DNA of 58,683 nucleotides. Source: an uncultured Verrucomicrobia subdivision 3 bacterium. GTDB taxonomy: Bacteria; Verrucomicrobiota; Verrucomicrobiia; Limisphaerales; UBA11358. Both the position numbers and the translations under genes were made by a program. The stretch spans positions 1 to 58,683 of the forward strand of contig CAIPKV010000081.1 in assembly GCA_903865745.1 (NCBI GenBank), written 5' to 3'. How positions within the stretch are numbered: the first letter of the stretch is position 1; each line of letters starts with the position of its first letter. Under the pieces are notes generated by a model. That model saw only the letters and a list, made by a program, of their open reading frames with translations. It did not search any database and was not told the DNA's origin. Shown piece by piece: positions 1-58,683 of the stretch.

Positions 1-64
1 CCACCCGCAGAGCCTCTTTTTTGCCTGCACCCGCTGGTTTTTCCGTTTTTTGTTGTTTCAACAT
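1..64 (-). CDS. N-terminal start of a CDS running off the left edge
   Basis: An ATG at 64 on the minus strand opens a 21-codon reading frame that leaves the window without a stop. The peptide is lysine- and glutamine-rich (MLKQQKTEKPAGAGKKEAL). A purine-rich AAAGG lies about 9 nt upstream of the ATG and could serve as ribosome binding site. The 222 bp between this start and the stop of the next gene upstream show no other coding signal. Too little is visible to name a product. Confidence 0.4.
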   Translation of the reverse strand, partial: MLKQQKTEKPAGAGKKEALRV

Positions 65-286
65 AGAGGAAAGCCTTTGTTTATGCGGCTTTATTGTAGG
101 TCAATAACTTCAGCTTGCAAAGTTAATCTGGGAAATATGGGTTCATGGTGAAAGTGGACTTGGTTCAATGCAAATAAAGTTTACGACATTTTGCACCATT
201 TATGTTCACAGGCGGCCTTGTAAACTCACACTTCTCGGATGAACCCATAAATTTTAAGATGATTCAATACAAGCTCCGATTTCGGG

Positions 287-1144
287 CTAAACTTCCCCCA
301 TTTTCTTCAAGGCCTCGTAGCTCCGTTTAACGGCATCGAACGGGTCCTTGGCAGTTTCATGCTCAAGAACATACCACTCCGTCTTGCCTAGTCCTTCGCA
401 GAAGGTAAAAACCCCTTTCCAATCCACTTTGTCTTCGCCGATAACCGAATCTGGCCCGCCGCCATAAGCCTTGATGTGGATGGTGCGGGCGCGTCCTGGA
501 TATTTTTTGAGCACTGCCACGGGTTCAGCACCACCTTCACAGCAGTTGCCGGTGTCAAGCTGCATGATCACTTCCGGTTTGGTATTGCCGAAGAAAATAT
601 CCCAAGCCGTTTCGCCGTCGAACTTTTCAAAGTCATGGGCATGGGCGTGATAACCGATTTTCATGCCATGCGGCTTAAGCTTGTCGGCAAGTTCATTGAA
701 CTGGTTGGCTTTCTCCAGCCACTCTTGCCGTGTCTCGTTTTCCATCCACGGGACAATCAAGAATTTGTTCCCGATGGCATGGTTAAACTCAATGGTGGCC
801 GCAAGCTTGTCGGCGGCGAAGGATTCGTAAGGCGTATGGCTGCCACAGGCAACCAGCCCGTTTTCGTCGAGCAGCTTCCGGAGTTCCTCGGCGCTGCGTC
901 CATGGTAGCCGGCAAATTCAACGCCCTTGTAGCCAATCTTGGAAACTGTCTGGAGCGAAGCGGGAAGGTCTTTGGCACATTGATCCCGAATTGACCAGAG
1001 CTGCAAACCGAAGGGGATTTTTTTGCCGCTGGCCGCGAAAGCGATATCCGGCAAGCTGGCGGCCAATGCCACACCTGCCACACCAAGCGCGCTGCGACAG
1101 ACAAATTGGCGGCGATTCATTTCAGGAGCGGATGCTTTATTCAT
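287..1144 (-). CDS. Exported sugar phosphate isomerase/epimerase-like TIM-barrel protein
   Basis: The 285-aa product has a twin-arginine signal near its N-terminus (NRRQFVCRSALGVAGVALA), so it is probably exported folded by the Tat system. The rest fits the xylose-isomerase-like TIM barrel family (AP endonuclease 2 fold). Visible features are GLQLWSIRD at the first strand, GYKGVEFAGYHG, GYHAHAHDF with paired histidines, and a metal-ligand-like MQLDTGNC followed by IHIKAYG. Such proteins bind divalent metals and isomerise or epimerise sugars, but members are hard to assign to a substrate, and exported forms are common in this phylum. It is the last gene of the long minus-strand run, 61 bp after its neighbour. 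The start could also be the internal ATG at 1120, just before the Arg pair. The fold is fairly sure; the substrate is unknown. Confidence 0.75.
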   Translation of the reverse strand: MNKASAPEMNRRQFVCRSALGVAGVALAASLPDIAFAASGKKIPFGLQLWSIRDQCAKDLPASLQTVSKIGYKGVEFAGYHGRSAEELRKLLDENGLVACGSHTPYESFAADKLAATIEFNHAIGNKFLIVPWMENETRQEWLEKANQFNELADKLKPHGMKIGYHAHAHDFEKFDGETAWDIFFGNTKPEVIMQLDTGNCCEGGAEPVAVLKKYPGRARTIHIKAYGGGPDSVIGEDKVDWKGVFTFCEGLGKTEWYVLEHETAKDPFDAVKRSYEALKKMGEV

Positions 1145-1205
1145 AGTGCTACTAATTCAGTTTTGAGCGTTGTTGTTGATGGTTGACCGAATGGGCAAAC
1201 AGATT

Positions 1206-2291
1206 TCATTGCATTCCTAATCCAAGTTCATGCCTCACGCGATTGTGGACGGAGTCAGTAAGCCGCCACCGCAAATCGTTTGTGAAAAAACTCCAAAGGT
1301 CCTGCTTGGCTGCCAGGCTGGCCGCAGCATAGAAGTTGTCGCGCACCGCCTGATAGTCCGATTTATCTTTTGGCAGCGGTCGCTGCCGGGGAATCTCACA
1401 ATACAGGGCGGAAATGAACGCGACGCCACCATGCTCGCGCTCGAGCCGGAGCAGCAAGCCAGTCATGAGGTCGTTGAGGCTGGTGTTTGCCTTCCACGGG
1501 AGCAGCCGGACACACCATGAGTTTTCCCAGTTATATTTTTCCGGATGCGCCAAATACTCCTCAAGATTCGCCTCCATGCCCGCTGCAAATGACCGGCCAT
1601 TTTGACCGAAGTAAAACATGTCATCAATTCCTGCCACCTGTTTTGACATTACGACCGACATGGCATTGTTGAATCCCACAGTCCACCAGCCCCAGTCATC
1701 CGGCCCTTGGGAGGTGCGGTAGTCAATGCTGTCATTCATGTCAGGCATCCAATAATTGCGGGCGATTTCATAGAAAAAAACCTGATCGTAGGTGTTCGTG
1801 CCCTCTTTTACGCGATTGTAGAGCCCGTTGAAAAATCCGGTGCCGACGGCCACGCCGAGCTGTCCATGATTGGCGAGACCTCCGCCCACTTGGGAAGAAA
1901 CTTCGATACGGATACGCCCCATCAACGGGGCATCCAGTTTCGGCTTGCGCTGGATGATGCGTTGATAGCTGTCAAAGATGGCATCGAATGTGGCGCAGAT
2001 GCGCGCCATGACTTGCGAGTCGCGTTGGTTGGGCTTCTCGCCGTCCAGCACCAGTGCGACCCGTTTGCCGAGCCAAACTGTTACAACAGGGCCTCCTGCG
2101 ATATAGGGCCTGTAGTCGTTCAATTGATGGAACACAACTTCCGGACTGTTTCCGCGATCAACCTTCACTGAACCAATGGCGTCAGGCGCGAATTGGGCGT
2201 CCTGCGCCAACGAAGAATCAACCGATGCAACTGCGAGCATTGCAATCAAAAATGAAATGTTTGTTTTCAAAGGACGTTGGAATTTATGCAT
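1206..2291 (-). CDS. Secreted protein of unknown function
   Basis: The 361-aa product starts with a Sec-type signal peptide (hydrophobic SFLIAMLAVASVDSSLAQ, cleavage likely after SLAQ). I do not recognise the family with certainty. The mature part has a central stretch FFYEIARNYWMPDM, where the YEIAR pattern and the following aromatic residues recall the metal-binding helix of zincin-type peptidases. The first histidine of an HExxH motif is absent, so if related it is probably inactive or only structurally similar. It lies between the GH5-like gene (151 bp upstream) and the TIM-barrel gene, in the same orientation, so it may be the penultimate gene of the operon. A secreted binding or accessory role would suit the context, but nothing in the sequence proves it. 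Confidence 0.55.
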   Translation of the reverse strand: MHKFQRPLKTNISFLIAMLAVASVDSSLAQDAQFAPDAIGSVKVDRGNSPEVVFHQLNDYRPYIAGGPVVTVWLGKRVALVLDGEKPNQRDSQVMARICATFDAIFDSYQRIIQRKPKLDAPLMGRIRIEVSSQVGGGLANHGQLGVAVGTGFFNGLYNRVKEGTNTYDQVFFYEIARNYWMPDMNDSIDYRTSQGPDDWGWWTVGFNNAMSVVMSKQVAGIDDMFYFGQNGRSFAAGMEANLEEYLAHPEKYNWENSWCVRLLPWKANTSLNDLMTGLLLRLEREHGGVAFISALYCEIPRQRPLPKDKSDYQAVRDNFYAAASLAAKQDLWSFFTNDLRWRLTDSVHNRVRHELGLGMQ

Positions 2292-2442
2292 TTGTTAAAA
2301 TTGATATCTAAACGATTACGCACTTTCTTTATACTAGTTTTAAAGAAGTTGGGTCGTTCATGTGTGTTGCCCTAGCTCACACATTTACACAGCTCCTGTC
2401 CACCAAATCGAGGCAAGGCCAGTTTATTATTTTCATTGGATT

Positions 2443-3729
2443 TTATTTTTGCTGCGATTGCATCCAGTCCAGCAGCCATTTCCAAGTGGCGTCATGCGTC
2501 CGTGCGCTGGGTGGGGGCGGCAAGGTAGCACTTGGAATCACCACGGCTTTGCCGCGATAGTGTTCCGCGAGTTCCTTGAACTTGAGACCTTGTTGCTTGA
2601 TGCGGTTGTCCGAAGTCATCAAACCGAGCCCGTATTCAAACGGATGGAATTCATATTCGCGACTCACGTCGTGGCTGGCCCACCAGGTGAACCAACTCAC
2701 GCCGTTCTGGATGGCCTGCGTGATACTGGTCTCCAGCCAGCGTGGGATGTCGGCCTCCGGCATCTCCTCGGAACACGCGCCGAATTCTTCCATCCACATC
2801 GGCTTGCGCGGGTCGCCGCCGAGACTGCGCGCGAGCGCCGCCATGCCCGCGCCGAGATGTGTGTAAGGCGTGTCCAGCGGCCCGCCAAATTTTCCCGCAC
2901 CCGTCCAGAACGGCCAGCAATGCAACGCCACAATGGGCTGCTCCGCCACCAACGCTTTTGCTGAAAAGGTGTTCAATTCGAACCATGGCCCGTTGTCCAC
3001 GCCATTGACATGAACGCGGCCTGGACTTGCGGCATTCATCTGGCCCAACACCCGGTGCATCCACGCATCGCCGTCGGGAAGATTTGCCTGCCAGTTGCAG
3101 TTGATTTCGTTGCCGATGTCGAAACCAAGGAAATTTTTATGCGCATTCATGCGCCCGGCCAGCGCTTTCAAATACAGCGTCTGGGCCGCCGCCCATTTTT
3201 CCGAAGTGTAAAACGGTTCCTGATCGTAGAAATTTGGGTTGAAATGAAAGCCGCTCAACCAGCCGGTGTAAATGCACGGCAGCACGTCAATGTGCCGCTG
3301 GCCTGCCGCGTGGACGAGCTCGTCGAGCCGATCGAGATGCGCGGTGCTGACGGCATTCGCATTCGGCTGAAACCATGGCCACACCACCATGAGCCGGATG
3401 TGATCCGCGCCGATTTCGGCGATGCGGTCTAGGTCGTGCTTGATGTCGGAAAGATTCCAGTTGTTGTAACAATAATACCAATGCTTCGAGGGAACGTAAT
3501 TGACGCCGAAGCGGTGGCGCAGCAGGCCATGTTTATCCGCATCCGCATCCGGTGCGTTATTCTCCGCGCGGCCAATCAGCGGCAAACCGCCGGCCAGCGT
3601 GGCGACGGTCGCGGCCTGGGCGGATAGTCTTAAAAAATCGCGCCGGGTTTGTGAGTTGAGAGGGAGGCCATCAATGTTTTTCGGTGGGTAAGGTTTATTC
3701 ATTTGTATGGTTTGTATTTCGGAATTCAT
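2443..3729 (-). CDS. Tat-exported GH5-like (cellulase superfamily) endo-hydrolase
   Basis: The 428-aa product has a twin-arginine signal (TRRDFLRLSAQAATVATLAGG) and a TIM-barrel glycoside hydrolase domain of clan GH-A, closest to GH5. FDIGNEIN near residue 206 carries the expected acid/base Glu after Asn, and MWMEEFGAC near residue 314 carries the expected nucleophile Glu. HIRLMVVWPWFQP and the repeated Trp residues suit a polysaccharide-binding cleft. Placed beside beta-mannoside enzymes it could be a mannanase, but GH5-type specificities vary widely and this is inference. The chosen ATG overlaps the stop of the preceding GH32 gene as ATGA (3726-3729), suggesting translational coupling. An alternative ATG lies at 3702. 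Export by Tat while other hydrolases here use Sec is notable. Confidence 0.8.
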   Translation of the reverse strand: MNSEIQTIQMNKPYPPKNIDGLPLNSQTRRDFLRLSAQAATVATLAGGLPLIGRAENNAPDADADKHGLLRHRFGVNYVPSKHWYYCYNNWNLSDIKHDLDRIAEIGADHIRLMVVWPWFQPNANAVSTAHLDRLDELVHAAGQRHIDVLPCIYTGWLSGFHFNPNFYDQEPFYTSEKWAAAQTLYLKALAGRMNAHKNFLGFDIGNEINCNWQANLPDGDAWMHRVLGQMNAASPGRVHVNGVDNGPWFELNTFSAKALVAEQPIVALHCWPFWTGAGKFGGPLDTPYTHLGAGMAALARSLGGDPRKPMWMEEFGACSEEMPEADIPRWLETSITQAIQNGVSWFTWWASHDVSREYEFHPFEYGLGLMTSDNRIKQQGLKFKELAEHYRGKAVVIPSATLPPPPSARTHDATWKWLLDWMQSQQK

Positions 3730-5213
3730 GGTTGATGCCAAATGCTTTGAAGCGGCCATGCTTTTAGTGCAATCAGCCTTACGCTGCCGCCCTCAGCGAA
3801 AAGTTCGATCCCATCGCACAGCGGGTCGGGCAGAATGTCGTCGGTGATGACCGCCGCGCCGTCGTTGCCAAAAACTTCGACGCTGCTGGAGTCCAGAAAA
3901 ATGTGCAACTTCACGCAGCCGTTTTGCGGCGGCAGCGGCTCTTCATCCGTCCGGTCGAAGTTCTTGATGTCCGACCTTCCAGAGCGAGTCACAAACATTT
4001 TCTTCTCGGCAAACCGATAGCCGATAACGGTCTGATTGCTGCCGCCTCTGGGCACTTTGAAGGCGAAACTCGCCGCGCCTGGCGTAACTTCAAATTCGGC
4101 TTCAATTTCCAACGTCTTGCCGCAAACGCCTGCCAGCAAATTGGATCCCGGCGTAATCGTCTTGTCCACCCAGCTTTGTAGCTCGCCGCGCAGCACTTGG
4201 ACTTCCTTTGCCGGCGTCGAGAAAATGCGCAACCCGTCTTTAACAACCCGCAATTTCAATTCGTATGGCAAGGTCATGCAGCCTCCGGAAAACGGTTCTG
4301 TCGGCCAGTTGTTGTAATCCCAGTTATAGAGCCACGTGGTCATTATACGGCGGTCATCGGATAGGTCGTTCCAGGTCTGCGATGCGTAAAAATCGTGGCC
4401 GTAATTAAACGGCTGCTTCTTCCCCTCGGGAACAAACTTGTGCCCGTCGAAGCTGCCGAGCAAATACCAGCGCCCGCCGCCGCTCAAAACCCAGCGGCTT
4501 TCCTTGGCCACGCCTTCCACGGGCAGTTCAAACAGGTCAGGACATTCCGTGTTGATGTCTTTGTTGATGCTTTCCAAAGTCCAGTCGCGCAGGTTTGGCG
4601 AGGAATAAATCCGCACCGTGCCGCCCGCAACGACCATCACCCAGCGTTTAGTCGGCGCGTGCCAGAAAACTTTTGGGTCGCGGAAACTCTCGTCGTCCGG
4701 CTGCCCTGGTTGATAACGCAACTGGGGCAACACGGGGTTTTTTTGGTATTTTGTGAAAGTTTTTCCATCCGCACTGTAAGCGATGGCTTGGGACTGGCGA
4801 TCGCCTTCAGCCGGGTTCATGTAAGTGTAAATGCAAACCAGCCCCGGCTTGCCGCCGAAGAATCCGCTTGTGTCGCTCCTATCCACCACCGCGCTGCCGG
4901 ACCAGATTGCGCCCTTCTCGTCGAGTGTGATAGCCGGCGGACAGTGTTCCCAATGCACGAGATCTTTGCTGACGGCGTGTCCCCAACTCGCACCGCCGTT
5001 CGGCAGACCTTCACCAGAATGCTGATAGAACAAATGGTAGCTGCCCTGAAAAAAGCAAAGGCCGTTGGGATCATTCATCCAGCCGCTGGCGGGCGTGAAA
5101 TGAAATTGCGGCCGCCAAGGTTTGGAATACGACGACAAACTGGCGGCATCGGCGGCCGGCTGAAGCGAAAGTGCGGCGATGGATAACAAGAGCCAGTCGG
5201 AAAAGAATTTCAT
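3726..5213 (-). CDS. Secreted GH32 beta-fructosidase (levanase/fructanase/invertase type)
   Basis: The 495-aa protein has a Sec signal (MKFFSDWLLLSIAALSLQPAADA) and all three GH32 landmarks. WMNDPNG near residue 46 holds the nucleophile Asp, FRDPKVFW near 178 the transition-state Asp, and ECPDLFELP near 224 the acid/base Glu. A C-terminal beta-sandwich follows, with the typical SSVEVFGNDG stretch. The family hydrolyses terminal beta-fructosyl linkages in sucrose, inulin or levan; which one cannot be read from sequence. The start at 5213 is chosen because it begins the signal peptide and lies 10 bp after the stop of the sugar porter gene; the longer upstream frame overlaps that gene. It is one of three GH32 genes in the window. 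Confidence 0.93.
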   Translation of the reverse strand: MKFFSDWLLLSIAALSLQPAADAASLSSYSKPWRPQFHFTPASGWMNDPNGLCFFQGSYHLFYQHSGEGLPNGGASWGHAVSKDLVHWEHCPPAITLDEKGAIWSGSAVVDRSDTSGFFGGKPGLVCIYTYMNPAEGDRQSQAIAYSADGKTFTKYQKNPVLPQLRYQPGQPDDESFRDPKVFWHAPTKRWVMVVAGGTVRIYSSPNLRDWTLESINKDINTECPDLFELPVEGVAKESRWVLSGGGRWYLLGSFDGHKFVPEGKKQPFNYGHDFYASQTWNDLSDDRRIMTTWLYNWDYNNWPTEPFSGGCMTLPYELKLRVVKDGLRIFSTPAKEVQVLRGELQSWVDKTITPGSNLLAGVCGKTLEIEAEFEVTPGAASFAFKVPRGGSNQTVIGYRFAEKKMFVTRSGRSDIKNFDRTDEEPLPPQNGCVKLHIFLDSSSVEVFGNDGAAVITDDILPDPLCDGIELFAEGGSVRLIALKAWPLQSIWHQP

Positions 5214-5223
5214 GATGGCTTGC

Positions 5224-6600
5224 TCAAAAATTCCTGGTATCAATGCCGAACTGACGTTGCATATCTTCGAGCGGCACGCCCTTGGTTTCCGGAACGGACA
5301 TGATAACAAATATCCATCCCGCCAAACTGCACAGCGCATAAATCCAAAATGTCTTGGCGGGCCCGATGGTCAGATTGTCATTCAACATGGGGAATGTCTG
5401 TGCCACGATGTAGCAGGAAGTCCAGATGGTAAAAGTGGACAGCGACATGGCGCGTCCCCGCACTTTCGTCGGAAAGACTTCCGAACAAAAAATCCATGGG
5501 ACCGGGCCCAGTGCCATCGCAAATGCGGCGATGAACACCAAAATTGCCGCCAGCAGCGGCAGGCCGTTGCAACCCGTGTGGAACATCCAGCCTACCGCGC
5601 CCAGCGCCAGCGCCTGAATGGCCATGCCGATGAGCAAAAGTCCGCGCCGTCCAGCCTTGTCCACAAAAGCGATCGCCACAAAGGTGAACAGCAGGTTCAC
5701 CAACCCCACGATCGCCGAGGAGGTGAACGAATCTTTCACCCCCACACCGGCGGTGGCGAAAATCTTGGTGGAATAATACATGATGGCGTTGATGCCGCTG
5801 AACTGGCTGAACGCCATCAGCAGCACCGCCACAATCAGCGGTTTGCGGAAACGCGCGTGAAAGAGTTCGGCAAACCGTCCTTCTTCTTCTCCGAGCACTG
5901 CCTGCACCGCCGCAACTTCCTGCCGCGCGTGTTCCGAACCGCCGACATTCTCCAGAATGCGGCGCGCCTCTTCAGCGCGCCCCGCGCCGAGCAGCCAGCG
6001 CGGGCTTTCCGGCACGAAAAAGAGCAAGGTCACCAGCAAGGTCGCTGGCAGAATTTCCGCCCCCAGCATCCAGCGCCATCCGCTGGCAGCGTTCCACACT
6101 TCGTCGCCGAGGCCTTGGATACGCCCGTTGATGAACAGCGTTAGAAAAATTCCCAAAACGATGCCCAGTTGAAACAGCGAGCCAAGCCGTCCGCGTTTGG
6201 CCGCCGGTGACAGTTCCGCAATATACACCGGGCAGATCATTGAGGATGCACCGATGCCAAGGCCGCTGATGAACCGCGCCGCGAGAAACTCGGTGAAGGT
6301 TCGGGGAATTGCCGAGAGCAGTCCGCTCAAGGCATACAAAATCGCACAGGCAAAGAGCACTTTGCGGCGGCCAAAACGGTCGCTCAAAAATCCCGCGCAC
6401 ATCGCGCCGGGAATACATCCGAGAATCGCACTCGCGCCGGCAATGCCTTCCTGCGTGGCGTTGAGGTGAAAGTGGGCTTTGAGGTATTGGTTTGCACCGT
6501 TGATGACGGCGGTATCGTAGCCGAACAGAAAACCGCCGGTGGCGGCGACGAGCGTGACCAAAAGCAGAGCGTTCCCAGTTTTAGTTTTTTGATGATTCAT
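5224..6600 (-). CDS. MFS sugar porter, SP family (first of two)
   Basis: This 458-aa inner-membrane protein has twelve predicted hydrophobic segments. SP-family signatures are GFLFGYDTAVINGA in TM1, the loop DRFGRRKVLF, PVYIAELSPAAKRGRLGSLFQ, PESPRWLL at the central loop, and VPETKGVPLEDM at the C-terminus. The SP family imports monosaccharides or disaccharides by proton symport or facilitated diffusion. It sits directly upstream of the GH32 gene and 5 bp after the isomerase-like gene, so uptake of released fructose or other hexose is the likely role. A second SP porter lies at 10984-12375; the two are clearly divergent, which argues against a recent tandem duplication. Confidence 0.9.
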   Translation of the reverse strand: MNHQKTKTGNALLLVTLVAATGGFLFGYDTAVINGANQYLKAHFHLNATQEGIAGASAILGCIPGAMCAGFLSDRFGRRKVLFACAILYALSGLLSAIPRTFTEFLAARFISGLGIGASSMICPVYIAELSPAAKRGRLGSLFQLGIVLGIFLTLFINGRIQGLGDEVWNAASGWRWMLGAEILPATLLVTLLFFVPESPRWLLGAGRAEEARRILENVGGSEHARQEVAAVQAVLGEEEGRFAELFHARFRKPLIVAVLLMAFSQFSGINAIMYYSTKIFATAGVGVKDSFTSSAIVGLVNLLFTFVAIAFVDKAGRRGLLLIGMAIQALALGAVGWMFHTGCNGLPLLAAILVFIAAFAMALGPVPWIFCSEVFPTKVRGRAMSLSTFTIWTSCYIVAQTFPMLNDNLTIGPAKTFWIYALCSLAGWIFVIMSVPETKGVPLEDMQRQFGIDTRNF

Positions 6601-6605
6601 GGTAG

Positions 6606-8363
6606 CTAAGTTCTAACGAATGTTTTCAGCGTGGCGCACTCTCGGCCAACGGACGAGCCGTGCGGACGAATGGTGTAGTGCCCGACTGCCGCTGGGACGA
6701 TGAAGGTCTCGGCATAGTGAACAACGAATGGAGCAAATGCGCCGTCCGGGCTTTCGACAACCGCTTCATCACCCTCGACCAGATTCAGCACGTTCACACC
6801 GCCGAAGGTGTGGTGCGAAACTATCTTGGTGAACCAATGGCGGCGCGTCTCGATGAATTCCAGTTCGTGCAAACCGGTGCGCTCCTCGCGCCAACCGTCG
6901 CCGTTGGCCAGCGGCTCAAAGCGGTTCACTAAATTTTTTTTGGTCCACTCCGTCGTGCGCTCCCATTGCACGTTCGCGAGGCCGTGCTTCAGGTGAAGCG
7001 GGCGCGGGCGGCCATCAAGACCGAGCCGACCCCAGTCCCACATTTTGAAGGTGAAGATATAAGGTGTGGCGCTGATTTCGAGCACCATGGATTCCGCGCC
7101 GCTGCAATGCACCGTGCCAGCGGGAATTAAAAAGTGATCGTGCTTTTTCGCGGGAATTTTATTCGTGTATTGCTCCGCCGGAAAAGGCGCGCCGCCGACT
7201 TGAGCGATTTCCAGATCGCGCGCCATCGCCGCCGCGTCCACGCCATCGCGCAGACCGAGATAGACATTCGCCGCCGGCCCGGCGTCGAGCAGATAGTAAC
7301 TCTCGTCCTGCGTGTAGCTCATTCCAAAATGCCGCCGAATGTATTCCGTGAGCGGGTGAACTTGGAACGACAAATTGCCGCCGCCCATCGTGTCGAGAAA
7401 ATCGAAGCGGATGGGAAACTCGTCGCCGAAGCGCGAATAAACGGCATCGCCGAGCAGCGCGTGCGGCTGGTCGAACACCAAATCAAGCGCAGGAATTTCC
7501 AGCCGCAAATCGCCAAAGCCTAGGAGTAAGCTATTTTCCTCTGGCACGCAGTCGAAACACCAGCCGTAGTTTTTTGCACTCCGGTCGAGGTCGCAAATTT
7601 CCTTCATCCACTGGCCGCCCCAGGGTGCAGGATCGAAAAAAGGCACTACTCGAATGGGCCGCTTCACCGCCTCGCGCAAGCCGCGTCGCACCGCCTCGCC
7701 GTCCGCGAGCTTCGGCTCGCGCGGATTGTTGGTATCGAGGACGAAATCCCACTTCGCGATGAGCGGGCGCTTCCAGTGGTCGGCCACGCGCCAGTCCACG
7801 AAAAAGGCCCGCTTGTATTGCAGGCTCGCGGGGAGCGATTGATTTTCGACGCCGAGATTGCCGCTTTCGTTGCGACGGAAGCGCAATTGCGCTTCCCAGC
7901 GAGTGAGATCGGCATAGATCAAAATATCGCCCGGCGAAATCAATGATGCGCCGCAGCCAACGACAAGAATCAAACCATCGCCGGCATTTTCCACCTGCGC
8001 CTGAAACTGACGCAACCGGTCCGCGTCAAAAAACTGTGGCAGCGTCAGGTCGGAGAGAAAGCCGAACACCGGATCGTCGTCGCCGAGGAATGGCGCGACG
8101 AGCGCGTCAGCTTTTTCCGGCGGGAGCAGCGCCTCGTTGGCGCGCACGACGAACGCGGGCGTGAGCCGTTGCCGCAATTCGTCCAGCACCACCGCTACGT
8201 CCACGCCGGGATAGCACTCCACCACGAGGATGGTTTTTTTGGCGGCACGGTCGGCGATGGCCCGGTTCAGCCGCGCGGCAATGCCCGGCCAACCCGCCAC
8301 ACAGGCATTCGCGCCGTCAGGCACGGCCACGAACGGGAATTTTTCGTAGTTGGATTTTCTCAT
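6606..8363 (-). CDS. Class I mannose-6-phosphate isomerase-like protein with extra N-terminal domain
   Basis: The 585-aa product has two parts. The C-terminal half (from about 230) is a type I phosphomannose isomerase cupin: FDPAPWGGQWM, NLSFQVHPLTEYI with the zinc-type Gln/His pair, the second-sphere HDHFLIPAGTVH, and VLEISATPY. The first ~190 residues resemble a degenerate nucleoside-kinase-like alpha/beta domain (TILVVECYPGVDVAVVLDEL, GLILVVGCGASLI) without a clear P-loop. This two-part form, near 590 aa, occurs in several gut and soil lineages and is longer than classical ManA (about 390 aa). The reaction is mannose-6-P to fructose-6-P. Its ATG overlaps the stop of the ROK kinase gene by one base (TAATG), so kinase and isomerase are probably made together. 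Confidence 0.82.
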   Translation of the reverse strand: MRKSNYEKFPFVAVPDGANACVAGWPGIAARLNRAIADRAAKKTILVVECYPGVDVAVVLDELRQRLTPAFVVRANEALLPPEKADALVAPFLGDDDPVFGFLSDLTLPQFFDADRLRQFQAQVENAGDGLILVVGCGASLISPGDILIYADLTRWEAQLRFRRNESGNLGVENQSLPASLQYKRAFFVDWRVADHWKRPLIAKWDFVLDTNNPREPKLADGEAVRRGLREAVKRPIRVVPFFDPAPWGGQWMKEICDLDRSAKNYGWCFDCVPEENSLLLGFGDLRLEIPALDLVFDQPHALLGDAVYSRFGDEFPIRFDFLDTMGGGNLSFQVHPLTEYIRRHFGMSYTQDESYYLLDAGPAANVYLGLRDGVDAAAMARDLEIAQVGGAPFPAEQYTNKIPAKKHDHFLIPAGTVHCSGAESMVLEISATPYIFTFKMWDWGRLGLDGRPRPLHLKHGLANVQWERTTEWTKKNLVNRFEPLANGDGWREERTGLHELEFIETRRHWFTKIVSHHTFGGVNVLNLVEGDEAVVESPDGAFAPFVVHYAETFIVPAAVGHYTIRPHGSSVGRECATLKTFVRT

Positions 8364-9316
8364 TATGTTTCAGCAAATAAGCTGGCCACGCCGAGCATCC
8401 CGGCAGTGTTTCCCAGCTCGGCGGGTTTGATAATGACTTTGCCCCACGGCGTCCAGGCGTGTTTCGTGACGTAACGCCGCACGCGCGGTAAAATGAGGTC
8501 GGCGCTGCGCATGATGCCGCCGCCGATGACAACGATTTCCGGGTCGTATGCGTGAATCAAATTTACCAGCGCAACCGACCAGACGTGGATGGCACGGTTG
8601 CGCAGTTCTATCGCCACCCGGTCGCCTTTGGCCGCGACGCGAAACACCGCCGCGTAATCCAAATTTTTCACGCGGGCCAGCCGGCTTTTTTGGAAACCGG
8701 GATACCGGCGCGCGTGACCCGGCAGCGCCCAGGTTGAAGCTTCCGTTTCGGCGCAACCGATATTTCCACAAGGACAGATTTGTCCGTTGAGGTTGGCGGT
8801 AAGATGCCCGCCGAGGGAGCCGGCCTGACCGTGCTGGCCGCGCAACGGCACGCCCTCAATGATTGCCGAAGCGCCGATGCCCGTGCCCAGCGTCATCATC
8901 ACCGCGCTCCGATAATTCCGCGCCGCACCCCAAAGCCATTCGCCCGCGAGTGCGGCGTTGGCGTCGTTGCAAATTCGGGTCGGTAATCCGAGCAGGTTTT
9001 TGACGATTCGCGGCACGTCCAAATATTTGGCGTCATCGAATTTTCCCGCCGGTGTGGAAAGAATTTTCTCCCTGCGCGTCTTAATAATGCCGGGAAACGA
9101 AAGGCCAAAACCGGAAAGTTCGGAAGTTTTTACGCCCGCTTTGCGGCAGAGCGGGCCAGCCGCGCGGGCAATCCGCTCCAGCGCCAGCGCCAACCCGCTG
9201 CGGGCAGCCGCGTCAATTTCAGCCTGCGCGAGCAAGCGGTTATTGCGCACCAATCCCAGCTTGATGCGCGTGCCGCCGATGTCACAGGCGAGAATTGGTT
9301 TTGCCATGTTCTTCAT
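8363..9316 (-). CDS. ROK-family sugar kinase
   Basis: The 317-aa cytoplasmic protein opens with the ATP-binding ACDIGGTRIKLGLV. It carries GFGLSFPGI, a sugar-binding NDANAALAGEW and the second phosphate loop MTLGTGIGASAI. The zinc motif GQICPCGNIGCAE contains the Cys residues typical of ROK kinases, and IVVIGGGIM near the end completes the ATPase fold. ROK members phosphorylate glucose, mannose, fructose or N-acetylhexosamines. Because the next gene is a mannose-6-phosphate isomerase homologue, a mannokinase or fructokinase role is the best guess. No N-terminal helix-turn-helix is present, so this is a kinase and not a NagC/Mlc-type repressor. An alternative ATG lies at 9307. Confidence 0.9.
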   Translation of the reverse strand: MKNMAKPILACDIGGTRIKLGLVRNNRLLAQAEIDAAARSGLALALERIARAAGPLCRKAGVKTSELSGFGLSFPGIIKTRREKILSTPAGKFDDAKYLDVPRIVKNLLGLPTRICNDANAALAGEWLWGAARNYRSAVMMTLGTGIGASAIIEGVPLRGQHGQAGSLGGHLTANLNGQICPCGNIGCAETEASTWALPGHARRYPGFQKSRLARVKNLDYAAVFRVAAKGDRVAIELRNRAIHVWSVALVNLIHAYDPEIVVIGGGIMRSADLILPRVRRYVTKHAWTPWGKVIIKPAELGNTAGMLGVASLFAET

Positions 9317-9408
9317 CGTATTGCGTCGTCACTGAACGCAAAAATTGTTAGCGCGACAGCCATAGAATCTGCGAGCCAAATAAAAATTTTCCGGGTTTCA
9401 CGAAAACA

Positions 9409-10896
9409 TCAACGCGCTGGATTATCGCTCAGCCGTCCCATTCGGTGCCCCACCGCGCCGTAGAACGCGACGTAGGCATAGGCGATCAGTGGCACGATGA
9501 AAGACAGTTGGAGATTCTTGGTCGCATCCGCGATGAAGCCTTGCACTGGCGGCAGAATCGCCCCGCCGAGAATCGCCATCACCAGCAGCGACGAGACCTG
9601 GCTTTTGAGATTGCCCGTCCCTTCCAGTGCCAGCGAAAATGTGTTCGACCAGCCAATAGAAGTGAACAGGCCAATCGCCACCACGCACCACATCGCTATT
9701 TTGCCGCCGAGCAAGATGGCTGTGAGTAGTAGCGCAACGACGGTCAGCGAAAAAATGGTCAGTGTGCGACCCGCCAGTCCTCTGCCAAACTGGAACAACA
9801 CCCAGCACAGCCCGATGAACGGTAGATAGAGTTTGAAGACTGACCAGTTTGCCCGGAACGATTCGCCCCATTGCGAAAAGATGTCGCCAACAGAATGGTT
9901 TTGCAGCGCATCCATCGGATAACTCTTGGCCGCCCAGAGCAGCAGATACGCCAGCAGCGGAATGACGATAAGCAGCAGTTGCTTGTTTGCTCGCTTCATC
10001 TCGCTCAATTCTACCGCGCCCATGAAGCGACCGATCATCAATCCGCCCCAATAGAGCGAAACGTATTTGCTCGCCTCCACCGCCGTCAGTCCCGCGACGG
10101 TGGGCTGACCAAGGAAGTTGATGATGGCACTACCGACGGACACTTCGCCGCCGACATACATAAAGATGGCGATCACGCCGAGGACGACGTGCGGATATTT
10201 CAAAGCGCCAGCACCACGTTCAATCTGCCCTTCGCCGATGTGCGGCAGATGGATGAAGAAGAAAATTACAGCGAGCACCACGAAGACGATGCTGAATGCG
10301 AGATACGGCAGCTTGACGGAATCCGCGCCGTGCGCGCCGGTCTTGGCGAAGTATTGGTAGATGAGAAACCCGCCGATGATCGGGCCGATGGTCGTGCCGA
10401 TGGAATTAAAACCTTGCGCGAGGTTCAGCCGCGACGACGCCGTCTTCTCAGGACCAAGAATGGTGACGTAGGGATTAGCAGCGATTTGCAGCATGGCGAA
10501 GCCGAGGCCGACGATGAAGAGCGCCATGAGAAACATCGGATATGACATCGCCACCGCCGCCGGCCAGAACAACGCGCTACCCGTGGCGGAGATCAAAAGG
10601 CCGATGACGATGCCGTTTTTGTAGCCGAGCTTGGCGATGGGATCGCCCGTGGTTATGGAGATGAGAAAATAAATCAGCGAGCCAACGAAGTAAGCGCCAA
10701 AGAACGCGAATTGCACCAGCATCGCCTGGAAGTAGGTCAGCGTGAAGGCTTCCTTGAAACGCGGGATGAGGATGTCATTGAACACCGTCATGAATCCCCA
10801 CAGGAAAAAAAGCGAGGTCATGATGGCGAACGAGCCGCGATAGCTCGCGCCGTTGCCGGTGTTGGTTTGCGTCGTCGTGGCGGGCATGGTGGGCAT
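9409..10896 (-). CDS. FHS-family sugar:proton symporter (FucP/GluP-like permease)
   Basis: The 495-aa membrane protein matches the fucose-galactose-glucose:H+ symporter family of the MFS. Diagnostic stretches are LFFLWGFMTVFNDILIP in TM1 with the conserved Asn-Asp pair, FFGAYFVGS, GLGFAMLQIAANPYV in the fourth segment, and RLNLAQGFNSIGTTIGP. The C-terminal half has GGAILPPVQGFIAD. Known relatives import L-fucose, glucose/galactose or mannose. It lies between the ROK kinase (92 bp downstream) and the second SP porter (87 bp upstream), so monosaccharide import feeding the kinase is likely. A hydrophilic insertion in the C-terminal half (about residues 325-350) is somewhat longer than usual. Confidence 0.9.
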   Translation of the reverse strand: MPTMPATTTQTNTGNGASYRGSFAIMTSLFFLWGFMTVFNDILIPRFKEAFTLTYFQAMLVQFAFFGAYFVGSLIYFLISITTGDPIAKLGYKNGIVIGLLISATGSALFWPAAVAMSYPMFLMALFIVGLGFAMLQIAANPYVTILGPEKTASSRLNLAQGFNSIGTTIGPIIGGFLIYQYFAKTGAHGADSVKLPYLAFSIVFVVLAVIFFFIHLPHIGEGQIERGAGALKYPHVVLGVIAIFMYVGGEVSVGSAIINFLGQPTVAGLTAVEASKYVSLYWGGLMIGRFMGAVELSEMKRANKQLLLIVIPLLAYLLLWAAKSYPMDALQNHSVGDIFSQWGESFRANWSVFKLYLPFIGLCWVLFQFGRGLAGRTLTIFSLTVVALLLTAILLGGKIAMWCVVAIGLFTSIGWSNTFSLALEGTGNLKSQVSSLLVMAILGGAILPPVQGFIADATKNLQLSFIVPLIAYAYVAFYGAVGHRMGRLSDNPAR

Positions 10897-10983
10897 GGTT
10901 TTTTAAGCGATTACTTCGGCCAGCGTTTGAACGTCCCGATAGATGATTGGCGAATTGCCCATGTCAGTTTGCATTTAATTAAT

Positions 10984-12375
10984 TCAGGCATCGATGCCCA
11001 GTTTGTGTTGCATTTCCTCCAGCGGCACGCCTTTGGTTTCAATCACCATTGTCTTCACCCAGACGAGTTGCAACACCATCATGAACGCGAAAAATGCAAA
11101 CACATAGCCTGGCGCGAAGGTCGTGACCAGTTGTGGGAAAAATGTCGTCAGCGCGGCTGCAAACACCCAGTGCGTGCCGCAGCCCAACGCTTGGCCCTCG
11201 GCGCGGTGGCGGTTCGGAAATATTTCGGAGATATAAACCCAGATTACCGCGCCCTGACCGATGGCGTGCGCGCCGATGAACGCGAAAATGCACACCGGCA
11301 CGATGGCGTAGTGCTGCGTGAAAAACGCCCACGAGGTCAGCCCCAGCGACGCGATGTAGCCGAACGAGCCGATGAACAACAGTGTGCGCCGGCCTAGTTT
11401 GTCAATCAGCCACAGGCCGACAAAGGTGAAAATCAAATTCGTGATGCCGATGCCAACGGATTGCAGCAGCGCGGCTTTTTCGCCGAGGCCGGTCATCTCG
11501 AAAATGCGCGGCGCGAAATACAGCACGGCGTTGATGCCGGAAAGCTGATTGAAGAAAGCGATCAAGAACGCCAGCAGAATCGGCACGCGCAAACGCCAGG
11601 TCCAAAAATTCGCCGAGGTCTTGGTTTCGGGACGCGCGGCGGATTGGATTTCATCCGCGTGCGCTTCCAGTTCCGCCTGCGGTTTTTCCGGCTCAATGAG
11701 TTTCAGCACGGCGAGTCCTGCGGCGCGGTCGCCTTTGCGCGTGATGAGCCAGCGCGGGCTTTCTGGGAGGCCAAAACACATCACGGCATAAATCACGGAG
11801 GGAATCGCCGCCACGCCGAGCATCCACCGCCAGCCGTCCTCGCCCGCAACGCGGGCGAGGACGGCGTTTGACGCGAAGGCGACGATGATACCGAAAACGA
11901 TGTTGAACTGGAACATGCCCGTGAGCCGCCCGCGATGGGCGGGTGGCGCGATCTCGGAAATATAAAGCGGCGCAGCCACCGTCGAGATGCCGATGCCAAT
12001 ACCGCCGAGGATGCGCGCGACGATAAAAACTCCCACGCCGTTGGCAATCGCGCAGCCAACCGCCGAAATGATGTAAAGCACGCCGATGAAGAGCAGCGTT
12101 TTCTTGCGGCCGAATTTGTCCGTCGGCCAGCCGCCGAAAAGCGCGCCAAACACCGTGCCGTAGAGCGCCGAGCCCATCGCGAGGCCGTGCATCCCCGCGC
12201 TCAAGCCCCAAAGTTTCTGGATGGTCTGCTCCGCGCCGGAGATGACCACGGTGTCGAAGCCGAACAGAAAGCCTGCGAGCGCCGAGGTGATGGCCCAGAA
12301 AAAAATGCGGCCGTTCAGAGGCACGGCGGATGCTTTGCCGGGAATTTTCGCCATCGTTGGAGTTGGGAGGTTCAT
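10984..12375 (-). CDS. MFS sugar porter, SP family (second)
   Basis: This 463-aa transporter has the SP-family marks GFLFGFDTVVISGAEQTI, DKFGRKKTLLF, PLYISEIAPPAHRGRLTGMFQ, PESPRWLI, a QLSGINAVLYF segment in TM7 and ETKGVPLEEMQ at the end. The QLSGIN stretch is the hexose-binding signature seen in XylE/GLUT-type porters. The start is placed at 12375, 8 bp after the stop of the GH130 fusion gene; the longer open frame upstream lies inside that gene and is not credible. Having two SP porters and one FHS permease in one operon suggests several released sugars are imported. The substrate cannot be read from sequence. Confidence 0.9.
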   Translation of the reverse strand: MNLPTPTMAKIPGKASAVPLNGRIFFWAITSALAGFLFGFDTVVISGAEQTIQKLWGLSAGMHGLAMGSALYGTVFGALFGGWPTDKFGRKKTLLFIGVLYIISAVGCAIANGVGVFIVARILGGIGIGISTVAAPLYISEIAPPAHRGRLTGMFQFNIVFGIIVAFASNAVLARVAGEDGWRWMLGVAAIPSVIYAVMCFGLPESPRWLITRKGDRAAGLAVLKLIEPEKPQAELEAHADEIQSAARPETKTSANFWTWRLRVPILLAFLIAFFNQLSGINAVLYFAPRIFEMTGLGEKAALLQSVGIGITNLIFTFVGLWLIDKLGRRTLLFIGSFGYIASLGLTSWAFFTQHYAIVPVCIFAFIGAHAIGQGAVIWVYISEIFPNRHRAEGQALGCGTHWVFAAALTTFFPQLVTTFAPGYVFAFFAFMMVLQLVWVKTMVIETKGVPLEEMQHKLGIDA

Positions 12376-12383
12376 GGTTTTAT

Positions 12384-15300
12384 TTATTTCTTGGATGGTG
12401 TTGAACTGACTGAAAATGTCTGACTTTTCTCCGGTTTCAACGAAAGATATTTTTGGCCGGGCAAGGCGATTCGCAACGTCTTTTTTCCGTCGCCTTGAAA
12501 ATGAGGTTTTACTCTGACCAAAACATGGTCGCCGTCGCGCGTGAGATCGAAATCCAGCCGCCAATTTTGAAACCGGAAATTTTTAACGGTGGCGTGATCG
12601 CTTCCCGGCGGCAGGCTCGGTGCCAGCCCCAAATCGGCATCCGCCGGCTCCAGATCGACTCCCAAGGTTAATAAAACCATCGCGGTTAGAAACTCGCCAT
12701 GCGACCAGACGAGGATTGGATTGGCCGGATTCCCGCCGGCATCCCAGCGTTCCGGAAGATAATTGCTGCCGCCGGCCGACTTGGCGCGATATTGCGCCAG
12801 GGCTTGCAAGTGATTCCAAGCCGCGTCAGTCCGGCCTTGCAACCATTCCGTTTGCGCCGCCCAGCTTGAACCCAGTGGCCAAGCCTCAGCGGCCTGCCCT
12901 TCCGGAAACGATGGACTGCCCGGCAGTGCATCAAATCGGCCGATCAAATGCGTTGGTTTTTCGAGCAACTTGGCGATGGACACCTGCGTGGCGGCAAAAC
13001 GGGGATCCGTTGCGGTCACGATTCCTTCGCCTTTCCCGAAAATTTCCAGACGCGCTAAATTGAACATTCCGCTGTCCGCGCGCGTGTCCACAATGCCTTC
13101 ATGGCCATTCCGGTATTTGCCGGGGGCATACGGAATAAATCGCAGAAGCGTGGCGTCGTAGGCGGTCGCGTCAAATTTCTCTTTCAGCCGCGTGGCGGCT
13201 TCACTCCAAGACTGTGCCTGGTCGACCTGACCAAGTTTGTTGGCAATTTTGGCGCTCGCAATCAGCCCAGCATAGACCTCCGCGTTGGGCCAAGTTGCTT
13301 TGGTGGGGGCGGAAGAAATCCATTCGTCCGCAAGATCCAACATACCTTCGTCCGCGACGCGCTTCTGCATGTAATTGGAAACCTTCTCCACATAATCCCA
13401 ATGCTTTTTTAGGAAACTGTCTCCGTCGGGCCGCAATCGGGAATAATACCAGAGTGCGAGCACGCCGATTTCGCCCTGCTGCGCCTCGTCCTCGCCGCCG
13501 ACCCAGCCGAAGCCGGGCTGTGCCGCCCAAAAATCAAAAAAGGCGTCAGCTCCCTTAAAATTTCCGATGAGCGCCAGCCCCAGCGTCGAGTAACCGCCAT
13601 CGCGCACCCAGGCGTCACGATAGTTGAACGGGTCAGCCTCGATCACGCCGTTGGCGAACTGGAGTGATTCCACTGCGTCAATTGAGTCGGAAAACAACCG
13701 GTCCAAAATACCGTCGCCGGTGGTAATTTGAACGCGATCGGCGTTTCGCTCAGCGTCGCTGTCCTTGTAGCCGCCCAGCAAAGATTTCCAAGCCTCGACA
13801 TAATTTTTCCCCTTTGGTGGAGCGCTGTCAGTGGCGTCAAAACATACCACGACCTCGCGGGTGGAAGAAATTTCTCGGATGGTCTGGTGTTCATCGCAGC
13901 GGACGGTTTTCCCCGCCGGCCAAGTGGCCAATGTCAGTGCCGGGCCGGGAATTTTGTCTAACGGAAATTCCGGATCCCGCCAGCAGCGCCAGGTGGCTAC
14001 AAAATCATTCAGTCCGGCGTCATCATCGGTCCGTTTCAACTGGATCAATTCGGGATTTTTCCATTGCGCGACGAAGCGGAAATTGACAGGCTCCGTGAAA
14101 GTGTATTTCAGAAAGACCGGGCTTTTTGGCGCGGTCTTTTTGGCGGAGATTTCGCACGTCACCGTGCCATCTTCCGATTCCAAATGCAACCAGCCAGGAC
14201 GGGAATCCGTGTCGCGGTAATGCAGCGTGGTGAGATCGAGCCACGCGCCGTTTTTTTGAATCTTCGGGCGACCGGAAAATTCCACAAAGATCGGCGTGCG
14301 GCGGGTGATGTCGCTCATGCCGGACCAGAGTTCGCAGACTTTCCCGTTGTTTGCCAGGCGAGCCAAGATTGTCGCGCCGGAAACGACCACGTCATGGTTG
14401 TCGTATGCAGGTTTGTCGCGGAGCGACAAGTTGAGTGCCGGATGTGGAGCCGGATGAGATTCGGCCGTCGCCAGCAAACCGGCCTTCGCCCTCAATTTTT
14501 TTATAGTCTCGGCGGGAAGCACGGAATTCCAAATCGAAAAATCTTTAATCTTGCCAGCAAAACGACTTCCGCCCCAAGGGGAGGCACCTCCAATTTTGAC
14601 CGATGGTTCGGCATCAGCCAACGTGGCTGACTGCGACAGGATCGACTCGCCGTTTTTGAACAGGGTCAGCGTTTGCGTTTCACCGTCATAGGTGACGGTC
14701 AACATCTGCCATTTGCCAGTGTCGAAGGGCGTGCCCGAATCGAGGTCAAGCGCGTGCCCCCAAAAGCGGATGCCGCCTTTGTCAATCCTGACAATAAACC
14801 GCTGCGCGCCCGGCGTGTCACCGTTGCCGCTGCCGAAGCCCGCAATAATCGGGTTGGCCGGCGGATTGTCCATATAGGCGCAAAAATTCATTGTCCACGA
14901 ATCGCCTGCTTTCACCGGCAGACCGGCCACGTTGTTTGAGACGAAGCCATCCTGACTCCCGTCGAACACCAGCGTTCCGTCCTGGTGAAACACCGGCGCA
15001 CCAGCGTCCGGGCTGCTGGCTGGCAGACTGGTATCGGTTGCGGGCGCGACGACTGCGCCGACGAATGAGTCCGCGCAGCCGAAATAAACGAACCACTGGT
15101 TCTTGAAAAAAACGAGGCCTTGGGTAAACGTTGTGCCTTCCTTGTAAAGTCCGGTTTTTTCCCACGGAAATTCCGGCTCGATGTAGGGCTGGTCCAAACG
15201 CGCAATCAGTTTGGTCGGATCGTTCCAATCGAACAACGCCTGGCCACCGCAGTAAATGCCCGGCGGGCGGGACGGATCACGGTCGTCGCCGGTCGCATTC

Positions 15301-16157
15301 ATGCCGTTGTAAAAAACCACAATGCCATTCTTGGTGAGCACGGCGGGCGGGCCGATTTCGTCCAGGCCGCTGTCGAAAAATCCCCGGCGTGTGGGCATCA
15401 CCTCGCACGGTTTTCCATTGTCGTCTTCGATCGGCTTCCAATGAACCATATCTTCCGATGTAGCCATCTTCGTGCCTTGGATGTCAAAATACATCCAGTA
15501 TTTGCCTTTGATTTTCGCTGCCACGAGCCGTCCGTCCTTGACCTCGGTGACAATGGACGCGGATTTGTATTCCGCGTTTTCATATTTGGTGCCGGCGAAG
15601 GGCGAACCGAGCTTGATCCAGTTTTTCAAATCCTTTGAGACCGCCAGACCGAGGCGCCATTTGCTTCCGCAATACTCGGTGTAGGTCAGCACATAAAATC
15701 CGTCCGGCGACTCGGCCAGCCGGGGATCCTCGCAGCCGCCGTAGGCGTCGCTGCCGCCCCATTCCCAGCTTTTCTGCGAATCATCCTGCGGAAACAGCAC
15801 CGGCGATGAATCCTTTTTGAAATGGATGCCGTCCTCGCTGACCGCATAGCCGACGCGCGAACAACTGTTGCCCGGACCCTGCTGGGCGCGATAAAGCACG
15901 ACTATCTTGCCATCCCGAACCATGGCGGCTGGATTATAGACCCAGTCTTTTTCCCAATGCACCGGTGCTTTGCTCAACGGGCAGTCGAAGGTCGTATTGG
16001 TATTCGGGCTGATGACCGGCTGGCCATGTTGCACGCGCGCGAACGGCCCGATGGCCCAGGCAGGCAAATTAGTTTCGCTGCCCGCCCGGCTTGGGGCGCA
16101 GGCTGTCATCATGGCCAGGGTGAGAAGGCACAAGTTTATGTTTTTCATTTTTATCAT
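12384..16157 (-). CDS. Secreted GH130-LamG-six-hairpin glycosidase fusion
   Basis: The protein is about 1257 aa with a lipoprotein- or Sec-like signal (LLTLAMMTACAPSRAGS; the Cys could be lipidated). Residues ~30-380 are a five-bladed propeller of GH130 type: YNPAAMVRDGKIVVLYRAQ, SRVGYAVSEDGIHF, and GGCEDPRLAESPDG with the catalytic Asp of EDPR. Residues ~395-560 form a LamG/concanavalin-like domain (FDGSQDGFVSNN, ENPANPIIAGFG region, GKIKDFSIWNSVLP). After a beta-sandwich linker, residues ~835-1150 form an (alpha/alpha)6 six-hairpin domain of the GH15/GH63 superfamily (NYRDAWVRDGGYSTLGLAL, WVGGEDEAQQGEIGVLALWYY). GH130 acts on beta-mannosides, consistent with the mannosidase gene 16 bp upstream. 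Two hydrolase folds in one chain is unusual. The start could also be the ATG at 16148. Confidence 0.82.
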   Translation of the reverse strand: MIKMKNINLCLLTLAMMTACAPSRAGSETNLPAWAIGPFARVQHGQPVISPNTNTTFDCPLSKAPVHWEKDWVYNPAAMVRDGKIVVLYRAQQGPGNSCSRVGYAVSEDGIHFKKDSSPVLFPQDDSQKSWEWGGSDAYGGCEDPRLAESPDGFYVLTYTEYCGSKWRLGLAVSKDLKNWIKLGSPFAGTKYENAEYKSASIVTEVKDGRLVAAKIKGKYWMYFDIQGTKMATSEDMVHWKPIEDDNGKPCEVMPTRRGFFDSGLDEIGPPAVLTKNGIVVFYNGMNATGDDRDPSRPPGIYCGGQALFDWNDPTKLIARLDQPYIEPEFPWEKTGLYKEGTTFTQGLVFFKNQWFVYFGCADSFVGAVVAPATDTSLPASSPDAGAPVFHQDGTLVFDGSQDGFVSNNVAGLPVKAGDSWTMNFCAYMDNPPANPIIAGFGSGNGDTPGAQRFIVRIDKGGIRFWGHALDLDSGTPFDTGKWQMLTVTYDGETQTLTLFKNGESILSQSATLADAEPSVKIGGASPWGGSRFAGKIKDFSIWNSVLPAETIKKLRAKAGLLATAESHPAPHPALNLSLRDKPAYDNHDVVVSGATILARLANNGKVCELWSGMSDITRRTPIFVEFSGRPKIQKNGAWLDLTTLHYRDTDSRPGWLHLESEDGTVTCEISAKKTAPKSPVFLKYTFTEPVNFRFVAQWKNPELIQLKRTDDDAGLNDFVATWRCWRDPEFPLDKIPGPALTLATWPAGKTVRCDEHQTIREISSTREVVVCFDATDSAPPKGKNYVEAWKSLLGGYKDSDAERNADRVQITTGDGILDRLFSDSIDAVESLQFANGVIEADPFNYRDAWVRDGGYSTLGLALIGNFKGADAFFDFWAAQPGFGWVGGEDEAQQGEIGVLALWYYSRLRPDGDSFLKKHWDYVEKVSNYMQKRVADEGMLDLADEWISSAPTKATWPNAEVYAGLIASAKIANKLGQVDQAQSWSEAATRLKEKFDATAYDATLLRFIPYAPGKYRNGHEGIVDTRADSGMFNLARLEIFGKGEGIVTATDPRFAATQVSIAKLLEKPTHLIGRFDALPGSPSFPEGQAAEAWPLGSSWAAQTEWLQGRTDAAWNHLQALAQYRAKSAGGSNYLPERWDAGGNPANPILVWSHGEFLTAMVLLTLGVDLEPADADLGLAPSLPPGSDHATVKNFRFQNWRLDFDLTRDGDHVLVRVKPHFQGDGKKTLRIALPGQKYLSLKPEKSQTFSVSSTPSKK

Positions 16158-16173
16158 TTCTTGATTCTTCCGT

Positions 16174-19017
16174 TTAGTTATAAACGGTGATTCCCGCCGG
16201 ATCAGAATTCCAAGCCTTGATCTGCATCGTTCCGGGTGCAGTTGCCGGCAGGGAAACTTTAACCGTGCGGCTTTCACCCGGCGGGATGAAGAAATAATTG
16301 TCCTCAAAACCAGAATAGTTGCGCCCGGCCGGATAGGAGTTGTTCAGACTTTCGGAAGCTGGCGGCTCGTCAATGGTCACCATCAGCGCGGGAGCGGCAC
16401 CGGTGTTTTTAATTTCCAGGGAAAAATCCCTGGCTCCGTCCGTCCCAGTCGAAAGCCCCGAAACCTTGGCCGCGAGTTTCGTTGCCGGTGCCTTGAGCAA
16501 TCCGGCCAGTGGGCCGGGCAGGGTGGCACCGGGCAGGCTGATGCCGAAGGGATAAAAGTTGCGGGCGACCACCTGGCCGGAATCGTCGAGCAGCTCGACC
16601 CACAGCAGCGCCATGTTGCCGGTCAGGTCGTAGGGCGGAGTCCAGTCAATCCCACCCAACTTTAAAGAACCTTCCGCCGGTGCTTCCGCGCTGATGGTCT
16701 TGTCCAGCCAGGTTTTGCCTTGCAGGTCAAAGACGCGGTAGCGGCAACGGTAGCCAGTCAAAGCATTTTGGTGATCGTTCACCGCCCAAAGTTCCACTGG
16801 AAATTTGCCATCGTGGCCCCATAGCTTGAGGCCAGCCCCCCAAGTGCCCGCGTTTTCAGCTTCGAGCGTGTTATAGACGGCCATCACGTCAACGGGCGCG
16901 AACGCCTGTTTCATATAATAGTAGGCCATCTTGCGCTGCCCGGAGTATTCCACGATGCAGCCCTGCGCGGCGTTCGGCCAGGGTTCGTTATAAGACCAAA
17001 TGGCGCACGCGCTGCGATGCCAGCGGAAACGACGCATCGCCGAACACGCGCACCGCAGCGCCTCGGCCTGGGTGTATTGGCTGCAACGCACCGTGGTGTC
17101 CAAGTCCGGCAGGTTGTTGCCGAAAAGGCTTTCGCAGCCTGAAAATCCGGCCCAGTTATCATCGGTGACCGCCGCCCCAAAAGCCTTGTGATAACGCCAG
17201 ACTGAATTTTTTCTGCCCATCGGCCAGAGCGCGTCGGCGGGAATGATGGATTTCAACGTCGCCACCGAGGACAGGCAGCCGACGCCGTATTCCGTCCATT
17301 CGCACGGATTGAGCGGGCCGCTGAACCGGTATTGCCCCTGGTTGAACATGAAATAATTTCGGGGATAGAGAAATTCATATTCGCCGTGCCGCTGGGCCGT
17401 GATGATCGGATCAGGATCAAAGAAGGGCCGGGTGGGATCCACCTCGTTGCAGATCGCCCGCAACTGGGCCATCTGCCGGCTGTTTTCCTTGTCCAGATAC
17501 ATTTCGTTGCCGCCGCAATAGCGCACGATCGAAGGGTGATTGATCCAGAGTGGCAGCAACTCGCGGGTTTCCTTGGCGGCGATGGCCAGCGCTTCGTCGG
17601 TTTCCGGCGCGTTGAAGCGCGCGCCACCGCAGAAAAATTCCTGATCCAGCAAGATGCCGTAACGGTCGCAAAGCTCGTAAAAATCCGGTTTCTCCAGCAC
17701 GCCGCCGCCCCACAGACGGATAAAATTAAAATTAGCCTCGGCTGCCGAACGCACCAGATGCTCGTAGAATGAACGGTCCGGGCGGCCGTAGAGTGAATCC
17801 GCTGGCACCCAGTTCCCGCCTCGGGCAAAAATTTTCCGCCCATTGATCTGCATCAGGTAGCGCCGGTCCGGCATCGGATCGGGCATCGGCCGTGCTAGAC
17901 CGGCGTCATAATCAAAGTAATTGGTGTCTTCCGCCACCGCCGGATTCGGAAGCATTTTCAGGTCACGCACACCGAACTGGGTGCTGACGCGATGTAGTTC
18001 ATTTGTGGAACCGGGAATCCGCGCGGTGATTTCCAGGGCGTAAAGCGGTTGTTCGCCATAACCGTGCGGCCACCAAAGTTCCGGCTTGAGCAATTCGAGC
18101 GAACAATCAATCTGACGCGGAGAGGTTCCGGCCTCCACCCGCTGTGTCGCCGTAAGCATTGCGGCTCCGCCAACGAGCGGGCGCACCTGATAGCGCAACT
18201 CAAGCGTCTGCGGATGATCCGCTTGGACTTCCACTTTGGTCAGCAATTCCGCTTTGTCATAGGGCGGCGATAGTTTTGAAAAAACCAGCGGTTGAAAAAG
18301 AAATGCACCCCGGTCGGAAATCAATTTCACACTTTTCTCGATCCCCAGATTCATGATTTTTGGCGCAAAGTCCCAGCCCAGTTCGCTCTCGCCCTTGGTA
18401 TGAGAATACGCTGGCCGAAACTCCGGCGGCGGCGAGTCCGCGCCGGCCAGGCTCGCGGGAACTTGGTGCACCAGCAACGTCACGATGTTGTCCTCACCCA
18501 AGCGCAGTTGTTTGGAAACTTCAAACTCGAAAGGTGTGAACGCCCCCTCATGCCGGCCCAAGCGTTGTCCGTTGAGCCAGACCTCGCATTCGTAGTCCAC
18601 GCCGTCAAAATGAAGCCTCACTTCACGGCTTTGCCAGGCTTCAGGCACACGGAAACTCTTTCGATACCACCATTCCTTCCGCCAGACCCAGCCGATTTTT
18701 TCTGCCGTTGAATTCTCGCCGTAAAACAAGGGTGGCAATTTGCCGGCGCGTTCCAAATCCCAATGCACGTCGCCGGGAACCATGGCGGCAATCGCTTGCG
18801 TCGCCGGATATCCATCGGCAAACGCCTTTTGCGTGACGCCCAGTCCGGGATCGAAATCGGCAACGGTCCAATCATTGCCGTCAAGCAGCATCTCAGGCGG
18901 CGACGCTGGTTCGGCTCCGGCCAGGGTGATGCCTTGATACACGCAAAGGCCCGCTAACATGGCAAGCCCTGCGATAACTCGCCGGTCCGGAAAACTCCTG
19001 CGCCAATTTCTTGTCAT
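16174..19017 (-). CDS. Secreted GH2 beta-mannosidase-like enzyme
   Basis: The product (947 aa from the ATG at 19017) has a signal peptide (RRVIAGLAMLAGLCVYQGITLAGA) and the five-domain layout of GH2 mannosidases. The N-terminal sugar-binding domain includes MVPGDVHWDLERAG and the mannosidase-typical WWYRKSFRVP, followed by FDGVDYECEVWLNG. The TIM barrel contains NFIRLWGGGVLEKPDFYELCD and IVRYCGGNEMYL near residue 500 with the acid/base Glu. CEWTEYGVGC near 574 is the candidate nucleophile Glu. The family removes terminal beta-mannose from oligosaccharides. It is the first gene of the minus-strand run; no copy of the C-tract motif lies upstream of it. A longer start at 19050 is possible, but it only adds residues before the charged n-region. 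Confidence 0.87.
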   Translation of the reverse strand: MTRNWRRSFPDRRVIAGLAMLAGLCVYQGITLAGAEPASPPEMLLDGNDWTVADFDPGLGVTQKAFADGYPATQAIAAMVPGDVHWDLERAGKLPPLFYGENSTAEKIGWVWRKEWWYRKSFRVPEAWQSREVRLHFDGVDYECEVWLNGQRLGRHEGAFTPFEFEVSKQLRLGEDNIVTLLVHQVPASLAGADSPPPEFRPAYSHTKGESELGWDFAPKIMNLGIEKSVKLISDRGAFLFQPLVFSKLSPPYDKAELLTKVEVQADHPQTLELRYQVRPLVGGAAMLTATQRVEAGTSPRQIDCSLELLKPELWWPHGYGEQPLYALEITARIPGSTNELHRVSTQFGVRDLKMLPNPAVAEDTNYFDYDAGLARPMPDPMPDRRYLMQINGRKIFARGGNWVPADSLYGRPDRSFYEHLVRSAAEANFNFIRLWGGGVLEKPDFYELCDRYGILLDQEFFCGGARFNAPETDEALAIAAKETRELLPLWINHPSIVRYCGGNEMYLDKENSRQMAQLRAICNEVDPTRPFFDPDPIITAQRHGEYEFLYPRNYFMFNQGQYRFSGPLNPCEWTEYGVGCLSSVATLKSIIPADALWPMGRKNSVWRYHKAFGAAVTDDNWAGFSGCESLFGNNLPDLDTTVRCSQYTQAEALRCACSAMRRFRWHRSACAIWSYNEPWPNAAQGCIVEYSGQRKMAYYYMKQAFAPVDVMAVYNTLEAENAGTWGAGLKLWGHDGKFPVELWAVNDHQNALTGYRCRYRVFDLQGKTWLDKTISAEAPAEGSLKLGGIDWTPPYDLTGNMALLWVELLDDSGQVVARNFYPFGISLPGATLPGPLAGLLKAPATKLAAKVSGLSTGTDGARDFSLEIKNTGAAPALMVTIDEPPASESLNNSYPAGRNYSGFEDNYFFIPPGESRTVKVSLPATAPGTMQIKAWNSDPAGITVYN

Positions 19018-19276
19018 AAGTTTGGATATAAAGCAGACCATAAACATCACTCAATAAATGGTTCTTGAGACGGTAAATCAGCATGGTTTTTAAAAATAAT
19101 CCAGCCTGCCCAGCCGCCCCATGCCTGCGCGTGCGGCCCAATAGGATGACTTGCTCGCCATGCCTTGAACATTGTTGAGGGCACTGGCAGCGCTGCCGTC
19201 AACTACTGCAGGCTACCATTGTAGTTTTCCGGGGTGACATAGCATCTCAAATCTGCCCGTCCACAACGGAGCTTCA

Positions 19277-20125
19277 TTACGGCACGGAAGTGTTTTGAGC
19301 CAACCAGACAACATCGTTACCTGAATCCCCTGCGGCAATATAGGTCGATCTGAAGGTGGAAGTAAAAGGACAATGTGCTATCGTGGAGCCAATCCAGCGG
19401 TGAATTTCCGAATGGCCGTCGGCAAAGGCAAAGGCTGAGGAGTTGCCATGAAAAGTTGCCGGGAAATCCGGTATTTGCGCCGTGCTTGGCGTGGCAACCC
19501 CCGCGCTGTTGAAGGCGGAGGGGCATGCCACAGCAAAGCCGCCGTCATTGAGGCTGTTGGGAGCCTCTTCCACAAAGACAAACGTGTTGCTCGGTTTGAC
19601 AATCGCCGTTTTTTTGGAGTAAAGCTTCCATGGAAGCACCCAGGAGAATGTGGTGTCAAACGCCTGGCTCATCGAGATGCTGCGCACGACGGGATATTCC
19701 TTGCCCTGCACGGAGACTGTCCGCTTGTCCCCCGGACACCGGAATATCCCGGCACTTTTGCCGGCATAGGACCAAAGAGGGCTGTTATACAAGTCCGTGG
19801 CGGGATTCCAATTGCTGGGATTGCCAAAATCCAGAGTTGTGGGTGTCGTATAGGTCAGGTAGCCAGTGATCCAAGCCGGACGAGTTGCGTCGTCAGCGAT
19901 GGCGTCCACGACACCGTCCCTATTGTCATCGGCATACATGCTCCAACAGAGCGAGAGTTGCCGGTTGTTGTTAAGGCACTGAGCGCCGATGGCTTTCAGT
20001 TTGGCCTTGCTCAAGGCCGGCAGCAACATCGCCGCCAGAATGGCGATGATGGCGATGACCACCAGCAGTTCAATGAGCGTGAATCCGCGCTGAAAGGCAT
20101 TTGTGCGGTTGTTGATGTTTTTCAT
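19277..20125 (-). CDS. Pseudopilin with prepilin cleavage site and H-x9-DG C-terminus
   Basis: The 282-aa product starts with a type IV pilin-like leader: a short basic segment, then [20 protein letters not shown], cut by prepilin peptidase before the Phe. The C-terminal part has the H-x9-DG pattern ([15 protein letters not shown]), typical of large pseudopilin families in Planctomycetes and Verrucomicrobia. They are probably displayed through a type II secretion or pilus-like system; the individual roles are unknown. The start at 20125 is chosen because the longer frame would put the conserved motif at 20167-20185 inside the coding region, as would be expected if that motif is leader sequence. 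The gene faces the same way as that motif, 42 bp downstream of it. Confidence 0.85.
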
Positions 20126-20166
20126 TGATTTCTTTGGAAATATACGGCGCGTGATAGCAGGTGTAT

Positions 20167-20185
20167 ATGGCATCTTTGGGGGGGG
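20167..20185 (-). promoter_or_regulatory. C-tract/AAAGATGCCAT motif, copy 1
   Basis: Read on the minus strand this is eight C followed by AAAGATGCCAT. It ends 42 bp before the start of the pseudopilin gene at 20125. ATATAC overlapping the end of the core can pair with GTATAT 17 nt further on (plus-strand arms 20163-20168 and 20140-20145). Confidence 0.75.
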
Positions 20186-20280
20186 CTTGGGCACCGCTAA
20201 TACGACATGCGTAGATGCTTGGGTTATAGATTTTGCCCTCAATGCACTCAAAACCGTTTGAGGAAAATTTATGCATGTGC

Positions 20281-20406
20281 TCAATGTAAAAAGAGGCCGA
20301 TAGCATTCTTTAGTTCAATTGGAAGGCTCCCGTGGTTGGTTTGTTCGTAGCGAGCTAGGTTGTAAATCAAGTTGATCAGGCCAATCGCCGCCACATTTCT
20401 CTCGAC
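20281..20406 (-). pseudogene. Remnant of a DDE transposase C-terminus
   Basis: A minus-strand reading frame ends in TGA at 20281 and gives ERNVAAIGLINLIYNLARYE followed by about 18 residues. A hydrophobic helix ending in YNLxRYE is typical of the extreme C-terminus of IS4/IS5-type transposases. There is no room for the rest of the protein: upstream sequence belongs to the DUF4832 gene that ends at 20409. It appears to be the decayed tail of an insertion sequence. The family assignment rests on this short motif only. Confidence 0.45.
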
Positions 20407-20408
20407 GA

Positions 20409-21803
20409 CTATTGCAGCCTGATGTTTCCGATGCGATAGCGGTGGCGACCGTCATCACCCGCCAACGGCAGCGCAATCTGCGGCGTGCCGCTGGCGTCTC
20501 CCACCGAAACGCGCAGTTCGTAGTCGCCAGGTTTCAGGCCGGACGGCAGAACCATGAGATGTTGGCAGATGCCGATGGAATTTGTGCCCGTTGCATTTGG
20601 CGATAAGTTGCGCACGTTACATTCGCCATCTACCAACACCGCGCACACGTTGTCCTGCGCATCGACAAGCCACCACGCCGGATGCCCGCCCGGCAGGCAC
20701 GGCGCGACGCCGACATTGCGCCATTGGGATTCGATACGCAATCCTTCGGCGCGTTCCATTGAATCTGGAAATGTCGCTTGGACCAGATTCAAACGGTAGC
20801 CGAGCCGCCGGTTGATCTGCGCGATCAGGTTCGTGTTTTCCTTGAGAAACAAAACCGGGTCGCCGTGAATGGAAATGTAGCTCGCGTGATAATCTTCGAC
20901 CGCTTGCGCGTAACGGCTGCCATCGCCCCAGGTTTTGTTTTTCTTGGTTGCGCTGTAGTGATCCATTTCAATGATGACGGGATTTGTCGGCCAAAAGGGT
21001 TGAGCCAGGGGCGCAGAATAAGGAGATTTCGGATCGGAATAGACGCACAACGAATCGTCGCGAAATGTTGCGCCAAATTCACGCGCCAGTTCCATCGTCG
21101 CAGTGGGAGAAACGCCGGCTCCCAACGGATGGTAGGTCCAGTCGTCGTTGGCGACGAGCAGTGCCTTTGGAAACGCCTGCCGATGCAGTTTGAGATGGCG
21201 GCGAAAGGTGCCAAGGCCGTAGTTCGTGCCACTGAAATGGCCTTCGCCCCAGATGCCGAGCGTGCCCACATCTACGAACGCCAGACTCGGATTGTCGGCG
21301 TAGCGACGCCCGGCGGCGTTAAGAAAATTATGCAACTTCGCCAGGAAGATGGGATCGTCATAATCCGGTTCCCAGTTGTTCTTCCCATCCGTCACGGTGT
21401 CCTTTCCTTGTGCGCCTGCCGCGCGCACCCAATCCGGCGTGCCGGCGCGAGGATCACTTTCAAAAACGGTGAAGCGAAACGCGAAGCGTTTTCCCACGGC
21501 GCCATAACGCTGGATCGGGGTGTCGAGAATGGCCCAGTTAAACTGCCCTTCCACCGGTTCGAGATAGGACCAAGCCAGGCGCAGATACACTACGGTCAAT
21601 CCAGGAAAATCGCGGCCATCGTAGGCCGGCCCGAGCACCGGGCCGTATTGCCGGATGGAATTGTCGTAATGATGGAACACCCAGCCCATGCCCGGATTCT
21701 CCAGCGCCGCGCCCGTGTCCAACGGACGCACCGTCACCAGTTCGGCCGACGCGATTCCGGCCAAGGCCAGCATTGCCGCCAGCAGAGAAAAGTTTTTTTT
21801 CAT
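20409..21803 (-). CDS. Secreted DUF4832-like TIM-barrel protein, putative glycoside hydrolase
   Basis: The 464-aa product has a clear signal peptide (MKKNFSLLAAMLALAGIASA). Residues ~25-330 look like a GH-A/GH42-like TIM barrel: NPGMGWVFHHYDN, VVYLRLAWSYLEPVEGQFNW, and VDVGTLGIWGEGHFSG, whose Glu after Trp-Gly sits where an acid/base would be expected. The last ~130 residues form the beta-sandwich that follows this barrel in DUF4832 proteins (ESQWRNVGVAPCLPGGHPAWW). The catalytic function is not established for the family. A homologous barrel is embedded in the 1810-aa protein at 23602, and a fragment of its C-terminal domain lies at 39683-40093. It runs 24 bp after the GH27 gene, so the two probably share a transcript. 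Confidence 0.7.
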   Translation of the reverse strand: MKKNFSLLAAMLALAGIASAELVTVRPLDTGAALENPGMGWVFHHYDNSIRQYGPVLGPAYDGRDFPGLTVVYLRLAWSYLEPVEGQFNWAILDTPIQRYGAVGKRFAFRFTVFESDPRAGTPDWVRAAGAQGKDTVTDGKNNWEPDYDDPIFLAKLHNFLNAAGRRYADNPSLAFVDVGTLGIWGEGHFSGTNYGLGTFRRHLKLHRQAFPKALLVANDDWTYHPLGAGVSPTATMELAREFGATFRDDSLCVYSDPKSPYSAPLAQPFWPTNPVIIEMDHYSATKKNKTWGDGSRYAQAVEDYHASYISIHGDPVLFLKENTNLIAQINRRLGYRLNLVQATFPDSMERAEGLRIESQWRNVGVAPCLPGGHPAWWLVDAQDNVCAVLVDGECNVRNLSPNATGTNSIGICQHLMVLPSGLKPGDYELRVSVGDASGTPQIALPLAGDDGRHRYRIGNIRLQ

Positions 21804-21827
21804 TATGTCCGGACTGAAAATCTGCGC

Positions 21828-23444
21828 TCACCACACCCGCACCAAGGCCGCACCGTGGCTGGGAACTGTGGCCTGATAGCTACCGCTGAATTTTCCCAAG
21901 TCCGCTTGCCGCCAGAGATCGCGGACTTTGTGCGCGCCTTTTAAATTCAAGTCGCTCCATTTCACCGCGACCTCCGTGGCGGTCGCACCACGATTGAACA
22001 AGCCCACCGCATACGAGCCGTCTTCCAACTGCTTGGCCCATATCTCGGTCGAGCCGCTTTGCGCGACGCGCGACGCAGCCTTGCCGAGCGGATCCTGATC
22101 CACTTCCAAGACATCATCGTTGGTGAGCAGACTCAACGTGAAGTCGTCCAGTTGAGTCATGTCACAGCCAATCAGCAACGGCGCGGCCAGCAGACACCAG
22201 AGGGTGATGTGCGTGTATTGTTCGCTGGGCGTTAGCTTGGTGGGATGCAGGTTTGCGCCCCAGCCCACTTTGCCGACAATCAGCATATCGGGATCATTCC
22301 AATTGCCCGGCTTGGAAAATGTAGCGGGCACGGACTGCGCAAAGCCAATGTTCGTCAAGCTTTCCCACGAATCGTTGATGTCGCCGGTGGTGCGCCAGCA
22401 ATTGCCGCCGACCTGTCCGCCCCATTCCCAAACGTCGCCCATGCCGTATTGGCAGAGACTGAACACAATGTCGCGGTCAGCCTGGTCAAGCGCGGCGCGC
22501 ATCACAACGTAGGGGCGCATTAATTCCTCGCGCGGCGGATTGCCGTAGTCACCCCAGAATTTTTTGATGCCCGAAAAATCGGGTTGTGTGCCGCGAATCT
22601 TTTCCATCGCCGGCTTGTAGGTGCACCAGTCATATTTTAAATAGTCCACGCCCCAGTTCGCGAAACTCTGCGCGTCCTGTGCTTCGTGATCAAAACTCGC
22701 GATGCAGCCGCCACAAGTGAACGGCCCCGGCGAGGAATAAATGCCAAACTTCAAACCGCGCGCGTGAATGTAATCGCCGAGCGCCTTCATGTCGGGAAAC
22801 CGCGGATTGGGCACGATGTGGCCCTCCGCATCACGGCCCGGCCCGCCCAGTGTCGGGTCGGTGGAGTCGCGGTTCTTCGACCAGAAATCGTCCACATTGA
22901 TATAAGTCCAGCCATGCTGAATGAGTCCGCTGCGAACCATTGCGTCGGCGGCAGCCTTGACCTTGTCCTCGCTGACGGAATCCGCGAAACAATTCCAACT
23001 GTTCCAGCCCATCGGCGGCGTGAGCGCGATTTGGTCGCCGCAAATGATTTTCAAATCGCGCTTCGCCGTGCCGCGCGCGTTCTTTGCGGAAAGCTTTATG
23101 ATGAATTCGCCGCGCTGCGAAATTTGTCCGCTGATGATTCCTGTGGCCGCATCAAGCGTCAGACCAGCGGGAAGCTTTTTCGCAGCAAATGTCATCGGGC
23201 GCTCGCCGGTGGCCGGAATCGCAAACAGAAAATCGTGGCCAGGCCGGCAGCCGACGACGCGCGCACCATTGATACGCGGGGATGGCGGCACATTCGGCGT
23301 GAGGATGTAAGGCGCTTCGATGGGATTGACCGCCTCAGCGGCGCGGGAATAATTTTCAACCGGCGATCCGAGCCACAGCAGCAAGCCTATAACGAAGCCG
23401 GACCGCAAAAGGCCCGATGAAGACATGGAAGAAATGGATTTCAT
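21828..23444 (-). CDS. Secreted GH27 alpha-galactosidase with N-terminal Ig-like domain
   Basis: The 538-aa protein has a signal peptide, then a putative-Ig domain around residues 40-130 (LPAGLTLDAATGIISGQIS). The GH27 barrel follows: LTPPMGWNSWNCF, TYINVDDFW, and YLKYDWC near residue 270 with the nucleophile Asp. RTTGDINDSW near 350 contains the acid/base Asp. A C-terminal beta domain ends the protein. Family members cleave alpha-1,6-galactose from galactomannan, raffinose-type sugars and related substrates. That would suit both the mannan enzymes to its left and the fructan enzymes in the window, since raffinose yields sucrose. It is divergent from the 1810-aa gene; the 157-bp gap contains a motif copy pointing the other way. 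Confidence 0.92.
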   Translation of the reverse strand: MKSISSMSSSGLLRSGFVIGLLLWLGSPVENYSRAAEAVNPIEAPYILTPNVPPSPRINGARVVGCRPGHDFLFAIPATGERPMTFAAKKLPAGLTLDAATGIISGQISQRGEFIIKLSAKNARGTAKRDLKIICGDQIALTPPMGWNSWNCFADSVSEDKVKAAADAMVRSGLIQHGWTYINVDDFWSKNRDSTDPTLGGPGRDAEGHIVPNPRFPDMKALGDYIHARGLKFGIYSSPGPFTCGGCIASFDHEAQDAQSFANWGVDYLKYDWCTYKPAMEKIRGTQPDFSGIKKFWGDYGNPPREELMRPYVVMRAALDQADRDIVFSLCQYGMGDVWEWGGQVGGNCWRTTGDINDSWESLTNIGFAQSVPATFSKPGNWNDPDMLIVGKVGWGANLHPTKLTPSEQYTHITLWCLLAAPLLIGCDMTQLDDFTLSLLTNDDVLEVDQDPLGKAASRVAQSGSTEIWAKQLEDGSYAVGLFNRGATATEVAVKWSDLNLKGAHKVRDLWRQADLGKFSGSYQATVPSHGAALVRVW

Positions 23445-23478
23445 AGTTGCATTATGATGAAATTGTAAATTTACGCCA

Positions 23479-23496
23479 CCCCCCCAAAGATGCCAT
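23479..23496 (+). promoter_or_regulatory. C-tract/AAAGATGCCAT motif, copy 2
   Basis: Seven C followed by AAAGATGCCAT and then AGC. It lies 105 bp before the 1810-aa gene. TAGCGCA (23496-23502) can pair with TGCGTTA (23514-23520), with one G-U pair. The core ATG is followed at once by CCA TAG, so any translation from it would give Met-Pro-stop. Confidence 0.75.
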
Positions 23497-23601
23497 AGCG
23501 CAGACCATCGAGTTGCGTTAGGTTGCGACCATCAAATTCACAGAAACGCATAGATTTGCATTGATCGGCATCAGTCATTATCAAAACCGAACCTCATAGA
23601 C

Positions 23602-26600
23602 ATGAAACTAAACATCAAGCCCCGTCAATACGTCGCCCTGCTGGCAATGGCATTTTTGGCTCTCAGCCTCTGCCGCGGTTCCGCCGCGCTGCTCTGTTAT
23701 GAGCCGTTCGGTCCCACCGGCGGGTTGTCGACCAACCTGCTCAAGGCCACGGCCACGGGCACTGGCTTTGGCGGCGCTTGGACAGGTTCCTCCAGCAACG
23801 GCAGCGGCGGGTTGTTCACCCGCGTCTCCGGTCCGCTGGGCAACTGGCCCCGGAATATCTTCTTTCCCAACCCCAGCGGCGGGCGGGTGCAATACGGTTC
23901 GACGGCTACATGGACGAGTCTGTCCCGCACGATGTCCACGCCCTTGAACTTGCAAAACGCCGGAACGTATTTCATCAGCTTTTTGATGCATGATTATTGC
24001 ACCAGCACCGCCTATTCGGCCGCTGCCAACAACGATAACCGCGTGTTTTTGGGAGACACCAACGACGCGGCCCGGATTTATGTGGGACGCGACCTTAACG
24101 GAGCCAACGTAATCGCGGTGGGAAATAGTTCCACGACCCCATGGAGCCTGCCAAATTACGGCGCGACGGCGACTCCGTGGGAAGGCTGCAACGCCAACTT
24201 TCTGATTTTCGTGGTGGCGCGAATTGTGACCGACGGGGCGGGTAACATGACTGTTAGTGTAAAGCATTACTATTTTGATTCAGTGAATGGCTGGGGTGCC
24301 GTCGTCGATCCCTCGGACGCGAGCGCGGTCTGGGATGCCACTTACACTGGCACGGTCACCGGTTCTGGGGTTTTCAACCAACTCGGGATTTCTTCGGCCG
24401 GAACCCAATACCAAGAACTCAGTGAGATTCGCCTGGGCACCACTTGGGCCGATGTCGCCAACACCACCACACCTACCAACACTCCGTCCACCGGCCTGAT
24501 CAATGTCGCCCTCGGCCCGATCAATCCCGTTGGGGCTTATTCTGGGGCGGGTCCTGTAGCCGGTTCGTTTGGGGATTTCTGGAATCAAGTGGCATTCGGC
24601 ATCACCACGGACGGCACCTACACGTCCAGTCCGCAAACCACCGGCCCGCTCCTTGATGCCGGCGGCATCCAAACGGGGGTGACGGTGCAGGTCGGCACGA
24701 ATACCGCCGACACCTTGGAATGGAACATCGCCAGCGGCGGCAACTACGGCGGTGCCTTCAGTTATTTGGTTGCGGAGACGGTCAGTTTCTTCAAGCCGGA
24801 CGCCATCGTTGTCCATGGTCTGGATAACACCAAATCGTATAACCTATATTGCTTCACCGGTCCCTGGGGCAATTTCAGCCAATGCACGCTTTCCGCCGGC
24901 GGTATAACAAATACCATAGTATCAGACCAGGCATGGTATGTGCCGTGGGATCAGGGGAACCAGTATTGTATTTTTACAAATGTGCCTACCGATGGCGCGG
25001 GCAATCTCACCATCGGCGTGGTCAACCCCGGCAACATCCAACAGCAGATGTGTGGCTTCCAGCTTCAGGCGGTGCCGTTCAGTCTCACCCAGCCGCAAAG
25101 CCAGGTGGTGCCCACGAACAGCACCGTGAATTTGTCCGTGGCCGTATCCGGCGGCAGCGGCGCCCAGTCGTTTCAGTGGCAGAAGAATGTCAGCGGCAAT
25201 TTCGTCAACCTGACCAATGGCGGGAACATTCTGGGCGTGACCACCAGCACGCTGACCACCACCAATGTCCAGGGCACGAATGCGGGCAGTTATCGGGCGG
25301 TGGTCACGGTCGGCAGCCTCGTCACCAACAGCAGCGCCGCGACCATCACATTGCAATCGGGTGTGATCACCAACCAGCTCACCATGGACACTACCAGCAT
25401 CTTTCGCAATCCGTTCACCGGTTTCGCCCTTTATGCCTATGAAAATCAATTCGCCGCCAGCATGTCTAACTACATGCAGAATGCCGGCCAGTTCTGGAGT
25501 CAAGTCAGTGCGCCGCAGGTTCCCTATGCCTCCACCCTTTACCTGCGTGTGATTTGGTCTTACATGGAACCGCAGGAAGGCGTCTATGTCTGGAACACGG
25601 ACACCAATTTCATGGCAATGTGTCAGGGGGCTTGGGCTCGCGGAATCAAGGTGGCCTTTCGGATTTATGTGGTCAGCACGGATCCTGGACAAATGCTGTC
25701 CACGCCTCAATGGGCGTTCGATGCCGGAGTGCCGTCTCATTCGGATCCCAACTCCGGATTGGCTGATCCCGACATCACGAGTCCAATCTTCCAGGCGAAA
25801 TACGCGACCTTCATCAATGCGTTCGGTGCCAAGTTCAACGACCCGTCCAAGGTCATGTATGTGGATGCCACCACCTTTGGTTCCTGGGGCGAGGGGAACG
25901 TGAGCGACCAGTCCTTGAGCACCGCCCAATTGCAGCAGACGATGACTTGGCTGATGACCACCTGGACCAACGCTCTTCCCAAGATTCCGCTGCTGATGAA
26001 TTATCCCAGCGGCACTTGGAGCGATTCGCAAATGGCGAGTTGGTGCTTCAATACGGGCTGCGCCGGCATGCGCCGGGACGGTTTGGGCACGGCGTATGTT
26101 CCCGTCAGCCCGGATCAAAACGACATCCGTGCCGGGTTTCCCGGCAAACCCTTCGTGGCCGAGACCGCCTCGTATTTGAATTCTCCCGCCGATCAGGTTT
26201 ACTTCCTTTCACAGAGGTTGTATATGCATACGGATGTCTCTGATAATTGCATCCCGGTTTTCCAGCAATTGTTCGATCTCTGGGGCGGCTACCGTTTCGT
26301 GGTGAATTCGGTCAGCTATCCTGGCACGGTTCAGGCTAACTCAAACGTCGTCCTGCAGGCCACAGTGCAGAACTGGGGCGTGGGCGTCCTGCCCAACAAC
26401 CTGAAGCCCTGGAACTACAAGTATAAGTTCGCCTATGCACTGCTGGATGCCGCCGGCAACCCGGTTACGACCGTGGTGGACACGTCGCTCGCCGACGACC
26501 CTTCGAACTGGACCAACGGGACGGCTTACAATCCGCCAAATGCAGGAGGCATCCCCACGGACATCATGCAAAATTATTGGTCTTCCGGAAACAGCAAGAC

Positions 26601-29034
26601 CTACACTCTTCAGGTCACCAATAATTTTGGCGCGGTGGTCAATGGCAACTACTATCTGGGCGTCGCAGTGGTCAATACTGCCAATAGCAACAGTGTGGAC
26701 ATTGCGCTGGCGAATACTGCGCCCCGCACCGCGTCGGGCTGGACCGTTGTGGGGCCGGTGGTGGTCAGCAATTCCACGCCGATGACGATCACCACCCAGC
26801 CGCAGCCGGCAGCATTGACCAACTATGTTGGCAACCAGGTTAATTACTCCGTGGTGGTGCTCGGGTCTTCGCTTGCCTACCAGTGGTATCAAGGAGCGTC
26901 ACCGATCAATGGCGCCACCAATGCCGCTTACACGGCGACCACGGTCGCGGGGACCAACACTTACTCTGTGACCGTCAGCGGCGGCGGCAACTCGGTGACG
27001 AGCAGCGTGGTCACGCTGGTTGGGCAGACGTTTACCAAGCCGGCCGGCGGATTTACCGTCAACTTCAACCAGGTGGGTCCAAATGGTGCCTATCAGGGCC
27101 AGGGGGCCTATGGTGATCTAACGGCGAACACCAACTGGAACGCCCTGCCGGTTTCCGGCTCGACCAGTGGCACGGCGAAGAATTCCGCCGGCAGCGCGAC
27201 GCTGGCCACGTTCTCCATCAGCGGCAATAACGGCACGGCCAGCAATTACGGCTCCACGACCCCGTCGAATCCGTGCTTTATGCTGGGGTCATTCGCGGCG
27301 GCCAATTCCGGTCCTTTCACGATCAATTTAAGCTATAATAACGTCCCACCCGGCAGTTATAATCTATACCTGTATTCGCAGAACGGTGCGTGGGGTGGCC
27401 GCGGCGGGTCGTTCTCGCTGGCCGGCGCCACCACCGGCTCGGCCGATCAGGGCGTCAACACTGCCATCAACATCGCCGGCGCCAACTGCTCGCTGACCGA
27501 GGGCGTCAACTATGTCCTATTCACCAACGTGGTGCCGGACGCCACCGGAAAAATCAGCATTACGGAAGTTGCCAACGCCCAGTCCTCGGGCGAAGTGGAT
27601 TTCAACGGCGCGCAACTGGTCTATGCAAGTGCGTTGGTGATCACTGCCCAGCCCCAGCCGGCGCTGACGACCGCCTATGTTGGCAACCCGGTTTATTACT
27701 CCGTCACGGCGGCCAGCACGCTACCACTTTCCTACCAGTGGTATCGGGGAAGCACACCCGTCAGCGGTGCGACCAGTTCCAACTATACCGCCATTGCCGT
27801 TGCGGGAAGCCAGAATTATTCCGTCGTCGTCAGCACCAGCGGTGGCTCGGTGACTAGCAGCGTGGTGACGCTGGTCGGGCAAGGGGCGGGTGCGCTGACC
27901 AATGGTGTGGCCATCAATTTCTGCGCGGACTCGACCGGTCTTGGTGCCTATGCCGGTCAGGGTGCCTATTCTGATCCTTCCAGCACGCCCTTCTGGAACG
28001 TGTTTCCGGGTGGTGGCGCGACCAGTGGGTTGGCCAACGATTCCAGCAACAATCCGACCCTGACCACGTTCACTCTCAGCGCGTATTCATATTATTATTG
28101 GTATGGCGGCGGCGGACCACCGGTCGCCACGGATCCTGATTACCTGCTGGGCGGCTTTGCCTATACCCACAACCCGACGCTTACCATCAGTTACAACAAT
28201 GTTCCGCCCGGAATCTATAAATTATATCTTTATGCACAGGGGGGTTATGGCAGTTGGCGCGGTGGCACTTTTTCTCTGGGGGCAGGCAATGTCGGCAGCG
28301 CCCACAACGGCATCAGCAGTGCCCAAAACACTGGCGGCGACCCCGATGCTTTCATTGAGGGCAACAACTATGTTCTGTTCACCAACGTGGTGCCCGATGC
28401 GTATGGAAACATCACCATCATTGAAACCAATCTTCCGTCGTCGGTCGGCGAGTCGGATTTCAACGGCGCGCAACTAGTCTGGGTGAGTTTGCCGCCCAGT
28501 GCCGTGGCACCGGTCATTACGAACCAGCCGCAAAGCCAGATTGTGCCGCAGGGTGCCACCGTGCAGTTGAGCGTTACCGCCGGCGGCACACCCGCGCCCA
28601 CTTATCGCTGGAGTAAAAACAATGTGAATCTGAACGACGGGGCGACCGGCAACGGCTCCACGTTTACCGGCAGCGCGTCCAATCTGCTGACCTTGGTCAA
28701 CGCGCGGGCGGCCGACAGCGGCAGCTATACCGTGGGCGTCACCAACAGCGCGGGCGGCACCAACAGCAGCGCCGCGCAACTGCTGATGGTCGCGCCTGCA
28801 ACGTCCGGACAGGCGCCGTGGATGACAAACAGCAGTGCGGGCGGGAAATTTGGCCTGTCGTTCACTGAGTTGGCGGGCTACCGCTACCTGTTGCAGCAGA
28901 GCACTAATTTAAGTTCGGGTGCCTGGATCACGATCAGCAACCTGCCGCCGTCGTTCAGCAACAATCTGTTCCAATTCAGCAGCAGCTTTACCAATCAGGC
29001 GAGTTTTTATCGCACGGCTGTAACCAATCAGTGA
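23602..29034 (+). CDS. Giant modular secreted protein with DUF4832-like barrel, Ig-like and repeated ~195-aa modules
   Basis: The 1810-aa protein has a signal peptide (YVALLAMAFLALSLCRGSAA). In order it holds a LamG-like N-terminal domain (~30-290, opening LLCYEPFGPTGG) and a first ~195-aa module (~297-490). Next come an Ig-like domain (~493-585) and a DUF4832-like TIM barrel plus beta-sandwich (~590-1053, with RVIWSYMEPQEGVYVW and GSWGEGNVSD). Then follow Ig-like (~1060), module (~1143-1345), Ig-like (~1347), module (~1432-1630) and a last Ig-like domain. The C-terminal domain (~1735-1810) has LQQSTNLSSGAW and ASFYRTAVTNQ. Module marks are W/FWN, AGQGAY, NNVPPGxYxLYLYAQ and GExDFNGAQLV. The Glu in WGEG could be catalytic, so it may be a surface glycoside hydrolase or glycan-binding protein. 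A motif copy lies 105 bp upstream and a terminator 99 bp downstream. Confidence 0.72.
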   Translation: MKLNIKPRQYVALLAMAFLALSLCRGSAALLCYEPFGPTGGLSTNLLKATATGTGFGGAWTGSSSNGSGGLFTRVSGPLGNWPRNIFFPNPSGGRVQYGSTATWTSLSRTMSTPLNLQNAGTYFISFLMHDYCTSTAYSAAANNDNRVFLGDTNDAARIYVGRDLNGANVIAVGNSSTTPWSLPNYGATATPWEGCNANFLIFVVARIVTDGAGNMTVSVKHYYFDSVNGWGAVVDPSDASAVWDATYTGTVTGSGVFNQLGISSAGTQYQELSEIRLGTTWADVANTTTPTNTPSTGLINVALGPINPVGAYSGAGPVAGSFGDFWNQVAFGITTDGTYTSSPQTTGPLLDAGGIQTGVTVQVGTNTADTLEWNIASGGNYGGAFSYLVAETVSFFKPDAIVVHGLDNTKSYNLYCFTGPWGNFSQCTLSAGGITNTIVSDQAWYVPWDQGNQYCIFTNVPTDGAGNLTIGVVNPGNIQQQMCGFQLQAVPFSLTQPQSQVVPTNSTVNLSVAVSGGSGAQSFQWQKNVSGNFVNLTNGGNILGVTTSTLTTTNVQGTNAGSYRAVVTVGSLVTNSSAATITLQSGVITNQLTMDTTSIFRNPFTGFALYAYENQFAASMSNYMQNAGQFWSQVSAPQVPYASTLYLRVIWSYMEPQEGVYVWNTDTNFMAMCQGAWARGIKVAFRIYVVSTDPGQMLSTPQWAFDAGVPSHSDPNSGLADPDITSPIFQAKYATFINAFGAKFNDPSKVMYVDATTFGSWGEGNVSDQSLSTAQLQQTMTWLMTTWTNALPKIPLLMNYPSGTWSDSQMASWCFNTGCAGMRRDGLGTAYVPVSPDQNDIRAGFPGKPFVAETASYLNSPADQVYFLSQRLYMHTDVSDNCIPVFQQLFDLWGGYRFVVNSVSYPGTVQANSNVVLQATVQNWGVGVLPNNLKPWNYKYKFAYALLDAAGNPVTTVVDTSLADDPSNWTNGTAYNPPNAGGIPTDIMQNYWSSGNSKTYTLQVTNNFGAVVNGNYYLGVAVVNTANSNSVDIALANTAPRTASGWTVVGPVVVSNSTPMTITTQPQPAALTNYVGNQVNYSVVVLGSSLAYQWYQGASPINGATNAAYTATTVAGTNTYSVTVSGGGNSVTSSVVTLVGQTFTKPAGGFTVNFNQVGPNGAYQGQGAYGDLTANTNWNALPVSGSTSGTAKNSAGSATLATFSISGNNGTASNYGSTTPSNPCFMLGSFAAANSGPFTINLSYNNVPPGSYNLYLYSQNGAWGGRGGSFSLAGATTGSADQGVNTAINIAGANCSLTEGVNYVLFTNVVPDATGKISITEVANAQSSGEVDFNGAQLVYASALVITAQPQPALTTAYVGNPVYYSVTAASTLPLSYQWYRGSTPVSGATSSNYTAIAVAGSQNYSVVVSTSGGSVTSSVVTLVGQGAGALTNGVAINFCADSTGLGAYAGQGAYSDPSSTPFWNVFPGGGATSGLANDSSNNPTLTTFTLSAYSYYYWYGGGGPPVATDPDYLLGGFAYTHNPTLTISYNNVPPGIYKLYLYAQGGYGSWRGGTFSLGAGNVGSAHNGISSAQNTGGDPDAFIEGNNYVLFTNVVPDAYGNITIIETNLPSSVGESDFNGAQLVWVSLPPSAVAPVITNQPQSQIVPQGATVQLSVTAGGTPAPTYRWSKNNVNLNDGATGNGSTFTGSASNLLTLVNARAADSGSYTVGVTNSAGGTNSSAAQLLMVAPATSGQAPWMTNSSAGGKFGLSFTELAGYRYLLQQSTNLSSGAWITISNLPPSFSNNLFQFSSSFTNQASFYRTAVTNQ
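27925..28480 (+). repeat. Module repeat, copy A (near-identical to 31640-32195)
   Basis: This part of the 1810-aa gene matches 31640-32195 in the 914-aa gene almost base for base over long stretches, for example GCCTATGCCGGTCAGGGTGC and the run encoding NDSSNNPTLTTFTLSAYSYY. Differences are concentrated at third positions and a few short blocks. This indicates recent duplication or gene conversion between the two neighbouring genes. Confidence 0.8.
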
Positions 29035-29132
29035 GCGGGCGAGTTGCGATTGCACATTCCAGTCCGTTGCGCGGCGGGCTTATCGGGATGCATGTTTGAG
29101 TTGGTCGGCGGGACATTCCGGTATGCAGAGTT

Positions 29133-29163
29133 GCCCGGTCAGGAATTAAAACCCTGACCGGGC
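29133..29163 (+). terminator. Hairpin terminator after the 1810-aa gene
   Basis: A perfect 11-bp inverted repeat, GCCCGGTCAGG (29133-29143) and CCTGACCGGGC (29153-29163), with a 9-nt A-rich loop lies 99 bp after the stop. There is no long T-run, so termination may be weaker than canonical, but the stem is strong. Confidence 0.65.
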
Positions 29164-29212
29164 TGGGTTGTGGAAAAAACGGACGCCAGCTAACTGCAAA
29201 ATTCATTTTACA

Positions 29213-29482
29213 ATGGGTTCTTTGAAAACCCGGATTTGCGGGGGAAATGTCTTTGATTTGTTTGAACGAGAAAGTGGGCGGAGCGTCGGTTCTGCCGCCT
29301 GCCCTGATCACCATTTTTCACCTTCAACTCGACTTTTCCCCGCACTCACGGCGGAACTCGGTGCGTTGAGCGCCTTTGATCAACAGTTCTGCGAAGTTAT
29401 TTCGCGCACCGATCTGGGCCGCTTCACCCGCCGTTACGAATGGCGCGGCGACGATTGCCCGCCGCACCAACGCGGTGAAGGG
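29213..29482 (+). pseudogene. Remnant of a DDE transposase N-terminus
   Basis: The frame from ATG 29213 contains LTAELGALSAFDQQFC, then a short helix, RFTRRYEWRG and CPPHQR. This order (DQQFC, then RF..Y.W.G, then PPH.R) is what I expect at the start of IS1182/IS5-like transposases, just before their conserved AFLAKA segment. Here it is followed immediately by the C-tract motif and unrelated sequence, so the gene is broken after about 90 codons. Recognition is by pattern only. Confidence 0.45.
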
Positions 29483-29495
29483 GTGGCATCCGATA

Positions 29496-29514
29496 CCCCC
29501 CCCAAAGATGCCAT
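29496..29514 (+). promoter_or_regulatory. C-tract/AAAGATGCCAT motif, copy 3
   Basis: Eight C followed by AAAGATGCCAT, 117 bp before the 914-aa gene and directly after a transposase remnant. I found no convincing stem next to this copy beyond a short ATATT/AATAT pairing. Frames that read through the motif here are not credible genes. Confidence 0.75.
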
Positions 29515-29630
29515 ATTCAAAGCGACGGGGCTGTGTTAATATTTCAATCATCAGCCGTAACTATCAATCAAATTAAACCTATTATTGTTCCGGCTTCGGA
29601 TTCGTTGAAAAATCGAAACAAACTAAAAAA

Positions 29631-32375
29631 ATGAAAACCATCAAATCATTTAGAAACACCGCTCTGGCGGCTGCAGCCCTGCTGGCGCTGACTGCCTCCA
29701 ACAGTCAAGGCGCACTGCTGTGCTATGAACCGTTCACCAACGGGACAAGCGGCGACATCACCACTTTAACACCCTCCACCGGGTCCGGCTTCTCCGCCGA
29801 CTGGGTTCTGGGCGCCAGCGGGGCTAGTGGCACCTCTTTCCAATGCGTCCCCGGTGGCGGCAATTTCGCCAACGGCTGGCCAAATAATGTGAGTTTTGCC
29901 GCGCCCAGCGGGGAAGCGCAATCCGGCCAATCATGGGATTGGGGCTCCGCTAACCGCACCCTGTCCGCCCCGCTGAACCTGAGTGCGGCCGGAACTTATT
30001 ATTTGAGCTATCTGTTCAACGATACGGCTAATAATTATGACATGAGCGTGTTTATTAGCAGCACGGCAAATAACGAGGCTATTTACATGGGTCCCGGCTA
30101 TGGCACCGCCGTGGTTCACGCCGGCGGTCCGTTAACAACAGCGCCATTTAATGGTTTGCCAGCTAATGTCGGTGCTCCCTCCTCGTGGGAAGGCACATCT
30201 GGCACCTCCTTGGTTTTTGTCGTGGCCCAGATTACGTCCGACGGGGCGGGCAATGTCACGGTCAAAATGAAACACTATGCTTATGATCCGGTCGCCCACA
30301 CGGGCGGCTTGGTGGATCTCACCCCGGGCAGTGTCGCTTGGGAGGCAACCTATACTGGCGCCATGGGTGTGGCGTATGATCAATTGGGCGTTTCCGCAGC
30401 GGGTCCTCAAGGCGAGGCGCTCACCGAAATCCGCCTGGGCACCAATTGGACCGAGGTCACCGGCGCCCAGAACATAACGGCGATCACCACCCAGCCCCAG
30501 CCGGCCTCCGCAACCGTCTATGTCGGCAATGGGTTTGATTATTCGGTCACCGCCGTTGGCGATGCGCTCACCTATCAGTGGTATAAAGATGCTGCGCCCG
30601 TCAGCGGCGCGACCAATGCCAGTTACGCGGCCACCGCTGCAAACGGGGTTACGGACAGCTACTCGGTGGTGGTCACCGGGACCGCCGGTTCCGTTACCAG
30701 CAGCGTAGTGACGCTAACGGGAACGGCCTTGCCAACGATCAGCGCTCCGTTCGCGATCAACTTCTGTCAGGATAACCTTGGTGCTGCTTATCAAGGTCAG
30801 GGTGCCTATACCGATCCCCTGACCAGCACTCCAACCTGGAACCTGTTCCCGGGTGGCGGTTCTTATTCCGGTGTGGCCGTTGATTCCACGGGCAACCCGA
30901 CCCTTACCACTTTCTTTATCAGCCCGTATGCCTATTATGGTTGGTATAGTGGTGCCACCCGGGCCATCACGGATCCGTATTACCTGCTGGGCGGCTTTGC
31001 CCACAGCTCCGCGCTGACCTACAGTTTCAACAATGTTGCGCCGGGCGTTTACAGCCTGTATCTCGTTGCCCAGGGTGGTGATGGCAGTTGGCGCGGTGGG
31101 TCCTTCTCGCTGGCCGCCGCGAATGGTGGCAGCGCGGATGGTGGCGTCACCGTCGCCTTTAATGCCGGTCAAGCCCCCAATAGTTTCATCAAGGGTCAAA
31201 ACTATGTGCGGTTCAATGGTGTGGTGCCCGATGCGAATGGTAACATCACCATCACCGAAACGGCACCCCCGCAGAATGCTGGCGAGGCCGATTTCAATGG
31301 CGCACAACTGGTGTGGACGGCCGCCGCGATTACCAAGCCGTTGATTACGACCCAACCCCAACCTGCCAGCCAGACGCTTTATGCTGGTTACCAGGCGGCA
31401 CCTTATTCCGTGGCGGCCATTGGGCCGGTTGGTGACCCATTGTCATACCAATGGTATCAGGGTTCTTCGCCGGTCACCGGGGCGACCAATGCCAACTATA
31501 CCGCCACCGCCATTGTCGGAGCCAATAATTATTCGGTGGTGATTTCGGACATCTACGGCTCGGTGACGAGCAGCATCGTGACACTGACCGGGGTGGCGGC
31601 TCCTTCCACAGCCCATTCATCGGGGGTTGCGGTCAACTTCAGCGCAGACGCTGTGGGGCTCGGAGCCTATGCCGGTCAGGGTGCCTATACTGATCCTTCC
31701 AGCACACCCTTCTGGAACACGTTTCCGGCTGGTGGCATGGCGAGTGGATTGGCCAACGATTCCAGCAATAATCCGACCCTGACCACGTTCACTCTCAGCG
31801 CGTATTCATATTATTCTTGGTTCGGCGGCGGCGGACCGCCGGTGGCCACGGATCCCGATTACATGCTCGGCGGTTTCGCCCACGGCGTGACGCTGACCTA
31901 CAGTTACAACAATGTCCCGCCCGGAATTTACAACCTGTATATTTATGCCCAGGGTGGTTATGGCAGCTGGCGTGGTGGCACCTTTTCTCTGGGGGCAGGC
32001 AATGGCGGCGGCGCACACAACGGCATCAGCAGCGCCCAAAACAACGGCACTGACCCCGATGCTTTCATCGAGGGCCAAAACTATGTGCAGTTCACTAACG
32101 TGATGCCCGATGCGTTTGGTAACATAACCATCAACCAAACGGCACCCCCGTTGACCGCTGGCGAGGCCGATTTCAATGGCATCCAATTGGTTCAGGGCGG
32201 GGTTCCAATCTTGAACTGGTCGCATACTGGTTCCGGGCTGATTCTAAATTGGAGCGTGGGAACCTTGTTGCAAGCTGACAACGTGACCGGCCCGTGGACG
32301 ACGGCCACCGGCGTGACGGCAGGCGTGCCGATTCCAACCACTGCTCCCAAGCGGTTTTACCGGCTGCAATACTGA
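29631..32375 (+). CDS. Modular secreted protein (Ig-like plus two repeated modules), paralogue of the 1810-aa protein
   Basis: The 914-aa product has a signal peptide (TALAAAALLALTASNSQGA) and the same LamG-like opening LLCYEPFTNG as its larger neighbour. In order come the N-terminal domain (~28-280), Ig-like (~282-365), module (~372-565), Ig-like (~567-655), and module (~663-855). The C-terminal domain (~856-914) has LLQADNVTGPW and ends RFYRLQY. It lacks the DUF4832-like barrel, so no catalytic domain is apparent; a glycan-binding or cell-surface structural role is more likely. Its second module is nearly identical in DNA to the last module of the 1810-aa gene. A motif copy lies 117 bp upstream and a strong terminator 37 bp downstream, so it is probably a single-gene unit. 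Confidence 0.72.
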   Translation: MKTIKSFRNTALAAAALLALTASNSQGALLCYEPFTNGTSGDITTLTPSTGSGFSADWVLGASGASGTSFQCVPGGGNFANGWPNNVSFAAPSGEAQSGQSWDWGSANRTLSAPLNLSAAGTYYLSYLFNDTANNYDMSVFISSTANNEAIYMGPGYGTAVVHAGGPLTTAPFNGLPANVGAPSSWEGTSGTSLVFVVAQITSDGAGNVTVKMKHYAYDPVAHTGGLVDLTPGSVAWEATYTGAMGVAYDQLGVSAAGPQGEALTEIRLGTNWTEVTGAQNITAITTQPQPASATVYVGNGFDYSVTAVGDALTYQWYKDAAPVSGATNASYAATAANGVTDSYSVVVTGTAGSVTSSVVTLTGTALPTISAPFAINFCQDNLGAAYQGQGAYTDPLTSTPTWNLFPGGGSYSGVAVDSTGNPTLTTFFISPYAYYGWYSGATRAITDPYYLLGGFAHSSALTYSFNNVAPGVYSLYLVAQGGDGSWRGGSFSLAAANGGSADGGVTVAFNAGQAPNSFIKGQNYVRFNGVVPDANGNITITETAPPQNAGEADFNGAQLVWTAAAITKPLITTQPQPASQTLYAGYQAAPYSVAAIGPVGDPLSYQWYQGSSPVTGATNANYTATAIVGANNYSVVISDIYGSVTSSIVTLTGVAAPSTAHSSGVAVNFSADAVGLGAYAGQGAYTDPSSTPFWNTFPAGGMASGLANDSSNNPTLTTFTLSAYSYYSWFGGGGPPVATDPDYMLGGFAHGVTLTYSYNNVPPGIYNLYIYAQGGYGSWRGGTFSLGAGNGGGAHNGISSAQNNGTDPDAFIEGQNYVQFTNVMPDAFGNITINQTAPPLTAGEADFNGIQLVQGGVPILNWSHTGSGLILNWSVGTLLQADNVTGPWTTATGVTAGVPIPTTAPKRFYRLQY
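31640..32195 (+). repeat. Module repeat, copy B (near-identical to 27925-28480)
   Basis: This is the second member of the duplicated module pair and encodes the same GQGAYTDPSSTPFWN and YNNVPPGIYNLYIYAQGG signatures. The distance between copies is about 3.7 kb, in direct orientation, so recombination between them could delete the gene boundary and fuse the two proteins. Confidence 0.8.
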
Positions 32376-32411
32376 CCTGATAGTTGGTATTATAATCTGG
32401 GAAAATTGTTC

Positions 32412-32443
32412 AAGGGGTGGGAGGCACGCCTCCCGCCCCTTTT
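32412..32443 (+). terminator. Strong rho-independent-type terminator
   Basis: The stem AAGGGG-T-GGGAGGC pairs with GCCTCCC-G-CCCCTT around a 2-nt AC turn and ends in TTTT. It lies 37 bp after the 914-aa gene and just before the ribosome binding site of the next gene. It should separate the two genes; reading into the pseudopilin would need a promoter within or after it. Confidence 0.8.
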
Positions 32444-32457
32444 AACAGGAAGCAAAT

Positions 32458-33252
32458 ATGAGCGAAAAAAAACGAAGAACAAACGCACAGAAAGGATTCC
32501 GAGGGTTCACATTGATCGAGTTACTGGTGGTCATTGCCATCATCGCCATCTTGGCCGCGATGCTGTTGCCAGCCTTGGCCAGAGCCAAACAAAGGGCACA
32601 GTGCATCTCGTGTATCAACAATGAAAGACAGCTCGCGATTGGGTGGCTGCTTTATACGGACGACTTCCAAAATAAATTGGTGGGAAACATTGGTTACGGC
32701 ACCACCAACAATTCATGGGTGGGCGGAAACATGCAAACTCTCAGCGATACCACCAACGCAGCCTTGATACAAAACGGATTACTCTTCCCTTACATCAAAT
32801 CCATTGGCGTCTATAAATGTCCCGGGAACCAGAAAAACATGTTGCGAGGCATTACCATGAGTCACTGCATGGGCTGGAACTTAACGATTCCCTATTTCAA
32901 AGTTTACACCAAGGCGTCGCAAATGTCCCGGCCGTCCAACCTCTATGTGACAATAGACGAGGATGATAACTCCATCAACGACGGTATCATGGCCATGGCA
33001 ATTGTGCCCAACCTGAACAACGCTTTGCAAATTCTTGACTATCCGGCCACCTATCATGGCTTGTCCGGCGGAATGTCTTTTGCCGATGGTCATGCCGAGA
33101 TCAAAAATTGGAAGGGAATCGGCAAAGAACCGGTTCCTTACACGTTTAGTAAGTATTTTGCGGCGGGAACTCTAGGTCAAAGCGAAGTGGCCGATTGGTT
33201 TCGGCATACTACGGAGCCTGATGGCAGCAGTCCAGCTTATCCCGGCTGGTAA
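32458..33252 (+). CDS. Pseudopilin with H-x9-DG C-terminus
   Basis: The 264-aa product has a basic leader, [20 protein letters not shown], and the H-x9-DG signature [19 protein letters not shown] 7 bp before the ATG is a good ribosome binding site. Between these ends lie short segments such as CPGNQKN and [13 protein letters not shown], shared with the pseudopilin at 19277. The gene follows a strong terminator, so it must either depend on readthrough or have its own promoter in the few bases between. It has no C-tract motif of its own, unlike the pseudopilin at 19277. Confidence 0.85.
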
Positions 33253-33274
33253 TATTTGTAATTTGGCGCTTCTA

Positions 33275-33291
33275 CCCCCCAAAGATGCCAT
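33275..33291 (+). promoter_or_regulatory. C-tract/AAAGATGCCAT motif, copy 4
   Basis: Six C followed by AAAGATGCCAT, 41 bp before the SGNH hydrolase start. The core itself forms a tight hairpin: TGCCAT (33286-33291), loop GGCG, ATGGCA (33296-33301). The core ATG happens to be in frame with the gene, but the signal peptide begins at 33333. Confidence 0.78.
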
Positions 33292-33332
33292 GGCGATGGC
33301 AGACTCATGAAGATACTTTTCAATCCATTCAT

Positions 33333-34040
33333 ATGAAACTAAAGAACAAAATAATGAAAATACAATCCATGCCGTTGCTTGTCGGCCTCTCCGTCCTGGC
33401 ATTCGTGTCACCAGCCAGTGCGGAACCGGCCACCGCTCCTGCGCCCGCTTCACCGGTCCGGGTGGCCTGCGTCGGTGACAGCATTACCGTAAGTCCCGTC
33501 TTAGGCAATGCCTATCCGGAAAAGCTTCAAGCTCTGCTCGGCACCAATTGGATTGTGGGCAACTTTGGCATGGGGGGCCGCACCCTGTTGCGAAAGGGGG
33601 ATTGGCCCTATTGCAATGATGACGCGTTCACACGCGCACAGGCGTTTCAGCCGGACGTGGTCATCATTCTGCTGGGGGCCAACGATACCAAGCCGTTTAA
33701 CTGGAAATACCACGACGAGTTTGCCGGGGACTACACCAACTTGGTGAACGCTTTTCAGAATCTTGCCAGTCGGCCCCGGATTTATATCTGTCGGCCAACG
33801 CCAGTGCCTGAACCCGGCAATTACGGCATCAACGAAACCTCAGAGCAGGAAGAAATTAAAATCATTGACCACCTGGTTGACACGATGAAACTCGGGGCAA
33901 TTGATCTCTACACGCCGCTAAAGGATCAACCGCAACTCTTTCCGGACCGGGTTCATCCCAATGCGGAAGGCGCCGCCGCCATCGCCAAACTGGTTTATTC
34001 CCATATTTCACAGATCAACTTCACCAACCGAAATTATTGA
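33333..34040 (+). CDS. Secreted SGNH/GDSL hydrolase (carbohydrate esterase type)
   Basis: The 235-aa product has a signal peptide (MPLLVGLSVLAFVSPASAEP). SGNH blocks are visible: block I VACVGDSITVS with the nucleophile Ser, block II GMGGRT, block III LLGANDTK with the oxyanion Asn, and block V DRVHPNAEG with the Asp-x-x-His pair. Members of this family in polysaccharide loci are often acetyl esterases acting on acetylated mannan or xylan; one lacking extra domains cannot be assigned further. The start is placed at 33333 (an ATG at 33354 is also possible) because upstream codons would lie in the conserved motif. Confidence 0.85.
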   Translation: MKLKNKIMKIQSMPLLVGLSVLAFVSPASAEPATAPAPASPVRVACVGDSITVSPVLGNAYPEKLQALLGTNWIVGNFGMGGRTLLRKGDWPYCNDDAFTRAQAFQPDVVIILLGANDTKPFNWKYHDEFAGDYTNLVNAFQNLASRPRIYICRPTPVPEPGNYGINETSEQEEIKIIDHLVDTMKLGAIDLYTPLKDQPQLFPDRVHPNAEGAAAIAKLVYSHISQINFTNRNY

Positions 34041-34235
34041 CCAGCGATAAATCCCCCACGTCAGGCGCGGGTAAGCAATAGGATGGAAAATGTCAAATAC
34101 CACCACCGTGTTTTGCAAAGTGTGGATGGTTCGTTTCATCCGAAAAATGGTTAAAGCTTTACGATTAATCCGGCGCACACCAATTGTTTCAACCTGGCTA
34201 TAAATCGCTGAAAAATTACAACTATTGCCACTCTA

Positions 34236-34253
34236 CCCCCCCAAAGATGCCAT
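34236..34253 (+). promoter_or_regulatory. C-tract/AAAGATGCCAT motif, copy 5
   Basis: Seven C followed by AAAGATGCCAT and AGC, 49 bp before the GH43-type gene. CATAGC (34251-34256) pairs with GCTATG (34283-34288). The core ATG is followed by CCA TAG. The 195 bp between the SGNH stop and this motif show no gene. Confidence 0.75.
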
Positions 34254-34302
34254 AGCTCTTTGTTGCCCCCAGCCGTAGAATGGCTATGAAGTCCATTTAA
34301 TC

Positions 34303-35604
34303 ATGACGGTTTATATACATTACATTCGAGCCCTGTGCAGTTTCTCGCACATCGAACGGCTATTGCTTGCGGGACTGATTTTCTGCGGTATCATCTTGGC
34401 TGCCCGTGCGGGGGAGACCGTGGATAAATCTGGGAACCCAGCCTTTCGCCCTGCCGCCTTGTGGCTTGACAATCACAACGTTCCTATCAATGCCCACGGC
34501 GGCGGCGTGCTGTTCATGCCCGGCACCATGCCGGATCAGGGAACTTATTATTGGTTTGGGGAACACAAGGTGGCCGGCGATCTCGGTAACACCGCCCAGG
34601 TCGGAATCCACGTATATTCCTCCTCCGACCTCGCCAGTTGGAAGGATCAAGGTATCGCCCTTAAAGTGGCCGACCGGCCGGACATGGACATCTGCCGCGG
34701 CAGCATCATCGAACGTCCCAAGGTGGTTTACAACTCAAGGACCAAAAAATTTGTAATGTGGTTTCATCTGGAGCTGGTCGGCAAAGGTTACGCCAGCGCA
34801 CGCTGTGGCGTGGCCGTGGCTTCCTCCGCCACTGGTCCCTATAGATATATCGGTTCGTTTCGTCCGGATGTCGGGGCGTGGCCTATGAACACGTCCCTCG
34901 CCACCCATCATCCCGTCGGGCCGGAGGATCGCCCGGAATTGGATAAAATCAAAACCGATGGCGGCCCCTATCCCGGCTACCCCACCAACATTATTTACCG
35001 CCGTGATTTTGCCGTGGGCCAGATGGCGCGGGACATGACCTTGTTTGTGGACGACGATGAGACCGCCTATGTGATTTACGCCTCCGAGGAAAACGGCACG
35101 CTGCACATCTCACAACTCACGCCGGACTATTTGAAAACGGCTGGAAGGTATGTCCGGGTTCTTCCTGGCGGTTTCAATGAGGCCCCGGCCCTGTTCAAGT
35201 CGGCAGGAAAATATTTCCTGTTTTCCTCGCACTGCACCGGGTGGTCGCCCAACGCCGGGCGGCTGTCCGTGGCGGATTCCATCTGGGGACCATGGCGGGA
35301 AGTGGGCAACCCATGGCACGGGCCGCAGGATAAAATTTCGGTGTCCTATGGCACGCAGAGCACTTTTGTTTTGCCGGTGGCGGATCATCCCGGCGCGTTT
35401 ATTTACATGGCCGACCTCTGGCGGCCCCAAAATGCGATTGATGGTCGCTATGTCTGGCTCCCGATCCGTTGGCAAGACGGTCTGCCGGAACTGGCGTGGC
35501 GTGACCAGTGGGGCTTGTCCGAGTTTGATTATACCGCTACCGGAAAAGCAACCGGAAAAGTGACGCAGCTCGAAAAATTGGCACAGATTCAGAATAAACC
35601 CTGA
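34303..35604 (+). CDS. Secreted GH43-type glycoside hydrolase
   Basis: The 433-aa protein has an N-terminal hydrophobic signal (LLAGLIFCGIILAARAG). The opening INAHGGGVLFMPG followed by GTYYWFGEHK is the first-blade signature of GH43 five-bladed propellers of the exo-beta-1,3-galactanase-like group. IIERPKVVYNSRTKKFVMWFH gives the second blade, and the domain continues through ASEENGTLHISQL. No additional binding module follows. Likely substrates are galactan or arabinogalactan side chains, but subfamily assignment needs alignment. A motif copy lies 49 bp upstream; the sensor kinase gene follows after about 105 bp in the same direction. Confidence 0.78.
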   Translation: MTVYIHYIRALCSFSHIERLLLAGLIFCGIILAARAGETVDKSGNPAFRPAALWLDNHNVPINAHGGGVLFMPGTMPDQGTYYWFGEHKVAGDLGNTAQVGIHVYSSSDLASWKDQGIALKVADRPDMDICRGSIIERPKVVYNSRTKKFVMWFHLELVGKGYASARCGVAVASSATGPYRYIGSFRPDVGAWPMNTSLATHHPVGPEDRPELDKIKTDGGPYPGYPTNIIYRRDFAVGQMARDMTLFVDDDETAYVIYASEENGTLHISQLTPDYLKTAGRYVRVLPGGFNEAPALFKSAGKYFLFSSHCTGWSPNAGRLSVADSIWGPWREVGNPWHGPQDKISVSYGTQSTFVLPVADHPGAFIYMADLWRPQNAIDGRYVWLPIRWQDGLPELAWRDQWGLSEFDYTATGKATGKVTQLEKLAQIQNKP

Positions 35605-35709
35605 CCACGCTTTAGGACCTGGTAACACTGATTGACAATCGCAGGGTTTGAGGGGTTGTGGCCTTGCTTCCGGTTGACTCCATTGCAAGTGATTGCTAAA
35701 TTTTGGCTA

Positions 35710-38700
35710 GTGTCCTGCAAACTGTCATTTCTTGGAGTTGGACGTCTTTTTGTGTTGCCGTCATTGGTGCTTGGGCTTGCTGGTCCGGTGTCTTTCCAAA
35801 TGGTTGCAGCCGCCCAATCTTCTCCGTTCGTTGTGCAAACCTGGCAGACCGAAAACGGCCTGCCCCACAACTTGTTGACCGACGTGATTCAGGGCGGGGA
35901 AGGTTACCTGTGGATAGGCACTTTCAACGGACTGGCGCGGTTCGACGGCACACGATTCACGGTGTTTAATCCTGAAAACACGCCCGAACTGGCGGACAGT
36001 TGGATTGATCATTTGTTCACCACGCCCGATGGCACCCTGTGGATTGGCACTCATCACGGTGGCTTAAGCTCGTTTCGCGCCGGGCGTTTTGCGTGCGAAC
36101 TTCCGGTGCGCCTGGACGAGGATTGGGTGGTTAAATACCTCGGTCAGCGCACGAATGAATTTCTCTTTCTCACTATGGCCGGCCGCGTCGCCTGCGGCCG
36201 GCCGGGAGCGATGCGCGTGCTGGATCTGCCCGCCGAGGAACAACGGAGTGCCGTCATGGATGGCGAGGGCGTGGTCTGGTTTTTCCGGCCAGGCTGGTTG
36301 GAAGGCAGTTTGACGAACCATCAATTCGAGCCATTCACGAATGCGCCGGGGCTGGCCGATCTGCGTTGCAATGATCTGACTGTAGACGCGGCCGGCCGGG
36401 TCTGGGCTGGCACGGACGAGGGTTTGTGGGTTTGGAAAAACCAGCGGTTTGTCCGGATCTGGCCCACTGCCGGCGAGCTCCCGGTAGCGGTGAACCACAT
36501 TTATCCCCGCCAAGACGGAAGTTTGTGGGTCAGCGCCAACGGTCGGCTGCGTCAATGGCGGAACCACGACTGGGTAGCGGAAGCCGACGCGGACTGGCCG
36601 CCATTCCAAACCCCGGTGAGCACCATCTGCGAAGATCAGCGCGGCAACCTATGGTTCGGCACTGCGGGTGAAGGTCTCTGGCGGTTGGCCCCGGATGGTC
36701 ACCTGCTGCACGTTGGTTCGGCGCAGGGTTTGCCCAACGACCGGATCGCTGGCTTGTGCTTGGATGTGGAGGACAATCTCTGGGTGGCACTGGATCGCGG
36801 GGGTCTGGCCCGGGTGCGGCCACGCCGTTTCTCGGTGGTCCGCACCTCACCTGAGGCGGCTGAACCCGCCGCCGTCTCGGTCTGTCAAGACCAGACCGGC
36901 ACCATTTGGGTTGGCACCTATGGTGCCGGCTTGGTTGGCGTGGAATCCAATCGTATTACCCATTACACCTCGGGGCGAGACGGGGACGGCAACTTGGATT
37001 TCGCGACGGGCGGTTCCAAGGGCGAAGTGATGTCCGTGCTGGCGGATCGGGAGGGTCGCGTTTGGGCGGGCACGGAAATCCGTGGGGTTTTTCGGCTCAC
37101 CAACGGCGTTTTCGCCACGCCGTTTGCCCTCAGTGACATTGGGTGGCAGGCCCGCGTCATTTACGAGGATCACTTGGGGCGCATTTGGTTTGGCAATTCG
37201 CTGGGTCTCTACCTCTGGAATAACGGCCACCTTGAAGCTTGTCATCCGCCCGCCGGCGTGTCCCGGCTGGAGGTGCGCGCCATTCTGGATGATGGCGCGG
37301 GCGGTGTCTGGGTGGGAACCCGAGAAAAGGGTTTTTATCATTTCCAAGACGGCCAATGGCGCTCATGGCATAGCGCTGACGGTCTGGGCAGTGACACAAT
37401 CTGGACCATTTATGCCGATGATCAAAAGGCGTTGTGGCTCGGCACCCAGACTGGGCTGGTGTGGTTCAAGGATGGCCGGTTTGTGCGGCTGACCACGGGT
37501 GACGGGCTGCCAGCAGACGCGATTTACTGCCTGATGGGGGACGGCCACGGCTGGCTATGGGCCACCTCGCCAAAAGGGGTTTTTCGGATGAAACTGGACG
37601 AGTTGAATGCCTTTGTAAGGAGAGATGTTTCCGAGGTCAATTGCCTCGACTATGATCGTTCCGACGGGCTGCCGACCCTGCAATGTTCCGTCGGCTCCCA
37701 GCCTGCCGGCTGGCGGAACGATGAAGGAAAGCTCTGGTTCACGACCGAGAAGGGAGTGGTGGGATTGGATCCCGCCGGATTGACCCGCAACCCGCGCCCG
37801 CCGCCCGTGATCATTGAGGCGATGAAAGTGGATCAAATAGTTCAGTCGCTGCCGTTGCCGGCCGCCGCCGCGTCGGCGGGAATTACTCCGCCCGCCTTGA
37901 GCCCCATCCGGATCGCTCCGGGTCGCCAGAGTCTTGAGTTCACGTTCGCCGCCCTCAGTTTTACCGCGCCGGAAAAAGTGCGGGTTCGCTACCGGGTCGA
38001 AGGCCTGGAAACCAAATGGTTCGACGCCGGCGAACAGCGTTCGGCCCATTACAGCAGCCTGCCGCCGGGTGATTACAGCTTCCATGTTATCGCCTGCAAC
38101 GATGAGGGAGTCTGGAACGACGCCGGCGCCACCTTGGCCTTCGTGGTGCTGCCGTGGTTTTGGCAGACGGTCTGGTTCAAGGTGGTCTCCGGCCTGGCAG
38201 TGGTGGGCGTGGCTGTGACTTTGGTGCGGAACCTCGAGCGCCGCCGTGCTCGCGGCAAACTGGCCGTGCTGGAGCGCGAGCGGGAGCTGGACCACGAACG
38301 CGCCCGCATCGCGCGCGACATTCATGATGACCTGGGTGCCAGCGTCACCCAGGTGGCGTTTCTGGGAGATTTGACCGGACGTTCGGCTGATCGGCCGGAA
38401 GCGGTTCGCAGGCACAGCCAGCACATTGCCGCCACCGCGCGGGAAATGGCCCAATCCTTGGACGCCATCGTCTGGGCCGTCAAACCGGCAAACGACACGC
38501 TGCTCAAGCTGATCGAGTATCTCCACCGCCGCACCAATGAACTGCTGGAAAATCTTCTCGGCCGTTACACCTTCGCCGCGCCGCCGCAGATTCCTGAACG
38601 CGTCGTTTCGGCGGAGTTGCGCCACAACGTGTTTCTCGCGTATAAGGAGGCGTTGACCAACATCCTCAAACACGCGCAGGCCAGCGAGGTCGCCATCCGC

Positions 38701-38919
38701 ATTGCCCTGGACGCCGACACACTGCAGATTGGCATCCGCGACAACGGGCGCGGGTTCGACCCGGCGGGCGGCCAGACGGACCGGTCCGGCCAGCAGAACA
38801 TGCGCCGGCGGCTGGAAGAAATCGGCGGCACCTTTGAAGTCATCAGCCAGCCCGGCCAGGGCACTACTTTGAAAATGCACATTCCCCTCGCCGCCCGTCC
38901 GCCCATTCCAAAAATTTGA
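35710..38919 (+). CDS. Propeller-type sensor histidine kinase (Reg_prop, Y_Y_Y, HisKA_3)
   Basis: About 1069 aa from a GTG at 35710; GTG 35689 and TTG 35632 are alternatives, and no ATG fits. The region opens with a signal/anchor segment, then a large periplasmic double beta-propeller built of two-component-regulator repeats (VQTWQTENGLPHN, GYLWIGTFNGLARFDG, GTLWIGTHHGGL and many more, to ~residue 680). A Y_Y_Y domain (~700-810, YRVEGLETKWFDAG) is followed by one TM helix (~813-842). HisKA_3 has the phospho-acceptor in IARDIHDDLGASV near residue 869, and an HATPase domain has IRDNGRGFDP near 1010. Such sensors usually bind oligosaccharides from the polymer being degraded. The response regulator starts 3 bp after the stop. 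Confidence 0.9.
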   Translation: MSCKLSFLGVGRLFVLPSLVLGLAGPVSFQMVAAAQSSPFVVQTWQTENGLPHNLLTDVIQGGEGYLWIGTFNGLARFDGTRFTVFNPENTPELADSWIDHLFTTPDGTLWIGTHHGGLSSFRAGRFACELPVRLDEDWVVKYLGQRTNEFLFLTMAGRVACGRPGAMRVLDLPAEEQRSAVMDGEGVVWFFRPGWLEGSLTNHQFEPFTNAPGLADLRCNDLTVDAAGRVWAGTDEGLWVWKNQRFVRIWPTAGELPVAVNHIYPRQDGSLWVSANGRLRQWRNHDWVAEADADWPPFQTPVSTICEDQRGNLWFGTAGEGLWRLAPDGHLLHVGSAQGLPNDRIAGLCLDVEDNLWVALDRGGLARVRPRRFSVVRTSPEAAEPAAVSVCQDQTGTIWVGTYGAGLVGVESNRITHYTSGRDGDGNLDFATGGSKGEVMSVLADREGRVWAGTEIRGVFRLTNGVFATPFALSDIGWQARVIYEDHLGRIWFGNSLGLYLWNNGHLEACHPPAGVSRLEVRAILDDGAGGVWVGTREKGFYHFQDGQWRSWHSADGLGSDTIWTIYADDQKALWLGTQTGLVWFKDGRFVRLTTGDGLPADAIYCLMGDGHGWLWATSPKGVFRMKLDELNAFVRRDVSEVNCLDYDRSDGLPTLQCSVGSQPAGWRNDEGKLWFTTEKGVVGLDPAGLTRNPRPPPVIIEAMKVDQIVQSLPLPAAAASAGITPPALSPIRIAPGRQSLEFTFAALSFTAPEKVRVRYRVEGLETKWFDAGEQRSAHYSSLPPGDYSFHVIACNDEGVWNDAGATLAFVVLPWFWQTVWFKVVSGLAVVGVAVTLVRNLERRRARGKLAVLERERELDHERARIARDIHDDLGASVTQVAFLGDLTGRSADRPEAVRRHSQHIAATAREMAQSLDAIVWAVKPANDTLLKLIEYLHRRTNELLENLLGRYTFAAPPQIPERVVSAELRHNVFLAYKEALTNILKHAQASEVAIRIALDADTLQIGIRDNGRGFDPAGGQTDRSGQQNMRRRLEEIGGTFEVISQPGQGTTLKMHIPLAARPPIPKI

Positions 38920-38922
38920 TTT

Positions 38923-39612
38923 ATGTCCGCACCGCACCGCCACAAACCCGTCGCGAAAGACGTCGTCGCGTCCAAGGCTAAGACTGACCAACTGCAGGTG
39001 TGCATGGTCGAGGATGACGCCCGGTTACGCGAAACGCTGGGCGATTTCATCAACCAGTCAGAACATTTCCGCTGCCTCCGGACCTTTCCGGATGGTGAAA
39101 GCGCGCTGGCGGAATTGCCCCGGCTCAAACCGGATTTGCTCCTCATGGACGTGCGCCTGCCCGGCATGTCTGGCATCGAGTGCGTCCGCGCGATCAAGAC
39201 CTTGCTGCCCAACTTGCCCGTGGTGATGCTTACGGCGTTCGACGAGGAGGATTTCCTATTTGATTCCCTGAAGGCGGGCGCCAACGGCTATCTGCTCAAG
39301 CGCACTCCCGGCCCGAAGATGCTGGAAGCGCTGCAGGAAGCCTGTCTGGGCGGCCTGCCCCTCGCCCCCTACATGGCGGCCAAGGTGGGCGATTACTTTA
39401 AACACCTCGCCCGGCCGGATGCCGGCATTGAAACCTTGACCCAGCGCGAGCAGGAGGCGGTTCAACTACTGGCTGAGGGCTTTCGTTACAAGGAAATCGC
39501 CGAGCGCATGGGCATCGGGCTCGACACCGTGCGCAAGCACGTCCGGAGCATCTACCAGAAACTGCACGTCAGCTCCCGGACGGAGGCGGTCGTAAAATAC
39601 CTGCGCCGCTAA
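38923..39612 (+). CDS. LuxR/NarL-family response regulator, partner of the preceding kinase
   Basis: The 229-aa product has a receiver domain after a ~25-aa basic N-terminal extension: acidic pair VEDDARLRE, phospho-acceptor Asp in LLMDVRLPGMSG near residue 75, VMLTAF and GYLLKRTPG. A C-terminal helix-turn-helix of LuxR type follows (LTQREQEAVQLLAEGFRYKE, DTVRKHVRSIYQKL). It starts 3 bp after the kinase stop, so the two are certainly co-transcribed. LuxR-type regulators bind as dimers to short inverted repeats. It is the only DNA-binding regulator in the window, which makes it the first candidate for control of the C-tract motif genes, although that motif is not an obvious inverted repeat. 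Confidence 0.93.
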   Translation: MSAPHRHKPVAKDVVASKAKTDQLQVCMVEDDARLRETLGDFINQSEHFRCLRTFPDGESALAELPRLKPDLLLMDVRLPGMSGIECVRAIKTLLPNLPVVMLTAFDEEDFLFDSLKAGANGYLLKRTPGPKMLEALQEACLGGLPLAPYMAAKVGDYFKHLARPDAGIETLTQREQEAVQLLAEGFRYKEIAERMGIGLDTVRKHVRSIYQKLHVSSRTEAVVKYLRR

Positions 39613-39670
39613 TTTTTCACTGCTTGCCTCGAACCAGCCGGCACTGAAATCCGGATATGGGTTTAAGCCA

Positions 39671-39682
39671 CCCCCCCCCCAA
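39671..39682 (+). other. C10-AA tract, possible remnant of the C-tract motif
   Basis: Ten C followed by AA stands where the motif would continue as AGATGCCAT, but the sequence changes to T6 and then straight into the DUF4832 fragment at 39683. It looks like a motif cut by a deletion that also removed the 5' part of the downstream gene. This could also be a chance homopolymer. Confidence 0.4.
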
Positions 39683-40093
39683 TTTTTTGCCTTCGCACTG
39701 CTGGACGTCGGCGGCAACCCTGTCCAGACCATCGTGGATACGGCGTCCACCGATGATCCCACCAACTGGACCAACGGCACCGTCTGCAAACCGGTTCTTT
39801 CCAGTCGCCTGCCGATTGGCCTGATGGCAAATTACTGGCAGAGTGTGGGCAGTTTGCAAGTGGCTTCCACGATACCCAGCACGCCCACGAACATCACGTA
39901 TAGCGTGGGCGGCGGCCAAATGACGCTGAGTTGGCCAGTTAGCTATGCGGCCTGGATTTTGCAGGAGCAAACCAATGCGCTGAATGTGGGGTTGAGCACC
40001 AACTGGGTGAACATCGGTGTCATGGCGGGAACCACAACGACCGTCTCACTGAACACGGCCGGATTGGTCTTCTATCGCCTACGCCATCCTTGA
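39683..40093 (+). pseudogene. Fragment of a DUF4832/modular secreted protein (C-terminal part only)
   Basis: The frame encodes FALLDVGGNPVQTIVDT, DDPTNWTNGT and IGLMANYWQ. These match, residue for residue in most positions, the DUF4832 beta-sandwich of the 1810-aa protein (FAYALLDAAGNPVTTVVDT, DDPSNWTNGT, IMQNYW). It then jumps to the shared C-terminal domain (LSWPVSYAAWILQEQTN, VFYRLRHP). The barrel and signal peptide are missing and no ATG start exists, so this is a deleted paralogue. The sandwich is joined directly to the C-terminal domain without Ig or module repeats. Confidence 0.75.
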
Positions 40094-40117
40094 TAAGCTG
40101 AATCTCGAATTCATACG

Positions 40118-42292
40118 TTATTTCTGGTCCCAGATGGATTTCAGTCGAAAGACTTTCAGCGAGCGAATGGTGGAGCCAACGGCGGCGGTTAGCTTTGTTT
40201 CGGTGGAGTCAAAGCCATTGAGCGGGCGCTTCCGGAGTTCGTAGGAAATGCCATCGTCGGCGTAGATTTCGTTGAAAGTGCGGTCGGTGAAAATGCGGGC
40301 GCTGCGACCATCGAAGCTGGCGTCAATGCCGTTGACGACGAGTTGTTTCGGCCCGGCAGCGGCAAACTCGATGAGCACTTCGCTCAACTCGCCCTGACAC
40401 TTCTGGAGCAGTTCGTTCGCCTGCACAGGCGTGAGGTCTTTGCCTTCGGCGAGCACTTCGCCTCGAAGTTTTTCGAGTTCTTTGACCGGTGTATAGAAGA
40501 CGCGCAAGCCGTCCTTCGTCTCGCGCAGCGTCAGCTCGTGCGCGAGCGTGAAACCCTGGCTCACGATCTGATCGGGAAACCGTTTTGCGTAGCCGTCCGG
40601 GTCCGCAGTCGCCCAGCCGATTTGAATCCGGCGACCGTCCGGCACATCGCTGAACGTCTCTGCGGCGTAGAAGGCGCCGTGCTGAGTGCCGTGCGGGCCG
40701 GACTCCTTGTGAAAAGTTTTACCGTCGAACTGGCCGATGAAATAACGGTTCTGCGCGGCCTGTATTATCCAGCGGGACTCGCCGGGGTTGCCGGCAACCG
40801 GCAGCTCGAACATATCCGGACACTCATACACCGCCCCGCGATCGGAGTCGGTGAAAGCGCCGACGCGTGTCCACTGCCGCAGGTTTTTCGATTCATAGAA
40901 AGCGAGATTGTTATTGGCCCGCATCTTTTCATTGGCGGGCGGCACCGCCGCCGTTTCAGCGCAAGGGGATTCATCAAACACCACCATCACCCATTTCTGC
41001 TCGGGCTGATACCAGAGGATTTTGGGATCGCGACCCTGGTGTTTCACGACGGGATTTTCCGGCAGCTCGGAGAAAGTCAGTCCGCCATCCTTGCTGTAGA
41101 CGAGACACTCGCCGCGCCCGGTGCTGGTGAAGGCGGCGAATTGCGTGTCCTTCCCCAGCCCCGCAGTATCGTGGTGATCCACGAAGCCGCCGCCGGACCA
41201 CGCCGCATCTCCTGTCGTGCGTTGATAGAGCGCGATGGGCTTTTCCTGCCAATGTATGAGATCGGTGCTCTCGAGGTGACCCCAGTGCATGTTGCCCCAA
41301 CCGATGCCGAAGGGGTTGTATTGATAGTAGAGATGGAATTTGCCGCCGGCGAAAACCATGCCGTTCGGATCATTGTTCCATCCCCGCCGCGTGCTCGCGT
41401 GAAACTGATTCCGGTAAGGCTTTGCATAATCATCCGCCGCCAGCGCCTCCGATGCCGATTCGATCTTGATGCGATCAAAAGCCGCGCGGCAGGACTCCGG
41501 CACCTTCTGGCCATCCGCGGTTGCGAGCTTGATCTGCTTTCCCTTCAATCCGAAGTGCTCCAGCGGATATGCCGCGAGCCATGCCGCATCATGGTTCTGC
41601 GGCAGCCCCACCGTGAAATTCTGCACCAGCGTGTCGCCGTCGTAGATGCCCAGCAAGATTATGTTGCCGCTCGACTCCTTCGCCGCATTCGACACCGGCA
41701 CAATGAGATAGTCGCCATCCACCGTCAGTGTTTTTTCCAAAGCCACCAGCACCGGCGCCACCGGGGGCTTCACATCCGTCTGCACGATCTGATCCACATT
41801 GATGTGCCCCCAGCCACCTTTGCGTTGATCCACAATTTGTATCACCGCCTGCCGCCCCGCAAGCTCCGCCACATCCCAACCCGTCGGTTCGAGTTTCTCC
41901 GTGCCGCCGGGCGACGTGTTCGGTCCCGTGGCGGTGCGGACGACCCTGCCATCCACGAGCAGATTCATGCACGTCTCGTTGGCGTATCCGCCGCCACCGA
42001 TGAGAAAGCTGATGAACTTCCGCTCGATTTTGAACGGCGGCGAGGTGAGTTTGCCGGTGGCGTCATCGCCACCATTGAACGAGTTAACCAACCCCTTGCC
42101 CAGAAAGCCTTCGACAATCATTTGGCCAATGAGCGCGCCGTGTGCCGGCCCAGTGCCAAAGGCACCGCCTTCCACTTTCCACGCGCCGTAAGTCGTGGAC
42201 TCGAAGTCGGCTAGCACGATGTCGTCGGCGGCGTAAAGCCCCGCCAGCGGTGCCAGCAGCAAGGCGGTAAGAGGGATAAGAAGGCGCTTCAT
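40118..42292 (-). CDS. Secreted GH32 levanase-type enzyme with N-terminal accessory domains
   Basis: The 724-aa protein has a signal peptide (RLLIPLTALLLAPLAGLYA). Residues ~25-165 form a beta-sandwich (VLADFESTTYGAWKVEGGAF, FLIGGGGYANETCMNLLVDG) common in bacterial levanases. Residues ~175-285 resemble the DUF4980 domain that precedes GH32. The catalytic part has GWNNDPNGMVF (nucleophile Asp, near residue 305), GRDPKILW and YECPDMFELP (acid/base Glu). The C-terminal sandwich ends with IRSLKVFRLKSIW. The product most likely acts on levan or inulin outside the cytoplasm. No motif copy lies upstream; the pseudopilin at 42438-43241 is 145 bp upstream in the same direction and may be co-transcribed. 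Confidence 0.92.
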   Translation of the reverse strand: MKRLLIPLTALLLAPLAGLYAADDIVLADFESTTYGAWKVEGGAFGTGPAHGALIGQMIVEGFLGKGLVNSFNGGDDATGKLTSPPFKIERKFISFLIGGGGYANETCMNLLVDGRVVRTATGPNTSPGGTEKLEPTGWDVAELAGRQAVIQIVDQRKGGWGHINVDQIVQTDVKPPVAPVLVALEKTLTVDGDYLIVPVSNAAKESSGNIILLGIYDGDTLVQNFTVGLPQNHDAAWLAAYPLEHFGLKGKQIKLATADGQKVPESCRAAFDRIKIESASEALAADDYAKPYRNQFHASTRRGWNNDPNGMVFAGGKFHLYYQYNPFGIGWGNMHWGHLESTDLIHWQEKPIALYQRTTGDAAWSGGGFVDHHDTAGLGKDTQFAAFTSTGRGECLVYSKDGGLTFSELPENPVVKHQGRDPKILWYQPEQKWVMVVFDESPCAETAAVPPANEKMRANNNLAFYESKNLRQWTRVGAFTDSDRGAVYECPDMFELPVAGNPGESRWIIQAAQNRYFIGQFDGKTFHKESGPHGTQHGAFYAAETFSDVPDGRRIQIGWATADPDGYAKRFPDQIVSQGFTLAHELTLRETKDGLRVFYTPVKELEKLRGEVLAEGKDLTPVQANELLQKCQGELSEVLIEFAAAGPKQLVVNGIDASFDGRSARIFTDRTFNEIYADDGISYELRKRPLNGFDSTETKLTAAVGSTIRSLKVFRLKSIWDQK

Positions 42293-42437
42293 TTTTTGTG
42301 TTTCAAAAGGGAGGTTCTAAAAACTATTTTTCGGTGTTGAGTTGATGATGATGGTTCGGTTTAAGTCTAGTTAATAATTTCGTGCTTTTTCCAGCAGCGA
42401 AAAGTTAACGACTTGGCGTAACCTTGCACTCCTTGAA

Positions 42438-43241
42438 TCACTGATCGCCTGCCGCTTGCAGCGGATCCCAATAACGCGAATTGATCAATCCCTGTGCCCC
42501 GGCTCCCTGCGGGTTCACCGGCGGGTTGATGTCCGCGTCCTTCCGCGATTCCGAATGCCCGTCCACGAAGCCCACATTCCCCCGCAGGCTGTGACGGGAC
42601 ATGGAGACACCACTGTAGTATCCGCCCGTATTCTGACCAGCCAACGGCCACCAGCGAGAAGAACTCCATTGCCCATTGCTTTCTGGTTCCGAATCGCAAA
42701 TCACCAGATTGTCCACGGGTTTCTTGACACTCCCACGCTTAAACGCCCGGGTGCCCGTGAAGGTAATTCCGCCTACTGTCACAGTGGTAGGATTGCCATG
42801 CGCGGTATAGTCCAGCCCCAAAAACATGGAGTTGTAGCCGTAGCCAACGAGATAGCGGTCAAACGCCCAATTCCAAACCGTTCCATTGGGAAGTTTCTGG
42901 GGTCCTTTGATGGACGGACACATAAACAAGTTGGACACGCCGCCGCCGTAAGTGACAATTTGTGGTCCCCACCAATTGTTCAACGCCGGGAGGGCCGGAT
43001 TCGCAATACCATCCCGATGCGGCGGGAAAACATCCTGACTGTCATCGGTGTAGAGCTGCATGAACAGCCCGACCTGTTTCAGATTATTCAGGCAGGCAAT
43101 AGCGCTGGCCTTCTGCTTGGCTTTGGACAAGGCCGGCAACAACATCGCCGCCAAAATGGCAATGATGGCAATGACGACCAGCAGTTCAATGAGCGTGAAC
43201 GCACGCTGTGGTTTTGATTTTAGCAGGATTAATTTGCACAT
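42438..43241 (-). CDS. Pseudopilin with H-x9-DG C-terminus
   Basis: The 267-aa product carries the leader and helix [20 protein letters not shown] and the pattern [16 protein letters not shown], which is a true H-x9-DG. It begins 45 bp after the stop of the PfkB kinase gene in the same orientation. Internal similarity to the other pseudopilins in the window is limited to the helix and the C-terminal motif, so these are old paralogues rather than recent copies. It lies just upstream of the GH32 gene at 40118, repeating the pseudopilin-next-to-hydrolase arrangement seen elsewhere here. Confidence 0.85.
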
Positions 43242-43286
43242 ATTTTCCTTTCTTGTTTTTCTTGTTTTGTTGTTTTATACGCTCTT

Positions 43287-44450
43287 TTAAAGCCGTCCAC
43301 CGAGTGTTCCCTCGCTCCACATCTCCAGTAAATTTGTCATATCGGCAAAGGAAGCTGATCGGCCGGAGCGAACAAAATGGCCGCTGGCACAATTGCCGGC
43401 CAGAATGATCCCGGCGTCGTCCAGCCCCTTCATTGCCGCCGCCAGACAACCGGCACCAAAATTGTCGCCCGCGCCTGTCGAGATCAGCGGTTCGCGACAA
43501 AACGGTCCCGGCACATAGACTGTGCCAGCCGCGCTGGCACACGCCGCGCCGTCGTTGGGATGAATGATGATGCGGTCCACGTCAATTTGACGGCGCAGAA
43601 ATGCCGCCAGTTCCGCGACCGAATTGGCATCCTTCCGCCCGTGGAATTTCCCGTCGAAAACTTCCGCCATCTGCCACGCTTCCTTCAAGTTGAACGACAA
43701 TAGCGTGTGGCATTGGCGCGTGATGGTTGGCAGCCGCGCCAACAAATCCTGACGATCCGCCAGCGGCCGGGTTTCAAACTCGGCCAGATCCATGAAGAAG
43801 AAAATTTCCTTGGCGGGCTGGCCGAGTTCCGCCAGACGCGCGGCTAGATTGCTCCAAATCGGTCCGGCATGAGGTAGCTTGCCCCAGTTGACGGCGCTGA
43901 TGAAGGCGGCGGCTTTGAGCTCCGCGTCGAGCGCGGATTGACCGACACATTCCAGCACGCGCTCCCAGGTCACGTCCGCGCAAGCGGCCATGTCGCACAA
44001 CATGACTTTGCCATCGGTGAATTCCAGACAGGTCGTGTGCGCCGGCTTCGCCAGCGTGTAAAGGCGCTTGGTTTTCCCGCCCAGCGCTTCCTGATATATC
44101 GGCAACACTTCGCCGCTACCCATTGCCCCGATGTAGGTGACATCAATCACCCCGCCGTGAATGTCGTTCAGCGCGGCGGCGAATAGCGGGCCGTTGCCGC
44201 CAAACTTGTCGCCGAGATGCCGCACCGGATACGACGCCGCAATGCCGGCGGCAGCGGCCACCTTGGGGCCGAACTCGGCCATCGAGGCCGGCATTTGCAG
44301 CCGCACGAAGGTATCTATGAAACCGTCGAACCCGCACAGGCCGGAAGGCCGGCTTGACGCGGTGACGGTGGCTTTAGATTTGAATTTTTCAATCACCGGG
44401 GCCAGCGATTGCAAGTCGCGGTAAATCGTGAGTGCTTGTTTCATCTTCAT
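43287..44450 (-). CDS. PfkB-family sugar kinase (fructokinase/ribokinase type)
   Basis: The 387-aa cytoplasmic product shows PfkB features: GFDGFIDTFVRLQ near the N-terminus, HLGDKFGGNGPLFAAAL with the sugar-binding Gly-Gly-Asn, and STGAGDNFGAGCLAAAM, the C-terminal signature with the catalytic Asp and anion hole. It is longer than typical fructokinases (about 310 aa), mainly through an N-terminal extension and inserts. With GH32 enzymes on both sides, phosphorylation of released fructose is the most likely role. The ATG overlaps the stop of the GH172-like gene as ATGA (44447-44450), so the pair is translationally coupled and expressed from the motif-bearing leader at 45027. Confidence 0.85.
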   Translation of the reverse strand: MKMKQALTIYRDLQSLAPVIEKFKSKATVTASSRPSGLCGFDGFIDTFVRLQMPASMAEFGPKVAAAAGIAASYPVRHLGDKFGGNGPLFAAALNDIHGGVIDVTYIGAMGSGEVLPIYQEALGGKTKRLYTLAKPAHTTCLEFTDGKVMLCDMAACADVTWERVLECVGQSALDAELKAAAFISAVNWGKLPHAGPIWSNLAARLAELGQPAKEIFFFMDLAEFETRPLADRQDLLARLPTITRQCHTLLSFNLKEAWQMAEVFDGKFHGRKDANSVAELAAFLRRQIDVDRIIIHPNDGAACASAAGTVYVPGPFCREPLISTGAGDNFGAGCLAAAMKGLDDAGIILAGNCASGHFVRSGRSASFADMTNLLEMWSEGTLGGRL

Positions 44451-44965
44451 GGCTTTTCTAAACTCACACCATCCAGTCCAAAGAAATACCCCGCACCTTT
44501 CGATGCGGGATTAGCTCCGGTCACTTCGGCCCTGAGAATAAACTTGCCTTTTACTGGAGTTAACCCTCCGAGTCGCAACGGTGCGGTCGGTTGCACGCCA
44601 TCGAGATAGACGCGAATCACGCCTTGTTTGTCGCCACCCGCCGTCAGCCAGGAGCGCACAATCGCCCCAGGCCCATCCGCCTCCATCATCACCAGCTCCT
44701 GCCGGCCTTCGTTGTCTTCGGAGCGAATGTATTGGGTGTGGTCGTTGTTCGCAAACCAGCCGGGTTTATCGGGTGCGATTTTCGCCCGCTCATAACTGCT
44801 CGCCTGCTTGCAGGCGAAATCCTGCGCCGGCCAGCGAGCGATGGATTCGGCATCCACCATCTCGTTGAGCAGCGGTTCCAGAGAGACAGTTTCGGCGGCC
44901 GTCACGGCGATGGTGGTTGGCAGGCAGACTGCGGCGAGCAGGAGTGCCTTGAGATGAATCGTCAC
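44447..44965 (-). CDS. Internally deleted GH172 (DUF2961) gene
   Basis: The product is 172 aa from GTG 44965 (TTG 44977 is an alternative) with a signal peptide (KALLLAAVCLPTTIAVTAA). Residues ~20-125 match the start of DUF2961/GH172 proteins: LLNEMVDAESIARWP, ASSYERAKIAPDKPGWFAN and MMEADGPGAIVRSWL. Residues ~130-172 match the very C-terminus of the same family (TGANPASKGAGYFFGLD). The ~200 or more residues normally lying between are absent, yet the frame is intact. GH172 enzymes form or cleave difructose anhydride-type linkages, which would fit the GH32 neighbours, but this version should lack most of the active site. It retains its motif, start and coupled kinase. Confidence 0.72.
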   Translation of the reverse strand: MTIHLKALLLAAVCLPTTIAVTAAETVSLEPLLNEMVDAESIARWPAQDFACKQASSYERAKIAPDKPGWFANNDHTQYIRSEDNEGRQELVMMEADGPGAIVRSWLTAGGDKQGVIRVYLDGVQPTAPLRLGGLTPVKGKFILRAEVTGANPASKGAGYFFGLDGVSLEKP

Positions 44966-45026
44966 GGAATAATTCAAATTACTATAAAGGTTTTAAAAAA
45001 GATATCTTTCGCGATGGCAGATGGAA

Positions 45027-45047
45027 ATGGCATCTTTTGGGGGGGGG
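45027..45047 (-). promoter_or_regulatory. C-tract/AAAGATGCCAT motif, copy 6 (one extra A)
   Basis: On the minus strand: nine C, then AAAAGATGCCAT, with four A instead of three. It ends 61 bp before the GTG of the GH172-like gene (49 bp before the TTG). I found no clear stem, though an AAAGATATCTTT palindrome lies 30 bp downstream. Confidence 0.7.
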
Positions 45048-45212
45048 CTGCCCGAAACCTTACCCAGAACATTGCAACTTGTGAACCTCATTCTTTTTAG
45101 AAAGTAGTTCTGAATGAAAATCTTACATAATTGCCGGCGTGATTATGCAGTAAATCTCCAAGTCCCTTAGTCCTATTTTTGCACACGCTCTGGAAGGATT
45201 CGTCTGGTTAAC

Positions 45213-45254
45213 TCGTAAATCGTAAATCGTAAATCGTAAATCGTAAATCGTAAT
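45213..45254 (+). repeat. Six-copy 7-bp tandem repeat (TCGTAAA)
   Basis: Five perfect TCGTAAA units plus a sixth ending TCGTAAT end 8 bp before the C-tract of motif copy 7. A four-unit degenerate version occupies the same place before copy 8 (49982-50009). Such a tract can change length by slippage. Confidence 0.9.
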
Positions 45255-45262
45255 TTCGCCTA

Positions 45263-45279
45263 CCCCCCAAAGATGCCAT
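45263..45279 (+). promoter_or_regulatory. C-tract/AAAGATGCCAT motif, copy 7
   Basis: Six C followed by AAAGATGCCAT, 72 bp before the GH32 gene. The end of the core is one arm of a perfect 13-bp inverted repeat whose second arm ends at the start codon (see 45276-45346). Confidence 0.78.
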
Positions 45280-45346
45280 GGCATTTTAAATCGCATTGAG
45301 CTATGTTTCACCAATTCAAGATCAAAGCTCGGATAAAATGCCATGG
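45276..45346 (+). repeat. 13-bp inverted repeat joining the motif to the start region
   Basis: CCATGGCATTTTA (45276-45288) is the exact reverse complement of TAAAATGCCATGG (45334-45346), with 45 nt between. The second arm covers the first possible start codon (ATG 45343) and ends 6 nt before the ATG at 45352, so a folded mRNA would hide the ribosome binding region. Confidence 0.8.
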
Positions 45347-45351
45347 AATAC

Positions 45352-48300
45352 ATGAAAAAGCGCCTCGCCCTGTTGGTGTCCGCGCTGTTTTTTGCTGTGT
45401 TGTCGCCGGCCCAGACAACACCCCTCTATCAGGAACTCTATCGCCCGCAGTTCCACTTTTCCTCCCAGTTGAATTGGTTGAACGACCCCAACGGACTGGT
45501 CTATCAGAATGGGATCTATCATCTGTTCTACCAATACAATCCCTACGGCACAGTCTGGGGAAACATGACGTGGGGGCATGCGATCAGCACGAATCTGGTG
45601 CAATGGCAAGAACTCGCCCCCGCCATCTATCCGGACGGAAACGGCACCATTTTTTCTGGCTCGGCGGTGATTGACACCAACAACACCGCGGGCTTCGGAG
45701 CCAATGCCCTGGTCTGCATGTTCACGTATAACGGCAACACCTCCAGCCAGGGGCTGGCTTATTCCACCGACAACGGCCAGACCGTGACCAAGTATCCGAC
45801 TCCCGTCATTAACGAGATTGTTTCCGGAAACCGCGATCCGCGCGTCTTCTGGTATGGGCCGGCCAGTCAATGGCGAATGGCGCTCTATCTCAGCGGAAAC
45901 AACTTTGGGATCTTTGGCTCGTCCAACCTCAAAAACTGGACGCAATTAAGCACCTTGACATTTCCGGGCGGGGCCGAGTGTCCGGACATCTATCCGATAA
46001 CGTTGGATGGCAATTCTTCGACGAATCTGTGGATATTCACCTGCGCCAACTGCACCTACATGGTGGGATCCTTTAATGGCACCACGTTCACTCCGCAAAC
46101 CGGTGTGCTGCAATATGAGTATGGCTCGGCTTCCTACGCGGGCCAAACCTGGAACAGCGAGCCGAACGGGCGGCGGGTTAATATCACTTGGATGAATAAC
46201 GGTGGTAATTGGTGTTATCCGGGCATGCCCTTTAATCAGCAGATGTCCATCCCCAAGGAAATCAAGCTCAAGAGCACGGCCGGCGGGCCCCGACTTTATG
46301 CGCTGCCGGTCAGCGAGGTGGCCAACCTGCGCCGGAACACCAACCATTGGTCCAGCCAGGTGCTCTATCCCGGCACGAATCTGCTGGCTGGATTGGGCGG
46401 CCGACTGTTTGACATCCAAATGCAGTTTGCCCCCAGCAACGCCACGGCTATCAATCTCACCGTGGGTGGAAACACCATTCAGTATAACACCGCCGCGCAA
46501 CAGCTTTCAGCCCTGGGGCAGACGGCGACGGTGATCCCGGTCAACGGCCAGATCACGTTGCGCGTGCTGGTGGACGTCAGTTCGCTGGAAGTGTTTGCCA
46601 ACAACGGGGCGGTGGTGATGACCAGTTGTTACCTTACCAGCCCCGGCAGCCAGCCGCTTTCTTTGACGGTGCAGGGCGGGGCGGCCGCCTTGACGTCACT
46701 GGATGTCTATGGCCTGAGCAGCGCCTGGTTTCCTTCAGGCGGAACCGTGTATTGGGACCTAAATGGGGCTTCCGCCGGCTCCGGGGGTCCGGCCCCGTCT
46801 GGCAATTGGGGCGGCAATGCGGCTTGGAACACTGCCGCCGATGGCACGGCCGCGACCGTTCCCTGGATTCCAAATTCGGTGGCCTCCTTCGCCGCCGGTA
46901 GCGACGCCACGGGCAGCTACTCGATCAGCCTCACGGGGACGCAGCAGGTTGCGGGTCTGGAATTTCGCAGCGGCTCAGCCACTTTGAGTGGCGGCGCCCT
47001 GGATTTCATCAGTGATAACGCCACCATCAACGCCACCAACGGAACTCAAGTCATCCAAAGCCCGATCTTTGGTCTGGGCAATCTGGTCAAGAATGGCGGC
47101 GGTTTGCTCGTGCTGTCCAACGTCAGCAGCTACTACGGCGCGACTGCGATTCAGGGTGGCACGGTCAAACTGGCGGGCCCCGGCACCACCGGGCAGGGGA
47201 TACTTGCGTCGGCGCAGGCCTATTACACGTTCAACAATGCCACGAATTTGGGGTTGGATAGCAGCGGCAATGGCAACACGCTGGTGACTGCCACTGGCAC
47301 CCCCATTTACGCCAACAACGGCCAGTTTGGCGGTGCCTTGTATCTCGACGGCAACAGCACGTTGACGACCGCCGGGTTTCCGGCCGGCGTCCCGACCAAC
47401 AACAGCCCCTTTACCATTGCCGCCTGGATCAAGCCTGACACCGGATGTTCGTTGAAAGGTGGCTGGATCGGTTGGGGCAACCCGGCCAACAATCAAGCCA
47501 ACAACCTGCGGTTGAACGGCAGCACCAATGGCGTTTGGGCTTACTGGTGGAACAATGACTTCGGCGGAACGATGGCCAGCGGCAGTTTGTTTGACGGCAA
47601 TTTTCACTCGGTCGTCGCCACTTGGGATGGAACCACTGAGATTCTCTACATTGACGGAGCCAACGTGGGCCAGAGGACGCCGACACCGCCCAATGTCGGT
47701 GCCGCCAATTTCGTGGTGGGCAAGACGATCGGTGACGCCAACTTCAAGGGCTGGATTGACGACTTGCTGATCGCCAACCGGGCATTGAGTGCGGCGGAAG
47801 TCGCCAATCTGATGGCTGAAAACTTCTTCGTCACCAACGGGAACGCGCTGCCCACGGCCACAACGCTGCAAATTGCCGCCGGCGCCACTCTTGACCTCAA
47901 CGGACTCAGCCAACAGGCCGCCGCAATTTCCGATAGCGGCAATGCCGGCGGCGGCAACATTGTGAACAGCAACAGCACTCCCGTCGTGCTGGCGGTCAAT
48001 CCCGGGAGCGGCACTTCGACGTTCAGCGGCCAGATTCAAGGCGGCGGCACGTTTGGCGCCATCGGTCTGGTCATGAATGGTGCCGGCACGCAAGCCCTCG
48101 CCGGAACCAACAGCTATACCGGCCCCACGACCATTTCGGCGGGCACGCTGCTTATTAACGGCTCGGGCCAGTTGGGTGGCGGCAATTATGCCGGGAACAT
48201 CGCCATCAATGGCACCGCGTTCAGCTATAACAGTTCTGCCGCCCAGACCTTGTCGGGCGTTATTTCAGGATCGGGTGCCTTGACGGATGGCGGTTCCGGC

Positions 48301-49968
48301 ACATTGATGCTCGCGGGCACGAATTCGTTCACTGGCAACACCACCCTTAGTGCCGGAGTATTGCAGATCGGCCCGACCGGCATGCTCTACGGTCCCGACA
48401 CCGGTGCCTCGACCGTGACCATTGGCAGCGGCGCAACACTACAGATCAATGCTTGGACCTATGGGGCCGTGGGCGACCTCGGCTACCTAGACTTTGGTGC
48501 CAGTCGGCTGGTGATCAACGGCGGCTCCCTCGAATATCTCGGCGGCGCGGCCACCAATGGTAACGGCTGTGGCCGCATTTTCACCATCGGAACGGGCGGA
48601 GCCACGCTCAAGGCCTCCGGTGCCGGCAGTGAATGGGACTTTTGGACATCGGGCTATGGCTACATTACCAACAACACCGGCCTTACCCTCACCGGCATCG
48701 GCAATGGTCAGATCTTAAACAACATCGTGGGCGCGGGCGCGCTCACCAAGAGCGGCACGGGCACATGGAAACTCAGCGGCACAAACTCGTTCGCCGGACT
48801 GATTGTCAATGGCGGCACCAACACAGTTACCGGTAACACCACCATCAGCGGGACGGGTGCCAGCTATTTCTATCTGGGCAATGCGAACACCGCCTACAAC
48901 GGCACGCTCGACATTGAGAACGGAGCGACGCTCACGGTCAACGGAAACTTTGCCGACAATTTCGTGATCGGCCGCGATGGGGGCAGCGGCACGGTGATCC
49001 AAAACGGCGGCACCTTTAACTACCATCCGGGCAACCAGTCGTATCTCTTTGTCGGCGCGTCGAGCAATCCCAGCACGCAGGCCATCTACGACATGAACGG
49101 CGGGCTGCTCAACCTCAACGGCGATTTCCTGTCCGTCGGTTTTGGCAATGGTGGCGTGGTGATTACGGGCGTGGTGAATCAGGTCGGGGGCGTTATTACT
49201 AATGTCAATACACTGCAACTTCCCGGGTTGGGGTGGTCAGGCTGCGGAATTTACACCCTCAAGGGCGGGAGCATTTACATCGGGTCTGGCGGTATCACGA
49301 CCAGCAGCGGCACTTATGGCATAAACCTTGGTGGCGGAACGGTCGGGGCATCTGCGAGCTGGGCGTCTTCGTTAAACGTGAACCTGACCGGCTCCAACGG
49401 TCCGGTCACGTTTGACACGGCGGCCAACACCGTCACTTTGTCAGGCACGCTTTCCGGCAACGGCGGCCTGACCAAGAATGGTGCTGGCACGTTGATTCTA
49501 GGCGGCTACAACAGCTATGCCGGGGACACCACGGTGAATAATGGCACCCTGCAACTGAACACCGCCAGCCTCAATGCCAATGCGGCCGTCCGGCTGGCGA
49601 GTCCCGGCGGGTTGAACCTGAATTTTGCGGGCACCAATCGGGTCGGCGCTCTCTACCTCAACGGCGTTCTCCAGCTCGATGGGATTTACAATGCCAGCCG
49701 CAATCCCGGCCTGATCACGGGTGCCGGGGCTTTGCAGGTGGGCAACGGCGGCTCAACGGTTAGTCTTGTTGGGCTCGGCGTGAGCGGCGGCACCCTGAGC
49801 TTCAGCATTACCAACGGCGGCGGTAGCTTTGTGGTGCAGGTCAGCACCAATCTGGCAAATGGGGGCGGTTGGGTTCCCGTCTTCACGGATACCGGACCCT
49901 TCATCTACACCGATAGCAACGCCGTGATCTTGTATCAGCAGAGGTTTTACCGGGTATTGCTCCAGTAA
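45352..49968 (+). CDS. Secreted GH32 with LamG domain and autotransporter-associated repeats
   Basis: The 1538-aa protein has a signal peptide (RLALLVSALFFAVLSPAQ). The GH32 domain (~20-470) has LNWLNDPNGLVY near residue 41, GNRDPRVFWYG and GGAECPDIYP, so all three catalytic carboxylates are present. Residues ~470-620 start an autotransporter-associated strand region (GNWGGNAAWNTAADG, NLVKNGGGLLVLSN). A LamG domain (~625-830, FTIAAWIKPD, IDDLLIANRALSAAEV) is inserted. Passenger-type strands then continue (LTKSGTGTWKLSGTNSFAG, GGLTKNGAGTLILGGYNSY) to ~1470. A short C-terminal domain has VQVSTNLANGGGW and ends RFYRVLLQ. No outer-membrane beta-barrel is present, so it is not a classical autotransporter. 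It may be a cell-surface fructanase. The ATG at 45343 is an alternative start. Confidence 0.85.
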   Translation: MKKRLALLVSALFFAVLSPAQTTPLYQELYRPQFHFSSQLNWLNDPNGLVYQNGIYHLFYQYNPYGTVWGNMTWGHAISTNLVQWQELAPAIYPDGNGTIFSGSAVIDTNNTAGFGANALVCMFTYNGNTSSQGLAYSTDNGQTVTKYPTPVINEIVSGNRDPRVFWYGPASQWRMALYLSGNNFGIFGSSNLKNWTQLSTLTFPGGAECPDIYPITLDGNSSTNLWIFTCANCTYMVGSFNGTTFTPQTGVLQYEYGSASYAGQTWNSEPNGRRVNITWMNNGGNWCYPGMPFNQQMSIPKEIKLKSTAGGPRLYALPVSEVANLRRNTNHWSSQVLYPGTNLLAGLGGRLFDIQMQFAPSNATAINLTVGGNTIQYNTAAQQLSALGQTATVIPVNGQITLRVLVDVSSLEVFANNGAVVMTSCYLTSPGSQPLSLTVQGGAAALTSLDVYGLSSAWFPSGGTVYWDLNGASAGSGGPAPSGNWGGNAAWNTAADGTAATVPWIPNSVASFAAGSDATGSYSISLTGTQQVAGLEFRSGSATLSGGALDFISDNATINATNGTQVIQSPIFGLGNLVKNGGGLLVLSNVSSYYGATAIQGGTVKLAGPGTTGQGILASAQAYYTFNNATNLGLDSSGNGNTLVTATGTPIYANNGQFGGALYLDGNSTLTTAGFPAGVPTNNSPFTIAAWIKPDTGCSLKGGWIGWGNPANNQANNLRLNGSTNGVWAYWWNNDFGGTMASGSLFDGNFHSVVATWDGTTEILYIDGANVGQRTPTPPNVGAANFVVGKTIGDANFKGWIDDLLIANRALSAAEVANLMAENFFVTNGNALPTATTLQIAAGATLDLNGLSQQAAAISDSGNAGGGNIVNSNSTPVVLAVNPGSGTSTFSGQIQGGGTFGAIGLVMNGAGTQALAGTNSYTGPTTISAGTLLINGSGQLGGGNYAGNIAINGTAFSYNSSAAQTLSGVISGSGALTDGGSGTLMLAGTNSFTGNTTLSAGVLQIGPTGMLYGPDTGASTVTIGSGATLQINAWTYGAVGDLGYLDFGASRLVINGGSLEYLGGAATNGNGCGRIFTIGTGGATLKASGAGSEWDFWTSGYGYITNNTGLTLTGIGNGQILNNIVGAGALTKSGTGTWKLSGTNSFAGLIVNGGTNTVTGNTTISGTGASYFYLGNANTAYNGTLDIENGATLTVNGNFADNFVIGRDGGSGTVIQNGGTFNYHPGNQSYLFVGASSNPSTQAIYDMNGGLLNLNGDFLSVGFGNGGVVITGVVNQVGGVITNVNTLQLPGLGWSGCGIYTLKGGSIYIGSGGITTSSGTYGINLGGGTVGASASWASSLNVNLTGSNGPVTFDTAANTVTLSGTLSGNGGLTKNGAGTLILGGYNSYAGDTTVNNGTLQLNTASLNANAAVRLASPGGLNLNFAGTNRVGALYLNGVLQLDGIYNASRNPGLITGAGALQVGNGGSTVSLVGLGVSGGTLSFSITNGGGSFVVQVSTNLANGGGWVPVFTDTGPFIYTDSNAVILYQQRFYRVLLQ

Positions 49969-49981
49969 GGTTTTTTTAAAA

Positions 49982-50009
49982 TCGTAATTCGTAAATCGCA
50001 AATCGTAAT
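49982..50009 (+). repeat. Degenerate 7-bp repeat tract before motif copy 8
   Basis: Four units: TCGTAAT, TCGTAAA, TCGCAAA, TCGTAAT. The tract begins 13 bp after the GH32 autotransporter-like gene and ends 4 bp before the C-tract. Same unit as 45213-45254. Confidence 0.8.
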
Positions 50010-50013
50010 TTCA

Positions 50014-50032
50014 CCCCCCCCAAAGATGCCAT
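50014..50032 (+). promoter_or_regulatory. C-tract/AAAGATGCCAT motif, copy 8
   Basis: Eight C followed by AAAGATGCCAT, 124 bp before the truncated module gene at 50157. A short stem, CGTC (50035-50038) with GACG (50045-50048), follows. Confidence 0.72.
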
Positions 50033-50156
50033 ATCGTCTTTTACGACGCTTATGCGAAATTCAACTCAATAGCCATTTTTGAAATCATCAGAATTGATTT
50101 CAGGGCGCTAAAAACCGTTGCAAATACAGAAAAAACAGAAAATCGACACCCAACCT

Positions 50157-50648
50157 ATGAAAAATAAAATCCTGATACTCATCGCCTTGATGCTGGGATA
50201 CTTCAGCCAGGCCAACGCCCAGACCGTCAACTTTTGCGCCACCAGTTATTCGGGGGCCGGTGCTGACGCCGCCGGAAACGAGACCTGGAATACCATTACT
50301 AGGGCCGGCACCACCAGTTCCTGCAAAACATCCACGGGAAGTTCGACAGCGGTGACCTTTATTGACAATTCACCGGGACAGTATTCTGGTTGTAATTCGG
50401 GTGGACTGGGTTTGGGTTCCCGTCATCAAGACCGGTGCTTGGGGTTCCGGTTTGGGTGGATGGGTGGCGGCGTTGAGGGGTTGACGCCGCCACTCGAATT
50501 CAGATGGAAAATTATTCGGAAACCGCATTACTCAATTAACCGGACACGCGTGATTCAGGATCAAAAAATGATGGCAACCAAAGCTGGAGATGAATTTATT
50601 TCTGAATTAACGGCCCAAGGCAACTTTCTGCGCTTGCTTGCCCATTAA
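50157..50648 (+). CDS. Truncated module gene (signal peptide plus module start, then unrelated sequence)
   Basis: The 163-aa frame begins with a signal peptide (KILILIALMLGYFSQANAQ). About 60 residues resembling the start of the ~195-aa module follow (VNFCATSYSGAGADAAGNET, WNTITRAGTTSS, TAVTF). From about residue 82 the sequence loses all resemblance to the module and becomes basic and low in family character, ending at a stop after a GC-rich hairpin. This looks like a module protein whose 3' part was replaced or deleted. The signal peptide and the upstream motif copy remain. Whether the short product is made or useful is unknown. Confidence 0.5.
   Translation: MKNKILILIALMLGYFSQANAQTVNFCATSYSGAGADAAGNETWNTITRAGTTSSCKTSTGSSTAVTFIDNSPGQYSGCNSGGLGLGSRHQDRCLGFRFGWMGGGVEGLTPPLEFRWKIIRKPHYSINRTRVIQDQKMMATKAGDEFISELTAQGNFLRLLAH
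50464..50493 (+). terminator. GC-rich hairpin inside the truncated gene
   Basis: GTGGCGGCGT pairs perfectly with ACGCCGCCAC around a 10-nt loop. There is no T-run after it. Its position inside the open frame but after the module part ends suggests it may once have been the terminator of a shorter gene, or part of inserted DNA. Confidence 0.4.
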
Positions 50649-50721
50649 GCCACCGATGATTCCATTGAATGGCTCGCCGTCCGGCACAAACCTGACGGAT
50701 TAAAATTAAAATGCGATTTCT

Positions 50722-53613
50722 ATGTTCAAAAAAGTAATGTTGCTGTCATTGGGTATTCTGTTGCTTGCGGCAAATAGGCTCCAAGCCGGTGAAGTCGTCC
50801 GTGAAAAGCTACTCTTGGATTTTGGCTGGAAATTTTATCTAGGCGACAACTGGGGCACGGCGCAGCGGTTGAGCAGCGCCGGCCTTTGCTATGGCCCGGC
50901 CGATCCGACGTTTTGCGATGCTTCGTGGCGGACGGTCAATCTCCCGCATGACTGGGCGGTGGAAATGCCCTTCGATTCCACGGCCGAGCCGTATCACAGT
51001 TTCAAACCTTTGGGACGCACCCGGCTTTCTGAAGTTGCGCGCGGCATCGAATCCGCTTCCCGCGATGTTCTGTTTCCGGCCACGAATGCTTGGAACAGCA
51101 TCGGCTGGTATCGGCGCACGTTCCATCTTCCGGAGGAGGATGCCGGGAAACGGCTGTGGCTGGAGTTCGACGGCGTGCAGCGCGATTGCATTGTGTTTGT
51201 GAATGGCTTTCGCATCGGACACCACGAAAGCGGAGTCAACAGCTTCCGTTTTGACATTACTGATGTGGCCCGGTGCGGGAGTGACAATGTGGTGACTGTG
51301 CGCGTGGATGCGACGGAATTTGAGGGCTGGTATTACGAGGGGGCGGGCATTTACCGCCATGTCTGGCTGGAGAAAACCGCTCCATTGGCAATCCCGCCGG
51401 ATGGCATTTTTGTTTACAGTCGGTTCAAAGACAATGTGCCCAAAGGATCGGCGGAAATCCGCATCGAGACGGCGCTGCAAAACCTCCAAACCAATCCGGT
51501 CGAGGCCGTGGTCAGCCATGAAATTTTCAATCCGGCAGGGCGGTCGGTTGCCAAAATCAAGCAATCTCTGAACATTGGGCCGATGGGGAATGATGATGCC
51601 AAAAACATGGCTACGCTCGCCAATCCCGATTTGTGGTCGCCTGAATCTCCAAAACTTTACAAATTGGTCACCACGGTGAAGGACGGCGGCAAAACGGTGG
51701 ATCGGAAAGAAATGGAATTTGGCATCCGCACCATCGCGTTTGACTCTGGAAAAGGCTTTCTCCTGAATGGCAAACCTTATGTCATAAAAGGCACTTGCAA
51801 CCATCAAGATCATGCCGGAGTCGGCGTGGCATTGCCGGATGCGCTCCAGTATTTCCGCATCGCCAAATTAAAGGAGATGGGTTGCAACGCCTACCGTCCG
51901 GCTCATGGGACACCCACCCCGGAGCTGCTCGAAGCGTGCGACCGGCTGGGCATGTTGGTGATGGACGAGAACCGTCTGCTTGACAGCAGTGAGGAAAATC
52001 TGGCGCGGGTGGAGCAGTTGGTCCGTCGCGACCGCAATCACCCGAGCGTCTTTCTCTGGAACCTCGGCAACGAGGAAAGAATCCAGAATACTCCCGCCGG
52101 AGGCCGCATCGCGGAAACAATGCTGGGTTTGATACACCGGCTGGATCCGACCCGTTCCGCGACCTGCGCAGTCAATCTGGGTAACGAGTGGGAAGGCGTC
52201 GACCGCGTCATTGATGTGCGCGGCTGGAATTACAACGTCGGGCCGGGGATGGATGAGTATCATCACCAGCATCCTGACCAGCCCAATATCGGCACTGAAC
52301 AGGCCAGCGACACCTGCACGCGCGGCATTTATGAGAATGACGCGGCGCGCGGTTATCTCAGCGCCTACAATCCGGAAGCGGCCTGGTGGAGTTTCTTCGC
52401 CGAACGTTCTTGGTTGAGCGGTGGTTTCGTTTGGTCTGGATTCGATTACCGGGGCGAAGTGACTCCCTACAGTTGGCCAAACATCAGTTCGCATTACGGC
52501 ATTCTGGACACCTGCGGTTTCCCGAAAGACATCTACTATTACTACCAGTCCTGTTGGGGTAACCAGCCGGTGCTGCACCTCATGCCGCACTGGAACTGGC
52601 CCGGCAAGGAAGGTCGGGAGATCACCGTGCGCGCTTACAGCAACTGCGAAGAAGTCGAATTGTTTCTGAACAGCCAGAGCCTCGGCCGGCAGACGATGAA
52701 GAAAAACTCGCGGCTGGAATGGAAGGTGAAATACGCGCCTGGTGTTTTGAGCGCCAAAGGATTCAAGGGCGGCAAACAGATTGCCAAGACTGAAGCGGAA
52801 ACGACCGGCCAGCCTGCGGCCATCCGGCTTGCTCCCGATCGTTCCAGCATTCAGGCGGAGGGCACGGACTTGAGTATCGTCACGGTTTCAGTTGCGGATG
52901 CAAACGGACGAATTGTCCCGACCGCAAACTCGTTGGTGCATTTCAAGTTGAGCGGGCCGGGGCGGATCATCGGCGTTGGCAACGGTGACCCGAGTTGTCA
53001 CGAATCAGATGTCTGTCTCGGCCAGCCCGCCACGCGTTCCGGCTCGATGAACTTGTGGAGGTTTAGAAACATTCTCACGACAAATGCAAATACGAATTTG
53101 CTAGAGAACTTCAGCGGCATCGCCACGGAGAGGGTGGTTGACGTGGGCGGCGAACCCGACACGATCCATGCGGGCGAGACGGGCTGTTACCAAGCCCGCC
53201 TGTTCGTGTCTGACCCGGATCTGGAGACAACGAACGTGCTCATCCGCTTTGGTGCGATCCGCGGCGAGGGCTGGATGTATGTCAACGACACGCTGGTGGG
53301 ACAAACGACCAATGAGGCATCAGCGCTGTCTTTCAACGTGCGAAATTTTCTCCATGCCGGGATCAACACCGTCTCGGCCATGGTGAAATGCGCCGAAACT
53401 TCCGGCGGCATCGGCCAAGGCGTTTGTGTGGCAATCGATGGAACCCCGGTGACGGCGGACTGGCAGCGCAGTGCATTCAACGGCTTGGCGCAGGTCATTA
53501 TCCAGTCCACGAAGGAAGCTGGGGAAATCCGGTTGACGGCCAGCGCCGAGCAGTTGTCGCCAGCCACCGTAATCATTCATTCCGGCACCGGTCAGATTTT
53601 GTCCAAACCATGA
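50722..53613 (+). CDS. Secreted GH2 glycosidase (beta-galactosidase-like)
   Basis: The 963-aa product has a signal peptide (VMLLSLGILLLAANRLQAG). Residues ~25-215 are the GH2 sugar-binding domain (WRTVNLPHDWAVEMPFD, IGWYRRTFHLPEEDAG, WLEFDGVQRDCIVFVNG), then an immunoglobulin-like domain to ~335. The TIM barrel (~340-640) has LWNLGNEERIQ near 449 with the acid/base Glu and IGTEQASD near 524 with the nucleophile. This 75-residue spacing matches GH2 beta-galactosidases and glucuronidases. The C-terminal region carries a DUF4982-like sandwich, a Big-type domain and a galactose-binding-like fold. The stop overlaps the start of the GH42 gene as ATGA, so the two are coupled. No motif copy lies directly upstream; the nearest serves the truncated gene before it. 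Confidence 0.87.
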   Translation: MFKKVMLLSLGILLLAANRLQAGEVVREKLLLDFGWKFYLGDNWGTAQRLSSAGLCYGPADPTFCDASWRTVNLPHDWAVEMPFDSTAEPYHSFKPLGRTRLSEVARGIESASRDVLFPATNAWNSIGWYRRTFHLPEEDAGKRLWLEFDGVQRDCIVFVNGFRIGHHESGVNSFRFDITDVARCGSDNVVTVRVDATEFEGWYYEGAGIYRHVWLEKTAPLAIPPDGIFVYSRFKDNVPKGSAEIRIETALQNLQTNPVEAVVSHEIFNPAGRSVAKIKQSLNIGPMGNDDAKNMATLANPDLWSPESPKLYKLVTTVKDGGKTVDRKEMEFGIRTIAFDSGKGFLLNGKPYVIKGTCNHQDHAGVGVALPDALQYFRIAKLKEMGCNAYRPAHGTPTPELLEACDRLGMLVMDENRLLDSSEENLARVEQLVRRDRNHPSVFLWNLGNEERIQNTPAGGRIAETMLGLIHRLDPTRSATCAVNLGNEWEGVDRVIDVRGWNYNVGPGMDEYHHQHPDQPNIGTEQASDTCTRGIYENDAARGYLSAYNPEAAWWSFFAERSWLSGGFVWSGFDYRGEVTPYSWPNISSHYGILDTCGFPKDIYYYYQSCWGNQPVLHLMPHWNWPGKEGREITVRAYSNCEEVELFLNSQSLGRQTMKKNSRLEWKVKYAPGVLSAKGFKGGKQIAKTEAETTGQPAAIRLAPDRSSIQAEGTDLSIVTVSVADANGRIVPTANSLVHFKLSGPGRIIGVGNGDPSCHESDVCLGQPATRSGSMNLWRFRNILTTNANTNLLENFSGIATERVVDVGGEPDTIHAGETGCYQARLFVSDPDLETTNVLIRFGAIRGEGWMYVNDTLVGQTTNEASALSFNVRNFLHAGINTVSAMVKCAETSGGIGQGVCVAIDGTPVTADWQRSAFNGLAQVIIQSTKEAGEIRLTASAEQLSPATVIIHSGTGQILSKP

Positions 53614-55781
53614 AAAATAATATAAAAACCACAACGAAACAACTCGGATGGCTTCTGGCGGTCAGTCTGCTGCTGACGCAGTCTTTTTTCAAGGTATGCG
53701 CGCAGGGAGCGGAGGTGCCGACCACCAACAGGCCGCTGGATTCGCTCGCTGCCTTGCGCGATCGGGTGCAAATGGGCGCGGAAATTTTCCTCGACCCGAG
53801 CTATACGCCGGAAGAAATCCAGACTCAATTCCGCCGGATGCGGGAAACCGGCCTGACCGTGGCCCGGGTGTTTATCATTTGGGATCATATCGAACACCAG
53901 CCGGGCAAATGGACTTTCGAACTTTACGATGAAGCTTACCAGGCGGCAGCGGCCAATGGCATTTCCATGTTGGCAACGCTTTGTCCGGAGGATCCGCCCG
54001 CTTGGGCAGGCCAGTCGCCCTTTTACCACGCCAAGCTGCCGATCTTCAGCACGCCTCACCTTCAGGAACGCGGGGCCGAATACATTAAACAGGTCGTCAC
54101 TCATTTCCGGAATCATCCGGCGCAAGGCCCGTGGTCACTGGAGAACGAACCGGCGGGTCTGGCGGAAAGCTTTGATCCGGAAACAGTGCACCAGTTTGGC
54201 GAATGGCTTCACCGAAAATATGGTTCCCTTGACAACTTAAACCGCCATTGGTTCCGGCCCAGTAAAAGTTTCGACCAGGTCAACTTTGGACCGGAGGAGT
54301 TGAATGGTTATTGGATTGATTATGTGGCGGCGGTGGATTGGAAATGGTTCCGCATCCAGCTCCAGACTGACCAGCTCGCCTGGGTGCGCGACCAGGTCCG
54401 GCTGTATGACTCCAAGCATCCGCTTCACGCGCATCCGTCCGCGCTGGCCGACAATATGCCGGCGTCGGGTGCAGATCTATGGTCCGAGAAACAAGTGCTT
54501 GATTTTGTCGGCACGACGATTCATGTGAGCTGGCAGTTGGGTTCATACCGCACCGAGGACATTGACCTCGGCATGGCTTTCATCACCGATTTGTTGCGCA
54601 GCGGCAGCGGCGGAGCACCGTGGTGGATCACGGAACTGCAAGCTGGTTTGTCACTGTCGGGCAGGCAATTCAACCCTGCGGCGGACGAACTTACCCGCTG
54701 GTTGTGGGACGATGTGGGGGCCGGGGCGAAGGGCGTGAACTTCTGGTGCTGGAATCCGCGACGCTTCGGACGCGAAGGCGGCGAGTGGGGATTGGTTAAC
54801 GCCGACGGCTCAACCACTTCCCGGTCGGAAGCGGTCAGCCGGTTCACGCAGGCGCTGGCGGGATCTGCGTCCTTCCTGAACCACGCCGAACCGTTGCCGG
54901 CCCGCGTCGCCATCCTCTACAACCGTGAAAACCTCGTGCTCGGCTCGATTGACCACAGCAACGACCGCGTGATGCTCTCGTTGCTCGGCTGCCATCGCGC
55001 CCTGTGTGAGCGGCAAATTCCGGTGGACTTCATCAACGAGGACGATCTGAAGAGCGGAGCAGTGAACCACTACGCGGTGCTCTACCTGCCCTATTGTTAT
55101 GCCATAGACGACGACTGCGTGGCCGCTCTGCGAAAATTCGTGAGCGACGGCGGCACTGTGTGGGCCGACGGTCCGGTCGCTTGGAAAAAAGAATATGGCC
55201 AGGTGCGCCCGGAAATTCCCGGCGGGCTAACCGATGTTTTTGGCGTGAAGGTGGAAGATATTTTACCGACGGAAGGAGCCTTTGCCTTGACGCCACAGGA
55301 CCGGCAGGCAGGCGATGAAATGCGGTTGCCGCTGACCTTGTGCGGTGCCGATGTTCTGGCGAAGGATGCGCAAGGCCGTCCGGTTGCGACGCTTCAACAC
55401 TATGGCAAGGGCAAGGTATATTTCTATGGCACGGCGCTCACGCTGGGCTATCACCGCCATCCTGATTCACAGGCGGGCGACTGGATGGCTGCGCCCGCCC
55501 GCGCCGCCACCCGCGAAATGAGCGTGTCCGCGACGACGGATGCAAAGCGCGTGTTTTTTCGCGGCCTGAAATGCTCCGAAGGCCTGGCGGCCATCTTGAC
55601 CAATCCCGGTGATGAGTGCAGTGTGCGGGTCAGTTTTCGCGGATCGATTCGCAATGTCAAAAATGTGCTAACCAGTGAAGACCTGAAGGTGGACAAGCAT
55701 GAGGACGTCAGCGAAATCACGGTTAAAGTTCCGGCTGGCGGCGTGACGATCCTGCTGGCCCGGACGGAGGGAAAGCCATGA
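53610..55781 (+). CDS. Secreted GH42 beta-galactosidase
   Basis: The 723-aa protein starts at the ATG overlapping the previous stop and has a signal peptide (GWLLAVSLLLTQSFFKVCAQ). The GH42 barrel is shown by ARVFIIWDHIEHQPGKWTFE, GPWSLENEPAG near residue 178 with the acid/base Glu after Asn, and WWITELQAGLSLSG near 342 with the nucleophile. A trimerisation-type Rossmann domain (~455-620, ARVAILYNRENLVL, HYAVLYLPYCYAIDDD) and a small C-terminal beta domain follow, the full GH42 layout. Secretion is notable, since many GH42 enzymes are cytoplasmic. Paired with the GH2 enzyme it would suit removal of beta-galactosyl residues from galactan or galactomannan-type side chains. Confidence 0.87.
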   Translation: MKNNIKTTTKQLGWLLAVSLLLTQSFFKVCAQGAEVPTTNRPLDSLAALRDRVQMGAEIFLDPSYTPEEIQTQFRRMRETGLTVARVFIIWDHIEHQPGKWTFELYDEAYQAAAANGISMLATLCPEDPPAWAGQSPFYHAKLPIFSTPHLQERGAEYIKQVVTHFRNHPAQGPWSLENEPAGLAESFDPETVHQFGEWLHRKYGSLDNLNRHWFRPSKSFDQVNFGPEELNGYWIDYVAAVDWKWFRIQLQTDQLAWVRDQVRLYDSKHPLHAHPSALADNMPASGADLWSEKQVLDFVGTTIHVSWQLGSYRTEDIDLGMAFITDLLRSGSGGAPWWITELQAGLSLSGRQFNPAADELTRWLWDDVGAGAKGVNFWCWNPRRFGREGGEWGLVNADGSTTSRSEAVSRFTQALAGSASFLNHAEPLPARVAILYNRENLVLGSIDHSNDRVMLSLLGCHRALCERQIPVDFINEDDLKSGAVNHYAVLYLPYCYAIDDDCVAALRKFVSDGGTVWADGPVAWKKEYGQVRPEIPGGLTDVFGVKVEDILPTEGAFALTPQDRQAGDEMRLPLTLCGADVLAKDAQGRPVATLQHYGKGKVYFYGTALTLGYHRHPDSQAGDWMAAPARAATREMSVSATTDAKRVFFRGLKCSEGLAAILTNPGDECSVRVSFRGSIRNVKNVLTSEDLKVDKHEDVSEITVKVPAGGVTILLARTEGKP

Positions 55782-55920
55782 TTCTCACCGCCGCCGTTGG
55801 CGAATACACGATTTGGCCATACAGTTCATCCGGGGGCAAGCAATGCGCACTGTTAAGGCCTGTGTCCGGAATAAAACTTGGCTGAAAATTCAATTTTTAA
55901 AATGAAACCAGCCTAAATAA

Positions 55921-56703
55921 ATGACCATGAAAACAGGCGCTTCTCCATCACAAATCCCAATCTGGCCGCCGCTGAGGTTCCGGACTGGATTTACTCTGAT
56001 TGAACTGCTGGTGGTTATTGCCATTATCGCCATCCTCGCCGCGATGTTATTGCCGGCCTTGTCGAAAGCCAAGGAGAAGGCGGTTCAAACTCAATGCTTG
56101 GCTAATCTCAAACAGTTGAACCTGTCGATGATCATGTATGGCAATGATTTTGGCGACAAAACCCCCAGCGGCAGCGCTGCCAGCGGCTATACTGTCCTCA
56201 ATGTGCCATATAATCCAGGCACCCCGGCACCCTACCAAGCCGTCCATTGGTGGTATAAGGAACTGATAAAATCCTACGCTGGTGTGCCGTCTAACACCTT
56301 TAGCAATACGCCGGTGTTCACCTGCCCCAGGGATGTTGGCTGGCCCGGCAACTACCCAACGCCACTATACACTGATTACAATTGGGATTATAACAGCTAT
56401 GTCTACAATGGCTGTCCCAACAACAACGGCAGTATTGCAAGCACTTTGCTTAACACCAAGTTTACTTTTGTGAAACATCCCTCACGCACCTGGTCCGTGT
56501 CCGAATGGGGGATTCATTGGTCCATATCCTGGCATCAAAAGATTTTTATAGCGTCCAAGGATGTCCGCAACAATGTTAGTTTCGTGGATGGCCACGCTGC
56601 GGGCATCAAGTTATATTACAATCCAGCCTTAGGATCATTTGCTGGTGGATACACGACCGCTCAAATCCCCGATTCTTATGACTACCAAAATGCACCCGAT
56701 TAA
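55921..56703 (+). CDS. Pseudopilin with altered H-x9-DG motif
   Basis: The 260-aa product has the leader helix [20 protein letters not shown] and a C-terminal [16 protein letters not shown], in which Lys replaces the first His of the usual H-x9-DG. It starts 139 bp after the GH42 gene. The following lipoprotein gene overlaps its 3' end, so the two are probably translated together. The ATG at 55927 is an alternative start. Confidence 0.83.
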
Positions 56704-57400
56704 TGCTAAAGCCAACCGAAACTATATGACCACCGGATCGTTATCTCATGGCCGGCTTAACCACTGCCTGCTTGGGCGGATTTGTGTCGCCGGACTAACT
56801 TTGCTTCCACTGCTCTTTGTTCCGGGCTGCAAACCCAGTAAGGAACAGACCTTGCTGGAGCCCAGCCAGGCCTTGGGCAAAGTGCTCGCTGAAGAAACCG
56901 TCCGCGTGGCGGGCGTAAAAAAACAGGTGGTGATCATTGTCCGCGGCGGCCCCGCAGCGGGAGGGTCAACCACCGAGGAGGCTTTGCGGAGTGCTCTCCA
57001 AAAGAGCGGCATCACCATTGTGACCGTGAAGGCCGATGTGGGAAATCCCATGATGATGAATGGACAGGGCTTGACGGCGGCTGATTTTTTTGGAGCCCTG
57101 GACAAATCGTCCGGAGCGGGGGCGGTGATTTCGCTGGTGGGCGCGCCATTGCTGGCGTCGGGTGACTACGCCCGCCTTGGCACCGATCACCCGTCGATCA
57201 TGGTTGTCGCCACCAGTATGTTGGGCGATCGCATCGGCGTGCGCAATGACCCCGCGCTCCTAGCGCAGCTGTTGCAATCCAAAACCATCCAGATCGCCAT
57301 TATTGACGGGCCGGATCCGGCCACCCAAGCGACTGTCGCCAACGATTCTACCCACGAAACATTTGCACAAAACTATCACATTCTTCGCCCGGCCATGTGA
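56678..57400 (+). CDS. Predicted lipoprotein of unknown function
   Basis: The frame gives about 240 aa with a hydrophobic segment and lipobox ([12 protein letters not shown]), so it is probably lipidated at that Cys. The mature part looks like an alpha/beta fold ([58 protein letters not shown]). I do not recognise a named family; it resembles periplasmic binding or Rossmann-like domains only in outline. The start is uncertain: ATG 56678 overlaps the pseudopilin by 26 bp, 56690 by 14 bp, and 56726 gives the most compact signal peptide. Its pairing with a pseudopilin suggests a role in assembly or cargo of that system, by position only. Confidence 0.6.
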
Positions 57401-58038
57401 GTTCTCATTGTCACTTTTATTAGGAAAACCCGTTTATAACACCCTGCGATATCCTCCGACTCCCCATCGCCATCTTCTGGCCAGCCATCGCCGTCAGCAC
57501 CGCGCCGCCGCCGCCGATCTCTAAGCGCGCGCCCAAGGCCATGCCCAAACCGTGTCACCGACCCATCCCGCGGCAACCATTACTCCCCCCCAAAGATGCA
57601 GCAAGGCCATGGTGGCAACAATTTTGTCTCTTGTGTGCCTTCATCGGTTTGATGCTCTCGAATCCTCATTTTTGATCATTCACCATTACGAAGAAGGGAT
57701 GACACTCTAGTCGCCAGCAATGACCTTCGATTGCTGATAAACTCGCTAAATGCGGGTCTGTTCTTGATGATATCCGGTGGTATAAAATATTTCTCAGGTG
57801 CCGCTTTGAGACTTTTGCCAAATGCTTCCATGGCCAGTCATGTCGGAGTTGTTTGTTAGCCCTCTGGCAAGTGATGACTCTGTTGGTGACTTGGTTGATT
57901 TCATCATACTCAAATCCTCCATCCTTTAGGCGCTTGCGTTTGCCCCATGCCATAAGGGTGATGGCACTGTGAGAAGAATGCCGGGTCCGGCGGTGCCAGT
58001 GCCTGCCAGTTGCATGGTTCCACCCTGGATCACGGTTG
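57401..58038. other. Long intergenic stretch with a degenerate motif copy
   Basis: The 638 bp between the lipoprotein and the last motif copy hold no gene I can support. A minus-strand frame (57666-57952, opening MAWGKRKRLKDGGFEYDEIN) has ordinary composition but no recognisable family and no clear ribosome binding site; it may be a decayed gene. A degenerate motif copy lies at 57585-57599. Confidence 0.5.
57585..57599 (+). promoter_or_regulatory. Degenerate C-tract motif (copy 9)
   Basis: Seven C followed by AAAGATGC, then AGCAAGG instead of CATAGC. No gene starts within 500 bp downstream except the one served by copy 10. It appears to be a decayed site left after loss of its gene. Confidence 0.5.
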
Positions 58039-58078
58039 CCCCCCAAAGATGCCATAGCAATTTGCTGTCAGATGGCAT
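58039..58078 (+). promoter_or_regulatory. C-tract/AAAGATGCCAT motif with hairpin, copy 10
   Basis: Six C followed by AAAGATGCCAT (58039-58055). ATGCCAT (58049-58055) pairs with ATGGCAT (58072-58078), and inside it AGCA (58056-58059) pairs with TGCT (58063-58066), leaving a 5-nt bulge. The structure ends 63 bp before the ATG of the next gene. The core ATG is followed by CCA TAG. Confidence 0.8.
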
Positions 58079-58141
58079 ATTTTATAGAAAATATACTAAA
58101 GTCTCGACTTTGTAGAAAAGCAATAAATAACGATCAAATTA

Positions 58142-58567
58142 ATGAAATCAATCCAACTGCCTCAAACATGTTTTGCGCTGACGCTGGCGTTCCTTGTCTT
58201 GGCCACGTTCAGCAGTCCGGCCCAGCAGCTCATTAATGCCCAATTCGGGCCGACTGCCGCGCTTGCACCGCCTGGATTAACCGCGTATGTGGGGCCGGGC
58301 CCGGTCGGCTCGTCCGGCGACTACTGGAATCCCCTTACTGAGGGTAACAACGGCTACGGCCCCTTTACCTTCGGACCATTATATGACACCACTGGCACCA
58401 ATATCACCACCGTTAACATCACCGTATCAGCTAACGGTGTTTTCACGGGCTGGGGTGATGCGCTTTTTGGGGGCACAGGATCCTACGCCAACTTGAGAAA
58501 TACCGCTTTGACCATATGGGCGAACAACAACATCAACATTTCAGGTGATTGGGCCCCTCTGAACTAG
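58142..58567 (+). CDS. Module protein truncated by an IS3-family insertion
   Basis: The 141-aa frame has a signal peptide (LTLAFLVLATFSSPAQ) and the opening of a module (INAQFGPTAALAPPGLTAYV, VGSSGDYWNP). It most closely resembles the first module of the 1810-aa protein (INVALGPINPVGAYSGAGPV, GSFGDFWN). It breaks off at DWAPLN followed by a stop, inside the apparent left end of the IS element at 58560. The full gene would have encoded another large modular secreted protein; its 3' part, if present, lies beyond the window. Confidence 0.6.
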   Translation: MKSIQLPQTCFALTLAFLVLATFSSPAQQLINAQFGPTAALAPPGLTAYVGPGPVGSSGDYWNPLTEGNNGYGPFTFGPLYDTTGTNITTVNITVSANGVFTGWGDALFGGTGSYANLRNTALTIWANNNINISGDWAPLN

Positions 58568-58683
58568 GCCATTGAGGATGGGATGGTTTTCGGGTAACGA
58601 AAAGAAAACCATCATGAAGAAGACACATCATACGACGGAGCAAATCATCCGCATCCTGCGGGAGGCGGAGACCAGCGGGCAGA
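58560..58683 (+). mobile_element. Left end of an IS3-family insertion sequence
   Basis: From about 58560 (TGAACTAGG..., a TG start as in IS3 ends) the sequence changes character and leads to an OrfA start 54 bp on. The element interrupts the module gene at 58142. The right end and target duplication are outside the window, so the exact boundary is approximate. Confidence 0.65.
58614..58683 (+). CDS. IS3-family transposase OrfA, N-terminus (partial)
   Basis: The ATG at 58614 opens a frame starting MKKTHHTTEQIIRILREAET, which runs off the window. The pattern of a short basic start, then T-E-Q-I-I-x-I-L-R-E-A-E, is the standard first helix of IS3-family OrfA helix-turn-helix proteins. The IS3 group cannot be resolved from 23 residues. 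Confidence 0.85.
   Translation, partial: MKKTHHTTEQIIRILREAETSGQ

Follow-up and report, generated by a model that had tools for sequence, protein, structure and literature searches.

The analysed window is the whole of contig C81 (58,683 bases), which belongs to a 3.6-Mb draft genome of 87 contigs. It encodes two secreted proteins, P0001 and P0002, in which a module of about 195 residues is repeated (Table 1). P0001 consists of an N-terminal domain, module 1, an immunoglobulin-like (Ig-like) domain, a DUF4832-type region, an Ig-like domain, module A, an Ig-like domain, module B, an Ig-like domain and a C-terminal domain. P0002 is built in the order N-terminal domain, Ig-like domain, module C, Ig-like domain, module D and C-terminal domain; no catalytic domain was found in it. 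The DUF4832-type region of P0001 matches its model with 22.2 bits, against a cut-off of 29.2, and would be glycosidase-like.

Table 1. Modules, associated genes and C-tract sites of the window
Feature	Position	Strand	Basis or remark
GH32-type gene	3726-5339	-	sequence only
GH27-type alpha-galactosidase	21828		
C-tract CCCCCCAAAGATG(CCATA), upstream of 1810-aa gene	23480..23492	+	
P0001, secreted multidomain gene, 1810 aa	23602..29034	+	signal-peptide-like start
Module copy 1 (diverged), P0001	24484..25074	+	independent profile; AlphaFold fold
Putative TIM-barrel glycosidase-like region, P0001, approximate boundaries	25390..26787	+	DUF4832 match below cut-off
Ig-like domain, starts ITTQPQPA, P0001	26788..27042	+	sequence
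Module copy A, P0001	27043..27621	+	identity to B; profile
Ig-like domain, starts VITAQPQPA, P0001	27637..27891	+	sequence
Module copy B, P0001, used for first structure model	27892..28482	+	identity, profile, fold
C-tract, upstream of 914-aa gene	29498..29510	+	
P0002, secreted gene, 914 aa	29631..32375	+	signal-peptide-like start
Module copy C, P0002	30735..31316	+	identity to B; profile
Module copy D, P0002, 79% identical to copy B	31611..32195	+	identity; profile
GDSL esterase	33285		
GH43	34303		
Sensor histidine kinase: Reg_prop propeller, Y_Y_Y, HisKA_3, HATPase	35632..38919	+	
LuxR-type response regulator, candidate reader of C-tract	38923..39612	+	
GH32-type gene	40118-42292	-	Pfam
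GH32-type gene	45343-49968	+	Pfam
C-tract, upstream of remnant module gene	50016..50028	+	
Remnant gene: signal peptide and first ~73 module positions	50157..50432	+	profile
GH2	50722		
C-tract, upstream of IS-split gene	58039..58051	+	
5' part of module gene: signal peptide and half of diverged module, continued on C5	58142..58545	+	
Left end of IS3-like element at contig end	58546..58683	+	boundary within few bases
Further C-tract sites in the window	20171 (minus), 33275, 34237, 45263, 57586		

The four close copies score 311–359 bits against their own profile, and those other than D are 47–62% identical to copy B. This profile does not detect the diverged copy 1, which was recovered at a domain E of 3e-10 (37.6 bits) with a 25-sequence profile built without it; the best reversed decoy in the same search reached 4.0 bits. 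The original prediction of a repeated secreted module, present three times in P0001 and twice in P0002, is right if the diverged copy is counted, and the alternation with Ig-like domains, which start with TTQPQPA or AQPQPA, is real. The motifs proposed for the module need minor correction: copies A and C read QGQGAY in place of AGQGAY, and copy D ends in NGIQLV. Copies B and D are 78.6% identical in DNA over 753 bases; the repeats have therefore had time to diverge and do not stem from an assembly artefact.

Three genes preceded by the C-tract share an N-terminal domain of some 255 aa (ALLCYEPF ... LTEIRLGTTW; 23686–24456, 29712–30458 and, on contig C5, L019 7721–8560). It has no Pfam match in P0001 or P0002 and looks as if it may be a concanavalin-type lectin domain. 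Seven secreted proteins were compared at their C-termini, namely P0001, P0002, the product of 45343–49968 and four proteins of C5 (L019). Most of them end in a similar stretch of about 70 aa (QxSTNL...W...FYRL-like), which is possibly a sorting or anchoring signal. The combination of a PEP motif, a hydrophobic stretch and a basic tail is absent, on inspection by eye, from the C-termini of P0001 and P0002.

Two further copies had been described as truncated. The copy at 50157 is indeed a remnant, keeping model positions 2–73 and losing homology beyond them. The copy at 58142, in contrast, belongs to a longer gene; its reading as a short gene is ruled out by an IS3-like element, which cuts it at about 58541, and by the presence of its second half on C5. 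The TIR of the element reads TGATTGGGCCCC at the left end, near 58546, and TGCTTGGACCCC, as the reverse complement, at the right end, which lies at the start of C5 (L019:1–96); CAGG flanks both outer sides. The end of the element recurs at 17 places across the genome, of which several are contig ends. C81 carries model positions 9–98 of the split module and C5 positions 108–198. The shared ends of the element, the complementary module halves and the occurrence of the C-tract elsewhere only on C5 indicate that the two contigs are very probably neighbours in the genome. The split gene has the order module, module, Ig-like domain, a region resembling the DUF4832-type region of P0001, Ig-like domain and C-terminal domain, and is very probably a relative of the 1810-aa gene. 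Two further module proteins are encoded on C5: a GH28 protein, in which the module is C-terminal, and a PATR-type protein of 2284 aa.

The modules lie within a glycan locus. Besides the glycosidase and esterase genes of Table 1, C81 carries a PfkB kinase, sugar transporters, a GH42-like gene and mannan-type enzymes, all recognised by sequence only; the C5 side adds GH28. Pseudopilin-like genes are scattered through the locus (32458, 42438, 55921, 19277 and C5 (L019) 3272), some of them directly 3' of module genes. Their abundance and the PEP-CTERM relatives of the module would fit a member of the Verrucomicrobia.

The genome contains 12 copies of the motif CCCCCCAAAGATG, as a rule with CCAT directly after it; all lie on C81 or C5, mostly within about 150 bases 5' of genes for secreted proteins. 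When one mismatch is allowed, the window contains 10 matches, with 0.09 expected by chance. As had been claimed, the C-tract is found at all four module genes; it also precedes GH32 and GH43 genes. The site at 57586–57598 is without the CCAT extension and has no obvious intact gene behind it. A one-mismatch form, CCCCCAAAAGATGCCAT, at 45031–45043 on the minus strand, stands upstream of a run of genes on that strand which leads to the PfkB kinase, and is possibly a weaker site. Short tandem copies of AAATCGT lie right 5' of two C-tract sites (45203–45262 and 49975–50015).

The LuxR-type response regulator encoded in the window has relatives of 65–66% identity in only three of 49 congeners (G037, G043 and G038); the next best is 54% identical. 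The site TACCCCCCAAA[G/C]ATG was found, among the same congeners, in exactly these three and in G000, the four of the 49 with a regulator at least 65% identical, always on the contig of the regulator, and at none of three control loci with regulators 47–54% identical. The chance of a random set of 4 of 49 coinciding is 1 in 211,876, a figure that is indicative only because both the identity cut of 65% and the G/C alternative in the pattern were set after the data had been seen. The regulator locus of G037 contains GH78, GH95, GH2 and GH43-like genes. This co-occurrence suggests that the C-tract is probably the binding site of the LuxR-type regulator and that the module genes probably belong to its regulon.

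Relatives of the module are present in 14 of the 49 congeners (E up to 1e-5, in a search started from five close sequences) and, across the phylum, in 40 of 388 genomes, representing 28 of 198 genera (27-member profile, E up to 1e-6). The module, which had been considered seemingly new, is therefore no novelty of the source genome. A back-translated pattern scan of named genomes found one relative, in a MAG titled Verrucomicrobia; profile searches are preferred, since patterns of this kind cannot cover the diversity of the family. A plasmid search gave no match. Stand-alone members are secreted proteins of roughly 235–305 aa, many with a PEP-CTERM-like end (VPEP...RRRR); such anchors were seen by eye in relatives including L031, L065 and L066. 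Other members sit within large proteins, alongside Laminin_G_3, Ig, fn3, F5/8C, CBM35 and CBM6 domains. Residues G22, W35, N36, G73, Y109, G157, F163 and Q194 (copy B numbering) are invariant or nearly invariant and are read as mostly structural; no acidic residue is invariant across the family.

None of the 27 members matches a Pfam or NCBIfam model at its cut-off, the best E being 3e-4 for Pfam and 0.07 for NCBIfam. PF11721 is not among the matches of any of the 27 at E up to 1, and none of them has a Pfam match to CBM6. Y_Y_Y (PF07495) and fn3_3 (PF14686) were rejected as the identity of the module, as they cover 20–30 residues around NNVPPGxYxLYLYAQ; single copies reach 15–20 bits, against cut-offs of 24.4–26.6, and two stretches of the whole 1810-aa protein total 30.7 bits. 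A PDB sequence search returned only chance-level matches to a FimD usher and two-component proteins. No published description of the module was found in the literature searched, chiefly freely accessible papers. The family is real and widespread and has no name in Pfam or NCBIfam; in this respect the earlier opinion that the module could not be named stands, while the predicted fold and deep profile comparison point to kinship with malectin.

Malectin is a sugar-binding domain. The AlphaFold model of copy B (pLDDT 89.4, pTM 0.89) has weak Foldseek matches, mostly to CBMs. In full alignment with VIA-align, its highest Z scores are to the C-terminal domain of Bacteroides uniformis beta-glucuronidase (11.5) and to Bacillus subtilis YxiM (11.5), followed by FERONIA (10.9), ANX2 (10.3) and human malectin (9.5; 149 aa, 3.4 Å); single CBM domains score 6–8.3. 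The model of the diverged copy (pLDDT 83.6) gives a Z of 12.4 with FERONIA, 12.3 with ANX2, 12.1 with YxiM and 11.6 with human malectin (144 residues, 2.6 Å), the next matches being CBMs at 9.4 and below. The two models are not fully independent, as most of their alignments are in common. The fold of the module is predicted with confidence to be a malectin-type β-sandwich, which agrees with the β-sandwich originally proposed. The comparison with carbohydrate-binding modules suggested along with it was sensible; malectin-type structures outrank the ordinary ones.

Profile comparison points in the same direction. A malectin profile was built from 17 bacterial malectin domains of the same class of bacteria. 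Its hhalign alignment to a 64-module profile reaches 60% (P 8.6e-5) over 140 columns, end to end, and 64% with the roles of the two profiles swapped; a smaller, 27-sequence module profile gives a weak 6.6%. In the controls, CBM6 reaches 2.3%, reversed profiles 0.1% and 40 column shuffles at most 0.5%. The 64-sequence result, taken with its controls, makes remote homology of the module to malectin likely. By the curated model, the module falls outside PF11721.

The module shares with malectin (PF11721; CBM57) its predicted fold, an end-to-end profile alignment and a secreted glycan context, and true malectins are also found in the same class of bacteria. However, the malectin hallmarks LHFxE, GxRxFDVxxxG and DIWxxAGG are absent from the module, its N-terminal half is longer and contains a WN motif, and it ends in GxNYVxF / NGxQLV. 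The malectin-like ectodomains of FERONIA and ANXUR give the highest or near-highest Z with both models (10–12.4), but they are tandem domains of plants, with an identity to the module of only 10–14%. The N-terminal domain of YxiM and the C-terminal domain of B. uniformis beta-glucuronidase 2 are attached to carbohydrate-type enzymes; they are 7–15% identical to the module and are single domains in other proteins. CBM35, CBM36, CBM22 and CBM6 belong to the same broad β-sandwich class and bind plant polysaccharides, but their Z is lower (about 6–8.6), they are shorter, and CBM6 has no profile match.

As a whole, these data are probably best explained by a secreted malectin-like family of non-catalytic glycan binders under the control of a sugar-sensing kinase and a LuxR-type regulator. 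Its fold, secretion, gene neighbours and domain partners make a non-catalytic carbohydrate-binding module the most likely identity of the repeat. In the malectin-like domains of plant ANXUR receptors the fold is preserved but the sugar-binding residues are missing, and no binding of oligosaccharides was detected (ANXUR1; PMC6038381); a malectin-type fold alone therefore shows no function.

The strongest competing explanation is a structural or adhesive role, in which the repeats would bind proteins or a surface polymer of the cell itself instead of the substrate glycan, on the model of the malectin-like domains of plant receptors. The CrRLK1L domains of plants, which have the fold without detectable oligosaccharide binding, set a precedent for it; the alternation with Ig-like domains is that of adhesins, and the stand-alone PEP-CTERM copies could be matrix proteins. 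The modules co-occur, however, with glycoside hydrolases and known CBMs in several genomes, and the C-tract is common to module, GH32 and GH43 genes; adhesive repeats appear unlikely. It is highly improbable that the module is itself catalytic, or an accessory needed for the activity of a neighbouring glycosidase domain: its fusions with a GH28 protein and with a DUF4832-type region speak for such a role, but its best structural matches are non-catalytic domains, the family has no invariant acidic residue, and most copies do not adjoin a recognised catalytic domain. There is equally little to recommend an existing CBM family of the CBM6/35/36 type that has diverged too far for its models; MiXBM, CBM35, CBM36 and CBM6 are among the top bacterial Foldseek matches of copy B, but malectin-type structures stand about 2–4 Z units above CBM35/36/6 in full alignment for both models, and hhalign separates the CBM6 profile (2.3%) from malectin (60%).

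Under the glycan-binding explanation, the module proteins probably help the cell to grip plant-type sugars that are digested by the products of neighbouring genes. Their ligand is probably one of the plant-type glycans on which the locus acts, with fructan and pectin as the obvious candidates. Two to three modules per protein, carried on Ig-like spacers and accompanied by the lectin-like N-terminal domain, would hold the protein to its target polysaccharide. The 914-aa protein would then be a pure binder, and the 1810-aa protein and the GH28 protein of C5 would deliver a linked glycosidase-like domain. The Reg_prop/Y_Y_Y histidine kinase would sense the sugar and its LuxR-type partner would act at the C-tract, whereupon the module proteins would be made.

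More tentatively, and with somewhat less confidence than doubt, the family may be a major glycan-binding family of Verrucomicrobiota, perhaps of wider distribution, which combines the malectin fold with a binding site of its own and acts as multivalent secreted anchors under a dedicated two-component system with the DNA site TACCCCCCAAASATG. If this is true, that site can be read directly from sequence. Polysaccharide loci of this group have been little studied, and the pairing of regulator and motif gives computational access to one of its sugar regulons. A domain that roughly one in ten of the phylum's sampled genomes carries gains a predicted fold, a likely ancestry and a function open to testing; with this fold and ancestry, many secreted 'hypothetical proteins' of polysaccharide degraders can be annotated as probable glycan binders.
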